Source: Microbacterium sp. AZCO (GTDB lineage Bacteria > Actinomycetota > Actinomycetes > Actinomycetales > Microbacteriaceae). From it: a stretch of 64,000 nucleotides of DNA. Shown here in pieces: positions 1 to 64,000 of the stretch. Made by a program: the position numbers and the translations under genes. The notes beneath the pieces are model-generated. The model was given only the letters and a program-made list of their open reading frames with translations. It searched no databases and had not been told where the DNA came from. Positions within the stretch are counted from its first letter, which is position 1. The number at the start of each line of letters is the position of its first letter. The DNA is taken from contig NZ_CP154857.1 of NCBI RefSeq assembly GCF_039614715.1, positions 3,968,001-4,032,000 of the forward strand, read 5' to 3'.

Positions 1-2
1 AC

Positions 3-1013
3 GTGTTCGACCTCCCCGGTTCCTGGGTCTGGGACTTCTGGTTCGCCGACGACGGCGAGCGGTACCACCTCTTCTTCCTCTACGCCTCGCGAGCCCTGCA
101 GGAGCCCGACGCTCGCCATTACCGCGCCTCGATCGGGCACGCCGTCTCGACCGACCTCGTCTCGTGGAGGCAGGTGGCCGACGCGCTCGTGCGCAGCGAC
201 GGCCCGGCGTTCGACGACCTCGCGACGTGGACGGGCTCGACCGTGCGGCATCCCGACGGCACGTGGTTCCTCTTCTACACGGGAGCGTCGCTCGCCGCGG
301 ACGGGAAGAACGTCCAGAGCGTGGGCTACGCGACCTCGACCGACCTCCACGTGTGGACGAAGGCGCCCGGCCCCGTGCTCGGGGCCGCAGCCCCCTGGTA
401 CGAGACGATCGAGAGCGGCGCGTGGCACGACGAGGCGTTCCGCGACCCGTGGGTCTACCCCGACCCGGACGGCGACGGCTGGCACATGCTCATCACGGCG
501 CGCGCGTCCGACGGGCCCGCGGACGGCCGCGGAGTCATCGGCCATGCGTGGTCGCCCGATCTGCGCCGGTGGGAGCTCCGACCGCCCCTCAGCGCGCCGA
601 GCCCGCGGGGCTTCGGGCAGCTCGAGGTGATGCAGGTCGAGGTCGTCGACGGACGTCCCGTGCTGCTCTTCTCCTGCCTCGCGGAGCACGCGAGCGAGGC
701 CCGCGCCGAAACGACCGGAGGAACATGGGCGGCTCCCGCCGACTCGGTCGTGGGTCCGTTCGACGTCGAGGCCGCGTATCCGCTGACGGACGACGGGCTC
801 TACGTCGGCCGGCTCCTGCGCCGCCGCGACGACGGCCGGTGGCTCTTCTTCGCGTTCCGCAATGCCGGTCCCGACGGGCGGTTCGTGGGCGGCGTCACCG
901 ACCCGCTCCCCGTCGCGTGGCGAGGCGGGCGGCTCACGGTCGAGGCGGAGCCGGTGTCCGCCGAGGCCATCGCCGACGGAGAGAGCGAGACGGCGGTCGC
1001 CGGCATCCACTGA
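3..1013 (+). CDS. GH32/GH43-like beta-fructosidase, 5' end probably cut by window
   Basis: Five-bladed-propeller glycosidase of the GH32/GH43/GH68 type, probably acting on fructosides. The N-terminus reads VWDFWFADDG followed by YHLFFL, which is the first blade with the likely catalytic Asp. An FRDPWV motif near residue 147 carries the transition-state-stabilising Asp, and GQLEVMQVE near residue 205 holds the candidate acid/base Glu. No signal peptide is visible. The GTG used here lies two bases from the window edge with no ribosome site in view, so the true start may be upstream. The next gene is a secreted GH32 enzyme 27 bp downstream, so the two probably form a fructan-use operon. The exact family among GH32, GH43 and GH68 cannot be settled from sequence reading alone. 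Confidence 0.75.
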   Translation: MFDLPGSWVWDFWFADDGERYHLFFLYASRALQEPDARHYRASIGHAVSTDLVSWRQVADALVRSDGPAFDDLATWTGSTVRHPDGTWFLFYTGASLAADGKNVQSVGYATSTDLHVWTKAPGPVLGAAAPWYETIESGAWHDEAFRDPWVYPDPDGDGWHMLITARASDGPADGRGVIGHAWSPDLRRWELRPPLSAPSPRGFGQLEVMQVEVVDGRPVLLFSCLAEHASEARAETTGGTWAAPADSVVGPFDVEAAYPLTDDGLYVGRLLRRRDDGRWLFFAFRNAGPDGRFVGGVTDPLPVAWRGGRLTVEAEPVSAEAIADGESETAVAGIH

Positions 1014-1040
1014 TCCGATCAACGAGGAGGAACGCCGACG

Positions 1041-3080
1041 ATGTCGATTCCCCGCAGCACATCCCGCACGCCCGCCCGTACGCCCGCCCGTCGGCGCGCC
1101 GCCGGGGTGACGGCCCTCGCGGCCCTCACCGCGGCGACCGTCGCGGGGCCCGTCCTCGCGCCTGCGACCGCAGACGCCGACGAGCCCGCGACGTACCGTG
1201 CCCAGTACCACTTCACGGTGCCCGACCACTGGAAGAACGACCCCCAGCGGCCGGTCTTCGTCGACGGGAAGTTCCGGTACTACTACCTGTACAACTCCGA
1301 CTACGACGCCGATCCCACCGCCAACTTCGGCACGGCCTGGCGGCTCGCGACGACGTACGACGGCGTCGTGTTCGCCGATCAGGGCATCGCCGCGCCGAAG
1401 AGGACGAACGCGAACTACGACCTGTGGTCGGGGTCGACGGTCGTCGACCACGCGAACACGGCGGGGTTCGGCGCCGACGCCGTCGTGATGCTCGTGACGC
1501 AGATGGACCATCCCACGCCGGCGCAGCAGGCGAACGCGTCGGGGCCGCAGGCGCAGTTCCTCTGGTACTCGATCGACGGCGGCCGCACGTTCCGCCCCTC
1601 CGGCGATCAGCCGGTCATCCCGAACGGCGGCCGCGCGGACTTCCGCGACCCGAAGGTGGTGTGGGATGCCGAGCGGGGCCGGTGGGTCGCGCTCATCGCC
1701 GCACGCGACCGCGTCAGCTTCTACACCTCGCCGGACCTGAGGACCTGGACGCGCCGCAGCGAGTGGGTCGACACCGGCATCGGGACGATCGAGTGTCCCG
1801 ACCTCTTCCGCATCCGCGCCGACGACGGGTCGTTCCACTGGGTGCTCGGGGTGAGCGCCAACGGATACGCGACGGGCGACCCCGCGACGTTCGCCTATTG
1901 GACCGGCAGCTTCGACGGCGACGCGTTCCACCCCGACACCGCGGCGCCCCAGTGGCTCGACCACGGGTTCGACTGGTACGGCGGCGTCACGTGGGAGGAT
2001 CCGGCGGCACCCCTCGATCGCCGCTACGCCGTCGCGTGGATGAACAACTGGGACTACGCCCACACCACCCCGACGTGGGCCGCGGACGGGTTCAACGGCA
2101 CCGACTCCATCACGCGGCAGATCGCGCTGAAGCACGTCGACTCGGGCTACAGCCTGGTCTCGCGGCCGGTGCCCGCACTCGACGGCATCGCGTCGTCCCG
2201 CACCCGGCTCGGCGACGTCGCGGTGGACGGATTCCTTCCGCTCGCGTACACGGGTGACGCCTACCGCATCGAGACCGACGTCACGTGGGACACCGCGACG
2301 AACATCGGGCTTCAGCTGCGACGGTCGGCCGACGGCTCGCGCCACGCCGACGTGGGGGTGACCGACACCTACGCGTACCTCAACCGCGGGCAGACGGGGA
2401 ACCCCGGCAATCCCTGGAAGCTCGAGAGCCGCACGCCGTTCCCGGCCTCGGCGACGACGGTGCACCTGCAGATCCTCGTCGACCGCACCACCGTCGAGGT
2501 GTTCGTCGACGACGGCAGATACGTCCACTCGAGCCAGGTGTTCGCCCCGCCGGGCGATCGCGGCATCGCGCTGTACAGCTCGGGTGGGCCGGCGATCTTC
2601 CACGACCTCACGATCACCGAGTTCGGCAGCGTCGTGCAGCGCCCCGCACGGGTGCTGGCCGACTTCGAGGGCGCGACCTGGGGCGCCGGATGGAGTGCGT
2701 CGGGCGCGCTCGCGGCCATCGGTCCGTCGTCAGCCGACCTCGACGGACAGGTGGGGTCGCGCGTCGCGGACACGTACGCGGGGAGGGATGCCGCCACCGG
2801 CGTGCTGACGTCGCCGCCGTTCACGATCGACCGAAACTTCCTCCACCTCCTGATCGCGGGCGGACGGCACCCGCTCGGCGTCGAACCGGCGACCTCGGTG
2901 CAGCTGCTCGTCGACGGGCGCCCCGTGCGGACGGCGACGGGTGACGACAGCGCGAAGCTGCGACCCGTCGAGTGGGATCTGCGCGACCTCGCGGGACGGA
3001 CGGCGCAGCTGCAGGTCCTCGACGATGGGACCGGAGCGTGGGGTCACATCATGGTCGACCAGGTCGTGCTGAGCGACTGA
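1041..3080 (+). CDS. Secreted GH32 levanase/inulinase
   Basis: Extracellular fructan hydrolase of 679 residues. The Arg-rich N-terminus and hydrophobic stretch at about residues 20-46 form a signal peptide, possibly twin-arginine-like. The GH32 triad is visible: nucleophile D67 in HWKNDP (a variant of the usual WMNDPNG), D203 in FRDPK and acid/base E251 in ECPDLF. A GH32 beta-sandwich domain follows (about 385-535). The C-terminal 140 residues, beginning ADFEGATWG, look like an extra beta-sandwich carbohydrate-binding module. The start has a strong AGGAGG site. It follows the other fructosidase closely, which supports joint use of levan or inulin; no fructose transporter is in view. Confidence 0.9.
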   Translation: MSIPRSTSRTPARTPARRRAAGVTALAALTAATVAGPVLAPATADADEPATYRAQYHFTVPDHWKNDPQRPVFVDGKFRYYYLYNSDYDADPTANFGTAWRLATTYDGVVFADQGIAAPKRTNANYDLWSGSTVVDHANTAGFGADAVVMLVTQMDHPTPAQQANASGPQAQFLWYSIDGGRTFRPSGDQPVIPNGGRADFRDPKVVWDAERGRWVALIAARDRVSFYTSPDLRTWTRRSEWVDTGIGTIECPDLFRIRADDGSFHWVLGVSANGYATGDPATFAYWTGSFDGDAFHPDTAAPQWLDHGFDWYGGVTWEDPAAPLDRRYAVAWMNNWDYAHTTPTWAADGFNGTDSITRQIALKHVDSGYSLVSRPVPALDGIASSRTRLGDVAVDGFLPLAYTGDAYRIETDVTWDTATNIGLQLRRSADGSRHADVGVTDTYAYLNRGQTGNPGNPWKLESRTPFPASATTVHLQILVDRTTVEVFVDDGRYVHSSQVFAPPGDRGIALYSSGGPAIFHDLTITEFGSVVQRPARVLADFEGATWGAGWSASGALAAIGPSSADLDGQVGSRVADTYAGRDAATGVLTSPPFTIDRNFLHLLIAGGRHPLGVEPATSVQLLVDGRPVRTATGDDSAKLRPVEWDLRDLAGRTAQLQVLDDGTGAWGHIMVDQVVLSD

Positions 3081-3120
3081 GGGATCGTCGGTCGGGTCAG
3101 GGCAGCCCGTGGCCACCGCC

Positions 3121-3126
3121 TAGCCT
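3121..3126 (+). promoter_or_regulatory. Leaderless -10 box for TauE/SafE gene
   Basis: TAGCCT followed by exactly six bases (GGAAGG) and then ATG. This is the actinobacterial layout in which transcription begins at the start codon. The spacer also resembles a Shine-Dalgarno sequence, so a leadered transcript is possible. Confidence 0.45.
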
Positions 3127-3132
3127 GGAAGG

Positions 3133-3888
3133 ATGGGGGACCTGACGACGTGGGCATGGGTGCTGCTCGCGGTCGCGGCCCTCATCGTCGGGATCTCGAA
3201 GACGGCGCTGCCGGGCGCGGCGACGCTCGCCGTCGCGATCTTCGCGAGCGTGCTGCCCGCCAAGCACTCGACGGCGACGCTGCTCGTGCTGCTCATCGTG
3301 GGCGACGCGTTCGCGCTCATCACCTACCGGCGGCATGCCGACTGGCCGACGTTGATCAAGCTCGCCCCCGCCGTCGTGTGCGGGCTGCTCCTCGGAGCGG
3401 GGTTCCTCGCGATCGCGGACGATGCCTGGGTGCAGCGGACGATCGCGGTCATCCTGCTGCTCGTCGTCGCCTTCACGCTGTGGCTGCGCTGGCGCGGCAC
3501 GGCGACGGGGCTCATCGGCAGGGGCGGCCGCGTCGCGGCGGCAGGCTACGGCACGCTCGGCGGCTTCACGACGATGGTCGCCAACGCCGGCGGCCCGGTC
3601 ATGTCGATGTACTTCCTCGCCGCACGGTTCGAGGTGAAGGCGTTCCTCGGCACGGCGGCGTGGTTCTTCGCGATCGTCAACATCGCCAAGCTGCCCTTCG
3701 CGATCGGGCTGGGGCTGCTGACGCCGCAGAGCCTGCTGATCGACCTCGTGCTCCTGCCCGCCGTGCTCATCGGCGCATTCGCGGGCCGGGCGCTCGCGGG
3801 TCGCATGAAGCAGGCCGTCTTCGAGCGGATCGTCTTCATCCTGACGATCGTCGCGGCGCTCTACCTGCTGCTCTCCGCACCGGTGTGA
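3133..3888 (+). CDS. TauE/SafE (TSUP) family membrane exporter
   Basis: Polytopic membrane protein of 251 residues with about eight hydrophobic segments. It carries the family motif GISKTALPG in the first helix pair and a second glycine-rich motif (GFTTMVANAGGP) around residue 150, as expected for the two-repeat TSUP fold. Family members move sulfite, sulfoacetate or other small organic anions across the cytoplasmic membrane. Nothing next to it points to sulfur metabolism, so the substrate is unknown. A -10 box six bases before the ATG suggests its own promoter, independent of the fructosidase operon. Confidence 0.8.
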   Translation: MGDLTTWAWVLLAVAALIVGISKTALPGAATLAVAIFASVLPAKHSTATLLVLLIVGDAFALITYRRHADWPTLIKLAPAVVCGLLLGAGFLAIADDAWVQRTIAVILLLVVAFTLWLRWRGTATGLIGRGGRVAAAGYGTLGGFTTMVANAGGPVMSMYFLAARFEVKAFLGTAAWFFAIVNIAKLPFAIGLGLLTPQSLLIDLVLLPAVLIGAFAGRALAGRMKQAVFERIVFILTIVAALYLLLSAPV

Positions 3889-3960
3889 CGTTTTACTCCC
3901 CGGTTCCACGGGTGTCAACGGCACTTCCGCGGGGTGATCGGCGGCGAGACAATTCAGGTC

Positions 3961-4167
3961 ATGCGATCGGTGCCGATGTTCGACCACGGCGAAGTGGTCA
4001 CGACCTCGACGGGTGAGGTCGGGCGCGTCATCGTCCCGACGTCGGGTCCTCCCGTCGAGTTCTTCGATCCCCTCGACGACGAGTTCATCCTCCGCGTCGT
4101 GCACGTGGAGTTCCCCAGCGGAGAGGTCCGCCGCTACCTGGCGTCCAGTCTGACGGCGACCCGCTGA
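3961..4167 (+). CDS. Small hypothetical protein
   Basis: A 68-residue acidic protein starting at ATG. A GTG 27 bases upstream is in frame, but no convincing ribosome site separates the two. It has alternating Gly/Val and hydrophobic residues (HGEVVTTSTGEVGRV) that suggest a small SH3/KOW-like beta-barrel. I do not recognise a family. It sits alone between an exporter gene and a GH5 gene. Codon third positions are GC-rich as in neighbouring genes, which supports it being real. Confidence 0.5.
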   Translation: MRSVPMFDHGEVVTTSTGEVGRVIVPTSGPPVEFFDPLDDEFILRVVHVEFPSGEVRRYLASSLTATR

Positions 4168-4184
4168 CGGCCGGTCCTCCACAG

Positions 4185-4201
4185 ACCGAGCACCGCTCGG
4201 T
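4185..4201. terminator. 7-bp hairpin after small ORF
   Basis: ACCGAGC-ACC-GCTCGGT, a perfect 7-bp inverted repeat with a 3-base loop, followed by TT. It could be a weak terminator or an operator for the downstream GH5 gene; there is no long T run. Confidence 0.35.
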
Positions 4202-4262
4202 TTGACTTGCGTGCACGGATCACGGATGCTGTGCGGGCCCGACTTGTCACGATGGAGTGCCA

Positions 4263-6599
4263 ATGAACCTCGCCGTCCGGCGTCCCCTCGTCGCGCTCTG
4301 CGCCATGCTCGCCCTCATCGTCGTCCAGGCGATCCTCGACCCGACGGGCCTGCTCGCACTCGTCGGCTGGTCGGGAGCGCTTCCCGCGTTCGACCGCGGA
4401 CTCTGGCCGCTCGCCCCGTACGTCGTGTTCGTCCCGGTGCTCCTCGGCATGACGTGGTGGACGACGGCGCGCGCCGGCGACCGCTACTGGACGCTCGTTC
4501 CCGGCCTCGTGCTCAGCGTCCTGCTCGCGCAGGCGGCGACGGCGCTCGCGATGACGGGCGACCTCGGCGCCTCCGCCTGGGCCGCCGGCTACGTCACGGC
4601 GAAGGCCGTGCCGGCCGCGCTCATCGTCGCCGCCTTCGCCCGCTGGCTCGGCGGCAGGACCGACCGGGTGCGCCGAGACCCGGGAGCTGTGTGGGGTCCC
4701 GCGCTCCTCCTCGCCGCCGTCGCCCCGCTCCTCTCGGGTCTGTGGTGGACCGCCCCCGTCTACGCCCCCGCCGTGCCCGTCGCGCGGCCCGATCGCGGAC
4801 TCTTCTCGACCGCTGTCGCGATGCTCCTCCTCGCCGCCGCGTCGGCGCTCTGCCTGCGCTGGATGCGCGCGCGTGTGCCGGGCGTGCTCGGCGGCTGGCT
4901 CGCCGCCGTCGTCGCCGGCGCGATCGTCGGCGTCGTGCAGGCGGTCGTCGCAACGATCGCCGACGGCCTGCAGGGCGACCTCTGGCCCCTCATGAGCGCG
5001 TACGTCACCGTCGCCGACGGCCTGTCGTTCGGCGTGTGCGTGGGCTGGATCGCCGGCGTCGGCGCGCTCGTCGCCGATCGCGTGCGCGTGGGCCGCGGTG
5101 CGCGCGTGCCCCTCTATGCGGCGGCGGCCGTCGCCGTCGTCGCGCTCGTCGTGTCGATGGTCGTGCCGTACGCCGGCGGGGCATCGGCCCAGGGGCGTGG
5201 GGCCGCGGCATCCATCCCCTCGCACTTCCTCCGCGCGAGCGGAGGGGTGATCGCCGACGGCGACGGCAACCAGGTGCTGCTGCGCGGCGTCAACGTCAAC
5301 CAGCTCGTCGACTTCTACGCCCCGCGCCCCGACGTCCCCGTGACGCGTCCGCTCACGGAGGACGACTTCGCCGGCATCGCGGCGGAGGGGTTCGACGTCG
5401 TGCGGCTCGGGCTGTCGTGGTCGGCGCTCGAACCGGAGCGCGGACGGCTCGACCGGGGCTACCTCGACCGCATCACCGAGGCGGTCGGCTGGGCGAAGGC
5501 GCACGGCCTGTACGTCGTGCTCGACATGCACCAGGACTCGTGGTTCAACGGCGCGACGCCCGACGGCACCGCCTGCCGTCCCGGCACCGACCCGATGTGG
5601 GGCTACGACGGCGCCCCGGAGTGGGCGACGATCACCGACGGCGCGCCGCGCTGCCAGTTCCAGGGGCGTGACATCTCACCCGCGGGCGACCGCGCATTCC
5701 AGAACTTCTTCTTCGACACCGACGGCGTGCAGACGGCGCTCGTCGAGACGTGGGGGCGCCTCGCCGAGGTCTTCCGCGACGATCCGACGGTCGCGGGCTA
5801 CGACCTGCTCAACGAGCCCGGCTTCGGCGAGACCGCGCCCGTCACGACCTCGCTGCTGCTCGGCCGGTTCTACGACCGCGCGATCGACGCGATCCGGGCC
5901 GCGGGCGCACCCCAGATCGTGTTCATCGAGCCGAGCATCCTGTGGTCGGGCCTCGGCTTCGACGCGGGCCCGGCGGCGGGGTTCACGCAGGACGCCAACT
6001 GGGCGTTCTCGCCGCACCTCTACGCCGAGTCGATCACGATGGACCGCTCGCTCGGCATCACTCCGATCGTGTCCATGAAGCGCCAATTCGCCCTCGCGCA
6101 GCGGGTCGCCGATCAGTACGGCGTGCCCCTGTGGTCGGGCGAGTACGGCTACTGGGGCGACGCGGCCGACCGCGTCGCCCGGCTCGAGCGCTACGCGAGG
6201 CTCGAAGACCGGTACGTCCTCGGCAGCGCCTACTGGGTGTGGAAGCAGGCGTGCGGCGACCCGCAGGGCGGCATCGGCGACGTTGGCGACGCGCTCATCC
6301 CGCAGGACTGCGCCTCCGGCGACGACCTGCCGCCCCGCGACGACCTCCTCCGCATCCTGGGTCGCGCCTACCCGCAGTCGGCGCCCGGCAGCGTCTCCGA
6401 GCTCAGCGCGACCGATGACGCCTTCGCGATGAAGGGCACGGCGGGTGAGAAGGGATGCGGCCTGCGGGTGTGGTTCCCGGGTGCGGCCGAGCCGTCGCTC
6501 GACGCCACGGGCATCACCGACCTCGAGACCGCTGCGGTCGACGGCGGCTGGATCGTCACGGGCTGCGCGGAGGGTGACTACTCGCTCGCGACGAAGTAG
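4263..6599 (+). CDS. Membrane-anchored GH5 glycosidase (endoglycoceramidase-like)
   Basis: A 778-residue fusion. Residues 1-305 hold about nine transmembrane helices. Residues 315-700 form a GH5 (beta/alpha)8 barrel related to endoglycoceramidases and cellulases, with acid/base E518 in LLNEPG and nucleophile E627 in WSGEYGYWG; a short beta domain closes the protein. The ATG at 4263 has GGAG five bases upstream; a GTG six bases earlier is in frame but has a poorer site. The layout predicts a catalytic domain on the outer face held by an integral membrane domain, instead of the usual single anchor. It may act on glycans or glycolipids at the cell surface. Its 3' end overlaps the convergent gene by 22 bp. 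Confidence 0.8.
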   Translation: MNLAVRRPLVALCAMLALIVVQAILDPTGLLALVGWSGALPAFDRGLWPLAPYVVFVPVLLGMTWWTTARAGDRYWTLVPGLVLSVLLAQAATALAMTGDLGASAWAAGYVTAKAVPAALIVAAFARWLGGRTDRVRRDPGAVWGPALLLAAVAPLLSGLWWTAPVYAPAVPVARPDRGLFSTAVAMLLLAAASALCLRWMRARVPGVLGGWLAAVVAGAIVGVVQAVVATIADGLQGDLWPLMSAYVTVADGLSFGVCVGWIAGVGALVADRVRVGRGARVPLYAAAAVAVVALVVSMVVPYAGGASAQGRGAAASIPSHFLRASGGVIADGDGNQVLLRGVNVNQLVDFYAPRPDVPVTRPLTEDDFAGIAAEGFDVVRLGLSWSALEPERGRLDRGYLDRITEAVGWAKAHGLYVVLDMHQDSWFNGATPDGTACRPGTDPMWGYDGAPEWATITDGAPRCQFQGRDISPAGDRAFQNFFFDTDGVQTALVETWGRLAEVFRDDPTVAGYDLLNEPGFGETAPVTTSLLLGRFYDRAIDAIRAAGAPQIVFIEPSILWSGLGFDAGPAAGFTQDANWAFSPHLYAESITMDRSLGITPIVSMKRQFALAQRVADQYGVPLWSGEYGYWGDAADRVARLERYARLEDRYVLGSAYWVWKQACGDPQGGIGDVGDALIPQDCASGDDLPPRDDLLRILGRAYPQSAPGSVSELSATDDAFAMKGTAGEKGCGLRVWFPGAAEPSLDATGITDLETAAVDGGWIVTGCAEGDYSLATK

Positions 6600-7504
6600 C
6601 GGTCGAGGGTCGCGGGATCGGCGATCGCGTCGGGGTCGAGACCCTGCACGACGACCCCCGACTCCGACGGGCGCACGAGGAACAGCTCGCGCGCGTGCTC
6701 GTTGACGGTCGCCGGTCCGTACCCCACCCGCAGGCCGAACAGCTTCCGGACGACGGGCCAGGCATCCACCGTCCTCACCAGGCGCGCGCGGTCGCCGAAG
6801 CGGAAGCCGCGCTCGGCGCCGTAGCGGCGCAGGCGCGCGGGTGAGTCGAACGCGGGGTCGTACGACATCGCGACGACGGCCCGCTCGCCCCCGGCGAGGG
6901 CCGCGAGTCGCGTGATCGTGAGCGAGCAGCGCTGCGGGTTCATGCAGCGGGTGTAGAAGAAGGCGAGCACCGTCTCCTCCTCGAGCAGGTCGGCGAGGGT
7001 CTGGGCCCGGCCGTCCTGGTCTTCGACGGCGATCGCGCGGAGAGCCGCGGCATCCACCGGGAAAGACGGCGGCGGGATGCTGCCGGCCGGCGCCTCGCGC
7101 GCCGCGCGCTGCTCGTCGAGCGCGTCGAGCAGCTCGCCGCGGGCCGTCCGCATCCAGGTCGGCGCGACGCTCCCGGGCTGCCAGCGCACGTAGACATCGC
7201 TCGTCGAGATGCGGTCGGCGGCCGCGCGCAGCAGTTCGGTCCAGTCGCCGGCGTCGCCGCGCACGGCTCGGGCGGCTCCCGCGAGGACGACGGGGCTCGC
7301 GCTCGTGCGCAGCTCCTCGGCGACGATCGCGCGCGCGTCGGCCGGGATGCCCCGTGCCTCGAACGAGGCGAGCAGGTGCGCGCGGACGCGCTCTGCGTCG
7401 GCCTGCGACAGGCCCTGGGCATGGGGGGCGTCCTGACGCAGATCGTCGGCGGCCACCGGCCGGGCGAGCAGCTCGGCGATCAGGAGGTCGACGGGCCGCG
7501 GCAT
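6578..7504 (-). CDS. SCO1/SenC-like copper/thioredoxin-fold protein
   Basis: A 308-residue protein starting at an ATG preceded by GAGGGG. Residues 1-115 look like alpha-helical HEAT-type repeats. Residues 150-275 resemble a SCO1/SenC thioredoxin fold, with C187 and C193 in FYTRC-x5-CS and H270 in VNEHARELFLV. SCO proteins bind copper with two Cys and one His, normally as CxxxC; here the spacing is C-x5-C. There is no signal peptide or membrane anchor, so it would be cytoplasmic. It is the last gene of a trio with a HEAT protein and a tyrosinase, which makes copper loading of the tyrosinase a reasonable inference. It could instead be a peroxiredoxin-like protein. Confidence 0.6.
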   Translation of the reverse strand: MPRPVDLLIAELLARPVAADDLRQDAPHAQGLSQADAERVRAHLLASFEARGIPADARAIVAEELRTSASPVVLAGAARAVRGDAGDWTELLRAAADRISTSDVYVRWQPGSVAPTWMRTARGELLDALDEQRAAREAPAGSIPPPSFPVDAAALRAIAVEDQDGRAQTLADLLEEETVLAFFYTRCMNPQRCSLTITRLAALAGGERAVVAMSYDPAFDSPARLRRYGAERGFRFGDRARLVRTVDAWPVVRKLFGLRVGYGPATVNEHARELFLVRPSESGVVVQGLDPDAIADPATLDRYFVASE

Positions 7505-7508
7505 CCCC

Positions 7509-8414
7509 TCACCCCTCCGGCTCGGGCGGACGCGCCTTGGCGAAGCGGTCGATCGACGTCTTGAGCGAGCGCGAACTCGTCGCGTCCTTGACGCGGTCGA
7601 GGCCCTCACGGAAGTCGGCGTCGTCGACGGCCGCCGCCGCCTCGGGGGTGAATGCGACGGCCGAGAGCGCCGTCGTGCGCAGCGTGTCGTCCTCGTCGTC
7701 GTCGAGCACGAGGTCGCGCGCGACGTCGGCGAAGCGGGTCGGGGACGCGGCCTTCAGGCTCATGGCCGCGAGCTCGCGCACGGCCGTCCGCTCGGTCTTG
7801 TCGGCTGAGATCGAAGCGAGCAGGTCGACCGACTCGGGGTCGGCCGCGAGTGCGCGAAGGGCCTCTTCACGCACGCGGCCCGAGCCGGACTGCGCGAGTT
7901 CGCGGAAGAGCGGCGCCGCGTCGCCGTGCTCGTCGCGCGCGAGGAAGCGGGCGGCCGTCGCCGCCGGCACGAGGGGCTTGCGCATGCCCTCGAGTCCCTC
8001 GCGCAGCAGCTGCTGGCCGACCTCGTCGTTCTCGAGGGTCAGCCGGTCGAGTGCCATGTGCCGCACGCGCTTGTCGGGCGAGAGGGCGAGGTCGCGCAGC
8101 CGGTCGATGTACTCGGCGTGGAACGGGGCGAAGCGCACGGGCTGGAAGGTCGCCGCCCCGAGGCGCTCGAGGGCCGTCAGCTGGATGTCGGGCGTCGACG
8201 ACTCGTCGGCGAGGATGTCGAGCAGCATCCGCATCGCCGACTCGAAGGTGTCGGCCTCGACGAGCACCGTCTCCAGGTCGTCCTGCGACAGGTCGGGCGA
8301 CCGCGCCGCGAGCACCTGCTTGGCCGTGCGCGCCTTGGGCCGCGTCTTGTGGATCTCGGTCACCTCGGAGACGTACTCCTTGCGGAGCGCCTCGATGTCG
8401 TGCTCGTCGGTCAT
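7509..8414 (-). CDS. HEAT-repeat protein
   Basis: A 301-residue, all-helical, acidic protein of about six HEAT/PBS-lyase-like repeats, with recurring signatures such as DKRVRHMALDRL and SGRVREEALRAL. It has no signal peptide, membrane segment or catalytic motif, so a scaffold role is likely. It starts 8 bases past the tyrosinase stop, and its own stop lies 4 bases before the SCO1-like start, which indicates one transcript. The downstream partner also has a helical N-terminus, so the two may interact or share ancestry. Confidence 0.7.
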   Translation of the reverse strand: MTDEHDIEALRKEYVSEVTEIHKTRPKARTAKQVLAARSPDLSQDDLETVLVEADTFESAMRMLLDILADESSTPDIQLTALERLGAATFQPVRFAPFHAEYIDRLRDLALSPDKRVRHMALDRLTLENDEVGQQLLREGLEGMRKPLVPAATAARFLARDEHGDAAPLFRELAQSGSGRVREEALRALAADPESVDLLASISADKTERTAVRELAAMSLKAASPTRFADVARDLVLDDDEDDTLRTTALSAVAFTPEAAAAVDDADFREGLDRVKDATSSRSLKTSIDRFAKARPPEPEG

Positions 8415-8421
8415 GGATGCC

Positions 8422-9657
8422 TCACACCGTCTGGAACGGCACGTCGTCGTACGCGAAGCCCAGCTGGGCCTGCCCGATCGTGCCGAGGTAGTCGATCGTG
8501 TCCCGGATGCGCGGACTCACGCCCGGCGCGGCGGTGAGCGGCGACGGGGTCAGGCCGCCGCCGGGAGCGGTCGTCGGGCGGGGTGCGGCGAGGGGCCCGC
8601 CCCACGGCCACAGCTTGTCGGCGAGGCGGTGCCCCGGGAGCGTCGACGAGGGGTCGAACGCGCGGGCCGCCTGCGGGTCGTGGCGCTTGAACGCCCACTG
8701 CCACTTCGCCCACAGCCGGTCGACGTTGCAGTGCAGCAGGAAGAACAGGGGGTCCTGCGGGGCCGTCGCGGGATCGGTGATGACACCGCTGATGTGCGCC
8801 ATGTGCGCGCGGCCGTGCGGGTTGCCCTGCATGATCCGGAAGCCGGCGTACTGGGCCGAGGGCGCGCCGCCGAGCGCGAGCGTCTCCTGTTCGGAGCGCA
8901 CCAGCGGCACGGTCTGGGGGCCGACGCCCGGCCCTCGCTCGACGCCCGGCAGGTTCCCCGCGACCCAGGCGCGCAGGGGATTGCCCGTCGTGAACTGCAC
9001 GCGGTCCTGGGGTCCGGGTACGCCCATGAACGAGCGGGTGAAGACGTTCGGCGCGGCGCGGTCGAAGCGCCAGTACGGCAGCGCGACCTCGCCGTCGATC
9101 TTCTGCAGCTCGCGCTCGAGGTCGAGCAGATAGATCCGGTGCCACGGCAGGAAGCCGGCCCCGCCGTGCGCCTCCCGGTCGGGCGGGCCGCCCACGTGCA
9201 TGTCGCGGAAGTCCATGAACCGGCCACTCGCCGCGCCGTTGAGCATCGCGAACGCCCGCAGGAACCGGTCGCGCTCGGCCGTCGACAGCGTGTCCGCGTT
9301 CTTGCGCACGCGCACCATGGTCGGGTGGCTCGCCTGCAGCGCGTTCGTCGTGCGGTCGCGCACCTCGATCGTGACGTCGCCGAAGCGCGTGCTCGCGGCC
9401 GGGAACGCCCCGCCGATCCAGACGCTCACGGCCGAGCCGTTCGCGGGCAGATCCAGATCGATGGATGCCGCGCCCGCGTGCGTGACCGCGTCGGCGAACA
9501 GCAGCCTTCCTCCGCCCGCGGCGCTTCGCGCCGACACCGTCACCTGCGCCGGCTGCACCTGTGCGGGCGTGACCGCGAGCTTCACCTCGACGGGCCGCCA
9601 CGTGACGTACGCACGCTGACGCTCGTCGTACCGCGGAAATGTCACGCTGACGCTCAC
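8422..9657 (-). CDS. Tyrosinase-like type 3 copper oxidase
   Basis: A 411-residue protein with the tyrosinase central domain: CuA ligands H154, H164 and H173 (DMHVGG, AHGG, LPWHRIY) and CuB ligands H281, H285 and H309 (HGRAH and DPLFFLLHCNVDRLW). Such enzymes oxidise phenols to o-diphenols and quinones with O2. The N-terminal 115 residues look like a separate beta-sandwich, and a Pro-rich C-terminal tail could act as a lid. No signal peptide is seen. The GTG start is preceded by a G-rich ribosome site. The CuB half reads LLHCN where HHxN is typical, so activity may differ from classic tyrosinase. It heads the tyrosinase, HEAT, SCO1-like operon. Confidence 0.85.
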   Translation of the reverse strand: MSVSVTFPRYDERQRAYVTWRPVEVKLAVTPAQVQPAQVTVSARSAAGGGRLLFADAVTHAGAASIDLDLPANGSAVSVWIGGAFPAASTRFGDVTIEVRDRTTNALQASHPTMVRVRKNADTLSTAERDRFLRAFAMLNGAASGRFMDFRDMHVGGPPDREAHGGAGFLPWHRIYLLDLERELQKIDGEVALPYWRFDRAAPNVFTRSFMGVPGPQDRVQFTTGNPLRAWVAGNLPGVERGPGVGPQTVPLVRSEQETLALGGAPSAQYAGFRIMQGNPHGRAHMAHISGVITDPATAPQDPLFFLLHCNVDRLWAKWQWAFKRHDPQAARAFDPSSTLPGHRLADKLWPWGGPLAAPRPTTAPGGGLTPSPLTAAPGVSPRIRDTIDYLGTIGQAQLGFAYDDVPFQTV

Positions 9658-9698
9658 AGCACCCCCCGATGCCCGGTCTTCTTCGACCTCCGCGCATC

Positions 9699-9704
9699 AG
9701 GGTA
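9699..9704 (-). promoter_or_regulatory. Promoter -10 box of tyrosinase operon
   Basis: On the minus strand TACCCT lies 17 bases after TCGACC, a plausible -35. Transcription would begin about 35-40 bases before the GTG. Confidence 0.4.
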
Positions 9705-9750
9705 GCCCCGCGCCTGCGCCGGGTCGAGAGCGCTTAAGCAATCCCGGGGG

Positions 9751-9780
9751 TTGACCGGGCACCCGCGGGGGCGCTTGCAT
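9751..9780 (+). promoter_or_regulatory. Promoter of PPDK-N-like gene
   Basis: TTGACC at 9751-9756 is a good -35. With an 18-base spacer it pairs with TTGCAT at 9775-9780. The leader would be about 26 bases. It is back to back with the tyrosinase promoter, so the two operons share one control region. Confidence 0.35.
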
Positions 9781-9812
9781 CGGTGCGGGGGAATCGCGAG
9801 AGGACGGGGCGG

Positions 9813-12101
9813 ATGACGGGATTCCTGGCGCGGGTGCGCGCCGAGGCGGCGGAGGCAGAGGCGGAGGCGGGGGCAGCGGCGCCGGCACCTGCTCGGGATG
9901 CGGCACCGCGCGGGCTCCTCGGCGGCATCGCGAACGACGACACGACGATCCTGCCACGGCCGGTGCCGCATCACGTCCCCCTCGTGCCCGTCCCGCACCG
10001 CGAGGGCGTGCTGCCGCTCGCGATCGACCTGCTCGACTCCGCCGAGACGTTCACCGCGATCTCGACCGTCGCGGGCGACCTCGTCGCGAACGGACGGGTC
10101 GCGAAGTTCCTCATCGACCGACGCGATCTCGCCGCGCCCGTCGTGCGGTTCGTCAACGGCAACTTCCTGCAGGGCGGCGAGGTGCCCGACGCCGCGAAGT
10201 ACCACTACTACTTCGCGCAGGCCGCGTACGGCATCCCTGAGTCCCTCGACGAGTTCAACAGCGTCACCTACTTCACGCAGGACAAGCGCTACATCGCCGG
10301 CACCGTGCGCACCTACCTCATCGGCGACAGCGCCGAGCCGGTGTACGGGCTGCAGTTCTACCCGCAGGACCTCATCCGCGAGCAGCTCGTCGTCGACGCG
10401 ATCACGCTCCTCCTGGCCGCCATCCCGATCGCCGGAGCATCCTTCGCCTTCGTCCCGACGGGCTCGCAGCAGACGACGGCGACCGTCGCCGATCGCCTCT
10501 CCGAGCTGGGCGCGCCCGTGCTGCCGATCGACCGCATCCTCGACGGCATCCGGTACATCCCGCTCAACACGGGGGAGGCGTGGGGGTACCTGCGCATCTT
10601 CCCGCCCGACAACGACGATCTCTCCCCAGCCGACATCCCCGTGTTCGACGAGCTGCCGCTCGATCTCTCCGTCGTCGCGGGCGTGCTGACCCACGCCGTG
10701 CAGGACACCAACTCGCACGTGAACCTCAAATCCAAAGAGCGCCAGACGCCGAATGCCGTGCTCCGGGATGCCGCACCCGACCACCCCCGGCTCGCGCCGT
10801 TCGCCGGTCAGCCCGTGCACTTCGTCGTGGGCAAGGACGACTTCGTGCTGGAGGCATCCACCGACGACGTCGTGAAGGCCAAGCTCGCCGAGCGCACCGA
10901 CCGTCCGCTGCAGACTCTGACCTGGCAGCCCGAGACGGCCCTGCGCTCGTTCACCGAGCTCGCGTCGGGCACCCCGCAGGCGGCGAAGGCCGCCGCGGCG
11001 CGGTACGGGTCGAAGGCGGCGAACCTCGGCTTCCTCGCGCACCGGTCGGTGCTGGGGAGGGTGACGGATGCCGCGAGCCCGAGCGGCACGCGCGGCTACG
11101 ACCTCGTGCCGCAGGGGTTCGCCGTGCCGCTGCAGGCGTACCGCGACTTCATCGACCACCCGCCGAACTCCGACGTGAAGGCGCTCATCGATGCCTTCGT
11201 CGACGACGAGCAGGCCGGGCGCCTGACGCCGAAGCAGCGGGTGAGGCGCGTCGAGGAGATCCAGGACGGCATCATGGCCGCATCCTTCCCGCCCGGCGCC
11301 CTCGAGGCCGTGCGGGCGAAGCTCGACGCGGTGCTGCCCGGTGTGAAGAAGGTCAAGGTGCGCTCGAGCGCCAACGCGGAGGACGTCAAGGGCTTCGACG
11401 GCGCGGGCCTCTACGACAGCTACGCGGCCGACACGACCAAGCGGGACCGCCCGATCGGGCCGTGCATCGTCGAGGAGGACGCCGCGTCCGACGGCGAGGT
11501 CAAGCGCAAGGTCAGGCCGAAGTCGGTCGGCTGCGCCATCAAGGCCGTCTACGCGAGCCTGTGGAACAAGCGCGCGGTCGAGGAGCGGTCGTTCGCGCGC
11601 ATCGATCAGACGTCGGTCGCGATGGGGCTCGCCATCCTGCCCGTCTACGACACGGAGTCGGAGGTCGCGGCGAACGCCGTCATCGTGACCCGCGTGCTCA
11701 ACAGCGACGAGCTCTACGGCTATTCGCTGTCGGTGCAGCTGGGCGACAACCTCGTGACGAACCCCGACCCGGGCACCTACTCCGAGGTCACGGTCGCCGG
11801 GTTCTACGGCGACGACGAGCCGATGAGCCTGTCGATCACGCGCTTCGCGAAGCCGACGCCCGACGCACCCGTGCGGACCGAGCCCGTGCTTCCGCCGGAG
11901 CGCATGGTCGAGCTCGTCGACCTCGCCAAGCGCATCGAGCGCGCGTACTGCCGCGCGACACCCGGGTACTTCCGCGGTGGCTGCGCGAACGTCGCGGGTG
12001 CGAACGGTGAGGAGAAGGAGAACTCGCTCGACCTCGAGGTGAAGATCCTCGAGAACGGGCACCTCGTCATGAAGCAGGTGCGCGAGTTCGGCGGGCGCTG
12101 A
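9813..12101 (+). CDS. PEP/pyruvate-binding (PPDK N-terminal-like) ATP-grasp protein
   Basis: A 762-residue protein from ATG; an in-frame GTG lies 30 bases upstream. Its C-terminal 370 residues resemble the nucleotide-binding N-terminal domain of pyruvate phosphate dikinase and PEP synthase: GSKAANLGFL near residue 399 and KVRSSANAEDVKGFDGAGLYD near 515. The phosphohistidine swivelling domain and PEP barrel are absent, so it cannot be a full dikinase. The first 380 residues match nothing I recognise; they are preceded by an Ala/Glu-rich stretch. It is followed 86 bp later by the CHAT and MBL genes. It may phosphorylate or adenylate a partner; the function is unknown. Confidence 0.65.
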   Translation: MTGFLARVRAEAAEAEAEAGAAAPAPARDAAPRGLLGGIANDDTTILPRPVPHHVPLVPVPHREGVLPLAIDLLDSAETFTAISTVAGDLVANGRVAKFLIDRRDLAAPVVRFVNGNFLQGGEVPDAAKYHYYFAQAAYGIPESLDEFNSVTYFTQDKRYIAGTVRTYLIGDSAEPVYGLQFYPQDLIREQLVVDAITLLLAAIPIAGASFAFVPTGSQQTTATVADRLSELGAPVLPIDRILDGIRYIPLNTGEAWGYLRIFPPDNDDLSPADIPVFDELPLDLSVVAGVLTHAVQDTNSHVNLKSKERQTPNAVLRDAAPDHPRLAPFAGQPVHFVVGKDDFVLEASTDDVVKAKLAERTDRPLQTLTWQPETALRSFTELASGTPQAAKAAAARYGSKAANLGFLAHRSVLGRVTDAASPSGTRGYDLVPQGFAVPLQAYRDFIDHPPNSDVKALIDAFVDDEQAGRLTPKQRVRRVEEIQDGIMAASFPPGALEAVRAKLDAVLPGVKKVKVRSSANAEDVKGFDGAGLYDSYAADTTKRDRPIGPCIVEEDAASDGEVKRKVRPKSVGCAIKAVYASLWNKRAVEERSFARIDQTSVAMGLAILPVYDTESEVAANAVIVTRVLNSDELYGYSLSVQLGDNLVTNPDPGTYSEVTVAGFYGDDEPMSLSITRFAKPTPDAPVRTEPVLPPERMVELVDLAKRIERAYCRATPGYFRGGCANVAGANGEEKENSLDLEVKILENGHLVMKQVREFGGR

Positions 12102-12138
12102 GCCCGCGGCGAGCCTGTCGCGGGGCGGCGGGCCGCGC

Positions 12139-12144
12139 TATCTT
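12139..12144 (+). promoter_or_regulatory. Putative -10 box of CHAT-MBL operon
   Basis: TATCTT followed by GAGCGC places a start site near 12151 and gives a leader of about 37 bases before the GTG. Just upstream, CCCGCG and CGCGGG (12103-12108 and 12119-12124) could form a small hairpin after the previous gene. Confidence 0.35.
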
Positions 12145-12187
12145 GAGCGCATCGGGGTGATCCGCTTTCGCAGCCCGGGGGTGCGGA

Positions 12188-14794
12188 GTGTCAGAGCCAT
12201 ACCGACCGCCGCTCACGCGCGTCGACGTCGAGAGCTGGGCCGCGCCCGCCGTGGACCCGGTGGCGGCGGCCGCCGCAGCCGTCGCGCGCGGCATCGACCC
12301 CGCGGCGCCGGCGCTCGGAGCGCCGCCGGGAGAGGTCGCCGGGTTCGTGGACTGGATTCCTCGCGCCACCCCGGGCGTTCTGCCGCTCGTCCCGCGACTG
12401 GTGACGCCCTGGAACCCGGACAGCCCGGCCCGTGCCATCCTCGCCCCGGTCCGCCTCGCGATCCGCGCGCCGATCGTCCCCGCCGAGGTGGTGCCGACGC
12501 TGCTCGAATGCCCCGGGGTGGGCTCGGTCGTGCTGCCGGTCACCCGGGCACCCGACGCCCTGCGCCGGCGGTCGTGGAACTGGCCGTTCCGGCTCGGGGT
12601 CGCCGACGACGCCCTCCGCGACGCGCTCGAGCGTGGACGCCAGGGCGGCCCCGTGCCCGCGGAGCTCGTCGAGATCGTCGATGTGCGCGACGATCCCGCC
12701 GCCGTCGACCTGCTCGCCCTGCGGACGGATCCGGCCGGCGCTGCCGCCTTCCTCGAAGCCCACGGCACGATCGCCAACGGGGTCGTCTGCCTCGAGGCAT
12801 CGACTCTCCCCTGGCGCATCGACGACGCGCGCCTCGCGCTCGTCCGGGCCCTCTCGTCCGCCGTGCTGACGGCCATCGCGACGACGGATGAGGGGATGGA
12901 TGCCGCGTCCGCGGCGCTCCTCGCGACGGTGCGGTTCTTCTCGCACGCGCACCCGATCGACGTGGCGCTCACGGCCGGGTTCGGGCGCAGCATCCTGATC
13001 TCGGCCGAGACCGATGCGATCGCCGACGTGACCCTTCCCGGGCTCATCCAGACCTCCGCGGACGCCGTCCGGAGCGATCTCGCGGCGCTCGCCGGCGCAT
13101 CCGGCCTGCTCGGCGCGCCCGAACCCCTCGAGGGACTGCCTCCCGACGCGGTCGACGAGTTGGCGCGGCTCGTGACGGGTGTCTTCGATCACGAGTCGGG
13201 CGAGGCCTTCGAGGCCGCCGATCTGCAGACCCGGCTCGACACCGCCATCGACGCCGCCGCGACCCCCCGCTTCCTCCAGGCGACGATCGGGTCCGACAAC
13301 GTGCTCCACGGGGGTGCGAACGCCGTCGACGTCTTCCTCGGGCCGCCCGAGGAGGGCGCGCTGCAGGGCGCGGCTGTGCCGAACTCGCTGCTGGGCTTCG
13401 ACGATCCGGCCGTCGACTCGGCGCGCCTCACCGTCGTGCTCGCGCCTCTCGAGCCGCCCGGCGATCCCGTGCGCGGCGAGCTCGACGTGCCGCGGGTGGG
13501 CCGTTCGCCGAATCTGCGGCTTGTCTGGCAGCTGCCCGACCGCGGTCTCGTCCAGGCGCGGCTGCTCGTCCTCCATCGCAATCGCGTGCTGCAGACCGCG
13601 CGGATCACGGGACGCGTCGGCGAGGTCGCCGAGCTCGACGACCGCATCGTGCTGTGGGAGCAGACCGGCCGGCTCGACGAGCGGACGCCGTTCGACCGCA
13701 CCTTCGTGCTCAACCACGACGCCAGGGGCGAGTCGCGCGTCGTGAGCCACGCCGACGGCGCGACGACGATCCAGGCGCTGGAGGAGCTCGGGCCGCCGAC
13801 CGACCGCATCCGCGATCACCTCTTGCGTGCCACGCAGCTCACCTCGACGGGCAAGCGGGCGGAGGAGGCGGCTCGCAAGATCCTCATCGACGTCGCGATC
13901 GAGGGCAACGACCTGTACGGCATCTTGTCCGATCATCTGGACCGGTTCCGGGATGCCCGGCGCATCCAGATCGTGACGGCGAGGTCGGGCCGGTTCCTCC
14001 CGCTCGAGCTCGTCTACGACCGTCCAGCGCCCGGCCTCGACGCCGCGCTGTGCCCGAACTGGACCGAGGGGAAGGAGTGCGGCGATCACTGCTTCCGAGA
14101 CGCCGACGACATCTCCATCGTGTGCCCGTCGGTGTTCTGGGGCATGAGCCGCACGATCGAGCGTCAGCACGCCTCGCTCGCGGGGCCGGACGGCAACGCG
14201 TTCGTCGTCTCGGCGACTCCGACCCGTCGACGGCGGACTCTCACGGTCACGCGTGCTCTGCTCGCGGCGAGCCAGAAGGTGCGCGACAGTGACGTCGTCG
14301 ACACGGCCACGGCGCTCGGCGGGGCGACGCGCGCCATCACGTGGGACGACTGGACGACCGACCTCAGCGCGGCCCGCACGGATTTCCTCGTGCTCATGCC
14401 GCACACCGACCCCAAGGCCGGAAGCCTCGAGATCTCGGCGCAGCTCCTGCGGACGGGACAGATCGAGGCGCGGCACGTGACGGGCGGACAGGACGTCACG
14501 CCGGTCGTGGTGCTCTTCGGCTGCGACACGGCGGGGTCGAAGGAGGACCCGGCCGGGTACGCCACCCGGTTCCTCGCGAAGGGCGCCGGCGTCGTCTTCT
14601 CGACCTTGACGCTGCTGCTCGGCCGGCATGCGGCGCAGATGTCGCAGCGGCTCGCGACGCTCCTGAAGGACCCGTCGCGCAAGGCGGCGCCGCTCGGCGA
14701 CCTCGTGACGGAGTTCCGCCGCGATGCGGTGCGGGCCGGACTCATCAGCGCGATCGCCGTGACCGCGTACGGCGACGCCGACTGGAGGATGTGA
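12188..14794 (+). CDS. CHAT-domain (caspase-like) protein
   Basis: An 868-residue protein. The C-terminal part (about 600-868) fits a CHAT cysteine protease: catalytic His H739 in VLMPHTD and Cys C779 in VLFGCDTAGS, followed by a hydrophobic strand and helix (GAGVVFSTLTLL) typical of the fold. The rest, about 600 residues, is mixed alpha/beta with no family I recognise and probably senses a ligand or partner. It includes a cluster of cysteines (CPNWTEGKECGDHC) near residue 625 that could bind zinc. There is no signal peptide. The stop is one base from the MBL start, so the two proteins are very likely co-made. CHAT proteases commonly sit in bacterial immunity and regulated-death systems. Confidence 0.65.
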   Translation: MSEPYRPPLTRVDVESWAAPAVDPVAAAAAAVARGIDPAAPALGAPPGEVAGFVDWIPRATPGVLPLVPRLVTPWNPDSPARAILAPVRLAIRAPIVPAEVVPTLLECPGVGSVVLPVTRAPDALRRRSWNWPFRLGVADDALRDALERGRQGGPVPAELVEIVDVRDDPAAVDLLALRTDPAGAAAFLEAHGTIANGVVCLEASTLPWRIDDARLALVRALSSAVLTAIATTDEGMDAASAALLATVRFFSHAHPIDVALTAGFGRSILISAETDAIADVTLPGLIQTSADAVRSDLAALAGASGLLGAPEPLEGLPPDAVDELARLVTGVFDHESGEAFEAADLQTRLDTAIDAAATPRFLQATIGSDNVLHGGANAVDVFLGPPEEGALQGAAVPNSLLGFDDPAVDSARLTVVLAPLEPPGDPVRGELDVPRVGRSPNLRLVWQLPDRGLVQARLLVLHRNRVLQTARITGRVGEVAELDDRIVLWEQTGRLDERTPFDRTFVLNHDARGESRVVSHADGATTIQALEELGPPTDRIRDHLLRATQLTSTGKRAEEAARKILIDVAIEGNDLYGILSDHLDRFRDARRIQIVTARSGRFLPLELVYDRPAPGLDAALCPNWTEGKECGDHCFRDADDISIVCPSVFWGMSRTIERQHASLAGPDGNAFVVSATPTRRRRTLTVTRALLAASQKVRDSDVVDTATALGGATRAITWDDWTTDLSAARTDFLVLMPHTDPKAGSLEISAQLLRTGQIEARHVTGGQDVTPVVVLFGCDTAGSKEDPAGYATRFLAKGAGVVFSTLTLLLGRHAAQMSQRLATLLKDPSRKAAPLGDLVTEFRRDAVRAGLISAIAVTAYGDADWRM

Positions 14795-14795
14795 G

Positions 14796-15860
14796 ATGTT
14801 CACGATCGAGCTGCTCCCCGCGCAGCGGGGCGATGCGCTGTGGATCACCTACGGCGAGGGCGACGACCTGCATCACGTCGTCGTCGACGCCGGCCCGCTC
14901 GAGACGATCCCCACCGTCGTCCCCGAGCTCGAGCGGCGCATCTCGGCGCTGCCCGGCACGGCCGACAAGATCGACCTGCTCGTCTCGACCCACATCGACG
15001 CCGACCACATCCAGGGGATCGTCGCGCTGCTGTCCGATCCGAGGCGGGTGCCGGTGTTCCGCGACGTGTGGTTCAACGGGTTCCACCACTATCAGCCCGA
15101 GGTGCTCGGCGGCGTCGACGCGGAGATGGTGACGGGGTCGCTCGCGCAGCATCCCGATCACTGGAACCACGCCTTCGACGGCGGCGCCGTCATGATCCCC
15201 GACGACGGGCCGCTGCCGACCCGCACGCTCGCCGGCGGCCTGACGATGACGGTGCTCGCGCCCGACCGGGCCGCGATGGCCAAGCTCGTGCCGGAGTGGG
15301 AGGAGGCCTGCCGCAAGGCGGGCGTGCTGCCCGGCGGCGGTGCGCCGATCGTCAAGAAGGGGTTCATCCGCGAGGGCCTGCTGGGCGGGTTCGACCCCGA
15401 TCTGCTCGCGGCGTCGCGGTTCAGCGCCGACCCGAGCGCGCCGAACAACTCCGGCATCGCGCTGCTCGCGGAGTACGACGGCAAGCGCGTACTGCTCCTC
15501 GGCGACTCGGGTGCGAAGCCCGTGCTCGCGGCGCTCGACCGGCTCGAGCCCCGCCCGCACCGCTTCGACGCCGTCAAGGTCGGCCACCACGGCTCCCGCC
15601 GCAACACGAGCCTCGAGTTCGCCCAGGCCGTGCAGGCGAGGAAGTGGCTCGTGTCGACCGACGGCGCGAAGTTCGGGCATCCCGATCCGGAGGCGATCGC
15701 CCGCATCGTCGTGGGACAGCAGAAGCCGCCGACCTTCGCCTTCAACTACGTGACGCCGTTCATCACCGACGTCGTCGCGGGAGCCGGCGAGCGCTACCGG
15801 GTGCAGCTGCCGCGGAAGAAGGGGCCGGGCTACACCGAGGGGATCGTCGTCACGGTGTGA
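14796..15860 (+). CDS. ComEC-like metallo-beta-lactamase-fold hydrolase
   Basis: A 354-residue soluble MBL-fold protein. Metal ligands are visible: STHIDADHIQG (H66, D68, D70, H71), D237 in LLLGDSG and H264/H265 in KVGHHGS, with H295 in FGHPDPEA. The order and the KVGHHGS motif match the ComEC/Rec2 C-terminal group, which acts on phosphodiesters, but no membrane part is present. The ATG has GGAGG seven bases upstream, inside the end of the CHAT gene. Pairing of a lone ComEC-like MBL with a CHAT protease suggests a two-component effector or signalling system, with the MBL as nuclease or messenger-degrading partner. Confidence 0.75.
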   Translation: MFTIELLPAQRGDALWITYGEGDDLHHVVVDAGPLETIPTVVPELERRISALPGTADKIDLLVSTHIDADHIQGIVALLSDPRRVPVFRDVWFNGFHHYQPEVLGGVDAEMVTGSLAQHPDHWNHAFDGGAVMIPDDGPLPTRTLAGGLTMTVLAPDRAAMAKLVPEWEEACRKAGVLPGGGAPIVKKGFIREGLLGGFDPDLLAASRFSADPSAPNNSGIALLAEYDGKRVLLLGDSGAKPVLAALDRLEPRPHRFDAVKVGHHGSRRNTSLEFAQAVQARKWLVSTDGAKFGHPDPEAIARIVVGQQKPPTFAFNYVTPFITDVVAGAGERYRVQLPRKKGPGYTEGIVVTV

Positions 15861-15872
15861 GCGTCCCGCGGC

Positions 15873-15878
15873 TACCGT
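15873..15878 (+). promoter_or_regulatory. Leaderless -10 box for TetR gene
   Basis: TACCGT, then GGACGC, then GTG. Spacing to the start codon is exactly six bases and no ribosome site exists, so a leaderless mRNA is likely. Confidence 0.55.
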
Positions 15879-15884
15879 GGACGC

Positions 15885-16535
15885 GTGGCTACCGGGCAGC
15901 GCAAGGGCACGTACGAGAAGGGCCGGCTCCGCCGGGAGGCGATCGTGGATGCCGCGACCGACCGCTTCGTCGAGGTCGGATACCTGCGCGCCTCCCTCGC
16001 GCAGATCGCCGCCGACGTGGGCATCACCGAGGGCGGGCTGCTGCACCACTTCCCCTCGCGGATGCACCTGCTCGTCGCGGTGCTCGACCGCCGCCTCGCG
16101 CGGACGGCCGAGTGGTGGCAGGCGGAGGACGTCGAGGGCGACCCGGTCGGCGTCATGAAGCGGATCATCCGGACGGGCAGACAGCTCACCGCCGAGCCGG
16201 GGCTCATCGAGCTGTTCGTCAAGATCGGCGCGGAGGCCGCCGATCCGACGAGCCCCGCGCACGAGCTGTACGCCGAGCGCTACGCCGATGTCATCCAGTC
16301 CGCCGCGCGCGAGATCGCGTCGGGTGTCGACGCCGGATACTTCCGCGACGACCTCGACCCCGTGCGAATCGCCCGGGAGGTCATCGCCGTGTCCGACGGG
16401 TTGCAGCTGCAGTGGGTTCTCGCGGGCGGGGAGCTCGACCTCGTCGAGGGCATCCGGGCGCACGCGATCGGGCTCGCGGAGCGGATCGTGGTGGAGCCGC
16501 ACCGCGATCGCATCGGGGAGCTGCGAACGACGTGA
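15885..16535 (+). CDS. TetR-family regulator beside GH78 gene
   Basis: A 216-residue repressor. The N-terminal helix-turn-helix reads AIVDAATDRFVEVGYLRASLAQIAADVGITEGG with LHHFPSR at its end (residues about 17-62), typical of TetR. The C-terminal ligand domain is helical. The gene lies 65 bp before the rhamnosidase gene, in the same direction, and a candidate operator sits in front of the rhamnosidase. This makes it the likely local repressor, responsive to a released sugar or aglycone. Confidence 0.8.
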   Translation: MATGQRKGTYEKGRLRREAIVDAATDRFVEVGYLRASLAQIAADVGITEGGLLHHFPSRMHLLVAVLDRRLARTAEWWQAEDVEGDPVGVMKRIIRTGRQLTAEPGLIELFVKIGAEAADPTSPAHELYAERYADVIQSAAREIASGVDAGYFRDDLDPVRIAREVIAVSDGLQLQWVLAGGELDLVEGIRAHAIGLAERIVVEPHRDRIGELRTT

Positions 16536-16540
16536 ACGGC

Positions 16541-16559
16541 CCTCCCGGCCAGCGGGAGG
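16541..16559 (+). terminator. Hairpin after TetR gene
   Basis: CCTCCC-GGCCAGC-GGGAGG, a 6-bp GC stem just after the TetR stop, followed by ATAGAAA. A weak terminator between TetR and the rhamnosidase promoter is plausible. Confidence 0.35.
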
Positions 16560-16561
16560 AT

Positions 16562-16586
16562 AGAAACCGAGGACACTAGGTTTTCT
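16562..16586 (+). promoter_or_regulatory. Candidate TetR operator before GH78
   Basis: AGAAACC and GGTTTTCT form an imperfect inverted repeat around GAGGACACTA. It directly precedes the -10 box at 16589, so a bound repressor would cover the -35 region. Confidence 0.4.
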
Positions 16587-16588
16587 GT

Positions 16589-16594
16589 TACCGT
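16589..16594 (+). promoter_or_regulatory. Leaderless -10 box for GH78 gene
   Basis: TACCGT, CGGCGC, GTG: the same box and six-base spacing as the TetR gene upstream. No ribosome site is present. Confidence 0.55.
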
Positions 16595-16600
16595 CGGCGC

Positions 16601-18973
16601 GTGGCCTACTTCAGCGACGGCGCCCGATGGATCGAGCCGCACGAGGAGACCGTGCCCGAGGCCGGCTCGCGGCCCGCGCATCTGCTGCGCGGCACGGCCG
16701 AGCTCGACCGGCCGGTCACTGCGGCGGTGGTCACGGCGACCGCGCACGGCGTCTACGAGCTCTTCGTCAACGGCGAGCGGGTCGGCGATCAGGAGCTCAC
16801 CCCGGGCTTCACCGCCTACCGCAGTCGCCTGCAGGTGCAGACCTGGGATGTCGCGGCGCTCCTCCGCCCCGGTGAGAACGTCGTCGCGGCGATCCTGAGC
16901 GACGGGTGGTTCCGCGGGCGGCATGGTTTCGAGCGGCATGCCGACGGCTTCGGCACCCGCACGGCCTTCATCGCCGAGCTCACGGTGACCCACGACGACG
17001 GCTCGGCGACGACCGCATCGACGGGGTCGGCGTGGCGCTCGCACCCCGGCCACATCCTGCGGGCCGACCTCATGGACGGACAGGGCGTCGACTTCCGGCT
17101 GCTCGACCCGGACTGGGCCCGCCCGGGCGGCGGTGAGGACGGCTGGTGGCCCGTGGGCATCGGCGAAGGCGGGCTCTACGACGACGCCGCGAGGTTCATC
17201 GCCGAGGAGTCGGCGCCCGTCCGCCGCATGGAGGAGCTCGCGCCCGTCTCGCTCAGCCGGCCGAAGCCCGGCACGGTCGTCGTCGACTTCGGCCAGAACA
17301 TCAACGGGTGGGTGCGGCTCTCGCGCCTCGGGGCGGCGGGGGTGCGGACCGTGCTGACCCACGGCGAGGTGCTCGGCGCCGGGGGCGAGGTGAGCACCGA
17401 GAACATCCGCGCGTTCGACTTCGCGGCGCGGACGCCGCTGCCCGCCGGCCAGGTCGACGAGGTCATCTCGGCCGGGCGCGACGGCGATGTGTTCGAGCCC
17501 CGTCACACCACTCACGGCTTCCGGTACGTGCAGCTCGACGGAGCCCCGGACGACCTCGAGCCCGCCGATCTGCGCGCCGTCGTCGTGCACACCGACCTCA
17601 CGCGTGTCGGCACCTTCCGCTCGAGCGACCCGCGGCTCGACGCCCTCCACGAGGCGACCATGTGGAGCCTGCGCGACAACGCGTGCGACATCCCGACCGA
17701 CTGCCCGCAGCGCGAGCGCTCGGGCTTCACGGGCGACTGGCAGATCTTCGTCGCGACAGCTGCGCAGCTCTACGACGTGCGAGCCTTCTCGGAGAAGTGG
17801 CTGCGCGATCTCGCGGTCGACCAGTGGGACGACGGCCGCGTGCCGACGATCGTGCCCAGCCCCGCCGGCAACGGACCCTCCGGACGCTGGCTCGACGACA
17901 TGTCGGCGGGCTCCGCGGGCTGGGGCGACGCGGCGGTCATCGTGCCGTGGGAGCTGTGGCGCGCGTACGGCGACCTCGACGCGCTGCGTCGCGCACTGCC
18001 GGCCGCCGTGCGGTGGGTCGACTTCGCCGCCGGGGCGGCGGCCGGGGCGCGGCATCCGGATCGCGCCGCTGTGCGGCCCGTGCCCGCTGAGCACGAGGAC
18101 TCGCTCTGGGACACCGGCTTCCACTTCGGAGAGTGGCTCGAGCCGGGCGTCGCGCCCAACCCCGACCCGAGCGTCGACCACGGCATCGTCGCGACGGCGT
18201 TCCTGCACCGCTCGGCGACACTGCTGGCACGGATGCTGCGCCTCGCCGCCGACGATCGGGCCGACCGCTACGCACGCATCGCCGACCGCGCCGCGCATGC
18301 CTGGCGCGCCGAGTACCTCGCGCCCGACGGCACGATCGCCGAGGAGTCGCAGGCGAACTACGCCCGCGCTCTCGCGTTCGGGCTCATCCCCGCCGACCTC
18401 CGCCCTGCGGCGGCCGACCGGCTCGCCGCGCTCGTCGGTCAGAACGGCGGACGACTCACCACCGGCTTCCTCAGCACGGGCCAGCTGCTCCCGGCATTGG
18501 CCGAGGAGGGGCTCGTCGACGAGGCGTTCGCTCTGCTGTTCTCCACCGGCATCCCGTCGTGGCTCGAGATGGTCGACCGCGGTGCGACGACCGTGTGGGA
18601 GTGGTGGGACGGCGTCGACGAGGGCGACGTGCGCGGATCGCTCAACCACTACAGCAAGGGCGCCGTCGTGTCGTTCCTGTACGAGTGGATCGCCGGCATC
18701 CGTCTTCCCGCCGATCCCGCCGACGGCGAGGCGGCGTACCGCCGCGTCACGATCGCCCCGCACGTCGGCGGAGGCCTGACGCACGCTTCGGCGACGATCG
18801 ACACCCCGAGCGGACCGGTCGCGTCGGCGTGGCGCCTCGAGGACGGCGTCTTCCGGATCGACGTCACGGTGCCGGACGGCACCGTCGCGCAGGTGCGTCT
18901 TCCCGACGGCACGACCTCGGTGCTATGCGGAGGCTCGGCCTCTTACGCCTGCTCCGTCGACGACCGGGCGTAG
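16601..18973 (+). CDS. GH78 alpha-L-rhamnosidase
   Basis: A 790-residue cytoplasmic enzyme, without signal peptide, that removes terminal alpha-L-rhamnose from plant glycosides and polysaccharides. N-terminal beta domains contain YELFVNGERVGDQ and the DFGQNINGWVRL signature of bacterial rhamnosidases. The (alpha/alpha)6 barrel carries CPQRERSGFTGDW (C368 to W380, with the acidic residues at the active site) and WEWWDG with E667 as candidate base, then SLNHYSKG. The short N-terminus lacks the extra modules of secreted homologues, so it probably acts on imported rhamnosides. It is convergent with the IclR gene with 11 bp between them. Confidence 0.9.
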   Translation: MAYFSDGARWIEPHEETVPEAGSRPAHLLRGTAELDRPVTAAVVTATAHGVYELFVNGERVGDQELTPGFTAYRSRLQVQTWDVAALLRPGENVVAAILSDGWFRGRHGFERHADGFGTRTAFIAELTVTHDDGSATTASTGSAWRSHPGHILRADLMDGQGVDFRLLDPDWARPGGGEDGWWPVGIGEGGLYDDAARFIAEESAPVRRMEELAPVSLSRPKPGTVVVDFGQNINGWVRLSRLGAAGVRTVLTHGEVLGAGGEVSTENIRAFDFAARTPLPAGQVDEVISAGRDGDVFEPRHTTHGFRYVQLDGAPDDLEPADLRAVVVHTDLTRVGTFRSSDPRLDALHEATMWSLRDNACDIPTDCPQRERSGFTGDWQIFVATAAQLYDVRAFSEKWLRDLAVDQWDDGRVPTIVPSPAGNGPSGRWLDDMSAGSAGWGDAAVIVPWELWRAYGDLDALRRALPAAVRWVDFAAGAAAGARHPDRAAVRPVPAEHEDSLWDTGFHFGEWLEPGVAPNPDPSVDHGIVATAFLHRSATLLARMLRLAADDRADRYARIADRAAHAWRAEYLAPDGTIAEESQANYARALAFGLIPADLRPAAADRLAALVGQNGGRLTTGFLSTGQLLPALAEEGLVDEAFALLFSTGIPSWLEMVDRGATTVWEWWDGVDEGDVRGSLNHYSKGAVVSFLYEWIAGIRLPADPADGEAAYRRVTIAPHVGGGLTHASATIDTPSGPVASAWRLEDGVFRIDVTVPDGTVAQVRLPDGTTSVLCGGSASYACSVDDRA

Positions 18974-18984
18974 CCGTCCAGGGA

Positions 18985-19803
18985 TCAGGCGGCGCGCAGT
19001 CGCACCGAGATGTCGTCGGCCGTCGCGCGAAGCCGCTCGAGGAGGGGTCCGCGCAGAGAGGCGAGGTCGTGGCGGGTCGTGGCGACGGCGATGTTGATCG
19101 CCGCGACCGGGCGAGGGTCGCGCCCGAACACCGGCACCGAGACCGACCGCAGCCCCGCGGCGACCTCCTCGTCCTGCACGGCGTAGCCCTGCGCGCGGAT
19201 CGGCGCGAGGCGCTGCTCGAGCTCATCGACGGAGCCCGCCGCGTTGGGCCCGGCATCCGCCCGGAAGACATGGCGGGCCAGGGTCTCCCGCAGCTCGTCG
19301 GGGGAGAGGTAGGAGAGCAGAAGCTTGCCCATCGAGGTGTAGGGGGCGGGCAGCGTCGACCCCACCTGGATGTTCGCGGTCACGAGGTCCTGGTTGCGCA
19401 GCCGTGCGAGATAGAGCACCTCGTCGCCGCGGAGCACGCCCAGATTGACGGTCTCCCCGGTCTGCTCGGCCAGGTGGCGCAGTGGCTGCTCACTCAGCTG
19501 CACGAGGCTCGAGCCGCGCAGCGCGGCCGAGCCGAGCGTGAGCACGGCGACGCCCGGCTGAAGCGATCCGTCGGTGGAGCGCTCGATGAAGCCCTCCTCC
19601 TCAAGCGTCGCCACCACACGGAACGCGGTGGGCATCGGGATGCCGGTGCGGTCGCAGATCTCGCGCAGCTTGAGGCTCGTCGTCGACTCGTCGAAGAGCC
19701 GCAGCACGTCGAGGCCCTTCGCGAGCGCCTCGATGCGGTAGCGGTTCGCGGGCTTGGAAGCCTCGTCGCCGCCGTCGGCGTCGGCCGGCACAGGGGCTTT
19801 CAT
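18985..19803 (-). CDS. IclR-family regulator
   Basis: A 272-residue regulator. A winged helix-turn-helix covers about residues 22-85 (KLREICDRTGIPMPTAFRVV), followed by the IclR effector domain with AAGLRSVSVPVFG near 215. It has an acidic N-terminal tail. On the minus strand TACGGT sits eight bases before the ATG with no ribosome site, so the transcript may be nearly leaderless. It probably controls the neighbouring CMD/SDR/FAH catabolic genes; IclR proteins often respond to aromatic or sugar-acid intermediates. Confidence 0.85.
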   Translation of the reverse strand: MKAPVPADADGGDEASKPANRYRIEALAKGLDVLRLFDESTTSLKLREICDRTGIPMPTAFRVVATLEEEGFIERSTDGSLQPGVAVLTLGSAALRGSSLVQLSEQPLRHLAEQTGETVNLGVLRGDEVLYLARLRNQDLVTANIQVGSTLPAPYTSMGKLLLSYLSPDELRETLARHVFRADAGPNAAGSVDELEQRLAPIRAQGYAVQDEEVAAGLRSVSVPVFGRDPRPVAAINIAVATTRHDLASLRGPLLERLRATADDISVRLRAA

Positions 19804-19842
19804 GGTGCGAAACCGTATCCGGGCAGGGCGCTCAGCGCAAAC

Positions 19843-20391
19843 CTAGACACGGAAGACCCGCAGCTGCAGGGCGAGGGTCGAGTAGTAGCCGACGAGCGTC
19901 GTGAGCTCGAAGACCACCGGCGTGCCGAGGGCGGCGGCCGCGGCATCCCATTCTTCGTCCGTCAGGTCGCCGTCCAGAAGAGCCGTCACCGTGCGCCCCA
20001 CGACCCGCTCGTCGTCGGGCAGGCCGTCGACGCGCTGGTCGCCGAGGGCCAGGATCTCGTCGTCGGTGAGCCCCGCCGCCCGTCCGACGGGTTCGTGCGC
20101 GGAGCGCTCGAACGCCGAGTCCCACCGCGCGGCGACCAGGAGGATCGCGATCTCGCGAGCCCGGTCGGACAGCGAGGTGCGATATCGCAGCGCGGCGCCG
20201 ACCTCCTGCAGGGCTGCGCCGACGGACGGCGACTGCAGCAGAGCGTTGAACGGGCCGGTGAGCGACCCGTCCGGGTGAGTGAGCGCGAAGTGCTGCGGAC
20301 CGGAGCCACGGGGTCCTCCCGTGATCGCGTCGTAGAGCGTGCGCTGCTCGGCGTCTAGGGCCGAGGGAGGAAGCAGAGGGATGCGCGGCAC
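19843..20391 (-). CDS. Carboxymuconolactone decarboxylase (AhpD-like) family protein
   Basis: A 182-residue helical protein of the CMD/AhpD family. I chose GTG at 20391 because AAGGAGG lies six bases upstream; a longer ATG start at 20445 has no such site. The pattern YRTSLSDRAREIAILLVAARW is the family core, but the CxxC pair of AhpD peroxidases is missing, so a lyase or unknown role is likelier than thiol peroxidase. It is divergent from the first SDR gene and shares a roughly 100-bp control region with it. Confidence 0.75.
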   Translation of the reverse strand: MPRIPLLPPSALDAEQRTLYDAITGGPRGSGPQHFALTHPDGSLTGPFNALLQSPSVGAALQEVGAALRYRTSLSDRAREIAILLVAARWDSAFERSAHEPVGRAAGLTDDEILALGDQRVDGLPDDERVVGRTVTALLDGDLTDEEWDAAAAALGTPVVFELTTLVGYYSTLALQLRVFRV

Positions 20392-20497
20392 GGCTGGCCT
20401 CCTTCGTGGAACGGCGCGAATTGACAGGACCCGCTCCATCAGCATACATTCATCAAGCGAAAGTTAGTTTCATCGAATGAAGTGCAAGGAGGCGCGG

Positions 20498-21298
20498 ATG
20501 TCCGGCACCGCCCATGCTCCCCTCGAGGTCCAGGCGAACACCGACTGGCTGGGGCTGCGCGGAGCGCGCGTCGTCGTCGCCGGCGCGGGCGGCATCGGAG
20601 GCGCGTGTGCGCTCGCCTACGCCGCCGCCGGGGCATCCGTCGTCGTCGTCGACCGGGATGCTGCCGCGCTCGCGGCCCTCGCGTCGGCGCCGGGCACTGC
20701 GGCAGCCGAGCGGTTCGAAACGATCGCGGCAGACCTGTCCGGGCACGGATCGGGGGAGCGCGTCATCGCCGAGGCGGTCGAGCGACTCGGCGGCATCGAC
20801 GTGCTGCTGCACGCCGTCGGCATCAACGACCGCCGCCCGATCCTCGAGTTCACCGAGGACGAGTGGGAGCGCGTCATGCGCATCAACCTCTTCACCCTCT
20901 TCGGCCTCGCCCAGGCCGCCGGCCGCCGGATGGTCGAGCAGGGCCACGGGCGAGTGCTGGCGCTCTCGAGCGTCTCGGGCCTGCTCGCCCACCATTCGCA
21001 TGGGCCGTACGCGGCGTCCAAGGGCGGCATCAACCAGCTGCTCCGCGTGATGGCGCGCGAGTGGGCGGCATCCGGTGTCACCGTCAACGCGCTCGCGCCC
21101 GGCTACATCGAGACTCCGCTGACCGCCGGGCACCTGTCGAAGCCCGGCAAGCGGGAGGAGCTCGAGAGCCTCGTTCCCGCGGGCCGGCTCGGCACGCCCG
21201 ACGAGCTCACGGGCCCCGCACTCTTCCTGTCGTCGCGTCATGCGGGCTTCATCACGGGCCACATCATGTACATCGACGGCGGACGCACACTGGTCTGA
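20498..21298 (+). CDS. Short-chain dehydrogenase/reductase (SDR) A
   Basis: A 266-residue NAD(P)-dependent oxidoreductase. ATG at 20498 has AAGGAGG five bases upstream; the ATG at 20477 is poorer. Rossmann GAGGIGG (TGxxxGxG type) appears near residue 32, then a catalytic Ser in ALSSVSG, YAASKGG with Tyr/Lys, and a C-terminal MYIDGG. It leads an operon with a second SDR, two FAH hydrolases and a nucleoside hydrolase-like gene. In non-phosphorylating L-rhamnose or L-fucose routes two SDRs and an FAH hydrolase act in series, which fits but is not proven. Confidence 0.85.
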   Translation: MSGTAHAPLEVQANTDWLGLRGARVVVAGAGGIGGACALAYAAAGASVVVVDRDAAALAALASAPGTAAAERFETIAADLSGHGSGERVIAEAVERLGGIDVLLHAVGINDRRPILEFTEDEWERVMRINLFTLFGLAQAAGRRMVEQGHGRVLALSSVSGLLAHHSHGPYAASKGGINQLLRVMAREWAASGVTVNALAPGYIETPLTAGHLSKPGKREELESLVPAGRLGTPDELTGPALFLSSRHAGFITGHIMYIDGGRTLV

Positions 21299-21318
21299 TC
21301 AAGAGAAGGGATCGACGG

Positions 21319-22098
21319 ATGACGCAGATCTTCCCCCGCTTCGCGGGCAAGACGGTGCTCGTCACGGGCGCCGGCACGGGCTTCGGCGCCGAGGTCGCGG
21401 TGCGCGCCGCGCAGGAGGGCGCGAGGGTCGCCGTGCACTACCGCTCGTCGAAGGCGGGCGCCGAGGCGACGCTGCAGCGCATCCGCGAGGCGGGCAGCGA
21501 CGGCATCCTCGTGCAGGGCGATATCGGCTCGTGGGCCGAGATCAAGCGCATGGCCGACGAGGTGTGGGAGGCGTTCGGCGTGCTCGACGTGCTCGTCAAC
21601 AACGTCGGCGACGTCTCGAGCGAGCAGATGTCGTGGCGCGACCTCACGCAGGAGGCCCTCGACGCGGTCGTCGACGTCGACGTCAAGGGGACGCTCCTCA
21701 TGACTCACGAGTTCGGCGAGCGGATGCTCGAGCAGGGCCACGGCAACATCATCAACGTCGGCTCGACGGTCATCGTGCGCGGGTCGCCTCGGGCTCCGCA
21801 GTACGCCGCGGCGAAGTACGCGATCCTCGGCATCACGAAGTCGTACGCCAAGGTGCTCGCTCCCGCCGTGCGGGTCAACACGTTCGCGCCTGGCTTCATG
21901 GAGACCGAGCGGCTGCTGCAGCGCGAGGACTGGAAGTCGGGCCGCCGCGAGGTGCTCATCTCGCAGACGCCGATGGGCCACATCCCGCCACCCGAGTTCG
22001 TCGCGGGCACGTGCCTGTGGCTCGCGACCGACGAGTCGGCGCATCTGACCGGCGGCTACCTGCTCGCCGACGGCGGCTTCAACATGGTCGGCGCGTAG
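21319..22098 (+). CDS. Short-chain dehydrogenase/reductase (SDR) B
   Basis: A 259-residue SDR, 20 bp after SDR A, with an AAGGG ribosome site. Cofactor motif TGAGTGFG, NNVGD loop, catalytic Ser in NVGSTV and the active-site YAAAKYA are all present; the C-terminus is YLLADGGFNMVGA. The HYRSSKAG stretch after the second strand suggests NADPH over NADH. Likely oxidises or reduces a sugar-acid or keto-acid intermediate handed between SDR A and the FAH enzymes. Confidence 0.85.
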   Translation: MTQIFPRFAGKTVLVTGAGTGFGAEVAVRAAQEGARVAVHYRSSKAGAEATLQRIREAGSDGILVQGDIGSWAEIKRMADEVWEAFGVLDVLVNNVGDVSSEQMSWRDLTQEALDAVVDVDVKGTLLMTHEFGERMLEQGHGNIINVGSTVIVRGSPRAPQYAAAKYAILGITKSYAKVLAPAVRVNTFAPGFMETERLLQREDWKSGRREVLISQTPMGHIPPPEFVAGTCLWLATDESAHLTGGYLLADGGFNMVGA

Positions 22099-22108
22099 GC
22101 GTCCGCTC

Positions 22109-22128
22109 CTTCGACACGCTCAGGAACC
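22109..22128 (+). repeat. 20-bp intergenic repeat, copy 1
   Basis: CTTCGACACGCTCAGGAACC. The reverse complement recurs at 56097-56116 with 18 of 20 bases identical. Likely a dispersed REP-like element of this genus. Confidence 0.5.
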
Positions 22129-22141
22129 TGGAGAGACACAC

Positions 22142-23017
22142 ATGAAACTCATCACCTTCGACGGCGGCCGCGTCGGCCGCCTTGAGCTCGAAGAAGGCAC
22201 CGTCATCGAACTCGACGTGCCCTCGACGCGCGAGTACTTCGAGCGCGGCGGCGACGTTCGCGAGACGGGCGAGCGGCTGAACTACGCCGACGTGAAGCTC
22301 GAGGCGCCCATCCGCCCCAAGAAGTTCTTCCACACGGCGGGCAACTTCGCCGACCACCACAACGAGCTCACGGCCGTCGACTGGTCGCACCCCGTGCACA
22401 AGGGCATCGTGTTCTTCCAGAACCTCGACGCGATCATCGGCCCCGACGACGACATCGTCTACCCCGAGGGCCTGACGAAGGAGCTCGACTACGAGCTCGA
22501 GCTTGCGATCGTGATCGGCAAGTCGGGCAAGTTCTTCGGACCGGACGAGGCTGAGGACTACATCGCCGGCTTCACGGTCTTCAACGACATCACGGCGCGG
22601 GACATCCAGCGCAAGGAGATGGAGTCCGGCGTCTTCTCGTTCTCCAAGGGCATCGACACCTTCTGCCCCATCGGGCCGTGGATCGTCACGAAGGACGAGA
22701 TCCCCGACATGCACAACCTCGCGATGCAGCTGCGTGTCAACGGCGAGGTGCGTCAGCAGGGCAGCACCAACCAGACCCGCATCCGCTGGCCGCACCTCGT
22801 GGCCTACCACTCGCCGCAGGTCTACAGCGCCGGCGACCTCATCACGACCGGCACCATCTCGGGCGTCGCGGCCGTGCAGCAGAACCCGTTCGACTTCTAC
22901 CTCCAGCCCGGCGACGTCGTCGAGGCCGAGATCGAGGGCGTCGGCATCCTGCGCAACACGGTCATCTCTTGGGAGGAGCGCTACGGCGAGCCCGCACCCC
23001 AGAGGGTCGACTGGTGA
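22142..23017 (+). CDS. Fumarylacetoacetate hydrolase-family protein A
   Basis: A 291-residue member of the FAH superfamily that uses Mg/Mn to hydrolyse or decarboxylate 2,4-diketo acids and acylpyruvates. Key features: FHTAGNFADHH, DYELELAIVIGKSG with the metal-binding Glu pair, FNDITARDIQ with the third ligand Asp, and late LITTGTISGV (TGTP-like). The 4-bp GTGA overlap with the next FAH gene means tight coupling. It could be a 2,4-diketo-3-deoxy-sugar-acid hydrolase (LRA6-like) or a ring-fission product hydrolase. Confidence 0.85.
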   Translation: MKLITFDGGRVGRLELEEGTVIELDVPSTREYFERGGDVRETGERLNYADVKLEAPIRPKKFFHTAGNFADHHNELTAVDWSHPVHKGIVFFQNLDAIIGPDDDIVYPEGLTKELDYELELAIVIGKSGKFFGPDEAEDYIAGFTVFNDITARDIQRKEMESGVFSFSKGIDTFCPIGPWIVTKDEIPDMHNLAMQLRVNGEVRQQGSTNQTRIRWPHLVAYHSPQVYSAGDLITTGTISGVAAVQQNPFDFYLQPGDVVEAEIEGVGILRNTVISWEERYGEPAPQRVDW

Positions 23018-23847
23018 GGATCGCCGCTCTCGCGGGCCGGCTCGTGCTCGTCGGGCCGGACGGAACGGCGACGGATGCCGCGACCGCCTCCGACGGGCGG
23101 TTCGGCCCCGATCCCATGTCGGCCTTCGCCGACTGGGACGCGTTCCGGGCGTGGGCGGCCGACGTCTCGGACCCGGGCGTGACCCTCGACCGCGCCGAGC
23201 TCGGCCCACCCGTCCCGCGGCCGCCGCAGGTCTTCGCGATCGGCGTGAACTACCGCGAGCACGCCGACGAGGCCGGCTACCCACCCAACAGCCTCCCCGT
23301 GACGTTCACGAAGTTCCCCTCGAGCCTCACGGGGCCCGAGGCCACCGTGACGCTCCCCGAGGGCAACGTCGACTGGGAGGTCGAGCTCGTCGTCGCGATC
23401 GGCAGGGGCGGCCACGGCATCCGTCGCGAAGAAGCCTGGCAGCACGTCGCGGGCCTCACGATCGGCCAGGACCTCTCGGAGCGGGTCGCGCAGCTCGAGG
23501 GCACTCGTCCGCAGTTCAGCCTCGCGAAGTCGCACCCCGGCTTCTCTCCCACCGGTCCGTGGCTCGTCACGCCCGACGAGTTCGCCGACCCCGCTGATCT
23601 CGCGATCTCGTGCGCGCTCGACGGCGAGACCCTGCAGGACTCGCGCACGTCGCGCATGATCTACGACATCCCCGAGCTCATCTTCCGGCTGTCGGCGGTC
23701 GTGACCCTCCTGCCCGGAGACCTCATCTTCACCGGCACTCCGTCGGGCATCGGGAACGCACGCACGCCGAAGCGGTTCATCCACGCGGGCGAGGTGCTCA
23801 CCTCCGAGATCGAGGGCATCGGGTCTCTGACGACCCGGTTCGCGTGA
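23014..23847 (+). CDS. Fumarylacetoacetate hydrolase-family protein B
   Basis: A 277-residue FAH-superfamily protein with a short N-terminal domain. The GTG overlaps the previous stop by 4 bp. IGVNYREHADEAG, DWEVELVVAIGRGG (metal Glu residues), IGQDLSERV (metal Asp) and LIFTGTPSGIG mark the canonical fold. It resembles the acylpyruvase/isomerase type more than copy A does, so the two probably act on different substrates in one route. Confidence 0.85.
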   Translation: MRIAALAGRLVLVGPDGTATDAATASDGRFGPDPMSAFADWDAFRAWAADVSDPGVTLDRAELGPPVPRPPQVFAIGVNYREHADEAGYPPNSLPVTFTKFPSSLTGPEATVTLPEGNVDWEVELVVAIGRGGHGIRREEAWQHVAGLTIGQDLSERVAQLEGTRPQFSLAKSHPGFSPTGPWLVTPDEFADPADLAISCALDGETLQDSRTSRMIYDIPELIFRLSAVVTLLPGDLIFTGTPSGIGNARTPKRFIHAGEVLTSEIEGIGSLTTRFA

Positions 23848-24680
23848 TGGTGCGTTCGACTCTGCCGATCCGGCCCGCGTGCCGGGTCGTCATCGACAAC
23901 GACTGGGCGGGTGACCCCGACGGACTCGTCGCGCTCGCGCATCACCTCCTGTCGCCCTCGAATGAGTTGCGGGCGGTGACATCGTCGTCGCTCAACACCG
24001 TTTTCGGACCGAACGACGGCGCCGCCGATCGCGGCGCCGAGTTCGCGCGCGAGCTCGTGGACCTGTGCGGGGTGACGGTCGCGGTCGTCGCGGGACCGGA
24101 TGCCTCGTTCACCGGCATCCGGCGCGCCAATTCCGCCGCAGATGCGATCGTCGCGGAAGCCGACCGGGACGACCCGCTGCCGCTCTACGTCGTGTGCGCC
24201 GGACCGCTCACCAACGTCGCCGACGCGCTGCTGGCGCGCCCCGACCTCGCCGACGACGTCGTCCTCGTGTGGGTCGGCGGCACGACGGAGCCGGGCGGCT
24301 GGGAGTACAACCGGGCGACGGATGAGGATGCCGCCGCCTTCGTGCTCGGCACGTCGGCGCGCGTCATCCAGTACCCCCTCGAGTCGTATCGGCGGGCCCG
24401 CATCTCGGTTGCAGAGCTCGAGCACGACCTCGTGAGCACGGGCTCCGTCGGTGCTTGGCTGTGGCGGCGCTTCATCGAGCTGCCGCTCCCGCCCGGGGTC
24501 TTAGTCGGTGAGGTCTGGGCGCTCGGCGACAGCCTTCCCGTGCTCGTGACGGCCCTCGGCCGGTCGTCGTTCGAGGAGCTCTCGACCGAACCGGGCGTCC
24601 GGGAGGTCGACGCCGACGACGTGCGCCTGCTCGTCGGAGACCTGCTGGCCAAGCTCCGCCGCCACGCTGCATCCGCCTGA
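23847..24680 (+). CDS. Inosine-uridine nucleoside hydrolase-like protein
   Basis: A 277-residue protein of the nucleoside hydrolase fold. The start ATG shares a base with the previous stop (TGATG). The N-terminal metal motif reads DNDWAGDPDG where DTDPGIDD is usual, so one Asp of the calcium site is displaced, and VCAGPLTNVADAL is the second family signature. Family enzymes cleave N-ribosyl bonds. Its place at the end of an SDR/FAH operon and the altered metal motif suggest a non-purine substrate. Confidence 0.75.
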   Translation: MVRSTLPIRPACRVVIDNDWAGDPDGLVALAHHLLSPSNELRAVTSSSLNTVFGPNDGAADRGAEFARELVDLCGVTVAVVAGPDASFTGIRRANSAADAIVAEADRDDPLPLYVVCAGPLTNVADALLARPDLADDVVLVWVGGTTEPGGWEYNRATDEDAAAFVLGTSARVIQYPLESYRRARISVAELEHDLVSTGSVGAWLWRRFIELPLPPGVLVGEVWALGDSLPVLVTALGRSSFEELSTEPGVREVDADDVRLLVGDLLAKLRRHAASA

Positions 24681-24697
24681 CCCGGCCCGCCGGCCCC

Positions 24698-24781
24698 GCC
24701 ACATCGTCGGAGATCGCCGCAACGTCGGGGCGACTCGCCGCGAGCCGGCCCGACGTTGAGGTGATCTCCGACGCTGCGGCG
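24698..24781. repeat. 84-bp palindromic intergenic element, copy 1
   Basis: Starts GCCACATCGTCGGAGATCGC and ends GATCTCCGACGCTGCGGCG; the two ends are near inverted repeats. A close relative lies at 45928-46010. It fills the gap between two convergent genes and could serve as a bidirectional terminator or be a non-autonomous mobile repeat. Confidence 0.6.
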
Positions 24782-24796
24782 AGGCGCAGCAGCGCG

Positions 24797-25687
24797 TCAG
24801 CGCGAGCGCACGGCCTCGACCATGAGGGCGAGCGTCGCCTCGGCCGCGGGCTCGCCGACCATGTTGAGGAACCCGTGCACGGCGCCCCGCTGCCGCACGA
24901 GACGCACGTCGACGCCGGCGAGGGCGAGCTCGGCGGCGAAGGATTCCGCGCTCGGTCGCAGGCTGTCGCGATCGGCGGTGACGAGGAGTGTCGGAGGCAG
25001 CCCCACGACGTCGTGGCCGCCCGCGAAGGCGTAGCCGTGCTCGTCGGCCGCGGGGTCGGGCAGGTAGTTGCTGTTGAGCGCCTCACGCGTCTCGGGCGTG
25101 AAGATCAGGAAGGGCGGCAGGTCGTCGAGGATCGCCTGCAGCTCGGCGTTGGGGGCGAGGATCCCGTCGTGCACCGACGCGTAGATGAGGGCCAGGATGC
25201 TGGGCACCGTCGTCGCGCGGTCGCGCAGACGCATCGCGGCTCCCGCCGCGAGGTTGCCGCCCGCGCTCGCCCCGCCGAGCGCCACCCGGCTCGGATCGGC
25301 GCCGAACTCCGCGGCGTGGGCGACCGCCCAGTCGAACGCAGCCACGACCTGGAGAGAGGCGACGGGGAAGCGCGCACGCGGGCCCGCCGCGTCGGCCTCG
25401 GCGCGCAGCTGCTCCGGCGACGGCACCGGCGCGTCGGGAGGAGGGGGTCCCAGGGACTCGAGCGCGTCCAGCGGGGCGAGCGTGTAGTCCACGGAGACGA
25501 CCGTGATGCCCTGCTCGCTGAGGCGCCGGCCGACCTGGTCGGCCTCGGGCATCTCGAGGGTGCCGAACATGAACGCTCCGCCGTGCATCCACGCGAGCAT
25601 CGCCCCGTTCGGCTCCGCCGCCGGATACACGCGCACGCGGAAGTCGAAGCCGCCGCCCTCGAGGGCGACATCGTGGGTCTCGGTCAT
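24797..25687 (-). CDS. Alpha/beta-hydrolase fold-3 esterase (HSL family)
   Basis: A 296-residue esterase/lipase of the hormone-sensitive-lipase type. Oxyanion motif MHGGAF at 34-39, nucleophile S141 in GGASAGG, candidate acid D241 in TADRDSL and H271 in AVHGF are all present. Acts on short acyl or aryl esters in the cytoplasm. It is 16 bp downstream of another esterase, itself 6 bp downstream of the quercetinase-like gene, so all three probably form one unit. An esterase is the expected step after quercetin ring opening, which yields a depside. Confidence 0.85.
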   Translation of the reverse strand: MTETHDVALEGGGFDFRVRVYPAAEPNGAMLAWMHGGAFMFGTLEMPEADQVGRRLSEQGITVVSVDYTLAPLDALESLGPPPPDAPVPSPEQLRAEADAAGPRARFPVASLQVVAAFDWAVAHAAEFGADPSRVALGGASAGGNLAAGAAMRLRDRATTVPSILALIYASVHDGILAPNAELQAILDDLPPFLIFTPETREALNSNYLPDPAADEHGYAFAGGHDVVGLPPTLLVTADRDSLRPSAESFAAELALAGVDVRLVRQRGAVHGFLNMVGEPAAEATLALMVEAVRSR

Positions 25688-25703
25688 CTGTGATCCTCTC
25701 GCG

Positions 25704-26477
25704 TCAGCGCGCCGTCACGCGCGCGACGAAGTCCAGGGCCGGGTCGAACACGCGGCGCGTGTCGTCCAGGCCCTGCCAGAAGTGCTTGGCGCCGGTCACC
25801 GCGCGGAAGTCGACGTCGGCGCCGGCTGCCTCGAGCGCGTGCGCCAGACCCTCGCTCTGTGCGAAGGGCACATGCTCGTCGGCGGTGCCGTGGGCGATGT
25901 GGAAGGGCGGCGCATCCGCGTGAACCTGATGCACCGGACTCGCCATGCGCGCCGCGTCAGGGCGCGTCACCGCCGGCCCGCCGATCCACCGCGCCTCGCG
26001 GGTGTCTTCGGGCGCCTCGCCGGTGTCGTGCTCCGCCATCGTGAACAGGTCGGCGGGCCCGAACCAGTCGACGACGCCCGCGACGTCCGTGCGGCGCAGC
26101 CCCGTGAGTGCGGCGAGGGTGCCTCCGGCCGAGACGCCCCAGATGACGAGGCGGGAGGCATCCATCCCGTACTCCTCCGCGTGTGCGTGCAGCCACGCGA
26201 TCGCGGCGTCGACGTCGTCGAGCTGCGCCGGGAAGCGTGCCTCGCCGCTCAGACGGTACTCGCACGACGCGACGGCGAAGCCCGCCGCCACGATGCGATC
26301 GAACGAGTCGGAGGCCGGGATGCCGGGGGTGAACACCTTCCGGCTGCCGCGGAGGAACCCGCCACCGTGCAGGAACACGACGACGGGCGCCCCCGCCACG
26401 TCGGTAGTGCGAAGGTCGAGCGACAGCGGGCGATACCCCTCCGGCTGCGCGACATCGACCTCGACGAACGTCGGCAC
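25704..26477 (-). CDS. Alpha/beta hydrolase (BD-FAE-like esterase)
   Basis: A 257-residue esterase: HGGGF oxyanion motif at 37-41, nucleophile S116 in WGVSAGG, D200 in GTADEH and H232 in AKHFW. This pattern is seen in feruloyl/acetyl esterases and kynurenine formamidase-like enzymes. The GTG start lies 6 bp after the cupin gene. It could hydrolyse the ester formed by quercetin cleavage or remove acyl groups from plant phenolics. Confidence 0.8.
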   Translation of the reverse strand: MPTFVEVDVAQPEGYRPLSLDLRTTDVAGAPVVVFLHGGGFLRGSRKVFTPGIPASDSFDRIVAAGFAVASCEYRLSGEARFPAQLDDVDAAIAWLHAHAEEYGMDASRLVIWGVSAGGTLAALTGLRRTDVAGVVDWFGPADLFTMAEHDTGEAPEDTREARWIGGPAVTRPDAARMASPVHQVHADAPPFHIAHGTADEHVPFAQSEGLAHALEAAGADVDFRAVTGAKHFWQGLDDTRRVFDPALDFVARVTAR

Positions 26478-26483
26478 GATCCG

Positions 26484-27029
26484 TCAGTCGCGGAACTGGA
26501 ACTCGGGCATGAACTGCGTCCAGTACTTCTCGCCCGCCGCGCGCAGGACGCTGAAGTCGGGCACGTAGACGCCCTGCGGCTCGGTGGCATCGGTCTTCTG
26601 CCCGATGGCGTGGAAGAAGCGCTCGAAGCCGGCCGTGCCGCAGCCGAAGACCTTCGTGGTGTTGTCGATGCGGAACGCGTGCACGATGTTCGCGGGCACG
26701 AAGGCGAAGTCGCCTGTCGTCAGGGTCGTGCGCGAGTGGTAGTCGGCCTCGTCGTCCATCCACACCGTGATCTCACCGTCGACGACATAGAAGATCTCGT
26801 GCGTCCTCAGGTGACGATGGGCGGGGATGCGGTCGCCCTTGGGTGCTTTCATAGTCCAGGCGCCGTACTGGTCGTCGGTCTCGTCGCCCGTGAGCAAGAT
26901 CTCAAAAAGCTGGTCGAAGACGAGCGACTTCTCGCCTTGGCCCTCACCCAGCACGAACGGCTGGGGGGATGCCGGAAGGATGCCGGCGAAGGGAGCCTTG
27001 TCGGCGTCGACAGCGGGGAAAAGGGTCAT
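26484..27029 (-). CDS. queD: Quercetinase-like monocupin dioxygenase
   Basis: A 181-residue single-cupin protein. Metal ligands H71, H73, E78 and H117 (PAHRHLRTHEIFY and NIVHAF) have the same spacing as the ligands of the Streptomyces monocupin quercetinase QueD (His69, His71, Glu76, His115), and the length is close (about 186). The GFERFF segment is also typical. QueD opens the flavonol C ring with O2, releasing CO and a depside. Neighbouring esterases, a divergent LysR regulator and a rhamnosidase about 8 kb away suit flavonol glycoside use. Other small cupins share the fold, so the substrate is inferred. The start has a clear AGGAGGT site. Confidence 0.65.
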   Translation of the reverse strand: MTLFPAVDADKAPFAGILPASPQPFVLGEGQGEKSLVFDQLFEILLTGDETDDQYGAWTMKAPKGDRIPAHRHLRTHEIFYVVDGEITVWMDDEADYHSRTTLTTGDFAFVPANIVHAFRIDNTTKVFGCGTAGFERFFHAIGQKTDATEPQGVYVPDFSVLRAAGEKYWTQFMPEFQFRD

Positions 27030-27158
27030 GCTTACCTCCTTGTGAAGCAGTGGGTGCCGTTAGGCAGACGGAATCGTCGGGGCATTCCGACGGGGGTCCG
27101 GTTCCTCAAGTCTTCGGCCTGGCGGGGGAGGAAGGAAGTTCGACCTCCCTACTCGGCA

Positions 27159-27173
27159 TTAGCCTGGGGCTAA
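27159..27173 (+). promoter_or_regulatory. LysR operator at its own promoter
   Basis: TTAGCCTGGGGCTAA: arms TTAGCC/GGCTAA around TGG, a T-N11-A LysR box. It overlaps the -10 box, giving autorepression and shared control of the divergent queD unit. The matching site is at 33914-33928. Confidence 0.55.
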
Positions 27174-27176
27174 GAT
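27171..27176 (+). promoter_or_regulatory. Leaderless -10 box for LysR gene
   Basis: TAAGAT, CGCGGC, ATG: six-base spacing and no ribosome site. Its first three bases belong to the operator. Confidence 0.6.
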
Positions 27177-27182
27177 CGCGGC

Positions 27183-28100
27183 ATGGATGTCCCGATCCAC
27201 GTCATCCGGTACTTCTGCGTGCTCGCGGAGGAGTTGCACTTCGGTCGCGCCGCGGAGCGGCTCAGCATCACGCCGCCGTCGCTGAGCCAGCAGATCAGCC
27301 GGCTCGAGCAGCAGTTCGGGGTGAAGCTGTTCGACCGCAGCCCGCGCAAGGTCGAGCTCACGGCCTACGGGCGCGAGCTGCTGCCGCTCGCCCGGCGCCT
27401 GCAGGACGACCACGATCAGGTCATCTCGTGGGGGAGGTCGGTGCGCCGCGACCTCGAGGCGCCCTTCCTCCGCGTGGGGGTCGTCGCAGCCGGGGCAGGG
27501 CACCTCACCACGGCCGCGATCGCGACAACCCTGCAGAAGGAGCCCAGCGCGCGGATCGAGATGCGGCGGCTCGGATTCTTCGACGTCGCCGACGACCTCG
27601 AGGCGGGGCGTGTCGACGTCGTCTTCGCCCCGTGGCCGATGCGGCTCCCTCCGCGCGTGCGCATCGAGCCGCTGTGGCGCGAGCCGCGGGTGCTGGTGGT
27701 GCCGGTCGATCATCGCTTCGCGGAGCGCGAGTCGATCTCGATCCTCGAGACGACCGACGAGGTGTTCGTCGCCGCGGGAGGCGGGCTGCCCGAGGTCGTG
27801 GACTGGTGGCTCGTCGATCCGCGTCCGGACGGATCGCGTCCGCGTCGCGGGCCCACTGCCGACAGCGTCGAGGGCCTCCTGGAGCTCGTCGCCGCAGGCG
27901 CGGGGGTCAACATCGCGGGGGAGTCGGCGAGCCGGCACTATCGCCGCGACGAGCTCGCGTACGTCCGCATCGACGACATCGAGCCCGCCACGATCATGCT
28001 CTGCAGCATCTCCGACACCCGCAACCCCATGGTGCAGGTGTTTCGCGAGACCGCCCTCGAGCTCTCCCCGCTCGTCGGCGCGGCGATGCACCCCGATTAG
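27183..28100 (+). CDS. LysR-family regulator divergent from queD
   Basis: A 305-residue LysR-type regulator: N-terminal winged helix with [33 protein letters not shown], then the two-lobe effector domain. Divergent from the quercetinase-like gene with 153 bp between, the usual position for a LysR activator of that operon. Its C-terminus contains a 27-bp sequence that recurs, in frame, 39 bases later beyond the stop, so the gene end has been rearranged. A second copy of its putative operator lies before the dipeptide ABC operon. Confidence 0.85.
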
Positions 28101-28136
28101 GTCCACGCCCTCGTCGGCGCGGCGATGCACCCCGAT
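28071..28136 (+). repeat. 27-bp direct repeat spanning LysR stop
   Basis: CTCGTCGGCGCGGCGATGCA (then CCCCGAT) occurs at 28071-28097 and again at 28110-28136, a period of 39 bases or 13 codons. The first copy ends the LysR frame at TAG; the second continues in the same frame without a stop for some distance. It looks like a recent tandem duplication. Confidence 0.8.
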
Positions 28137-28159
28137 GCGGTCGCCGCCCTCCGCCGGGG

Positions 28160-29023
28160 TCAGGCCGCCGCAGCCTTCGCCTCCGCGCGCAGCCGCTGCC
28201 AGATCTCGCGGCGCCGTGCCTGCTCGTCGGGATCGGGCACCGGCGAGGCCGCCATCAGCACGCGGGTGTACTCGCTCTTCGGGTCGCGGATGACCTCGCG
28301 CGTCGGCCCCTGCTCCATGACCTTGCCGCGGTAGAGCACGACCACGCGCTGGGCGAGGAACTCCACGACCGCCATGTCGTGCGCGATGAAGAGATAGCCG
28401 AGGTCGGCGCCGGTGCGCAGCTCGGCGAGGAGATTGAGCACCTGCGCCTGCGTGGACAGGTCGAGCGCGCTCACCGCCTCGTCGCACACGACGAGCCGCG
28501 GATCGGTCACGAGCGCCCGGGCGATCGCGATGCGCTGGCGTTGCCCACCGGAGAACTGGCGCGGGTAGCGGTCGAACGAGCCGGGCGGCAGGCCCACCGA
28601 GGCAAGCGCCTCGTTGGCCCGCTGCACGCGCCGGGCCCGCGCGACGCCGGCCACGCGAAGCGGCTCGGTGAGGGCGTCGCCGATGACCCGCCGGGGGTTC
28701 AGCGACGAGAACGGATCCTGGAAGACCGCGCGCAGGTCGCCCTGCAGCGCCCTCCGCTCGGCGACGCTCGCGCGGGTGATGTCGCGTCCCTCGAAGAGGA
28801 TCTGCCCTTCGGTCGCGGGGATGAGCCCGAGGATCGCGCGTCCGATCGTCGTCTTGCCCGACCCGGACTCGCCGACCAGGCCCAGGGTCTCCCCGCGCGC
28901 GATCGTGAAGGAGACGTCGTCGACCGCGGCGGGGCCCTTCTTGCCGTAGCGGACGACGAGATTGCGCACCTCCAGGAGCGGAGCCTCCGTCGCTCGATGT
29001 GCCGATGCCTCGTGCGCGCTCAT
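28160..29023 (-). CDS. Dipeptide/oligopeptide ABC transporter ATPase (OppF/DppF type)
   Basis: A 287-residue ABC ATPase: Walker [10 protein letters not shown] near residue 52, Q-loop [12 protein letters not shown], signature FSGGQRQR, Walker [13 protein letters not shown] and switch His in IAHDM. The [10 protein letters not shown] stretch and length are typical of OppF/DppF. ATG has GGGAGG six bases upstream and overlaps the previous stop by 4 bp. It is the last gene of the importer operon. Confidence 0.9.
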
Positions 29024-31176
29024 CGTGATCCTCCCGCCGTAACGGGGGCCCGCCATTCGTCCTGACGCCCCCGCACCTCGTCGCGGCGCACGCATCGCAC
29101 GCCGCCCTCGCCTTCGGCCCGGGGCTCGAGCGGCACCGTGACGAGGCATTCGTCGCGGGCGAACCTGCAGCGCTCCGCGAACCGGCATCCCGTCGTCCAC
29201 GATCCGGGCAGCGGCACCTGACCGGGGATCGACGCGAGGCGCGGCGTGCCCTCGAGGTCGAGGATCGCGTGCGGGTCGGCGGAGAGCAGCGCCATCGTAT
29301 ACGGATGCTCCGGCCGCAGCAGCACGTCGCGCACCGCGCCCGTCTCGACGATCTCTCCCGCGTACATGACCGACACGTCGTCGCAGATGTCGGCGACGAC
29401 CCCGAGGTCGTGCGTCACGAGGATGACAGACATCCCGCGCTCGGCGACGAGGCCGCGCAGCAGCGCGAGGATCTCGGCCTGGATCGTGACGTCCAGGGCC
29501 GTCGTCGGCTCGTCCGCGACGAGCAGGCTGGGGGTGCCGCTGAGCGCCAGGGCGATCGCGACGCGCTGCGCCATGCCGCCGGAGATCTGGTGCGGGTAGC
29601 TCTTGAGCACCCGCGGAGGGTCGACGATCCCGACGTCGGTGAGAAGCTGGGCCGCGATGCGCTTGGCGTCGGCGGAGCCGACGCGGCGCAGGCGCTTGAT
29701 GGCGGCGGTGAGCTGCCACCCGACAGTGAACATGGGGTCGAGGGCGCGCGTTGGCTCCTGCGAGATGAATGCGATCTCGTGTCCGCGCACCTTCTGAAGG
29801 GTCTTCTCACCCGCGGCCGCGAGGTCTGAGCCCTGCCAGCCGATGCGTCCGGAGCGCACCGAGAGGCCCGGTGCGAGCAGCCCGAGGAGCGCGTACGAGG
29901 TGACGCTCTTGCCGCATCCGGACTCGCCGACGAGGCCCATGACGGTGCCCGGCCGCACGCGCAGCGACACGCCGGTCACGAGCGCAGGCCCGCCGTCCAC
30001 GCCGATCACGAGGTCCTGAACGACCAGACCTCGACCGTCGTCGATCACCTCCGCACCGGGGAGCGCCGGTCCGGAGGTGGGCTCGTCGGCGCCGTCATCG
30101 GGCAGGCTCGCCACCGCGATGACCTCGGCGGGGCCCTCGGCGGCGAACATCGGGTCGGCGTTGGAGCCGGGGTACGAGGCATCCCCGATCATGTTGAGCG
30201 ATTCGGGAGCCGGCTCGTCGAGGCGCCCTGCCACGGGCAGGTCGTCGGCCACGGCGGATGCCGCGATCTCGGCGGGTGCGGTCGCGGAACGGCGCCGTCG
30301 CAGGGCCACGAGCGGGGGCGGCACGGCCGTGCCACCGGCGAGGACATCGGCCAGGGTGTTCGCCGCGATGAGCGTCAGGGCCAGGATGCCGCCCGTCGGC
30401 ACCATCATCCAGGGCTGCTGGAAGATGAAGCGCGACGCGGTCTGGATCATCCCGCCCCACGTCGGCTCGGGCGGCTGCGGCCCGAGGCCGATGAAGGCGA
30501 GGGCGGCCTGCATGCCGATGCCCACGCCGAACAGCAGGACGAACTGCACGATGACGGTCGTCGACATGTTCGGCAGGACGTGGCGGATGCTGGCGCTCAT
30601 GGGGCGCACGCCGTCGATCGCGGCCGCCTCGACGTAGAGCTGGGTGTGCAGCGACTTCGCCTGGCCGAAGAAGATCTTGTAGATCGCGCCGAACAGGAGG
30701 AGGCCGAACGCCGCCATGACGAGCGGCATGTTCGTCCCCACGGCCGCGATGAAGGCCAGGATGATGACGGTTCCCGGAAGCGACAGCACGATCTCGCTGA
30801 TCTGGTTCATGACGCCTTCGCCGCGACGGCTGCGCGATGCCCAGAGGGTGATCGGAATCGTCACGACGATCGCGATGATCGGCACGATCAGGCCGATGAA
30901 GATCGTCGGCGCGGCGGCGGTCACCAGACGCGACAGGATGTCGCGGCCGAGTTCGTCGGTTCCGAGCAGGTGGGCGAGCGACGGACCCTGGAGCACAGCC
31001 GAGAGGTCCTGTTCGAGCGGTCCGTAGCGCAGCCAGAGCGGCGAGGTGAGCGAGGCCAGCACCAGGCCGACGAGCCACACGATCGAGATGACGGCGGCCG
31101 GTGAGCGCAGGACGCGCAGGCGCAGCTTCCGCTCGGTGCGGCGCGGGCGGACGATGGAGGTCGTCGAGACGGTCAT
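29020..31176 (-). CDS. Fused DppC permease / DppD ATPase
   Basis: A 718-residue fusion. Residues 1-285 form a DppC-like permease with about six helices, the [14 protein letters not shown] entry motif and the [11 protein letters not shown] coupling loop. A low-complexity linker of about 110 residues follows. The ABC ATPase begins near 390: Walker [29 protein letters not shown], and a C-terminal oligopeptide-transporter zinc-type tail ([16 protein letters not shown]). Such permease-ATPase fusions are known in Actinobacteria. It overlaps its neighbours by 4 bp on both sides. Confidence 0.9.
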
Positions 31177-32114
31177 GAGGCACGCAGCTTCGGGTCGAGG
31201 ATTCGATTGAGCAGCTCGATGACGATGTTCACGAGCACGACGACGACGGTCGCCACGAGCACGAGGGCCTGCACGAAGGGCAGGTCGGCCGAGCCGACCG
31301 CGCCCTGCATGGCCTGGCCGATGCCCGGGAGGGCGAAGAGCACCTCGATGACGACCGAGCCGCTGAACAGCACGATGAACTGCACGGCGACGCTCGCCAG
31401 GATCGGCAGGCTCGCGCCGCGGAGGGCGTGCACGTAGATGATGCGATTGGTGGGGGTGCCGACGGCGCGGAGCGTGCGGATGTGCTCCTGCGAGAGGGAC
31501 TCCGACATCGAGGCCCGCGTCTGGCGCGCGATGCCGGCGGCCGAGGTGATGGCGATCGTGATGACGGGGAGCACGAGCGAGCGAGCCCACAGCTGCGGAT
31601 CGGTGGTGAAGGGCACGAAGCCCGTCGCGGGGAGGAGGCGCAGCTGCACCGCGAAGACGTAGACGAGGAGCACGCCGACCCAGAAGACCGGGACGGAGAG
31701 CAGGATGCCCGAGGTCGCGGTGATCGCGCGATCCACCGCCCCGCGCCGCACCGCCGCGACGACGCCCATCACGATGCCGACGACGGCGCTCAGCAGCGTG
31801 CCGAAGACGGCGAGGGCCGCGGTGACCGGGAGCCGCTTGGCGATGTCGGGGCCGATGGGGCGCCCGTCGATGAGCGAGACGCCGAGGTTGCCCTGCAGCA
31901 CCTGGCCCACCCAGTCGACGTACTGGACGATCCACGGCTGGTACCAGCCGAGCTGCTCGTTGTAGGCGTACACCTCTTCGGGTGTCGCCGAGTTGCCCAG
32001 GGCGACGCCGCCCGGCGTCGAGCCGGACAGATGCACGAGCACGAACGCGATCCAGGTCGCCACGATGAGCGTCACGATCGCGAAGGCGACTCTCTTGACG
32101 ATGAAGATGACCAT
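31173..32114 (-). CDS. Dipeptide-type ABC transporter permease (DppB)
   Basis: A 313-residue integral membrane permease: N-terminal VIFIVKRVAFAIVTLIVAT helix, then the large loop and the EHIRTLRAVGTPTNRI coupling motif. ATG has GGAG six bases upstream. The same frame runs back into the binding-protein gene without a stop, but this is explained by a frameshift in that gene and a long GC hairpin between the two, so I treat the proteins as separate. Confidence 0.88.
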   Translation of the reverse strand: MVIFIVKRVAFAIVTLIVATWIAFVLVHLSGSTPGGVALGNSATPEEVYAYNEQLGWYQPWIVQYVDWVGQVLQGNLGVSLIDGRPIGPDIAKRLPVTAALAVFGTLLSAVVGIVMGVVAAVRRGAVDRAITATSGILLSVPVFWVGVLLVYVFAVQLRLLPATGFVPFTTDPQLWARSLVLPVITIAITSAAGIARQTRASMSESLSQEHIRTLRAVGTPTNRIIYVHALRGASLPILASVAVQFIVLFSGSVVIEVLFALPGIGQAMQGAVGSADLPFVQALVLVATVVVVLVNIVIELLNRILDPKLRAS

Positions 32115-32125
32115 GTCTGTCTCCG

Positions 32126-32208
32126 ACTGCCGCGTGGTGGGGGGCGGGGGGGGGCCGCCCCCCCCCCCGCCCGAAGGTGCCGCCGGGGGTCGGCCGGCAC
32201 CACGCAGT
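32126..32208. repeat. Nested GC-rich inverted repeats between SBP and DppB
   Basis: Outer arms ACTGC(CG)CGTGGTG and CACCACGCAGT enclose two inner hairpins: a G6-C-G9/C11-G-C3 stem at 32139-32172 and GTGCCG/CGGCAC at 32177-32200. In the mRNA this could limit read-through or protect the upstream transcript, giving more binding protein than permease. The long homopolymers are also error-prone in sequencing. Confidence 0.6.
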
Positions 32209-32211
32209 CGA

Positions 32212-33782
32212 TCAGGATGCGGGTGTGAACGACGCCAGCAGGGGAAGGAGTCCGAACCCGGGAAGGTGGGCTCCTTGAGCTTCGACGTGTTGTACGCCCA
32301 CGGCGAGAGCTGCTCGTAGAGCGGGATGAGCCATCCCGTCTCGACGATCGTCTTGTTGAGGTCCTGCAGGGCCGCGGCCTCCTTCTCGGCGTCGCCGCCG
32401 GCTGCCGCCACGGCACCGGCCGCCGCCTGGAGCTGCGGGTTCTCGGCGTTGTGGAAGTTCGCGAACCCGAACAGGGCGCCGAACACGTTGCCGGCAGGGT
32501 TCGACCAGGTGAACGGGATCGGGCCGCCCATCGGGTCGGTCTGCACCGCGGCGAACTGCTCCTCGGTGGTGGCGGCGTTCTTGAGCGTCACGTCGACCCC
32601 GATCTCCTTCCAGTACTTCTGGAGCGCCTCGAGGTCGCGCTGGCTCGCGGACGAGATCGTGAAGTCGAACGAGAAGCCGTCGGGGTAGCCTGCGTCGGCG
32701 AGGAGCTTCTTGGCCTCTTCGGGGTCGTACTTGTAGTCCTTCTCCAGCTCGGGAAGGTAGCCGGGGTTGTCCTTCGGGAGGGCGTTCGCCGTCGGCACCT
32801 CACCGGGGTGCACGGCCTTGACGTATTCATCGCGGTTGATCGCGATCGACAGCGCCTTCCACACGTTCGGGTCGCCCCACTGGGGTGCCAGCGAGCCGTT
32901 CTTGTCGAACGGGATGAGGTTCTGGATGACGCCGCCGTTGGCGACGAGGCCGATGCCGGCCGACTTCACCTGCTCCTGGGTGTCGGAGGTGACGTAGGCG
33001 GTGTCGACCTCACCCGAGATCGCGGCGTTCACACGGGCCTGCGGGTCGAGGATCGGCTTGAACTCGTAGCTGTTGAAGGGGTAGTCGCCGCCGCGGGGGT
33101 GGTCCTTCTTCTTCGTCAGCAGATAGCTGTTGCCCTTGACGGTCGCGTCGTAGTCGATCGCGAGGGGGCCCGAGCCATCGGCCGTGGCGTCCAGGCTGCC
33201 TCGGTCCGCGACACCCTTGGGCCCGACGATGACCCCGGCGGGGAAGACGAGGTTCGCCTCGAATCCGGGCTGCGGCTTGGCGAACGTCAGCGTCACGGTG
33301 TCGTCGTCGACCACCGACACATCGGTGATCTCCTGCTGCCCGCCCGAGGCGAACTGGCTGTAGGCGGCGAGATCGGGGTTGCCGCGGGCATCCAGGTTCT
33401 GCTTGACGAGGTCGGCGCTCACGGCCGTGCCGTCGTCGAATGTCACGCTCGTGTCGAGGTCGAGCGTGAGCTGGGTGCTGTCGGCGTTGTACTGGAAGTC
33501 GGTGACGAGGTCCGGCTTGGGCTTGCCGTCCTGGTCGAGGACGAAGAGCGAGTCGTAGACGCCCTCGAAGAACATGCGCTGGCCGCTGCTATAGCGGACC
33601 GGGTCGTAGCCGAGGGGCGCCTGATCGGAATCGAGGCCGATCACGAGCTTCGACGTGTCGGCGCTGCCGCCGGTGCCGCCGCCGCTGCCGTCGGAGCCCG
33701 TGCAGGCGCTCAGCGCGAGGGCCGACACGGCCACCGCGGCGAGCGCGGCCAGGGCGCGTGCCGTATGTGAAATGCGAGACAT
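32212..33782 (-). CDS. Oligopeptide-binding lipoprotein (SBP family 5), probable frameshift
   Basis: Extracytoplasmic solute-binding protein, about 520 residues, with signal peptide and lipobox LSAC (Cys about 27). Domain order and motifs (FDDGTAVSADLVKQN, LSIAINRDEYVKAV) match the DppA/OppA family. Near 32252-32262 the reading frame appears to shift: the observed frame continues into an odd Pro/Gly-rich stretch and then the permease, while the next frame gives a natural ending (FGLLPLLASFTPAS, stop at 32212). One base seems missing. Start has AGGAG six bases upstream. Substrates could be peptides, but this family also carries oligosaccharides and other small molecules. Confidence 0.75.
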
Positions 33783-33913
33783 CCTGATCTCCTGTGATCG
33801 ATGTGCTGTGGAGTGACTGCTCTGTCGCGGGATCGGGTGCGGGTCACGCGATCCTCCCCTTCAGGATGAAGCGCGATTCCTCGCTTGGCCATTCGGACTA
33901 GGGCCGCCCCGCG

Positions 33914-33928
33914 TTAGCCGCGCCCTAA
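33914..33928 (-). promoter_or_regulatory. Second LysR-type operator, before ABC operon
   Basis: TTAGCCGCGCCCTAA: the TTAG-N7-CTAA frame and TTAGCC arm equal the site at 27159-27173. It sits about 130 bases upstream of the binding-protein start, suggesting that the queD-linked LysR also controls this transporter. A related TAGGGC lies at 33899-33904. Confidence 0.45.
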
Positions 33929-33958
33929 CGTGCTCGCGCGGCGGTCACGCGCCGTCGG

Positions 33959-34549
33959 TCAGAGCGGGGCGACGAGGTGGGCGTTGAGGTCGCGGCGCAC
34001 ACTCTCGGCCATGTCGATCTCGAGACCGCTGAGCCACAGCATCTCGAGGCCCTCGACCATCGCCAGGGCGTTCAGTGCAGCGAGGCGCGGATCGACGCCC
34101 GGCTTGAGATCCCCCGCCTCCTGCGCCTCGGAGAAAGCGTGGGTCACGGCATCCGCGATCCGCTCGATCCTGGCGCGGAAGTACTCGTGAGCCGGATGCT
34201 GGGGATCGGTCGCCTCCGCCGACAGGATGCGGTACAGCTGCACGACCCCGCGCTGGCGCGCCTGGCGCCGCGAGATCTCGACGAGCTCGGCGAGGAACTC
34301 CCGCCCGTGGTGGTCGGCGAGGGCGCCTTCCGCCATCGCGTCACGCTGCTCGAGCACGGCGCGCAGCAGCTCCGGCTTCCCCCCGGAGAAGTGGTGGAGC
34401 ACGGCGGTCTGGCTGATACCGACCGTGCGCGCGATCTCGTTGACGGAGCTCGCGGAGTAGCCGCTGCGGGCGAAGACATCGAACGCGGCGTCGAGGATCT
34501 GCGCACGCCGCATCGCGCTCTTGGCGTACTCGCCTCGGGGACCCGCCAT
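33959..34549 (-). CDS. TetR-family regulator divergent from GH1
   Basis: A 196-residue TetR protein: AQILDAAFDVFARSGYSASSVNEIARTVGISQTAVLHHF (about residues 16-54) is the DNA-binding domain; the ligand domain is helical. Divergent from the GH1 beta-glycosidase with 110 bp between, so it very likely represses that gene. Its own -10 box lies seven bases before the ATG. Confidence 0.85.
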   Translation of the reverse strand: MAGPRGEYAKSAMRRAQILDAAFDVFARSGYSASSVNEIARTVGISQTAVLHHFSGGKPELLRAVLEQRDAMAEGALADHHGREFLAELVEISRRQARQRGVVQLYRILSAEATDPQHPAHEYFRARIERIADAVTHAFSEAQEAGDLKPGVDPRLAALNALAMVEGLEMLWLSGLEIDMAESVRRDLNAHLVAPL

Positions 34550-34556
34550 GCGAGGG

Positions 34557-34562
34557 ACGGTA
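34557..34562 (-). promoter_or_regulatory. Near-leaderless -10 box for TetR gene
   Basis: Minus strand TACCGT, then CCCTCGC, then ATG; seven-base spacing and no ribosome site. Confidence 0.45.
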
Positions 34563-34574
34563 CCAGACCGTCTC

Positions 34575-34600
34575 GAAAATATTGAACGCTTTAACTTTTC
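34575..34600. promoter_or_regulatory. Candidate TetR operator before GH1
   Basis: A 26-bp AT-rich imperfect palindrome with GAAAA/TTTTC ends and a TTGAACGCTTTAA centre. It covers the -35 of the GH1 promoter and lies close to the TetR promoter, the expected place for a shared repressor site. Confidence 0.45.
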
Positions 34601-34610
34601 GTGTTAGCGT
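34582..34610 (+). promoter_or_regulatory. GH1 promoter
   Basis: -35 TTGAAC (34582-34587), 17-base spacer, -10 TAGCGT (34605-34610). The leader would be about 40 bases and contains an AAGGGAG ribosome site. Confidence 0.55.
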
Positions 34611-34659
34611 CGGCTCCGCTCCGCATGGGGCGCATCACGCTCGCGAAGGGAGCCCGACG

Positions 34660-35898
34660 ATGGGCGCATTCGATTCCGATTTCCTCTGGGGAGTCGCCAC
34701 CGCCGGCCACCAGGTCGAGGGCGACAACGTCGACAGCGACATCTGGTTCCTCGAGAACACCGAGCCGTCGCTCTTCCGCGAGCGCAGCGGCCCGGCGTGC
34801 CGGAACTACGAGCGGTGGGCGGAGGACCTCGACATCGTCGCCGGCCTGGGCCTGTCCGCCTACCGGTTCTCCGTGGAGTGGTCCCGGGTCGAGCCGTCCC
34901 GCGGCGAGGTCTCGCAGGAGGCCCTCGATCACTACGAGCGGATCGTGGACGGATGCCTCGCCCGAGGCCTCGCGCCCGTCGTGACGTACAACCACTTCGT
35001 GGCTCCGCACTGGTTCTCCGCCGCGGGCTCGTGGCTCGGCGACGACGCGTCGGCGCTCTTCGCCGCGCAGTGCGCCCGCGTCACCGAGCGATTCGGTGAC
35101 CGCATCGCGCTCGGGGTGACCTTCAACGAGCCGAACCTCGAGCAGTTCCTGCACTCCAGCGGCCGCCTGCCCGGCTTCCTCGAGGGCGTCAAGACCGACA
35201 TGCTCTCCGCCGCGGCGGCCCGCGCCGGCAGCGACCGCTACTTCGCCGGCAACGTCATCCCCGCCGCTCTCCAGGCGGAGTTCCAGGACGCGCAGACGCG
35301 CGCGCACCGCGAGGCGAAGGCCGCGATCAAGGCGGTCCGTGCCGACCTGCCCGTCGGCCTGTCGATCGCGATCGCCGACGAGGTCGCCGTCGTCGGCGGT
35401 GAGGAGCGCCGGGACGCCAAGCGCGCCGTCGCCTACGACCACTGGCTGCGCGTCGCCGCCGCCGACGATTTCATCGGCGTGCAGAACTACGAGCGCATCG
35501 TGCACGGGCCCGACGGCGAGGTCATCGCGGAGGGACCGGTCAACGGCATGGGCACCGTCATCGAACCCGGCTCGCTGGCCGGCGCCGTGCGCTACGCCCA
35601 CGAGGTCTCGGGCGTTCCCGTGCTCGTCTCGGAGCACGGCATCCAGACCGATGACGACACGCAGCGCGCCGCGTTCATCCCTGCCGCGCTCGACCTCCTC
35701 TCGGACGAGATCGCGGCGGGCGTGCCGGTGCTCGGCTACTGCCACTGGACGCTCATGGACAACTTCGAGTGGATCTTCGGCTACGGACCCAAGCTCGGCC
35801 TGTTCTCCGTCGACCGCGTCACCTTCGAACGCACCGCCAAGCCGAGCGCGGCCGTGTACTCCGACTACGTCCGTGACGAGCGGGGCCTCGGAGACTGA
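34660..35898 (+). CDS. GH1 family beta-glycosidase
   Basis: A 412-residue cytoplasmic GH1 (beta/alpha)8 enzyme. Acid/base E157 in TFNEP; candidate nucleophile E325 sits in LVSEHG, where TENG is usual. HWTLMDNFEWIFGY near 362 binds the sugar. The start uses ATG after AAGGGAG; a longer frame upstream lacks support. A beta-glucosidase is the natural partner of alpha-rhamnosidase on rutin-type disaccharides. The altered nucleophile loop and short length hint at unusual aglycone or sugar specificity. Confidence 0.85.
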   Translation: MGAFDSDFLWGVATAGHQVEGDNVDSDIWFLENTEPSLFRERSGPACRNYERWAEDLDIVAGLGLSAYRFSVEWSRVEPSRGEVSQEALDHYERIVDGCLARGLAPVVTYNHFVAPHWFSAAGSWLGDDASALFAAQCARVTERFGDRIALGVTFNEPNLEQFLHSSGRLPGFLEGVKTDMLSAAAARAGSDRYFAGNVIPAALQAEFQDAQTRAHREAKAAIKAVRADLPVGLSIAIADEVAVVGGEERRDAKRAVAYDHWLRVAAADDFIGVQNYERIVHGPDGEVIAEGPVNGMGTVIEPGSLAGAVRYAHEVSGVPVLVSEHGIQTDDDTQRAAFIPAALDLLSDEIAAGVPVLGYCHWTLMDNFEWIFGYGPKLGLFSVDRVTFERTAKPSAAVYSDYVRDERGLGD

Positions 35899-35910
35899 CC
35901 GGACTGCCTT

Positions 35911-35927
35911 CCCGCGGGCTGCGCGGG
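35911..35927 (+). terminator. GC hairpin after GH1 gene
   Basis: CCCGCG-GGCTG-CGCGGG, 6-bp stem, 5-base loop, shortly after the GH1 stop. There is no T run, so this is a weak candidate. Confidence 0.3.
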
Positions 35928-35970
35928 TCGGGCACACTCGGGAGTGGCCGCACCCGACAGAGGAGTCACC

Positions 35971-37158
35971 GTGACCGCTCGTTCGCCTCAGGACCTCCGC
36001 AGCGCGGCCGATCTCCTCGCGCTCGACGACGACTTCGCCGACGCCGAGCGCCAGGTGCGTGACACGGTCCGCGACTTCGTCGACCGCCGCATCCGCCCCC
36101 ACATCGCCCGGTGGTTCGAGGACGCCGTCTTCCCCGTCGAGCTCGTCCCCGAGCTCGCCGAGCTCGGCCTCCTCGGCATGCACCTCGAGGGCTACGGCTG
36201 CGCGGGGCGCTCCGCGGTCGAGTACGGGCTCGCGATGCAGGAGCTGGAGGCGGGCGACTCCGGCATCCGCACGTTCGTCTCGGTGCAGGGGTCGCTCGCG
36301 ATGTCGGCGATCCACAAGCACGGCTCCGAGGCCCAGAAGCGGGCGTGGCTGCCGCGCATGGCACGAGGAGAGGCGATCGGATGCTTCGCCCTCACCGAGC
36401 CGACCGCGGGCTCCGATCCGTCGAGCATGGCCACGACGGCCCGCCTCGACGGCGGCGAATGGGTGCTGAACGGCGCCAAGCGCTGGATCGGCCTGGCGTC
36501 GATCGCCGAGATCGCAGTCGTGTGGGCGAAGACGGACGAGGGGATCCGGGGATTCCTCGTCCCCACCTCGACCCCGGGCTTCAGCGCCACGCCGATCGCG
36601 CCGAAGCTCTCGATGCGCGCGTCGGTGCAGTGCGACATCGCCCTCGACGACGTGCGCCTGCCCGAGGATGCCGTGCTGCCCGGCGCCGTCGGTCTGCGAG
36701 GCCCCTTCTCCTGCCTCAACGAGGCGCGCTACGGCATCGCGTGGGGCGCCGTCGGCGCTGCGCGCGACTGCTTCGAGCAGGCCCTCGGCTATGCGCTCGA
36801 GCGCACGCAGTTCGGGACGCCGCTCGCCGGCTACCAGCTCACTCAGCTCAAGCTCGTGGACTGGGCGCTCGAGATCCAGAAGGCCCAGCTGCTCGCCCTG
36901 CGGCTCGGCCGGCTGAAGGATGCCGGACGCCTCGAGCCGCACATGATCTCGGCCGCGAAGCTCAACAACACGCGCGCCGCCATCGACATCGCGCGCGACG
37001 CGCGCTCGGTGCTCGGCGGCAACGGCATCACCCTCGACTACTCGCCGATGCGTCACGCAGCGAACCTCGAGTCGGTGCGCACGTACGAGGGGACGGACGA
37101 GGTGCACACGCTCATCCTCGGACAGCGGATCACGGGCATACCGGCCTTTCGGGCGTGA
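35971..37158 (+). CDS. gcdH: Glutaryl-CoA dehydrogenase
   Basis: A 395-residue FAD acyl-CoA dehydrogenase. GTG start with AGGAG five bases upstream. Motifs GYGCAGRSAVEYGL, SVQGSLAM, CFALTEPTAGSDPSSM, ARYGIAWGAVGAA, the catalytic Glu in RTYEGTDEVH and the C-terminal ITGIPAF follow the glutaryl-CoA dehydrogenase pattern closely. It oxidises and decarboxylates glutaryl-CoA to crotonyl-CoA in lysine/tryptophan or aromatic breakdown, passing electrons to an electron-transfer flavoprotein. It stands alone, without other pathway genes in view. Confidence 0.85.
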   Translation: MTARSPQDLRSAADLLALDDDFADAERQVRDTVRDFVDRRIRPHIARWFEDAVFPVELVPELAELGLLGMHLEGYGCAGRSAVEYGLAMQELEAGDSGIRTFVSVQGSLAMSAIHKHGSEAQKRAWLPRMARGEAIGCFALTEPTAGSDPSSMATTARLDGGEWVLNGAKRWIGLASIAEIAVVWAKTDEGIRGFLVPTSTPGFSATPIAPKLSMRASVQCDIALDDVRLPEDAVLPGAVGLRGPFSCLNEARYGIAWGAVGAARDCFEQALGYALERTQFGTPLAGYQLTQLKLVDWALEIQKAQLLALRLGRLKDAGRLEPHMISAAKLNNTRAAIDIARDARSVLGGNGITLDYSPMRHAANLESVRTYEGTDEVHTLILGQRITGIPAFRA

Positions 37159-37166
37159 TCGTTCGT

Positions 37167-37182
37167 GCAACCTCAGGGTTGC
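37167..37182. promoter_or_regulatory. ArsR operator 1 (GCAAC-N6-GTTGC)
   Basis: GCAACCTCAGGGTTGC, a 16-bp inverted repeat. First of three in the leader of the AHSA1/ArsR operon. Confidence 0.65.
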
Positions 37183-37199
37183 TTGTCGGGGAAGGTTGT

Positions 37200-37215
37200 G
37201 CAACTCTGGGGTTGC
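37200..37215. promoter_or_regulatory. ArsR operator 2 (GCAAC-N6-GTTGC)
   Basis: GCAACTCTGGGGTTGC; centre 33 bp from site 1, about three helical turns. Confidence 0.65.
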
Positions 37216-37223
37216 TCAGTTCT

Positions 37224-37239
37224 GCAACTCAAAAGTTGC
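37224..37239. promoter_or_regulatory. ArsR operator 3 (GCAAC-N6-GTTGC)
   Basis: GCAACTCAAAAGTTGC, the most symmetrical copy (GCAACT/AGTTGC), centre 24 bp from site 2 and 27 bases before the ATG. Confidence 0.65.
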
Positions 37240-37265
37240 AATCAACCCCGAGAGGAACCATCATC

Positions 37266-37745
37266 ATGAGCATGACCGCCAACCCCGAGTCCGTCGTCGA
37301 CGAGGGACAGTTCGCCGTCCGGCGCAGCATTCGCATCGCAGCCTCCGTCGAGAAGGTGTGGGAGGCCGTGACGGAACCCGCGCACATCTCGCAGTGGTTC
37401 GGCATCGCCGAGTTCGCCGGTGCGGGCGCCGGCGCGACCGGCACTCTGACCTTCGAGGGCTACGGGACCATCCCCGTCCGCGTCGAGGCGTTCGACCCGT
37501 TCCGCTCGGTGACGTACCGCTGGGGCAACGACGACGCGCTCGGCACGCCGCCGGCCGAGGTCGACCCCGAGCGCTCGACGGCCTTCACCTTCACGCTCGA
37601 GCCCGTCGACGGCGGCACGCGGCTGACCGTCGTCGAGAGCGGGTTCGAGAACACCTCCGATCCGCGCGCCAACCTCGAGTCGCACCGCACGGGGTGGAAC
37701 GAGGAGCTCGACAAGCTGGTCGCCCTGCTCGAGAGCGGCTCATGA
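37266..37745 (+). CDS. SRPBCC/AHSA1-family protein
   Basis: A 159-residue START/Bet v1-fold protein. VRRSIRIAASVEKVWEAVTEPAHISQWFG at the N-terminus and WNEELDKLVALLES at the C-terminus are the AHSA1 pattern. Family members bind hydrophobic ligands and are very often paired with an ArsR repressor. The ATG lies downstream of GAGAGGA. The stop overlaps the ArsR start by 4 bp. Confidence 0.85.
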   Translation: MSMTANPESVVDEGQFAVRRSIRIAASVEKVWEAVTEPAHISQWFGIAEFAGAGAGATGTLTFEGYGTIPVRVEAFDPFRSVTYRWGNDDALGTPPAEVDPERSTAFTFTLEPVDGGTRLTVVESGFENTSDPRANLESHRTGWNEELDKLVALLESGS

Positions 37746-38059
37746 CGACAGAGACCCTGGTCGCCGTGTTCGCCGCCCTGGGCGACGAGACCCGGTGGAG
37801 CATCCTGGCGGCGCTCGGCGAGGGGGATGCCTCGGCGTCCGCCCTCGCCGGGCGCCTGCCCGTCACCCGCCAGGCCATCGCCAAGCACCTCGCCGTGCTC
37901 GAGCAGGTCGGGCTCGTCGAGTCGGTGCGGGTCGGCCGCGAGGTGCGGTTCCGGGTCGTCGGCGCCGAGCTGAGCGCGACCGCCCGCCGCCTCGACGCCG
38001 TCGGCGCCGAGTGGGACCGCCGCCTCGCCGCCATCAAGCGCATCGCCGAGGGGCTGTAG
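37742..38059 (+). CDS. ArsR-family regulator
   Basis: A 105-residue winged-helix repressor: ALGDETRWSILAALGEGDASASALAGRLPVTRQAIAKHLAVLEQVGLV is the ArsR core. It lacks the cysteines of metal-sensing ArsR proteins, so it likely senses an organic ligand, perhaps one bound by the AHSA1 partner. Three copies of a 16-bp palindrome upstream of the operon are its probable autoregulatory sites. Confidence 0.85.
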   Translation: MTTETLVAVFAALGDETRWSILAALGEGDASASALAGRLPVTRQAIAKHLAVLEQVGLVESVRVGREVRFRVVGAELSATARRLDAVGAEWDRRLAAIKRIAEGL

Positions 38060-38099
38060 GGCGCCACTCCGCTGCCGAGCCCGCCGCGGCGCCGCCGGG

Positions 38100-39314
38100 C
38101 TACGACAGCTCGGCAGCCGGCGGGGCGGCCGGCGACTCCCGGCGTGCGCCGGCCCGCTCGACTCCCGCGAGCACGAGCACCGCGAGGCACAGGATGCCGA
38201 GCACCGGCGCCGCGACCTCGACGGCGCTCGGCAGGCCGATGCTCGTCGCCAGTGCGCCGGCGCCGATCGCGGCGATCGCCTGGCCGAGGTACGAGAAGAG
38301 ATACAGGAGCGACAGCGTCGCGCCCCGGTGCTGCGCGGGCGCCGCGCGATTGATGAGACCGAGCCCGCCCGTGAAGGCGAACGAGTAGCCGACGCCGCCG
38401 ACGAGGCACCACGCGAGCATCGCGATGATCGAGCCGGTCGCGCTCGCGAGCGCCATGATGCCCAGGCCCGCGATGGACACGAGTGCTCCCACGACCACTG
38501 CCGTGTGCGCCGGCACCCGGGTGAGCAGGAGCGCGGTCACGCCGATCGTGAGCGATGACGTGCCGAGCAGGATGCCGATGACCAGCGCATCGGTCGTGCC
38601 GGTGAGCTGGCGCGCCATGTCGGCGCCGAGAGACAGGAAGATCGCGCCGACGGCGTAGGCGACCGTGACCGACAGGGTCGCGAGGACGAAGGGGCGCAGC
38701 ATCCCTCCCGGAAGCCGTGGCGCGGCGAATGACCACGACCGGCCGGTCGCGCCGTCGCGCGGCGTGAACCAGTTGAGCGCGAACGTGACGGCGGCGAGGG
38801 CGAAGAGCACGCCGAAGCTGACGACGAGGGGCAGCGGAGCGTACTGCGCCAGCACGCCCGAGACGACGAGGGCGGCAGTGAGTCCCGTGGACGTCGACAC
38901 CGTCGTGAGCGAGCTCGGCAGGCGAGGGTTGGAGGTGAAGTTCTGCTCGACGAGCGCGGCGCTCGCGGCGCCGAGCGCGAAGCCCGTCCCGACGCCCTGC
39001 AGCACGCGTCCCGCGAGCAGGAATCCGACGTTGGGTGCGACCGCGAAGACGAGGGCGGATGCCGCGATGAGGGCGACCCCGATGAGGATCGCCCGCCGCC
39101 GGCCGATCGTGTCGGAGATGCTGCCGAAGAAGAACAGCACGACGAGGAGTGCGAGGGGATACATGCCGAAGACGAGCGTCGTCACGGCCGGGGTGAGTCC
39201 CCACTCGGCGGCGTAGATCGGGTACAGCACGCTCGGGGCGCCGCTCGCCCAGAGGCAGAGCGCGAGGACGAGGGAGGCGGACCAGAAGGCGCCGCGACGG
39301 CCGAAGGTCTTCAT
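38100..39314 (-). CDS. MFS efflux transporter
   Basis: A 404-residue major facilitator protein with about 12 transmembrane helices. The loop after helix 2 reads GSISDTIGRRRAI, the MFS signature, and helix 4-5 carries GRVLQGVGTGFALGAA. Divergent from an HxlR regulator over 46 bp, an arrangement usual for drug or quinone efflux. A -10 box six bases from its ATG predicts a leaderless mRNA. Confidence 0.85.
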   Translation of the reverse strand: MKTFGRRGAFWSASLVLALCLWASGAPSVLYPIYAAEWGLTPAVTTLVFGMYPLALLVVLFFFGSISDTIGRRRAILIGVALIAASALVFAVAPNVGFLLAGRVLQGVGTGFALGAASAALVEQNFTSNPRLPSSLTTVSTSTGLTAALVVSGVLAQYAPLPLVVSFGVLFALAAVTFALNWFTPRDGATGRSWSFAAPRLPGGMLRPFVLATLSVTVAYAVGAIFLSLGADMARQLTGTTDALVIGILLGTSSLTIGVTALLLTRVPAHTAVVVGALVSIAGLGIMALASATGSIIAMLAWCLVGGVGYSFAFTGGLGLINRAAPAQHRGATLSLLYLFSYLGQAIAAIGAGALATSIGLPSAVEVAAPVLGILCLAVLVLAGVERAGARRESPAAPPAAELS

Positions 39315-39320
39315 TCCGCG

Positions 39321-39326
39321 AGTCTA
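39321..39326 (-). promoter_or_regulatory. Leaderless -10 box for MFS gene
   Basis: Minus strand TAGACT, CGCGGA, ATG: exact six-base spacing, no ribosome site. Confidence 0.55.
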
Positions 39327-39328
39327 GC

Positions 39329-39341
39329 TTGGAAAATCCAA
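39329..39341. promoter_or_regulatory. HxlR operator between divergent genes
   Basis: TTGGA-AAA-TCCAA, a perfect palindrome midway between the two -10 boxes; one bound dimer could control both genes. Confidence 0.6.
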
Positions 39342-39348
39342 CTCAGCG

Positions 39349-39354
39349 TAGGAT
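39349..39354 (+). promoter_or_regulatory. Leaderless -10 box for HxlR gene
   Basis: TAGGAT, GGAGCC, ATG: six-base spacing. Confidence 0.55.
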
Positions 39355-39360
39355 GGAGCC

Positions 39361-39822
39361 ATGGAGAAGTCCGAGCCGGTCTGCCAGATCGTCCGCACGC
39401 TCGACGTCATCGGCGAGAAGTGGGCGCTGCTGATCGTGCGCAACGCCCTGCGCGGTCAGACGCGCTTCTCGGAGTTCCGCGACGGCCTCGGCGCGCCGAG
39501 CGACGTCCTGACCGACCGCCTCGCGAAGCTCGTGGCCCACGGCATCCTCGAGAAGAGCACGTACCGCGAGCCCGGCGAGCGCGCACGGCCCGAGTACCGG
39601 CTGACACCCCGTGGCGAGGCTCTGCGTGTCGTGCTCGCGGCGATGATCCAATGGGGCGACGAGTTCAACCCCGCACCGCAGGGCCGCTCGGCGTATCTCG
39701 TCGATGCGAAGGACGACCGCCGCCTGCGCGTCGCCTACCTCGACGACAGCGGAGCGGAGGTCGACCGCGGTGAGGTCGCGATCGCGCCCGGACCCGCCGC
39801 CACGACGACCTGGGTTTACTGA
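39361..39822 (+). CDS. HxlR-family regulator
   Basis: A 153-residue regulator. The N-terminal CQIVRTLDVIGEKWALLIVRNAL with a single Cys (C8) and the winged helix SDVLTDRLAKLVAHGIL are diagnostic of HxlR/MarR-like proteins that sense aldehydes or quinones by Cys modification. The C-terminal extension of about 45 residues is a small beta domain. Probably represses the divergent MFS gene. Its stop overlaps the convergent hydrolase stop by 7 bp. Confidence 0.85.
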   Translation: MEKSEPVCQIVRTLDVIGEKWALLIVRNALRGQTRFSEFRDGLGAPSDVLTDRLAKLVAHGILEKSTYREPGERARPEYRLTPRGEALRVVLAAMIQWGDEFNPAPQGRSAYLVDAKDDRRLRVAYLDDSGAEVDRGEVAIAPGPAATTTWVY

Positions 39823-40619
39823 CCCGGCTCAGCGCCGAGGTACTCGATCGCCGTGCGGCGGAAGTCGCGCGAGCCCGGCGCATTGAAGTGGTGGCGCCCT
39901 GGGATCTCGAAGAACGTCCCGTTCGGCGTCGCCTCGGCGAGAAGTCTGGACCGCTCGAGGATCGCATCCTCCGACCCGGTCGCGAAGAGGATGGGCTGCT
40001 GCGGCGGGTGCGCGAGGTCGGGGTCGCTGTCGCCGAGACGCATGCCCTCGCCGAGTGCGATGAGGGCGCGGAGGTCGTTCGTCTCGACGCGCTCCGCGAG
40101 GGTGATGTAGTTCATCGTGACGCGGTCGGTGACGGGGGTGCCGTCATCCGCGTACGCGCGCGCCTGGTCCAGCTGCATGCGCGCGAGCGGACGGCCGTCC
40201 GGGATGCCGCCGAGAACGGCCCTCGTCACCCGGTCGCCGCACTCGAGGGCGAACTGCCACCCGACCCGCGCGCCGAGCGAGTAGCCGACGTAGATGGCAC
40301 TGTCGATGAGGTAGGTGTCGAGCACGATCTGGAGGTCGGCGACGAGAGCGGGCATGGAGTACTGCCGCGGGTCGTGGGGCTTGTCGCTCGCGCCGTGTCC
40401 GCGCTGATCGACGCCCAGCACGCGGAAGCCCGCGCGCAGGAGGTCGCGCACCCAGCCGGTGCTCACCCAGTTGTCCTTGCAGCTCGACGCGAAGCCGTGC
40501 ACGCACAGGACGGTCGGGGCATCCGGGTCCCCCCAGCTGTACGTGGCGATGCGATCGCCTTCCGCGGACATGATGAACGTCGGCGGCGGGACCTCTGTGA
40601 CGAGCGATGGGATCTCCAT
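39816..40619 (-). CDS. Alpha/beta hydrolase
   Basis: A 267-residue alpha/beta hydrolase: LCVHGFASS oxyanion region at 38-46, VDQRGHGASDKP, nucleophile S114 in GYSLGARVG, and the C-terminal GRHHFNAPG with the catalytic His. ATG has GGAGG eight bases upstream. The frame could extend 85 codons further back, but that part is Arg/Pro/Ser-rich and unsupported. Lone gene; substrate unknown. Confidence 0.8.
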   Translation of the reverse strand: MEIPSLVTEVPPPTFIMSAEGDRIATYSWGDPDAPTVLCVHGFASSCKDNWVSTGWVRDLLRAGFRVLGVDQRGHGASDKPHDPRQYSMPALVADLQIVLDTYLIDSAIYVGYSLGARVGWQFALECGDRVTRAVLGGIPDGRPLARMQLDQARAYADDGTPVTDRVTMNYITLAERVETNDLRALIALGEGMRLGDSDPDLAHPPQQPILFATGSEDAILERSRLLAEATPNGTFFEIPGRHHFNAPGSRDFRRTAIEYLGAEPGQ

Positions 40620-40668
40620 CCCACCATCCTCCCGCGCCATCACGCGCGGGAGGACGGAGGGACAAGGG

Positions 40669-42369
40669 TCAGCGTCGGCCGGGCCCGCCGCCCATCCCTC
40701 CCGCGAGGGCCGTCCCCTCGGTCGCCGTCGCGGCGGAGGAGCCGTTGACGCCGAAGGAGTAGGTGGCGCCGTCGACGATGTCGGGCGACGTGTAGACGAC
40801 CGTGGCGTAGTCCTTCTCGGCGGTGAAGGATGCGACGACGGCGCCCGAGGCATCGGTGATCTGGATCCGGTCACCCGCCGAGCCGCTCACCGACGCGGCC
40901 ACCCACTGCTGCGCGGAGGACGGATCGGGCGTCTCGGCCATGCCGGCGCTTCCGAGCGCCACGACGGTGCCGCCCGTCACGGTGAGGCCGCCGTTCGTGT
41001 CGAGCGCGCCGTTGCCCTGGCCGGTCGGGCCGTACACGACCGTGTCGCCGCCCGAGATGGTCATCGAGCCGTTGGAGTCGAGCCCGTCGCCCTGTGCCGA
41101 GACGGTGAGGGTGCCGCCCGAGATGACGAGCGTCTCGCCCCCATCGGCCATGCTTCCGCCGCCCTGGCCGCCGCCTGAGCCGCTCGAGCCGGCGCTCGCG
41201 TTGACGCCGTCGTCATCGGAGGTCACCGAGACGGTGCCGCCCGAGATCGCGATGTCCTTGCCTTCGAGGCCCTCGGAGGACTTCGCGACCGTGACGTCGC
41301 CGGCCCGGATCTCGAGGGTCGCCTCCGCGTGCATGCCGTCGTCGCCCGAGCTCAGCCGGGCTGTGCCGCCTCCGATGCCGACCGAGCCGTCGGAGTGGAT
41401 CGCGTCGTCGGCCGCATCGACCGTCACGTCGCCGCCGTCGATCGCGACGACGACTCCCGCGACGATGCCCTTCGCGCCGTCGGAGCCGGTCGTCGTCAGG
41501 TCGACGGTGCCGTCCGTCACGACGACGTCCGTCGCGGCCGTGAGACCGTCGTCTCCGCTCGTCGCCGTGATCGCACCGCCCGAGATCGCGATGTAGCCGG
41601 CCGCCGCGTCCTGGTCGTCGTCGCTCTTGAGGGCGTCTCCGCCCGCGGTGACGTCGATCGTGCCGCCCTCGACGACGAGCGCGTCCTTGCCGCGCAGTCC
41701 GTCATCGGCCGCGTCGACCGTGATCGTGCCGGAGAGGATCGCGAGGTCGTCGGTGCTCGCGATGCCGTCGTTGCCGTTGCCCCTCACCTCGAGCGAGCCC
41801 GTGCCCGTGATGGTGAGGTCGGCGTCGGCGTAGATGGCGGCGTTCGCCGAGGCGTCGTCGGCGTAGGACGAGGCATCCGACACCGTATTGCTCGTGCCGT
41901 CGGCGAGTGAGATCGCGACGTCGTCCGCCGTCTGCACGTCGATTGCGGGTCCGGCGGTGTTCGCGATCGACGCGTCGTCGAGGATGAGCACGACCTGCGC
42001 GTCGTCGGGCGCCGCGACGACGACGGAGCCGTCGAGCGAGCCGCTCAGCCGGTAGACGCCCGCCGTAGTGATCGTCACGGTGGAGCCGTCGATCTCGACG
42101 CCCGAGCCGGAGGACGGCGACGAGAGGTCGACATCGACGGCATCCGACGCCGACCACTCGTCGTCCCGCACGACCGTCGCGTCCGCATCCGCGGCGAGCA
42201 CCGCGTCGGCCGCGAGGTCGGAGTCGATCGTCACCGTCGCCTGCGTCGTGGCCGAGCCCGAGTCCGAGACCGAGGCGGGCGAGGTCGTGGCGGTGGTCGT
42301 CGCGCAGCCGGAGAGCACGAGTCCCGCGATCGCGAGGGGGATGACGGGCAGGATCAGGCGGCGGCGCAT
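40669..42369 (-). CDS. Beta-helix carbohydrate-binding lipoprotein (Cthe_2159-like)
   Basis: A 566-residue lipoprotein with lipobox LSGC (Cys about 22). The body is a run of short beta-helix turns rich in Gly, Asp and Thr with recurring DDG and SGGT units (GDDGLTA, GDDGMHAE, SDDDGVNA), typical of calcium-binding right-handed beta-helix proteins such as Cthe_2159, which bind polygalacturonate. It ends in GMGGGPGRR. The ATG has AGAGGAG five bases upstream and lies inside the end of the VTC gene (16-bp overlap). Last gene of a five-gene surface operon; likely displays or binds an acidic polymer at the cell surface. Confidence 0.75.
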   Translation of the reverse strand: MRRRLILPVIPLAIAGLVLSGCATTTATTSPASVSDSGSATTQATVTIDSDLAADAVLAADADATVVRDDEWSASDAVDVDLSSPSSGSGVEIDGSTVTITTAGVYRLSGSLDGSVVVAAPDDAQVVLILDDASIANTAGPAIDVQTADDVAISLADGTSNTVSDASSYADDASANAAIYADADLTITGTGSLEVRGNGNDGIASTDDLAILSGTITVDAADDGLRGKDALVVEGGTIDVTAGGDALKSDDDQDAAAGYIAISGGAITATSGDDGLTAATDVVVTDGTVDLTTTGSDGAKGIVAGVVVAIDGGDVTVDAADDAIHSDGSVGIGGGTARLSSGDDGMHAEATLEIRAGDVTVAKSSEGLEGKDIAISGGTVSVTSDDDGVNASAGSSGSGGGQGGGSMADGGETLVISGGTLTVSAQGDGLDSNGSMTISGGDTVVYGPTGQGNGALDTNGGLTVTGGTVVALGSAGMAETPDPSSAQQWVAASVSGSAGDRIQITDASGAVVASFTAEKDYATVVYTSPDIVDGATYSFGVNGSSAATATEGTALAGGMGGGPGRR

Positions 42370-43178
42370 GGCGGCTCCTCTGTTCGGGTGGTGTCGGGTC
42401 GGTCGGTCTCGAAGGCGTCGGCGCCGCGGAAGGGTCCGCGCAGCAGCCGCGCCCAGCGGTTGCGGGGAAGTTCGGAGTGCAGCGCCGCGAGTCCCGTCGC
42501 GTACTTGCTGACGGTGGCGGGCCGGTGTCCCGCCCGCCAGAGCAGGCGGTCGATTCGGGATGCCGCGGCCGGCGACTTCGTCTCGACGATGGCGATGCCG
42601 GGCAGGGCGAAGCCGGACCCGCCGGGCTGCTCCCACCGCAGCTCGGTGTCGATCGTCGCGCGCCCCGCGCCATCGGACGTGAGCAGGGTCGCGCGGCGAT
42701 AGCGGGTCGTCAGGGTGGCGGCGAGCTCGTCGGCGCGCGACCCTGCGACGCCGATGGCGTCGAAGGCCGACGCGGCGTCATCGCGTGCGCCGTCGGTCAG
42801 CACGCGGCGCAGTCGCAGGTCGTACTCGGAGCGCTCCTTCACGGTCGTGCCCCGCGCGCCGCGCGTCTTGATCTCGAGGTAGGCCGAGCCGACGTCGAGG
42901 TAGGTGCGGGTGCGGAGCTTGAACCGCCGCCGGCGCGGCTGCGCAGCCATCCGGAAGCTCAGCAGATCGGGGGTGTCGAAGTACACCGATTCGTACGCGA
43001 AGTCACGGGCGCCGTCGATCTCGAGCACGCGCGTGCCGGAGTCGAGCGTCTCGAGCAGCCGCGCGGCGGTCTGCCGGGGCACGACGTACTTGCGGTCGAC
43101 GCGCGTGAGGAGCGCAGCATCCATCACCAGCTCCTCCAGCGTCACGGAATCGAAGCGGGCGAGAAGCGGCGTGCTCAT
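42354..43178 (-). CDS. VTC-domain protein (polyphosphate polymerase-like)
   Basis: A 274-residue triphosphate-tunnel-type protein. RVDRKYVVP near residue 27, YESVYFDT, RRRRFKLRTRTYLD, YLEIKTR, TVKERSEYD, IVETKS and SKYATG supply the basic tunnel and acidic metal residues of the VTC family, which makes polyphosphate from ATP in yeast. The bacterial product is unproven. 4-bp overlap with the DUF4956 gene. Confidence 0.8.
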   Translation of the reverse strand: MSTPLLARFDSVTLEELVMDAALLTRVDRKYVVPRQTAARLLETLDSGTRVLEIDGARDFAYESVYFDTPDLLSFRMAAQPRRRRFKLRTRTYLDVGSAYLEIKTRGARGTTVKERSEYDLRLRRVLTDGARDDAASAFDAIGVAGSRADELAATLTTRYRRATLLTSDGAGRATIDTELRWEQPGGSGFALPGIAIVETKSPAAASRIDRLLWRAGHRPATVSKYATGLAALHSELPRNRWARLLRGPFRGADAFETDRPDTTRTEEPPCAAA

Positions 43179-43753
43179 CGCATACCCGCCGAGACGCGCC
43201 GCACGGCGCCGAGGCGATACCGCACATCGACGAGGGTCGTGTCGTTGACGAGGTCGAGCTCCTGCATCGTGAGCGAGGTGACCTGGGCGCCGAGGCGCTC
43301 GGCGAGCTCATCGCGCAGCTCGCCCTCGTCGGCGATCGCGCGGTCGAGTCGCACGACCTGGTGGCGACTGCGGGCGAGCACGGCGGGGTGATCGGCGGCC
43401 CACAGCACCACGAGGAGCAGCACGATGAGTCCGGCGACGGGCCACGGGTCGGTCTGCGGGAGTCCCGCCATGAGGCCCATCGCGAGAGACGCGAAGTAGT
43501 ACGCGACTTCGCGCTGCGAGATCTCCGACGAGCGCAGGCGGATGATCGACAGCACGCCGAAGATGCCGAGCCCGAGCCCCAGGGCGACCTCCGCCGTGCC
43601 GAGCACCGCGGCGACGGCGAGCACGCCGACGTTGACGCCGAGGAAGGCGACGACGAGGTCGCGGCGGTGGTGCCGGCGGTAGTAGAGGCCGAGGCTCAGG
43701 GTCAGGGCGGCGGCGAGGTCGATGCCGATGAGGATGAGGGTCTGGGGGGTCAT
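43175..43753 (-). CDS. DUF4956 membrane protein
   Basis: A 192-residue protein with about four transmembrane helices and a C-terminal soluble tail (DVRYRLGAVRRVSA). FGVLSIIRLRSSEISQREVAYYFASLAMGL is the conserved DUF4956 segment. DUF4956 genes are regular neighbours of VTC-domain genes and may form the membrane channel or anchor for the polymerase. ATG has GGGAG seven bases upstream and overlaps the previous stop by 4 bp. Confidence 0.8.
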   Translation of the reverse strand: MTPQTLILIGIDLAAALTLSLGLYYRRHHRRDLVVAFLGVNVGVLAVAAVLGTAEVALGLGLGIFGVLSIIRLRSSEISQREVAYYFASLAMGLMAGLPQTDPWPVAGLIVLLLVVLWAADHPAVLARSRHQVVRLDRAIADEGELRDELAERLGAQVTSLTMQELDLVNDTTLVDVRYRLGAVRRVSAGMR

Positions 43754-44901
43754 TGCGGTCTCCCGGTCGTGAATGCGTCGGATTCCATCAGGCCGCCTCC
43801 CGCTATGCGGTTGCTCTGCCTCGTCTGTGCCGCGCCTACGGCTTCGGGCGGCGGGAACACGAAGCTCTTCTGAACCCCATAGCTCGTCACGAAGAGCAGG
43901 ATCTCGGTCGCGATCTTGGCGAGCAGGAGAGGGATGCCGAAGTCGGTCAGCGCCGTGATCCAGACGACGTTCGATGCGAGCAGCGCGGCAGCGAGCACGG
44001 CGTATCGCACGGCCTGCCGCGCGAGCCCTCTGCCGCCCTGCCGGCGGAACACGACCCGCCGATTGACGGCGAAGTTGACGCTCGCGCTCAGCACGCGCGC
44101 CGCGACGATCGAGGGGACGAGCCAGCCCGTGAGGGCGGTGAAGAGCAGCAGTGCGAGGGTGTCGACGATGAACGCGAGCACCGACGATCCAGCGAAGAGG
44201 GCGAGCGGCAGGGCGACCCGCAGGGAGTCGGCGACAGGCCGGAAGTGGCTGGAGGCGTTGCCGTCGAGATACACCGTCTCGATCGGAACCTCGCGGGCGG
44301 TCCACCCCGCCCCCCGGCTTGCGAGCAGCACGTTCTGCTCGTATTCGAAGCGGTCGCCCGCCTGTTCCGCGGCCCACGGGAGCATGGCGGACGGGATGCC
44401 CCGGAGCCCGGTCTGCGTGTCGGAGAGACGCCAGCCCGCGGCCAGGCGGAAGATGCCCCGCGCCGCCGCGTTGCCGACGCGACTGCGCAGCGGGACGCGG
44501 CCGGCGAAGGCGCGGCATCCCAGCACCATCGCGGGCGCCGGCCCCTGAGCTCCTCGAGGGGCGGCGGCGTCTTCGCGCATCGCGTCGGCCACCGCGACGA
44601 TGTCGGCGACGGTGTGCTGACCATCGGCGTCGGCCGTGACCACGTCGTCGCCCTCGTGCTCCGCGATCACGAGACGGATGCCCGTCTTGAGGGCCGCGCC
44701 CTTGCCGAGGTTGGACTCGTGGGCGATCACCGTCGCGCCGAGCGCGCGTGCCTGCACGAAGACCGGGCCATAGTCGGGTCCGCTGCCGTCGTCGACGACG
44801 AGCACCTCGACGTCGGGGTCCGCCGCGAGGAGGGCGCCGACGAGCTCCGGCAGCGCAGCGCCCGGCTCGTACGCGGGGATGAGCACGATCACTTCCGTCA
44901 C
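43750..44901 (-). CDS. GT2 glycosyltransferase fused to GtrA
   Basis: A 383-residue fusion. Residues 1-225 form a GT-A glycosyltransferase family 2 domain (IPAYEPGAAL, VVDDGSG, TADADGQH), DPM1-like. Residues 240-365 are a GtrA-type four-helix flippase (ASVNFAVNRRVVFRR). Such fusions attach a sugar to polyprenyl phosphate and flip it outward. GTG start with a 4-bp overlap to the upstream gene. It probably supplies lipid-linked sugar for a surface polymer modified by the other operon members. Confidence 0.85.
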   Translation of the reverse strand: MTEVIVLIPAYEPGAALPELVGALLAADPDVEVLVVDDGSGPDYGPVFVQARALGATVIAHESNLGKGAALKTGIRLVIAEHEGDDVVTADADGQHTVADIVAVADAMREDAAAPRGAQGPAPAMVLGCRAFAGRVPLRSRVGNAAARGIFRLAAGWRLSDTQTGLRGIPSAMLPWAAEQAGDRFEYEQNVLLASRGAGWTAREVPIETVYLDGNASSHFRPVADSLRVALPLALFAGSSVLAFIVDTLALLLFTALTGWLVPSIVAARVLSASVNFAVNRRVVFRRQGGRGLARQAVRYAVLAAALLASNVVWITALTDFGIPLLLAKIATEILLFVTSYGVQKSFVFPPPEAVGAAQTRQSNRIAGGGLMESDAFTTGRPQ

Positions 44902-45854
44902 CCCGCGACGTAGAGGATGTCGCTCGTGCCGCGCTCGCCGCCGTTCGAGGGCTGGTTCACGACCTCGCCGTCGAAGTACATCGTCGACGAGCCGCCGCCG
45001 TCGAGGTTGTACGCCGTCGTCGCGCCCAGGTCGATCATGATCTGCGCCGCCTCGGTCATCGTGACGCCGCGGCTGTAGCCGGGATCGCGGCCGTCGACGA
45101 CGACGAACACGAGGTGGTTGTCGTCGACGACGCCGACGAGCGTGCGGGGCTGCTCGCCCTGGATCGAGTGGTTGCCGACGTTCGTGTCGACCTCTTGCGT
45201 CTCGATGCCGTCGACGATCTGCCCGCCTTCGACGATCGCGGGACCGAAGCTCAGGGTGTTCCAGACGCCGGCGGCGAGGAGGTCGGCGCCGGTCGTCGTC
45301 GTCTCGTCGTACACCTCCACACTGCCGTCGGTGTAGAACGCGAGGCCCTCGCGGGCCCCTTCATCGCGGTAGAGCACGCCGTTGCGGATCTCGATGCCCG
45401 TGTCTCGGAAGCCGTAGTAGTCGCCGTTGATCGCGAAGACGGCGCCGTTGTCCTGGGCGATCGCGCTCGTGGTCTCGGTGATGTTCTCGCCGAACTGGTC
45501 GTTGGCGAAGGCCGACCGCAGGTCGGTCGCGTCGCCGAGCACGACGTCGGCGACGTAGTACGTCACGGTGTCGTCGCCCGAGCCCGTCGTGACCGTCGAC
45601 ACCGTGACACTCGTCGAGCCGTTCGAGTACGTCGACCCCGTGACGGCGCCGGCCGCGGCGCTCGCCGACGGGGTCGAGGTGTCGACGGTCGAGTTCTCCG
45701 CCTCGTACTCCGAGACGTCGGCGATCTGCACATGCGGGACGAGGAACCGCTCCGCAGCCCACACGGCGCCGCCGCCGCCCGCGAGCACGACGACGAGACC
45801 GCCGGCGATCAGGCTGTTGCGAACGGGGTGGCGGCGGCGGGTGGGCTTGTCCAT
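44898..45854 (-). CDS. Phosphodiester glycosidase (NAGPA)-family surface protein
   Basis: A 318-residue protein with an N-terminal signal anchor (LIAGGLVVVLAGGGGAVWA). The NAGPA/DUF2233 domain holds AINGDYYGF, GVVDDNHLVFVVVDGRDPGYS and YNLDGGGSSTMYFDG. Members hydrolyse sugar phosphodiesters or exopolysaccharides outside the cell. First gene of the operon, so polymer processing and synthesis are co-expressed. No good ribosome site precedes the ATG. Confidence 0.8.
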   Translation of the reverse strand: MDKPTRRRHPVRNSLIAGGLVVVLAGGGGAVWAAERFLVPHVQIADVSEYEAENSTVDTSTPSASAAAGAVTGSTYSNGSTSVTVSTVTTGSGDDTVTYYVADVVLGDATDLRSAFANDQFGENITETTSAIAQDNGAVFAINGDYYGFRDTGIEIRNGVLYRDEGAREGLAFYTDGSVEVYDETTTTGADLLAAGVWNTLSFGPAIVEGGQIVDGIETQEVDTNVGNHSIQGEQPRTLVGVVDDNHLVFVVVDGRDPGYSRGVTMTEAAQIMIDLGATTAYNLDGGGSSTMYFDGEVVNQPSNGGERGTSDILYVAG

Positions 45855-45927
45855 GCTTCATGGGTACGCACCCGAGCTATCCGCGTCGTCGCCGCCCGCT
45901 ATGAGGCGCCGATGCGCGCGCCGGGCC

Positions 45928-46010
45928 GCCACAACGTCGGAGATCACCGCAGCGTCGGGAGCATCGGGCGTCGAGGTTCCTGAGAACCGGCGATCTCCGA
46001 CAGTGTGGCG
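45928..46010. repeat. 84-bp palindromic intergenic element, copy 2
   Basis: GCCACAACGTCGGAGATCAC at one end and GATCTCCGACAGTGTGGCG at the other, an inverted pair. The ends match copy 1 at 24698-24781 closely, while the centre differs. It lies between the surface operon and the GH35 gene. Confidence 0.6.
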
Positions 46011-46064
46011 CACGAACGACGATGCCGCGCCCTCGCCGGGGACGCGGCATCCATCGTGCGAGGG

Positions 46065-47798
46065 CTACTCCTCCAGCGGCCCGAGGATCGGCGCGGCGAC
46101 GAAGCGTGCGGCGGCAGGATCGGCGCCGTCGAGCTCGATGACGACAACCTCGTTGGCTCCGGAGCGGGTCACCGGCGCGGGCACGTAGAGGGTGCGCTGC
46201 GGGCCGTTGCTCCAATATCGGCCGAGGAGGAGGCCGTTGACGAACGCGAATCCCTTGCCGAAGCCGGCCGTGTCGAGGAAGAGGTCGGCCGGCCCCTCGA
46301 GGGTGAACGACCCGCGTGCGACGCGCGGGCCCCATGCGAGGGGCGAGCCCGAAGCAGCGAGCTGGCCGAGATCGATCGGCGTCGCGCTCCACCCCTCGAT
46401 CGGCACGCCACCGAGCCGCGGCGCCGTGATGAGGCCCTTCTCCTCGCCGAGGCGGTGCTCGTAGTTGACGCGTCCCTGCTCCTCCACGAGGAGTGCGAGG
46501 TGGGAGCCGGCGGGCACGAGCAGCGTGCGCTCTCCGCGCGTGCGCGAAAGGGTGCCGACGCGGCGGCCGTCGACGGCGACCCACGCGTGGTCGCGCAGCT
46601 CGTCCACCTGCAGCACGGTGGGCTCGCCGTCGCGGGATGCGCCCGAGGGCACCTCCGCTTCGTAGAGCACGAGCGCGCCGAGATGGTCGAGCTGCTCGAA
46701 CGACGGGGGAGCAGGATGCCGCGTCCCGGTGCGCTTCACGCCGTCTCCCACCACGGGGGCCAGCGCGACCTCGAACTCCGGCGCGGCGGCGGCGGGCGCA
46801 GGCGCCACGGCGGGCACGGGCGCGTAGCGGGCGATGACCTCGCGAAATGCGGCGAACTTCGCCGTCGGCTCGCCCGCCTCGTCGAGCGGAGCGTCGTAGT
46901 CGTACGACGTCGTGATCGGCAGATAGCGGCCCTTGTCGTTGGCGCCGTTCGTCAGGCCGTAGTTCGTGCCGCCGTGGAACATGTAGATGTTGACCGAGGC
47001 CCCGGCCGCGAGGAGCGCGTCGAGCTCGGCCGCGGCATCCTCCACCGACGTCGTGTGGTGGAGGCCGCCCCACCAGTCGAACCAGCCGTCCCAGAACTCC
47101 GAGCACATGAGCGGGCCGGTGGGCTGGTGCTCGCGCAGCGTCGCGAGGCGCTCCTGCGCGCGGGAGCCGAACGAGCCGGTCAGGTGCACCCCGTCGAGGC
47201 TCCCGTCGCGGAGCATGTCGGGCTGAGGCTGGTCGACGGTCGTCAGCGGCACCGTGATGCCGGCATCCCGCGTCACCCGGACGAGCTCCGCGAGGTAGTC
47301 CTTGTCAGAGCCGTAGGCACCGTACTCGTTCTCGATCTGGACGAGGATGACGTTGCCGCCGCGGTCGATCTGCCGCGGGGCGACGATGTCGTACACGCGC
47401 TCGAGGTAGCGGGTGACCTCGGCGAGGTACTGCGGCTCCGACCGGCGCAGGCCGATGCCCGGCATCCCGGTCAGCCACACCGGCAGACCGCCGTTGTGCC
47501 ACTCGGCGCAGATGTAGGGGCCGGGCCGCACGATGGCGTGCAGGCCTTCGGCGGCGACGAGGTCGAGGAAGCGGCCCAGGTCGTTCCAGCCGGTCGTGTC
47601 CCACTCGCCGCGGCGCGGTTCGTGCGCGTTCCAGGCGACATAGGTCTCGATGGCGTTGAGGCCCATGAGGCGCGCCTTGCGGATGCGGTCGGCCCACTGC
47701 TCGGGGTGCACCCGGAAGTAGTGCAGCGCGCCGGAGACGATGCGGTGCGGCTCTCCGTCGAGCAGGAAGTCGGTCTCGCCGATGGTGAAGGTGGGCAC
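46065..47798 (-). CDS. GH35 beta-galactosidase
   Basis: A 577-residue enzyme without signal peptide. Acid/base E158 in QIENEYG and nucleophile E234 in CSEFWDGW; PGPYICAEWHNGG and MFHGGTNYG are family motifs; C-terminal jelly-roll domains follow. I prefer GTG at 47798, which has GGAG six bases upstream; ATG at 47810 is in frame but lacks a site. Last gene of the LacI-controlled sugar operon; removes terminal beta-galactose from imported oligosaccharides made by the secreted GH30 enzyme. Confidence 0.88.
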   Translation of the reverse strand: MPTFTIGETDFLLDGEPHRIVSGALHYFRVHPEQWADRIRKARLMGLNAIETYVAWNAHEPRRGEWDTTGWNDLGRFLDLVAAEGLHAIVRPGPYICAEWHNGGLPVWLTGMPGIGLRRSEPQYLAEVTRYLERVYDIVAPRQIDRGGNVILVQIENEYGAYGSDKDYLAELVRVTRDAGITVPLTTVDQPQPDMLRDGSLDGVHLTGSFGSRAQERLATLREHQPTGPLMCSEFWDGWFDWWGGLHHTTSVEDAAAELDALLAAGASVNIYMFHGGTNYGLTNGANDKGRYLPITTSYDYDAPLDEAGEPTAKFAAFREVIARYAPVPAVAPAPAAAAPEFEVALAPVVGDGVKRTGTRHPAPPSFEQLDHLGALVLYEAEVPSGASRDGEPTVLQVDELRDHAWVAVDGRRVGTLSRTRGERTLLVPAGSHLALLVEEQGRVNYEHRLGEEKGLITAPRLGGVPIEGWSATPIDLGQLAASGSPLAWGPRVARGSFTLEGPADLFLDTAGFGKGFAFVNGLLLGRYWSNGPQRTLYVPAPVTRSGANEVVVIELDGADPAAARFVAAPILGPLEE

Positions 47799-47863
47799 TG
47801 GGCTCTCCATGCGGGAGGGGCGACCGGCTCGGCCGACCGCCCCTCCGCGTCTCTCGATGGTTC

Positions 47864-49213
47864 TTACTTGTTGACCGCGAAGCCCTGCGAGTTGCCGTAC
47901 TCGACGAGGGCGTCCTGCCACGTCGTGAGGCCCTCGTTCAGGTCGGAGTGGTTCTCGTAGGCCTGGCCGACGGTGTCGCCGAAGATGCTGTTGCCGTAGA
48001 CCTGGTAGGGCAGGTACTGCCAGCCCTTCACGACCGAGGACGCGGCATCCGCCAGCACCTCGTTGATCTTCTGGCCGCCGAAGTACTCCGGCGCGGCGCT
48101 CAGGAAGTCGTCCGACTGCAGCTGCTTCGTCGTCGACGGGAAGCCGCCGCTCTTGAGGAAGATGTCGATGCTGTCGTCGCTGTTGTTGAGCCACCACAAG
48201 AAGCCCGCGGCGAGGGCCGCGTTCTTACTCTGCTTCGTCACGGCCTGGCCGCCGCCGCCGTTCTCCGCCGAGGCGGGCGTGCCGTCATAGGTCGGCATCG
48301 GTGCGACGCGCCAGTTGCCCGACCCGTCCGGGGCGCCGGACTCGAGGTTGCCGGGCATCCAGGCGCCCGTCGCGAGGGTCGCGATCGTGCCGTTGCCGAG
48401 CGCGGTGAACCACTCGTCGCTCCACGCCGAGATCGGCGCGACGAGCTGGCCCTCGACGAGGGTGTTCCAGGTGTCGGCCCACTTCTTCGAGCCCTCGTCC
48501 TGGAGGTCGATCGTCACATCGGTGCCGTCGGTCTGGAACGGCTTGCCGCCCGCCTGCCAGATCATGCTGGTGGTGAAGCCGGCGTCGCCCATGTCGGCGG
48601 TGATGTACTTCGTCGGGTCGGCCTCGTGCAGCGTCTTGGCCGCGGCGACGTACTCGTCCCAGGTCGTCGGCACGGCGATGCCGTACTGGTCGAAGACGGC
48701 CTTGTTGTAGAAGAGGGCCATGGGGCCCGAGTCCTGGGGCAGGCCGAAGATCTTGTCACCCGACGTGACCGAGCCCCACGTCGACGCGGTGTAGTCGCCC
48801 TCGAAGTCGCCGAAGCCGTAGCCCGACAGGTCGGCGAGAGAGTCCGTCAGCGTGAACTGCGGGAAGGCGTAGTACTCGATCTGCACGACATCGGGCGCGC
48901 CCGAGCCCGCCTTGATGGCGTTCTGCAGCTTCGTGTACTCGTCATTGCCCGTGCCGGCGTTGACGACGTTGACCTTGACGTTCGGGTAGGCCTTCTCGAA
49001 CGCCTTGGCCTGATCCTCCGCCTGCGGCGTCCACGACCAGTACGTGAGCTCGCCGCCCTTGTCGAGCGCGGCCTTCACGGAGTCGAATCCGCCGGCCGGC
49101 GCGTCGGACGAGCTGCCGCTGTCCGAGCCGGCGCATCCGGCGAGTGCGAGTGCTGCCACGGCGCCCATCGCCGCGATGGCGGCGAAGCGGCGTGCGTGTG
49201 ACCTGTGCGTCAT
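47864..49213 (-). CDS. Sugar-binding lipoprotein (SBP family 1)
   Basis: A 449-residue extracytoplasmic solute-binding protein with signal peptide and lipobox LAGC (Cys about 27). ELTYWSWTPQAEDQAKAFEKAYPNVKV and the GLPQDSGPMALFYNK pattern are the sugar ABC class. Follows two permease genes; no ATPase is present, so it likely uses a shared MsiK-type ATPase encoded elsewhere. Substrate is probably beta-galacto-oligosaccharide. Confidence 0.9.
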   Translation of the reverse strand: MTHRSHARRFAAIAAMGAVAALALAGCAGSDSGSSSDAPAGGFDSVKAALDKGGELTYWSWTPQAEDQAKAFEKAYPNVKVNVVNAGTGNDEYTKLQNAIKAGSGAPDVVQIEYYAFPQFTLTDSLADLSGYGFGDFEGDYTASTWGSVTSGDKIFGLPQDSGPMALFYNKAVFDQYGIAVPTTWDEYVAAAKTLHEADPTKYITADMGDAGFTTSMIWQAGGKPFQTDGTDVTIDLQDEGSKKWADTWNTLVEGQLVAPISAWSDEWFTALGNGTIATLATGAWMPGNLESGAPDGSGNWRVAPMPTYDGTPASAENGGGGQAVTKQSKNAALAAGFLWWLNNSDDSIDIFLKSGGFPSTTKQLQSDDFLSAAPEYFGGQKINEVLADAASSVVKGWQYLPYQVYGNSIFGDTVGQAYENHSDLNEGLTTWQDALVEYGNSQGFAVNK

Positions 49214-49289
49214 TGCTGTGTCCCTTCAGGTGAACAGGATCGCGACCGCGACCCCGCCGGGTTGTTCTTCGTCACTGTGCAGGCCCCGG

Positions 49290-50228
49290 CTACTGCTTGA
49301 CGCTTCCCGCGCTCAGACCCGACTGCCAGAACCGCTGCAGCAGGAGGAACGCGACGATGATGGGGATGATCGTGAGCAGCGAGCCCATGATCACCAGGTT
49401 GTAGATCGGCTGGGATCCCGCGCCGATCGACTGCGCGGCCCACTGGTTGAGGCCGACCGTGAGCGGATACCACGACGGGTCGCTCAGCATGATGAGCGGG
49501 AGGAAGTAGTTGTTCCACGTCGCGACGACGGCGAACAGCAGCACCGTCACGATGCCGGGCACGAGCAGCCGGATCGAGATCGTGAAGAACGTGCGGAACT
49601 CGCCCGCCCCGTCCATGCGCGCCGCCTCCAGCAGCTCCGTCGGCACGGCATCCACCGTGTACACCCAGATCAGGTAGAGCCCGAAGGGCGTCACGAGCGA
49701 GGGGATGATGACGGCCCACGGGGTGTTGGTGAGTCCGAGCTGGCTGAACAGCAGGAACGTCGGGACCGCGAGGGCCGTGCCCGGCACCGCGATCGCCCCG
49801 AGCACGATCGCGAACACTCCGCGCCTGCCGGGGAACCGGTACTTCGCGAGGCCGTAGCCGGCGAGGGTCGCGAGGAGCGTCGCGCCGCCGGCCCCGATCA
49901 CCACGTAGAGCAGCGTGTTGCCGAACCACCGCAGGAAGATGCCGTCGTGGTACGTGAGCGTCGCGACGAGGTTGTCCCAGAAGGCGAAGTCGGGGCCGAA
50001 CCACAGGCCGAAGCTCGAGAACAGGCCGCCCTGCGTCTTGGTGGAGTTCACGACGAGCCAGATGAGCGGCACGAGCGTGTACACCGCGTACAGCACCATG
50101 ACGATCAGCAGGATCTTGGAGCTGCGCGGACGCAGCGGGTTCGTATAGGCGAGTGCGGGGCGGCGGGTCGCCTTCCCGGCATCCCGATTCGTCTTGCGCG
50201 TGTCCTGCGTGGGGACCGTGGCGGTCAT
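49290..50228 (-). CDS. Sugar ABC permease (MalG type)
   Basis: A 312-residue permease with about six helices. The cytoplasmic coupling loop ELLEAARMDGAGEFRTFFTI is the EAA motif. N-terminal 35 residues are basic and polar. ATG shares one base with the previous stop (TGATG). Confidence 0.9.
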   Translation of the reverse strand: MTATVPTQDTRKTNRDAGKATRRPALAYTNPLRPRSSKILLIVMVLYAVYTLVPLIWLVVNSTKTQGGLFSSFGLWFGPDFAFWDNLVATLTYHDGIFLRWFGNTLLYVVIGAGGATLLATLAGYGLAKYRFPGRRGVFAIVLGAIAVPGTALAVPTFLLFSQLGLTNTPWAVIIPSLVTPFGLYLIWVYTVDAVPTELLEAARMDGAGEFRTFFTISIRLLVPGIVTVLLFAVVATWNNYFLPLIMLSDPSWYPLTVGLNQWAAQSIGAGSQPIYNLVIMGSLLTIIPIIVAFLLLQRFWQSGLSAGSVKQ

Positions 50229-51148
50229 CAGCGCACCTCCGCTCGGGAGCCGCGCAACTGCACGACGTAGGCGATCACGGCCGTGATGACGCCCATGATG
50301 ATGGCGACGGTCGCGGCGTAGTTGAACTGCTGGCCCGAGAACGACAGGTAGTACGCGTACATGTTGGGCGTGTAGTACGTCGTGATGACGTTGGGGGCTA
50401 GGGGCCGGAGGATGTTCGGCTCGTTGAAGAGCTGGAAGCTTCCGATGATGGAGAAGATCGTGGCGATGACGATCGCACCGCGCAGCGACGGGATCTTGAT
50501 CGAGAAGACGGTGCGCCAGGCGCCCGCGCCGTCGATCGACGCCGCCTCGTAGAGCTCACCCGGGATCGTCTTGAGCGCCGAGTAGAAGATGAGCATGTTG
50601 TAGCCCACGAACTCCCACGTGACGATGTTGCCGATCGCGACGAGCATCCACTGCTTCGCGAAGGGGGTCAGCAGCTCGAAGCCGAGGAGGCCGTTGATGT
50701 TCGCCGTCAGGCCGAACTGGTCGCCGTAGATGTACCCCCACATCAGCACGGCCACGACGGCCGGGACCGCGTAGGGCAGGAAGAGCACGATGCGGAAGAA
50801 GGATGCTCCGCGCAGACGCGCGCTGTCGATCGCGAGCGCCGCGCCGAGGGCGAGGGCGAGCATGATCGGCACCTGCACGACCAGGAAGATCAGCACGCGG
50901 CCGAACGCCTCCCAGAACTGCGGGTCGGTCAGCGCCTTGCCGTAGTTGTCGAGCCCGACGAAGGCCGTGCCGCCGACGAGCTGGTCGCGGAACAGGCTCA
51001 GGTAGAGCGCGTAGGCGAGCGGGGCGAGGAACACGAGCGCGAACACCAGCATGAACGGGCCCACGAACCACCAGCCCCGCCAGTCGGTGCGGGGTCGCCG
51101 CGGGCGGGTGTCCCTCGCCAAGGCGGGGGGCGCGATGGTTGTCGTCAT
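50228..51148 (-). CDS. Sugar ABC permease (MalF type)
   Basis: A 306-residue permease; EAASIDGAGAWRTVFSI is the EAA motif, and about six helices are visible. First gene of the importer operon, directly downstream of two LacI operators. Divergent from the LacI gene. Confidence 0.9.
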   Translation of the reverse strand: MTTTIAPPALARDTRPRRPRTDWRGWWFVGPFMLVFALVFLAPLAYALYLSLFRDQLVGGTAFVGLDNYGKALTDPQFWEAFGRVLIFLVVQVPIMLALALGAALAIDSARLRGASFFRIVLFLPYAVPAVVAVLMWGYIYGDQFGLTANINGLLGFELLTPFAKQWMLVAIGNIVTWEFVGYNMLIFYSALKTIPGELYEAASIDGAGAWRTVFSIKIPSLRGAIVIATIFSIIGSFQLFNEPNILRPLAPNVITTYYTPNMYAYYLSFSGQQFNYAATVAIIMGVITAVIAYVVQLRGSRAEVR

Positions 51149-51180
51149 CGACGGGCCTCTTCCGGAACGGTTCTGATCGC

Positions 51181-51194
51181 TGTTTACGCAAACA
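51181..51194. promoter_or_regulatory. LacI operator O1
   Basis: TGTTTACGCAAACA, one mismatch to the palindrome TGTTTACGTAAACA. It covers the start-site side of the leftward promoter. Confidence 0.7.
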
Positions 51195-51221
51195 TTCGCA
51201 CGAATCTGGCTACGATGTCAA
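51192..51221 (-). promoter_or_regulatory. Promoter of sugar importer operon
   Basis: Minus strand -35 TTGACA (51221-51216), 18-base spacer, -10 GAATGT (51197-51192). Both boxes are covered by LacI operators. Confidence 0.45.
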
Positions 51222-51229
51222 CGTAAACA
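51216..51229. promoter_or_regulatory. LacI operator O2
   Basis: TGTCAACGTAAACA, with an intact ACGTAAACA half and a weaker left half. It overlaps the leftward -35 and the LacI leader. Confidence 0.55.
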
Positions 51230-51243
51230 GTCGGGAGGCGACG

Positions 51244-52278
51244 ATGGCCGCATCACCGGAGCGCATGGATGCCCCGGCCCACCGGCGCGAGCCGTCGATC
51301 CTCGACGTGGCGCGCGAGGCGGGCGTCTCGGCCCAGACCGTGTCGCGCGTCGCGACCGGGAAGGACGTCGTGCGGGCCGCCACCCGGGAGCGGGTCGTCG
51401 ACGCGATGCGCCGCCTCGGCTACCGTCCGAACGGCGCCGCCCGGGCGCTGAAGGCCGGCCGCTACCGCAGCATCGGCGTCATCATGTTCTCGCTCTCCAC
51501 GTACGGCAACATGCGCACGCTCGAGGCGATCGCGTCCGAAGCGACGGCGGCCGGATACTCGCTGACGCTGATCCCGCTCGACTCCGCGACCCAGGGCAGC
51601 GTCTCCGGCGCGTTCGCCCGCCTCAGCGAGGAATCGGTCGACGGCATCGTCATCATCATCGAGGCCCATCGCCTCAACGAGTCCGAGCTCGCCCTGCCGT
51701 CGGGGCTCCCCGTCGTCGTGCTCGACTCGAGCGCCGAATACGATCTGCCGGTCATCGACACCGATCAGGCGCAGGGCGCCCGTCTCGCCACCGAGCACCT
51801 GCTCGAGCTCGGACACCGCACGGTGTGGCACGTCCGCGGCCCCGAGGAGTCGTTCTCGGCGCAGCGACGCCGCGACTCATGGGAGCGCACGCTGCGCGCC
51901 CACGGCGCCGAGGTGCCCGAGCCCATCGTCGGCGACTGGTCGGCGGAGTCCGGACGCGCGGCGGGCGACGTGCTCGCCGGCATCCCGGACGTGACGGCCG
52001 TCTTCGCCGCCAACGACCAGATGGCGCTCGGCGTCATGCACGCGCTGCACGCCGCCGGCCGCTCGGTGCCCGCCGACGTGAGCGTCGTCGGGTTCGACGA
52101 CATGCCCGAGTCCGCGAGCTTCTGGCCCGCGCTCACGACGATCCGCCAGCACTTCCACCAGGTCGGCGTCGTCGCCTTCCAGGCCCTCGTCGCGTCGATC
52201 GAGGGCGCCGAGCCGGAGCGCGCCGACCTCGTGCCGACCGAGCTCGTCGTGCGCGCGAGCTCCGCGCCGCCGCGCTGA
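51244..52278 (+). CDS. LacI-family repressor of galactan locus
   Basis: A 344-residue regulator; ATG with GGGAGG five bases upstream. The N-terminal HTH reads ILDVAREAGVSAQTVSRVATGKDVV and the hinge RPNGAARALKAGR, followed by the periplasmic-binding-protein sensor domain (AVFAANDQMALG, SVVGFDDMPES). Three matching operators lie at its own promoter, the importer promoter and the GH30 gene, so it is the local repressor, likely relieved by a galacto-oligosaccharide. Confidence 0.9.
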   Translation: MAASPERMDAPAHRREPSILDVAREAGVSAQTVSRVATGKDVVRAATRERVVDAMRRLGYRPNGAARALKAGRYRSIGVIMFSLSTYGNMRTLEAIASEATAAGYSLTLIPLDSATQGSVSGAFARLSEESVDGIVIIIEAHRLNESELALPSGLPVVVLDSSAEYDLPVIDTDQAQGARLATEHLLELGHRTVWHVRGPEESFSAQRRRDSWERTLRAHGAEVPEPIVGDWSAESGRAAGDVLAGIPDVTAVFAANDQMALGVMHALHAAGRSVPADVSVVGFDDMPESASFWPALTTIRQHFHQVGVVAFQALVASIEGAEPERADLVPTELVVRASSAPPR

Positions 52279-52382
52279 TCGAGCGCGACTCGGCCGATCC
52301 GGCGGGAATGGGCTCGCTTGCGGCATCCCGACCCTTGACCTGCCTCCAAGGGCATCGCTAGGATCCGAATGTTCTCGCTAAC

Positions 52383-52396
52383 TGTTTACGTAAACA
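52383..52396. promoter_or_regulatory. LacI operator O3 before GH30
   Basis: TGTTTACGTAAACA, a perfect 14-bp palindrome 52 bases before the GH30 start. Confidence 0.75.
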
Positions 52397-52448
52397 AGCG
52401 CGACCTCATTCGAGCCGACGCCGGCTCGCCGCAAAGGAGTGGAAGACA

Positions 52449-55400
52449 ATGCCGTCACGAAGAGTCCTGGCGACGACGGCCATCGCCGCCATGATCGCCG
52501 CCTCGGTCAGCGCCGCCGCGCTCCCCGCCGCGTCCGCCGCGGGAACCCCGGTGCGCATCACCCCCAATCCCGGCTACGCATCCGAGCCCTTCGAGGGCTG
52601 GGGCACGAGTCTCGTCTGGTTCGCCAACGCGACAGGCGGCTACCCCGCGAACGTGCGCCAGGCGCTGTTCGACAAGGTGTTCGGAGAGGACGGCCTCAAC
52701 CTCAACATCGCGCGCTACAACATCGGCGGCGGCAACGCGACGGACGTCCCGTCGTACCTGCGACCGGGCGGCGCGGTCGAGGGCTACTGGAACCCGAATG
52801 CGAACCTGTCCGACGCGCAGGGGCCGATCACGGCCACCTTCGCCGACCGGCTCCGCTACAAGGCGGCGTGGGACGGCGAGAGCGAGACGAACTACAACTG
52901 GAACGCCGACGCGACGCAGCGCTGGTGGATCGAGGCGCTGAAGGACAAGATCACGCACTGGGAGGCGTTCAGCAACTCGCCGCCCTACTTCCTGACCCAG
53001 AGCGGCTTCGTCTCGGGCGGCACGAACGCGACCGCCGAGCAGCTCGGCTCGGCCGACATGGACAAGTTCTCCTCGTACCTCGTCAACGTCGTCGAGCACC
53101 TCGAGGACCAGTACGGCATCGAATTCGACACGCTGGACCCGTTCAACGAGCCCAACACGAACTACTGGTCGACGCGCCTCGGCACGAACGGCTGGCCGAC
53201 GACCGCGAGCCGCCAGGAGGGCGCGCACATCGGTCCGGCGGCGCAGAACGAGATGATCGGCAAGCTCGCCGCGCGCCTCGCGCAGCCGGGCACGACGACC
53301 GACGTGAAGATCTCGGCGATGGACGAGACGAACCCGACGATCTTCACCACGAACTGGAAGGCCTGGTCGGCCGAATCCAAGTCGAAGGTCGACCAGCTCA
53401 ACGTCCACACGTACGGCACGGGCGACCGCCTCGTCGCCCGTGACATCGCGAAGAGCTCCGACAAGCCGCTCTGGATGAGCGAGGTCGAGGGCGACTGGGA
53501 CGGCACGGGCTTCAACCAGGTCAACATCGAGAACGGCCTGGGCATGGCCGGCCGCATCGTCGACGACCTGCGCGAGCTCGAGCCGTCGGCGTGGGTGTTC
53601 TGGCAGCCGGTCGAGGACCTCTACAACATGCAGAAGGTCGAGAACCTCAACTGGGGCAGCGTCTTCATCGACTTCGACTGCAACGCGGAGGGCAAGTCGC
53701 TGCGTCGCATCGCGGCCGGCGAGGCCGACCCGACGTGCAAGGTGCTGACGAACGCGAAGTACAACACGACGCGCAACTTCACCCACTACATCCACCCGGG
53801 CGACCGCATCGTGCCGACGGAGAACACGCAGACCACCGCCGCCGTGACGGCGGACGGCACGGGCGTGACCCTCGTGCACGTCAACTCCGACGCCTCGGCG
53901 CGCGACGTCACGATCGACCTCTCGCAGTTCGGCACGATCGCGCCCGGCGCGACCGTCACCCCGATCGTGACGACCCAGTCGCCGAGCTCGGACCCCGAGG
54001 CCAACGCCCTCAAGGCGGGCACGCCCGTCGCGATCGACGGCGCGACGAAGACCGCGACGGTCAGCATCCCGGCGAAGTCCGTCACGACCTTCGTCGTGTC
54101 GGGCGTCTCGGGTGTCTCGGCGAACGCGCCCGTGCTCCGCGACGGCCACACGTACCAGCTGCTCGGCGTCCAGAGCGGCAAGGCCCTCGCGGCCGACCCC
54201 TCGGCGCTCGCGCTCCGCACCTCGGCGACGACGGCCGCCGGCGCGACCGCACAGGCCTGGACGGTGCACACCCTCGCGGGTGCCGGCACCGACCGCCAGC
54301 GCTTCGTGCTGCAGAACCGTGACGGGCGCCTGCTCGGAACGTCGGGCGGCGGGACTACCCTGTCGACCAAGAGCGTGCAGGATGCGGCATCCGATCCGGC
54401 CCTGCAGTGGATCGCCTCGACGACCGACGGCAAGACGTACTCCCTGCTGAGCGTCGCCGGCGAGCAGGTGCTCGACGTCAACGGCCAGAGCACGGCCGAC
54501 GGCGCGTCGGTGGGCCTGTACAGCTCGAACGGCGGCGCGAACCAGCGCTGGACGCTCGCCGATGTCGCGGTCACCGGCGTCAAGGACGTCCGCACCGCGA
54601 CGGCGACCGGCGTCGCGCCGCAGCTCCCCGCGCAGGTGACGCTGGTGTACGCCGGCAACGTCGAGCGGACCGCCGCGGTCACGTGGAACACCGCCGGCAT
54701 CGACTGGTCGGTCCCCGGTTCCAAGACCGTTCCCGGCACGGGCACCGACGTCTTCGGCACGTCCTTCCAGGCGACCGCCACCGTCGAGGTCGGCGCGCTC
54801 ACCACGACGCAGCCGGTCTCGCTGACGACCTACGCGGGCATCTCGCTCGCGCAGGTCAAGGCCGCCGCTCCCACGACCGTCCCCGCCGAGGCAGGCACGA
54901 GCGGCGAGACCGTCGCGGTGCCCGTCACGTGGGATTGGACGGGAGTGGATGCCGCGAAGCTCGCCGCGGCGGGAGTCGTGACCGTGCCCGGCACGGCGAC
55001 GACGACCGATCCCGCACACCCGCAGGTCGCCGCGAAGCTGTCGGTGATCCTCACGGCGGCCACGGAGAAGAACGTCGCCCCGGCCTCGACGGCGGCGGCG
55101 ACCTTCACCGAGAGCGCGAGCTACAGCGTCGACCGCACGAAGAACGGCGTGACGACCGACAAGGGCTGGTCGAACTGGAAGTCGGGCACGAAGAACACGA
55201 CCGACACGCTGACCTACACGCTCGCGAACCGCGAGAAGGTGCAGCACGCGAAGGTCTACTTCTACAAGGACGGCACCAACAGCTGGGCGCAGTCCATCAC
55301 GGTGGAGTACCGCACCGGCACGGGCGCATGGACGACCGGTCCGACCGTCATCGACGCGACGCCCGCCAGCGGCACGGCGCCGATCATCGACATCCCGCTG

Positions 55401-56045
55401 GGTGTCGACGCCGATGCCGTCCGGTTCGTGCTGACCGCCAACGCGAACACGCACCTCATCGTGTCGGAGGTGGAGATCTACGCCGCCGCTCCGTCGGCCT
55501 CGACGGTCGCCGACCTCGCCCGCATCACGACGAACGGCGTGGCGCTGCCGGCCTTCACGCCCGATCAGACGGCGTACACCGTCGACTGGGATGGCGGTGC
55601 GCTGCCCACCGTCGGTGCGATCGCGGTCGACCGCAACGCGACAGTGGCCGTGACCCAGGCGACGGCCGCTGCGCCGACGGCGACGGTCGCGGTGACCGCG
55701 GTGTCGGGTGCGACGAAGACGTACGCGGTCTCCTTCCAAAAGAAGGTCGCACCCGCGCTGAGCGCGAGCGTCTCGGCGACGACGCGCTGCGTCGCGGGCA
55801 AGATCCAGCTCGCCGTCGCGGTCGAGAACACCGACGACATCGCGCTGGACGTCGCCATCACGACGGCGTACGGCACGAAGAAGATCGACGCGCTCGGCGC
55901 CGGCAAGAAGACGTCGGCGGCCTTCGCGACCAAGCTCGCGTCGATCCCCGACGGCTCGGCCGAGGTGAAGGTGTCGGCGACGATCGAGGGCAAGGCGGTG
56001 CAGGCGACGCTCCCGGCCGCGTACTCCGCCGCCACCTGCAACTGA
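52449..56045 (+). CDS. Secreted multidomain GH30 endo-beta-1,6-galactanase-like enzyme
   Basis: A 1198-residue secreted enzyme with a signal peptide (about 1-31). GH30 (beta/alpha)8 plus beta domain spans about 35-550: GWGTSLVWFA near 50, acid/base E234 in DPFNEPNTNYW and nucleophile E345 in WMSEVEGDW; the FNEPNTNYW form points to endo-beta-1,6-galactanase. Then a ricin-like beta-trefoil (about 560-715, with QRW), two bacterial Ig-like domains, an F5/8-type discoidin module and a cadherin-like region before a small C-terminal domain. It would cut the beta-1,6-galactan side chains of type II arabinogalactan; products are taken in by the divergent ABC importer. AAAGGAG lies upstream of the ATG. 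Confidence 0.85.
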   Translation: MPSRRVLATTAIAAMIAASVSAAALPAASAAGTPVRITPNPGYASEPFEGWGTSLVWFANATGGYPANVRQALFDKVFGEDGLNLNIARYNIGGGNATDVPSYLRPGGAVEGYWNPNANLSDAQGPITATFADRLRYKAAWDGESETNYNWNADATQRWWIEALKDKITHWEAFSNSPPYFLTQSGFVSGGTNATAEQLGSADMDKFSSYLVNVVEHLEDQYGIEFDTLDPFNEPNTNYWSTRLGTNGWPTTASRQEGAHIGPAAQNEMIGKLAARLAQPGTTTDVKISAMDETNPTIFTTNWKAWSAESKSKVDQLNVHTYGTGDRLVARDIAKSSDKPLWMSEVEGDWDGTGFNQVNIENGLGMAGRIVDDLRELEPSAWVFWQPVEDLYNMQKVENLNWGSVFIDFDCNAEGKSLRRIAAGEADPTCKVLTNAKYNTTRNFTHYIHPGDRIVPTENTQTTAAVTADGTGVTLVHVNSDASARDVTIDLSQFGTIAPGATVTPIVTTQSPSSDPEANALKAGTPVAIDGATKTATVSIPAKSVTTFVVSGVSGVSANAPVLRDGHTYQLLGVQSGKALAADPSALALRTSATTAAGATAQAWTVHTLAGAGTDRQRFVLQNRDGRLLGTSGGGTTLSTKSVQDAASDPALQWIASTTDGKTYSLLSVAGEQVLDVNGQSTADGASVGLYSSNGGANQRWTLADVAVTGVKDVRTATATGVAPQLPAQVTLVYAGNVERTAAVTWNTAGIDWSVPGSKTVPGTGTDVFGTSFQATATVEVGALTTTQPVSLTTYAGISLAQVKAAAPTTVPAEAGTSGETVAVPVTWDWTGVDAAKLAAAGVVTVPGTATTTDPAHPQVAAKLSVILTAATEKNVAPASTAAATFTESASYSVDRTKNGVTTDKGWSNWKSGTKNTTDTLTYTLANREKVQHAKVYFYKDGTNSWAQSITVEYRTGTGAWTTGPTVIDATPASGTAPIIDIPLGVDADAVRFVLTANANTHLIVSEVEIYAAAPSASTVADLARITTNGVALPAFTPDQTAYTVDWDGGALPTVGAIAVDRNATVAVTQATAAAPTATVAVTAVSGATKTYAVSFQKKVAPALSASVSATTRCVAGKIQLAVAVENTDDIALDVAITTAYGTKKIDALGAGKKTSAAFATKLASIPDGSAEVKVSATIEGKAVQATLPAAYSAATCN

Positions 56046-56053
56046 GGACGGAG

Positions 56054-56086
56054 GGGGATGCCGCGGCCCCAGGCCGCGGCATCCCC
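56054..56086 (+). terminator. 15-bp perfect stem hairpin after GH30
   Basis: GGGGATGCCGCGGCC, loop CCA, then its exact reverse complement. It starts 9 bases after the GH30 stop. No T run, but stem strength makes a terminator or mRNA 3' barrier likely. Confidence 0.6.
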
Positions 56087-56096
56087 TGCCTCACCT

Positions 56097-56116
56097 GGTC
56101 GCTGAGCGTGTCGAAG
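56097..56116 (-). repeat. 20-bp intergenic repeat, copy 2
   Basis: GGTCGCTGAGCGTGTCGAAG, the inverted relative of the sequence at 22109-22128. Confidence 0.5.
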
Positions 56117-56148
56117 CGTCGAGCCCGAACCTGCGAGGGCTGTGGGTT

Positions 56149-56225
56149 CGACCCCTCGACAAGCTCGGGGACCGAAGGACGAGCCGGCGACTCCGACGTC
56201 GACCCCTCGACAGGCTCGGGGACCG
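56149..56225. repeat. Two 26-bp direct repeats in GH30 downstream gap
   Basis: CGACCCCTCGACAAGCTCGG (then GGACCG) at 56149-56174 and the same with one change (AAG to AGG) at 56200-56225; a third degenerate copy begins at 56226. With the 20-bp repeat at 56097 this gap is a mosaic of dispersed short repeats and holds no gene. Confidence 0.65.
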
Positions 56226-56262
56226 CCCCTCGACCGGCCCGGGGGCCGGGCGGGAAACCGGG

Positions 56263-57903
56263 CTAGGAGAGCGGGGCGGGCTCCGGACGGTGCACGCCGC
56301 GCGGGCGGTAGCCGAGGGCATCCGACACGCCCGCGAGGTCGGCGAGGTACCAGATCGTGGCGAGCCACATCTCGGTGCCCTGCAGCCCCGGGGCCGAGGC
56401 ATCCCGTGCCGGATCGTCGGGGCTCGGCGCCCGGAACCCGAAGCCCGCGCCGTCGACCCAGCGGTCGAGAGCGTCGCCGAGCAGGCGCCGGGCCACGGCG
56501 GTGACCTCGTTGCCGCGGTAGCCGGTCGCCCGGGTGAGCCACAGCGGATGCGCCACATCGAGCACGTTGCACGCGTCATGCCGATCGGGGCGGAAGTACC
56601 GGTCGTCGCGCACGTGCGCGAGCACGGTGTCGATGACGCGCTCGGGGTACGGCAGGGGCACGCCGAACTGGGCGAACGTGCCGCGCGAGGCCCGGTAGAA
56701 GCCGTTCACGATCTGCAGTCGGCTGCCGTCAGCCGACACGGACGCCCACATGCCGGTCGCCGGATCGGCGTTCGACACCAGCCAGCCGAGGAGAGACTCA
56801 TGGATGCCCGAGGGCAGCGCGTCGCCGCGACGCTTCGACCAGAGCAGGGCCGTGCCGAGGGCGTCGACCCAGTGCCCCGCGTGCCACGCCTCGCTGCGCC
56901 ACGGCAGCCCGTCGCAGAAGGCGGCGAGCTGGCCGGCCGACGACGACGTCACGAGCGCGAGCGGATGCGCGAACTCCGACCCCAGCAGGTCGAGGGCGTA
57001 CCCGACCGAGAGCACGTGGTAGGCGACGTCCGCGTCGTCCTCGGCCGAGGCGGGCGCGATGCTGCCGTCGGCCCGCAGGCGAGGGATGCGGCCGGTCGCG
57101 GCATCCTGCCACCCGCGAAGGCGCTCCACCTGCTGCTCGGCCGGAAGCTGCGGGGGCGCCGTGCCGAGGAGGAGGTCGGCGAGCTCGATCGCATCGGCCT
57201 GCGCCCGCACGGTAGGCGCGGCGCCCGGACGGTCCACGAAGAGCGACCCCTGCCACGAACGCTCGAGGACATCGCCCGCCTGGGCGCGGGCGCGATCGGC
57301 GAGGGCCGCGACCCGCGATCCGAGGTCGCCGCGCGTCGAGCCGGCGGGCGGGATGCGCCACCGCAGCAGCTTCGCGGGGTTGCCGCCGACGACCGCTCCG
57401 GCGGGGACGTCCTTCGTGACGACTGCTCCGGCGGCGAGCACCGCGTGGTCGCCCACCGTGACGCCGTCGAGGATCACGACGTGCGAGCCGACCCACACGT
57501 CGTCGCCGATGCGGATGCCCGTCGCCGTGAGCGGCTGGCGGAACACGGGCAGGTCGGGATCGCTCATGGTGTGGTTGAACCCGAGGATCGACGTGTGCGC
57601 GCCGATCCGCACACCGTCGCCGAGGGCGACCGTGCCGCGCACGACGGTGTACGGATTGACGCTGCAGTCGCTCCCCGCGCGCAGCGATCCGGTCAGGTAG
57701 GCGCCCGCGGCGACGTATGTGCGGTCGCCGAGCCGCAGCTCGTCGTTGTCGACCGAGGCGAGCTCGGAGACGAAGCATCCCTCGCCCAGCTCATGTCCCG
57801 GGCGCTCGGCGAGGCCGGCGAGGTGCGAGCGCTGACGCGCCCGGGCCGCCGCGTCGGCGCGGGACCAGAAATCCCACGGCGAGTACTCGAGCGGGTCGAT
57901 CAC
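56263..57903 (-). CDS. Left-handed beta-helix acyltransferase fused to helical barrel domain
   Basis: A 546-residue fusion. Residues about 30-195 are hexapeptide repeats of a left-handed beta-helix acyltransferase (VRGTVALGDGVRIGAHTSI, GDDVWVGSHVVILDG, GNPAKLLR), as in maltose/galactoside O-acetyltransferases; NHTMSD gives a candidate catalytic His. Residues 200-546 are alpha-helical with conserved aromatic patches (WRSEAWHAGHWVDALG, GFYRASRGTFAQFG, DACNVLDVAHPLWL) that suggest an (alpha/alpha)-barrel glycan enzyme. I know no exact match. Possibly acetylates or processes the glycan handled by the upstream genes. GTG start, 3 bp after the regulator stop. Confidence 0.65.
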   Translation of the reverse strand: MIDPLEYSPWDFWSRADAAARARQRSHLAGLAERPGHELGEGCFVSELASVDNDELRLGDRTYVAAGAYLTGSLRAGSDCSVNPYTVVRGTVALGDGVRIGAHTSILGFNHTMSDPDLPVFRQPLTATGIRIGDDVWVGSHVVILDGVTVGDHAVLAAGAVVTKDVPAGAVVGGNPAKLLRWRIPPAGSTRGDLGSRVAALADRARAQAGDVLERSWQGSLFVDRPGAAPTVRAQADAIELADLLLGTAPPQLPAEQQVERLRGWQDAATGRIPRLRADGSIAPASAEDDADVAYHVLSVGYALDLLGSEFAHPLALVTSSSAGQLAAFCDGLPWRSEAWHAGHWVDALGTALLWSKRRGDALPSGIHESLLGWLVSNADPATGMWASVSADGSRLQIVNGFYRASRGTFAQFGVPLPYPERVIDTVLAHVRDDRYFRPDRHDACNVLDVAHPLWLTRATGYRGNEVTAVARRLLGDALDRWVDGAGFGFRAPSPDDPARDASAPGLQGTEMWLATIWYLADLAGVSDALGYRPRGVHRPEPAPLS

Positions 57904-57906
57904 GGG

Positions 57907-59028
57907 TCAGTGCGCGCGCGGAGCCGCGGTCGAGGCCCGCACGTGCAGCGTGGGGTTGAGCGTCACGCGGTGCACGGGCCGATCGGGGTCCTGGATGCGG
58001 CGGATCAGGAGATCGACCGCGGCCGCGCCGACGTCCATGCGGGGCGGGCTCACGGCTGTGAGCGCGGGCGTGAACAGCTCGGCGACCTCGTCGTCGTAGG
58101 CGATGACCGAGAGGTCGGCGGGCACCGAGATGCCGCGTGCGAGCGCAAGGTCGACGAACGCCATCGCCTCGGCGTCGGGGTGCACGAGCAGCGCCGTCGT
58201 GCCGCTGTGCATCGCCCGGTCGAGCGAGGCGTTGACGGCGTCGGAGAAGTCGGGGCTGCTGCGGTCGGGCAGCAGGTGCTCGAAGTGCTGCGTCGGGGTG
58301 AGGCCGAGCTCGGCGCACACCGCCTCCCAGCCGGCCGCGATCTTGCGAGACGTGGGCGAGTCCCGCGACAGCACGAGACCCACCTTCTGGTGTCCGAGGT
58401 CGGCGAGGTGCCGCGCCGCGAGCACTGCCCCGAGAGCGTGGTCGGACGTGACGGACTCCACCGGCGTGCGATGGGGGAGGACGGAGGCGTCGCGCTCGGT
58501 CAGCACGCTCGGGATGCCCGACTCCGCGAGCCACTGGATGACGTCCTGCGCGTGCGGGGTGTCGGTGTTCGGCGCGACGATGAGGCCTTTGACCCCTTCC
58601 GTGTGCACGAGGCGCTCGAGCACGGGCCGCTCGTCCTGCAGCTCGTACGAGGCCCCGCGCAGCAGCAGCCGGTACCCGCGGCGTCGCGCTTCGCGCTCCA
58701 TGCCGCGCACGACGCTCGGCCAGTAGTAGTTGAGCGACGGCACGAGCACGGCGAGGGCATCGGATGCCTCGGTGACGGCGGGCCGCTCGCCCTCGGCGTG
58801 GCCCTCCACGACGGGGTGCGCCTGGCCGTTGGGCGCGACGGCGCCGCCGTGCACGCGCACGAGCAGGCCCTCCTCCTCCAGCTGCTGGAGGTCGCGGCGC
58901 ACGGTGACGGGCGTGACCCCGAGGTCGTCGATGAGCTGCGAGACGCGCACGACGCCGTCGCGCGAGAGGGAGGCGAGCACATGCGCGCGACGCGCCGGGG
59001 CGAGCGGTGCGTGGTTCTGATCGGTCAT
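57907..59028 (-). CDS. Chimeric regulator: DeoR-type HTH with LacI-type sensor
   Basis: A 373-residue regulator. The N-terminal 60 residues form a DeoR helix-turn-helix (RRAHVLASLSRDGVVRVSQLIDDLGVTPVTVRRDLQQLEEEGLLVRVHGGA), not the LacI headpiece. Residues 85-373 are a LacI-type sensor (VLVPSLNYYWPSVVRGMEREARRRGY, SVIAYDDEVAELFTP). Sits between an acyltransferase-like gene and a heparinase-like gene, overlapping the latter by 4 bp. Likely a repressor released by an oligosaccharide. Confidence 0.8.
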   Translation of the reverse strand: MTDQNHAPLAPARRAHVLASLSRDGVVRVSQLIDDLGVTPVTVRRDLQQLEEEGLLVRVHGGAVAPNGQAHPVVEGHAEGERPAVTEASDALAVLVPSLNYYWPSVVRGMEREARRRGYRLLLRGASYELQDERPVLERLVHTEGVKGLIVAPNTDTPHAQDVIQWLAESGIPSVLTERDASVLPHRTPVESVTSDHALGAVLAARHLADLGHQKVGLVLSRDSPTSRKIAAGWEAVCAELGLTPTQHFEHLLPDRSSPDFSDAVNASLDRAMHSGTTALLVHPDAEAMAFVDLALARGISVPADLSVIAYDDEVAELFTPALTAVSPPRMDVGAAAVDLLIRRIQDPDRPVHRVTLNPTLHVRASTAAPRAH

Positions 59029-60971
59029 CGGGGGTCCTTGTCGACTGCGTCCAGTTCTACCGTGACGCGCAGGCTTCGGCGGTCTGCGACGTCCAGATCG
59101 ACCCGCGTCAGCGCGTCGCCCCACACGCCGGTGAGCATCGGGTCGTCGAGTTCGCGGGTCATGAGCGTCGCGCTGACGCCCTCGGGCCAGCGCACCAGAA
59201 CGGGCGGCGCGCCCTCGAGCGGCACGACGCGGAGGCCGTCCGGCCGAAGCTCGACCTCGCCCGCGACCAGCATCCGGACGGTCGTCCGCGGCTCCTCCGC
59301 CCCCACCCAGGGCTCGAGCTCCCATCGGTCGTCGACGACGACGCGTGCGGTGTCGCGTTCGAGCGCGGCATCCCTCCGCCAGGACACGAGCCCATGGGCG
59401 TCGTAGGCGCCCGCGAGGTCGAGCGCGAGCGACGTGCGTTCGTCGGCGATGTCGACGGAGACGAGGGATGCCGCGAACTCCGCGCCCGCCGACTGCGCGG
59501 CGCCGCGGACCTCGGGCACGCTGTGCCACGTGCTCTGCATCGTCCAGATGTCGTAGCGGAGCGGTCCGAAGGTCGCCGCGGTGTACGTCGGACGTCCCGC
59601 GTCGACGAGGACGGGCACCCCGTCGACCGCGACGACGAAAGAGCCGACGTCGTTGTGGTTGTGGTGCTCGCCGTTGTGGCCGCCCTTGACGGCGAGCGTC
59701 AGGCCGCTCGCGGAGCCCGCGCGCTCGCGCGTGACGAGCACCTCGGTCGACGGCAGCCAGGTGTCGCGCGGCAGGGGAGAGGTCGCCGCCGCATCCTCCC
59801 GCCACGCGGCGTCGGTCATGCCGCGGAGGAGGCGGCCGAGCCCCTCGCGCTCGGTCGCGAGCGGCTCGCCGTCGCGGCGCTGCGCAGCCGCATGCCGGCG
59901 GGCGTGGTCGTCGCCGACGCGCCGAGCGGCGCGGTGCAGCTCGTGCCACGGCTGCTCGCGGATCGGCCGCGCCTGGCCGTCGGCGAGGTTGAGGTACCAC
60001 TCTCCGCCGAGGTGCATTCGGTGCGGGAACGCGACGGTCTCGCGCAGCGCGGCGACGGCGGGCGCGGCATCCCATCGCCCGCCCGTCGCGCAGGCGAGGA
60101 GGTCGAGCGCCTCCAGCGCGCGGCACGCGCCGTTCCACCAATACGAGTACCCCTCGTCGATGGCGCCATCGGCGGGAAGCACCGCGACATAGCGGTCGAG
60201 CCCCTCGATGACGAGGCTGACGACGTCGGCGCGCAGACCCGCATCGGCCGGATCATCGAGCAGCTGCAGGGCGGCGAGCAGCACGTTGCCGTGGATCCAC
60301 GGGTTCCAGTTGTGCACGTCGCCGTCGAGCCCGAGCCAGTGCCAGTCGCGGCGGCGCAGGAACGGGTCGACGACCCGAAGCCGCGCCTCGCGGCGCACGC
60401 GGGCGCGAAGCCCCGGGTAGCGCCCGTCGAGCTGAACGCCGAGCAGCCGGTCGACCCAGGCGAGCTGACCGACGACTTCGCCCGCACCCAGATCGAGGAA
60501 CGGATCGTCGACGGTCGCGAGCACCCCGCCGTGGCGCGCGAACGTGTCGTCGTGCGCGGGCCAGCACCACGAGCTCTGCTCGCACAGCAGCTGCACGCCG
60601 TCGGCGACCTCGTCGATCCAGCGATCCTCGAGGGTGATCGCCGCGGCGACCGCCGCGCGGCTCAGCCGACGCTGACGGGCGAAGGCCGCCGCCTCCCACA
60701 CGGAGCGGTCGCCGTCGCGGTAGACCCGCGCCGCCTGGCTCGCGAGCGGGAGGGGCCACGGCTCGCCGAGGTCGCGCTCGGCCCGCGCGAACAGGTCGGC
60801 GATCGTGACGGGGTCGAGGGAGGCGGCATCCCAGACCGAACGATCGTCCGCCGGGGCGACGGGAAGCGCCGCCGACGGCGAGGCGAGCGCTTCATGGACG
60901 CGATCCACGGCGTCGCCACGGCTCGTCCCGAAAAGGGCGGCCAGGGGGCCCGAGTACGACGTCGTCGGCAT
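59025..60971 (-). CDS. Heparinase II/III-like polysaccharide lyase
   Basis: A 648-residue cytoplasmic enzyme. Residues about 60-380 are an (alpha/alpha) toroid with WPAHDD and NWNPWIHGN; the C-terminal beta-sheet domain starts near 400 with KGGHNGEHHNHNDVGSFVVAVDG, the heparinase II/III signature. Acts by beta-elimination on uronate-containing glycans. I prefer ATG at 60971 because TATGAT lies seven bases upstream on this strand; ATG at 60983 is possible but has no ribosome site. Substrate is uncertain: alginate-like, glycosaminoglycan-like or plant uronate oligomers. Confidence 0.8.
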   Translation of the reverse strand: MPTTSYSGPLAALFGTSRGDAVDRVHEALASPSAALPVAPADDRSVWDAASLDPVTIADLFARAERDLGEPWPLPLASQAARVYRDGDRSVWEAAAFARQRRLSRAAVAAAITLEDRWIDEVADGVQLLCEQSSWCWPAHDDTFARHGGVLATVDDPFLDLGAGEVVGQLAWVDRLLGVQLDGRYPGLRARVRREARLRVVDPFLRRRDWHWLGLDGDVHNWNPWIHGNVLLAALQLLDDPADAGLRADVVSLVIEGLDRYVAVLPADGAIDEGYSYWWNGACRALEALDLLACATGGRWDAAPAVAALRETVAFPHRMHLGGEWYLNLADGQARPIREQPWHELHRAARRVGDDHARRHAAAQRRDGEPLATEREGLGRLLRGMTDAAWREDAAATSPLPRDTWLPSTEVLVTRERAGSASGLTLAVKGGHNGEHHNHNDVGSFVVAVDGVPVLVDAGRPTYTAATFGPLRYDIWTMQSTWHSVPEVRGAAQSAGAEFAASLVSVDIADERTSLALDLAGAYDAHGLVSWRRDAALERDTARVVVDDRWELEPWVGAEEPRTTVRMLVAGEVELRPDGLRVVPLEGAPPVLVRWPEGVSATLMTRELDDPMLTGVWGDALTRVDLDVADRRSLRVTVELDAVDKDPR

Positions 60972-60978
60972 GGAATCG

Positions 60979-60984
60979 ATCATA
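60979..60984 (-). promoter_or_regulatory. Near-leaderless -10 box for heparinase-like gene
   Basis: Minus strand TATGAT, CGATTCC, ATG. Strong -10 match with seven-base spacing. Confidence 0.5.
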
Positions 60985-61010
60985 AACGATCAGGAAAGAA
61001 AAATCATGTG

Positions 61011-61039
61011 TTGCCGTGAACGAAATTGATTGCTAATCT
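61011..61039 (+). promoter_or_regulatory. Promoter of DUF2264/SBP operon
   Basis: -35 TTGCCG (61011-61016), 17-base spacer, -10 TAATCT (61034-61039). Start site near 61046 and a leader with AAAGGAG. The AT-rich divergent region between the two operons is the natural place for the chimeric regulator to bind. Confidence 0.55.
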
Positions 61040-61088
61040 CCCAAAGCGGTCCGATCTCGGCCCGCGAACGATTCAAAGGAGAACGACG

Positions 61089-63026
61089 GTGACGCGCACT
61101 CTCGACGCCTCCGCGCCGGACTGGAGCCGCGCACAGTGGCTGCAGTACGCCGATCGTCTCCTTTCGGGCGCCCGCGCCTTCGCGTCGCCCGGCCACGGCC
61201 GCATCACTCCGCCCGGAGCGGAGGGCGGCTACGGCAACGCCATCGACGGCCTCGAGGGATTCGCCCGCACCTTCCTGCTCGCGGGCTTCCGCATCGCCGG
61301 CGAGCGCGGCCAGGGCGTCGACGACCTCATCGACTTCTACTCGCGCGGTATCCGGACGGGCGTCGATCCGAACGCCCCCGACCGCTGGCTGCGCCTCGAC
61401 GAGCACCCCCAGGCGAAGGTCGAGGCGGCGTCGCTCGCGCTGATCCTCGACCTGACCCGTCCGTGGATCTGGGACCGACTCGACCAGATCACGCAGAAGC
61501 GTGTCGTCGCCTACTTCGCACCCGCCGTCGGCGACCGGACCTATCCCCGCACGAACTGGCTGTGGTTCCGTCTCGTCGTGCAGACGTTCCTCCGCTCGGT
61601 CGGCGGCCCGTGGTCGCCCCAGGACGTCGCCGACGACCTCGCCCTGCACGACTCGTTCGCGCGGCCCGACGGCTGGCTCTCCGACGGCGACGAGCGCTCC
61701 TACGACCACTACGTCGGCTGGGCGCTGCACCTCTACCCCGTGCTGTGGTCGCGCATGCAGGGCGCCGCCGAGCTCGCCGCCGGCCGCACCGCGAAGGACA
61801 TCGCGCTGCTCGACCGCTTCCTCCTCGACGCCGCTGCGCTCGTCGGCGCCGACGGATCTCCCCTCATCCAGGGACGCAGCCTCATCTACCGCTTCGCCGC
61901 CGCCGCTCCCTTCTGGGTCGGCGCGATCGCCGAGGTTCCTTCGACGTCGCTCGGCGCCCTCCGCCACGCCGCGGATCGTGTCGTCGGTCACTTCGCCGGC
62001 AGCGGCGTCCCGGACGCCCGCGACCTCCTCAGCATGGGCTGGCACGGCGACTGGCGCCGACTCGCGCAGGCCTACTCCGGCCCCGCCTCGCCCTACTGGG
62101 CGACGAAGGGCCTCCTCGGCATCTCGCTCCCCGCGGACCACCCCGTGTGGAGCGCCCCCGCCGAGCCGCTCCCCGTCGAGGCGGGCGACACGCTCCGCGC
62201 CGTCCGAGCCGCCGGATGGGTCGTCTCGGGCACGCGGGCCGACGGCATCGTGCGCATCGTCAACCACGGCACGGACCACGCCGCCGAAGGCGCGCTCGTG
62301 GGCGACTCGCCTCTCTACGCACGCCTCGGCTACTCGACCGCGACAGCGCCTCTCGCGAACGGCCGCGCCTGGCGCGAGCCGCTCGAGCAGTCCGTCGCAC
62401 TCGTCGACGAGGCCGGCGAGGCCACGCACCGCGCCGCGATGCAGCTCCTCGACGTGCGGATCGACGGCGAGGTCGGCATCGCCGCGTCGACCTGGCCCGC
62501 GCACTGGATCGAGCCGGCCGAGACGCAGGTGCGCCACGGCTCGGGCATCCAGGGTGACGTCATGATCGCCGGCCGGCTCACGGTCCGGTCGCTCGTGCGC
62601 GGGCCGTGGGAGCTGCGCATCGTCGACCTCGACGCGCTCGAGCCCGGCTATGACGGTGCTCTGACTCTGCGCGTCGGCGGCTGGGCTGTCGCGGATGCCG
62701 AGACGGCGGTTCGGGATGCCACGGCCCGCGCCGCGACCGTGCGGCTGGGCAGCGGCATCCATCCCCTCCTCGGGGAGGGAAGCGCAAGCGTCGAGGAGCG
62801 GGCGGACTCGACCCCGCTCGGCGTTTCGGCGAGCGTGCCGGTCGTCAGCTTCCCCGCGGTCGCGGGCGAGCGCGTCGCCGTCATCGTCGAGCTCGCCGGC
62901 ACCGCCGCCGACCTCGGCGCGGCGGCGCTCGAAGAGATCGCGGGCGAAGCCCGCGTGACGTGGCCCGACGGCGTCGTGACGACGACGCCCCTTCCAGACC
63001 CCCGGATCGTCCCCGCGACCCGGTGA
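61089..63026 (+). CDS. DUF2264 domain protein
   Basis: A 645-residue cytoplasmic protein; GTG start with AAAGGAG seven bases upstream. The N-terminal two thirds are an alpha-helical barrel of the DUF2264 type (GGYGNAIDGLEGFARTFLLAGFRI, NWLWFRLVVQTFLRSVG, GDERSYDHYVGWALHLY); the C-terminal third is beta-rich. DUF2264 proteins occur in glycan loci and are thought to act like glycoside hydrolases or lyases on unsaturated uronyl oligosaccharides; this is not proven. Divergent from the heparinase-like gene. Confidence 0.75.
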   Translation: MTRTLDASAPDWSRAQWLQYADRLLSGARAFASPGHGRITPPGAEGGYGNAIDGLEGFARTFLLAGFRIAGERGQGVDDLIDFYSRGIRTGVDPNAPDRWLRLDEHPQAKVEAASLALILDLTRPWIWDRLDQITQKRVVAYFAPAVGDRTYPRTNWLWFRLVVQTFLRSVGGPWSPQDVADDLALHDSFARPDGWLSDGDERSYDHYVGWALHLYPVLWSRMQGAAELAAGRTAKDIALLDRFLLDAAALVGADGSPLIQGRSLIYRFAAAAPFWVGAIAEVPSTSLGALRHAADRVVGHFAGSGVPDARDLLSMGWHGDWRRLAQAYSGPASPYWATKGLLGISLPADHPVWSAPAEPLPVEAGDTLRAVRAAGWVVSGTRADGIVRIVNHGTDHAAEGALVGDSPLYARLGYSTATAPLANGRAWREPLEQSVALVDEAGEATHRAAMQLLDVRIDGEVGIAASTWPAHWIEPAETQVRHGSGIQGDVMIAGRLTVRSLVRGPWELRIVDLDALEPGYDGALTLRVGGWAVADAETAVRDATARAATVRLGSGIHPLLGEGSASVEERADSTPLGVSASVPVVSFPAVAGERVAVIVELAGTAADLGAAALEEIAGEARVTWPDGVVTTTPLPDPRIVPATR

Positions 63027-63082
63027 CCCTCAGGACCCGATGGCGGGTCCGGTATCTGCACTCGCAAAGGAGCAGCATCACA

Positions 63083-64000
63083 ATGAAGCGCACGTTCGCA
63101 GCAGCGGCGGGAATCGCCGTCGTCGCAACACTGTCGCTCGCCGCCTGCAGCGGCGGCTCGGGCGACAGCGCCCCCTCGGAGTCGTCGGGTCCTGTGACCC
63201 TGACGCTCTCGGGCTGGAGCCTCGAGACGACGCCGGAGTTCCAGACGCTCGCCGACGCCTTCCACGAGAAGAACCCCGACGTCACCGTCGAGCTCAAGGA
63301 GTACGACCCGGCCAACTACAACACGCTGGTCACGGCGGACCTCGCCGCCGGCGTCGGCCCCGACATCATCACGCAGAAGGAGGTCAAGTACGTCACGACC
63401 TTCCAGGAGGGCGGTCAGCTGCTCGACGTCTCCGACGTGAAGCTGCCCGACGGCATCAGCGGCACCTCGTCGTACGAGGTCGACGGCACCGCCTACGGCG
63501 TGCCCTACCGCCAGGACTCGTGGGTGCTCTTCTACAACAAGGACCTCTTCGACAAGGCCGGCGTCGATTACCCCGACGGCTCGTGGACGTGGGACGACTA
63601 CGACACGGCCGCCGCAGCGCTGAGCGAGGGCCTTGCCGGCGCCGGGAGCGCCGCCAAGGGCACCTACCAGCACCGCTGGCAGTCGACGGTCCAGGGCTTC
63701 GCGAACGCGCAGTCGAAGGGAGGCGACATCCTCAAGGGCGACTACGGCTACCTGAAGCCCTACTACGACCGCGTGCTCGCGCTGCAGAACGACGGGTCGC
63801 AGGTCGACTTCAACACCTCGAGCGCCAACCAGCTCACCTACCAGGGAGAGTTCGGCAAGCAGAACGCCGCCATGCTGCCCATGGGCACGTGGTACGTCGC
63901 GACGCTCATCGCGCAGCAGGCCTCGGGTGACGCCGACACCTTCAACTGGGGCATCGCGCCGATCCCGCAGCTGGACTCGAAGACGACCGGCACCGACAAC
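63083..64000 (+). CDS. Sugar-binding lipoprotein (SBP), truncated by window end
   Basis: The first 306 residues of a solute-binding protein; the gene continues beyond the window. Signal peptide MKRTFAAAAGIAVVATLSLAAC with lipobox LAAC (C22), then LTLSGWSLETTPEFQTLADAF and GTAYGVPYRQDSWVLFYNKDLF, both typical of sugar SBPs. AAAGGAG precedes the ATG by about nine bases. It follows the DUF2264 gene by 56 bp in the same direction, so permeases probably lie just downstream. Confidence 0.85.
   Translation, partial: MKRTFAAAAGIAVVATLSLAACSGGSGDSAPSESSGPVTLTLSGWSLETTPEFQTLADAFHEKNPDVTVELKEYDPANYNTLVTADLAAGVGPDIITQKEVKYVTTFQEGGQLLDVSDVKLPDGISGTSSYEVDGTAYGVPYRQDSWVLFYNKDLFDKAGVDYPDGSWTWDDYDTAAAALSEGLAGAGSAAKGTYQHRWQSTVQGFANAQSKGGDILKGDYGYLKPYYDRVLALQNDGSQVDFNTSSANQLTYQGEFGKQNAAMLPMGTWYVATLIAQQASGDADTFNWGIAPIPQLDSKTTGTDN

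Follow-up and report, generated by a model that had tools for sequence, protein, structure and literature searches.

A CHAT protease gene and a ComEC-like MBL gene form a widespread, co-inherited pair in Microbacterium sp. AZCO and elsewhere, predicted to encode a protease-gated DNase

In the present study, we analysed a window of 64,000 nucleotides (positions 3,968,001 to 4,032,000 of contig NZ_CP154857.1) with a GC content of about 71%, taken from the genome of Microbacterium sp. AZCO (4.23 Mb in one contig). The genes around the locus are as follows.

6578-7609, - strand: SCO1 ORF (Pfam), in a block conserved with PPDK_N in loci L078 and L110
7509-8414, - strand: HEAT ORF (Pfam), same block
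8422-9657, - strand: tyrosinase ORF (Pfam), same block
9813-12101, + strand: PPDK_N gene (PEP/pyruvate-binding), with an upstream GTG at 9783; judged not to be part of the pair
12188-14794, + strand: CHAT protease gene, 868 aa, with coding-type codon-position GC
14796-15860, + strand: MBL-fold gene (354 aa) of the ComEC nuclease type, predicted to encode a gated pro-DNase
15885-16535, + strand: TetR gene, downstream of the MBL gene
16601-18973, + strand: rhamnosidase gene, downstream of the TetR gene

The initial annotation had read the PPDK_N, CHAT and MBL genes as a same-strand trio whose last two members lie 1 bp apart. These observations are correct: all three genes lie on the + strand and show the codon-position GC expected of coding DNA, and the CHAT stop (14794) is followed 1 bp later by the MBL start (14796), with no gene between. 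The gap between PPDK_N and CHAT is 86 bp. Since the TetR and rhamnosidase genes also lie on the + strand, strand alone cannot define a trio. In a scan of 9500-16700, no sigma-70-type promoter was found, and terminator-like sites numbered 2 against 1.3 expected. Furthermore, Pfam gave no STAND, SMC-like, helicase or trypsin domain in the ten genes scanned around the pair, and no patatin among these ten neighbours.

Public genomes were scanned with an alignment of 39 CHAT proteins (39 of 43 related proteins, with P0004, the window's own, P0014, P0027, P0028 and P0029 left out and P0002 added), which gave 71 CHAT loci, many of them from MAGs. A tblastn search detected an MBL homologue in 68 loci, and in 66 of the 71 it starts on the same strand within 300 bp of the end of the CHAT ORF; in L063 the distance is 466 bp. 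No MBL was found in L003 (4.1 kb of downstream sequence), in L007 (5.7 kb) or in L070, where the contig ends. In L055, CHAT and MBL share one long ORF with a frame problem, and a gene fusion is doubtful there, since the final portion of CHAT falls in a different frame. Among plasmid records with CHAT found by tblastn, the MBL is adjacent in four of four, and three other genomes of the genus carry the pair with neither PPDK_N nor patatin alongside. The distance matrices of CHAT and MBL correlate over 60 loci (r 0.935, against at most 0.28 in 2000 shuffles; L055, L009, loci without an MBL ORF match and CHAT ORFs no longer than 650 aa omitted), which speaks for co-inheritance and not for function. 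Judged from the record titles, the loci come from several bacterial phyla (Actinobacteria, Proteobacteria, Bacteroidota, Chloroflexi, Verrucomicrobia and others) and from one archaeon of the Methanoperedenaceae. CHAT and MBL are thus a real, widespread and co-inherited two-gene unit.

The PPDK_N protein, whose residues 409-723 match the AMP/ATP-binding domain PF01326 (E 2e-19), has another distribution. A PPDK_N profile matched none of the 71 CHAT loci. In a census of 366 genomes of the genus that scored the top two candidates of each genome, full-length PPDK_N was present in four genomes and full-length CHAT also in four. Three more genomes had short PPDK_N matches alone, presumably from ordinary PEP-synthase-like proteins, and one more had a short weak CHAT match. 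The only genome with both full-length genes was the window's own. In the wider class, at E up to 1e-30, the window's genome was alone among 394 in having PPDK_N, and across 396 genomes of the order there were, besides the window's, short matches alone. Two relatives, L078 (genome G205) and L110 (G678), keep the SCO1, HEAT and tyrosinase ORFs with a divergent PPDK_N as in the window (6612/6675-12102/12111); their similarity to the window ends right after the PPDK_N stop codon at 12101, and CHAT and MBL are absent from their 20-kb stretches. The PPDK_N of L079 (G125) has neither the tyrosinase block nor CHAT nearby. PPDK_N therefore belongs with the tyrosinase-HEAT-SCO1 block and not with CHAT-MBL, and we reject it as a partner of the pair. 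For the same reasons, the pair most likely landed beside PPDK_N by chance of insertion. Of the proposed trio, the CHAT-MBL part stands and the PPDK_N part falls: homologues of the former are neighbours elsewhere, and for PPDK_N no such neighbourhood was seen in what was searched.

The features of the CHAT protein are listed below.

Residues 1-300 (approximately), + strand: N-terminal alpha/beta part
Residues 362-529, + strand: beta-rich part
Residues 532-583, + strand: helical hairpin
Residues 590-868 (from about 590), + strand: C-terminal protease
14051-14125, + strand: C622-x8-C631-x3-C635-x10-C646 in the protease region, Cys in 72, 68, 70 and 72 of 72 aligned sequences
14402-14404, + strand: H739, predicted catalytic histidine, His in 71 of 72
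14522-14524, + strand: C779, predicted catalytic cysteine, Cys in 70 of 72

The window's own protein has no Pfam match. Among the 39 aligned members, seven match PF12770 at E up to 0.01, and at least one (P0012) exceeds its curated cut-off. Csx29/TPR-CHAT and separase are the best structural matches to the predicted model (pLDDT 91.5), so the CHAT fold that the initial annotation had placed around H739 and C779 is present in the model; the window's protein is predicted to have a CHAT (caspase-haemoglobinase) fold with a His-Cys dyad. The structural match extends to the last residue, 868, which leaves no domain C-terminal of the protease. Among the fold matches listed, none to an Ig-like or sensor fold fell in the N-terminal 390 residues, a region that this list barely tests. 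The four conserved cysteines look like a putative zinc knuckle.

The metal site and the loops of the MBL protein are located as follows.

14991-15008, + strand: metal-site motif H66-x-D68-x-D70-H71, invariant in 45 of 45 aligned sequences except H66 (44 of 45)
15090-15119, + strand: gating loop 1 (predicted), about residues 99-108, pLDDT below 50 at 101-105
15105-15113, + strand: candidate cut site L104-G105-G106 in loop 1, LG in 44 of 45
15351-15392, + strand: gating loop 2 (predicted), residues 186-199, pLDDT below 50 at 186-199
15381-15389, + strand: candidate cut site L196-G197-G198 in loop 2, LG present in the loop segment of all 45 sequences
15504-15506, + strand: ligand D237, invariant in 45 of 45
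15585-15590, + strand: ligands H264/H265, invariant in 45 of 45

Of the 45 aligned sequences, one is the window's MBL and 44 come from the 68 MBLs of the loci. This alignment confirms the full metal-ligand set noticed at the outset, H71 being invariant and the remaining ComEC-type ligands fully or almost fully conserved; the roles of these ligands are presumed by analogy with ComEC. The best match of the protein is ComEC, and it appears to be a ComEC-like nuclease with DNA as its probable substrate. A second MBL match, weak and in a frame of 774-898 aa, occurred in 10 of 22 genomes and presumably represents ComEC itself. Six phage records hold weak MBL relatives, one of which covers most of the MBL.

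The only two segments of the MBL model with pLDDT below 50 are 101-105 and 186-199. In the profile, positions 80-218 remain unaligned where ComEC has about 60 residues, and the two disordered loops sit in this insertion, which is absent from ComEC. Both LG sites were also found by eye in six of six further CHAT-paired MBLs, so that the alignment and the by-eye set together give LG in 50 of 51 at loop 1 and 51 of 51 at loop 2. Caspase-paired relatives have LG in one of eight at each loop (Leu in two of eight at loop 2), with mostly Phe/Tyr instead. For Leu in CHAT- versus caspase-paired MBLs, the Fisher test gives p 1.8e-7 at loop 1 and 6e-7 at loop 2, values that overstate independence because the sequences are related. 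The comparison of six with eight was drawn from 19 MBL rows besides P0003, omitting L091 (the same as L004), L096 (Lamassu), L102 (two rows, MoxR context) and L104 (no caspase found).

According to PMC12799240, a partner protease cuts two gating insertions of HamM and frees its DNase, and the cut product of Avs1a, for which two loops were modelled, depends on infection and is lost in site mutants. The same paper describes conserved glycines in both insertions of the caspase-paired CanC, loss of defence on mutation of either predicted site, conversion of CanC to a nuclease by CanAB, and pairing of the MBL nuclease with other protease families as well. With its ComEC-like core, full ligand set and two disordered insertions bearing candidate cut sites, the window's MBL is predicted to share this gated pro-nuclease design. 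The twin-loop evidence matches the gated pro-nucleases of Hachiman, AVAST and Canu, which a partner protease activates (PMC12799240). We give a probability of about 0.75 to the reading that the CHAT protease activates its MBL DNase by cleavage, with death or arrest of the infected cell as the outcome and PPDK_N uninvolved. At rest, the DNase would be kept inactive by its two flexible loops. The CHAT protein would sense a trigger, probably via its 590-residue N-terminal part, and once activated would cleave both loops at Leu-Gly; the freed nuclease would then degrade DNA, and the infected cell would die or arrest. The conservation of the pair, the folds, the two loops and the co-variation of the sites are computed results; the cleavage, the DNA degradation, the infection trigger and the cell arrest are steps that we infer. 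The initial proposal that the protease activates and the MBL supplies the nuclease action fits both the loops and the published mechanism (PMC12799240).

A further gene often precedes the pair. In 34 of the 71 loci, the CHAT ORF is preceded on its own strand by a gene for a patatin-like phospholipase, which is no more than 700 bp and often a few bases away; 62 of the 71 have over 900 bp of sequence before the CHAT ORF. The patatin of L002 has a Pfam E of 6e-22, and L009 also has one, read from coordinates. In 23 aligned patatins the GGGxR loop, VSGG (the motif of the catalytic serine) and DGG are invariant. CHAT and patatin distances correlate with r 0.835 over 34 loci. In patatin-free loci, the preceding gene is a Tle1-like lipase (L071), trypsin/STAND-like (L036), TPR-CHAT (L052), an SH3 protein (L054), FAD-binding (L067), an amino-acid permease (L004), DUF4384 (L015), ThiC (L022), LGT (L014) or a gene with no Pfam match; several of these genes are plainly unrelated. 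Patatin as a second Leu-Gly substrate was rejected, LGG occurring in only 5 of 23 at scattered positions. The recurrence of patatin in 34 loci suggests that the CHAT protease may also control this phospholipase, as a second effector. A tentative extension, considerably less probable than the reading above, is that the protease commands both a DNase with twin Leu-Gly gates and a phospholipase, which is a patatin in 34 loci and Tle1-like in one, acting on DNA and membrane together in a bacterial death module organised like a caspase cascade, that Microbacterium uses the DNase only, and that the gates were re-tuned when the protease was swapped. The last part is suggested by the co-variation of loop sequence with protease type.

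The defence role itself has to be weighed against a role of the pair in programmed death or stress other than phage infection, e.g. DNA damage or development. In favour of the latter, PADLOC matches near 20 CHAT-MBL loci were not enriched relative to 20 control stretches of the same genomes: 10 family rows among 133 neighbour genes (mad3, type II methyltransferase, PDC-S05, BrxH, PsyrT, DpdF) against 9 among 138 (mad2, mad3, mad8, RtcR, IetA), at E up to 1e-20, with rough gene calls and counts of families instead of genes. Some neighbour genes of the 20 loci are further patatins. The four conserved CHAT cysteines could also sense redox or metals. Against it, the MBL is nearest in PADLOC/NCBIfam to defence enzymes (LmuA, Avs1a, RT-associated MBL) and is 31-38% identical to the nucleases of Canu-type plasmid operons, and the pair is patchy within the genus and carried on plasmids. 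We consider such a role unlikely. It is somewhat less likely still that in Microbacterium a lipase-CHAT-MBL system has shed its main effector and left the pair behind. No patatin stands beside the pair in the window, L004, L008 or L090-L092, as it does in the 34 other loci; yet none of the four full-length CHAT copies of the genus contains a stop, the four MBLs beside them have both LG sites, and the window's own dyad and metal ligands are intact. A similarly low probability goes to the MBL being another hydrolase (a messenger phosphodiesterase or phosphorylcholine esterase) whose loops serve binding and not the gating of a nuclease. The three-gene system first proposed, in which PPDK_N would be either the substrate or an activating kinase, is very improbable: beyond the shared strand and the 86-bp gap, it can call on one GLLGG, like that of MBL loop 2, in the N-terminal extension of PPDK_N (44-48 from GTG 9783), but 0.37 LGG is expected by chance in this protein, the relative P0048 has GLLGT, the place is gapped in 118 of 121 aligned rows, and the distribution and the conserved tyrosinase block described above stand against it. 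The preferred reading remains that of a CHAT-gated DNase.

Among the matches listed, PMC12799240 was the sole relevant paper on the CHAT-MBL pair; the word CHAT is absent from its main text, and its supplement may hold an earlier notice. Canu (CanABC) resembles the pair in having a protease gene upstream and a ComEC-like MBL nuclease gene directly downstream, with two disordered insertions bearing conserved Gly in the nuclease (PMC12799240). By Canu-type we mean an annotated caspase, a hypothetical protein and an MBL, the K. aerogenes prototype lying outside the comparison. The two differ in that Canu has a MALT1-like caspase and a separate CanB, whereas the pair has a CHAT protease and no CanB, and Canu-type sites are mostly Phe/Tyr-Gly/Ala/Ser instead of Leu-Gly. 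Upstream patatin is frequent with CHAT-MBL, and a divergent patatin also adjoins one Canu-type operon (L094, Sinorhizobium); another (L099) has a DUF2235 lipase upstream. The MALT1-like caspase with a following Ig-like fold that marks CanA was not found in the CHAT protein. CHAT as a fused CanA and CanB was also rejected, profile comparisons with six Canu-type plasmid operons having found nothing: against two CHAT profiles, CanA (6 plasmid sequences) gave probabilities of 0.1 and 0.2 and CanB 0.0, all from small profiles.

AVAST type 1, Lamassu and Hachiman likewise combine a related MBL nuclease with a protease partner, but in these systems the nuclease usually lies upstream, its partner is a trypsin-like protease fused to a further defence enzyme, and the cut sites of HamM and Avs1a have Ile where the window's MBL has Leu-Gly (PMC12799240). 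The window's MBL scores 172.9 bits against NCBIfam Avs1a, below the cut-off of 420, and so falls outside that equivalog. Borvo BovA (PADLOC) shows weak similarity (E 7e-4) confined to 65 residues of the protease core and is matched by 17 of the 39 aligned CHAT members at E up to 0.01; we know of no MBL partner of Borvo. The closest fold to the CHAT model, together with separase, is Csx29 of Craspase (TPR-CHAT, type III-E CRISPR), although the predicted substrate here is the MBL and the N-terminal 300 residues of CHAT lie outside the match. The two Leu-Gly sites make a sharp prediction, within a comparison set in which the cut-site letters change with the protease class. The CHAT-MBL pair would extend the protease-gated nucleases from trypsin-like and caspase partners to a CHAT protease of the Csx29 family, close in fold to separase.

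In the window, the gene for the PEP/pyruvate-binding protein (PPDK_N) is divergent from genes for SCO1-like, HEAT-repeat and tyrosinase proteins (6578-12101), and this block has been kept in two further genomes of the genus. It is possibly a copper-oxidase-related cluster. The N-terminal extension of PPDK_N carries a GLLGG motif (9912-9926; residues 44-48, numbered from the GTG at 9783) which resembles the gate of the MBL protein, its two disordered loops with Leu-Gly candidate cut sites. Since 0.37 LGG is expected, this likeness was judged to be due to chance. The region is flanked by ordinary carbohydrate genes, alpha-L-rhamnosidase and GH5/endoglycoceramidase-like (16601-18973 and 4257-6599).

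Among the CHAT loci of other genomes, the Virgisporangium locus L055 has one long ORF spanning CHAT and MBL (9155-13327). This fusion may be a sequence error, because the final stretch of CHAT is in a different reading frame. In L003 (4284-6092) and L007 (8700-9695), no MBL was found downstream of the CHAT genes, which are followed by ORFs of one cluster without Pfam match; these could be shadow ORFs of high-GC DNA. A second patatin-like gene is located on the opposite strand, 1.2-2.2 kb past the end of the CHAT ORF, in L056 (12788-13999) and L072 (14399-15598). Upstream of CHAT, L036 encodes a trypsin/STAND-like protein (6525-9179) and L052 a 2151-aa TPR protein bearing its own CHAT domain (3163-9615), hinting at sensors.

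The Canu-type operon (annotated caspase, hypothetical protein and MBL) occurs on plasmids. On that of Sinorhizobium americanum, it is adjoined by a divergent patatin-like phospholipase gene (L094, 2483-7062). On a Bradyrhizobium plasmid, it is directly preceded by a gene of DUF2235, a Tle1-like lipase family, with S8 peptidase and AAA ATPase genes adjoining (L099, 1241-6083). In the Agrobacterium plasmid cluster (L103, 907-10506), a Canu-type MBL is accompanied by TIR, two caspase-family proteins and an S8 peptidase, and there is also a separate CHAT protein.
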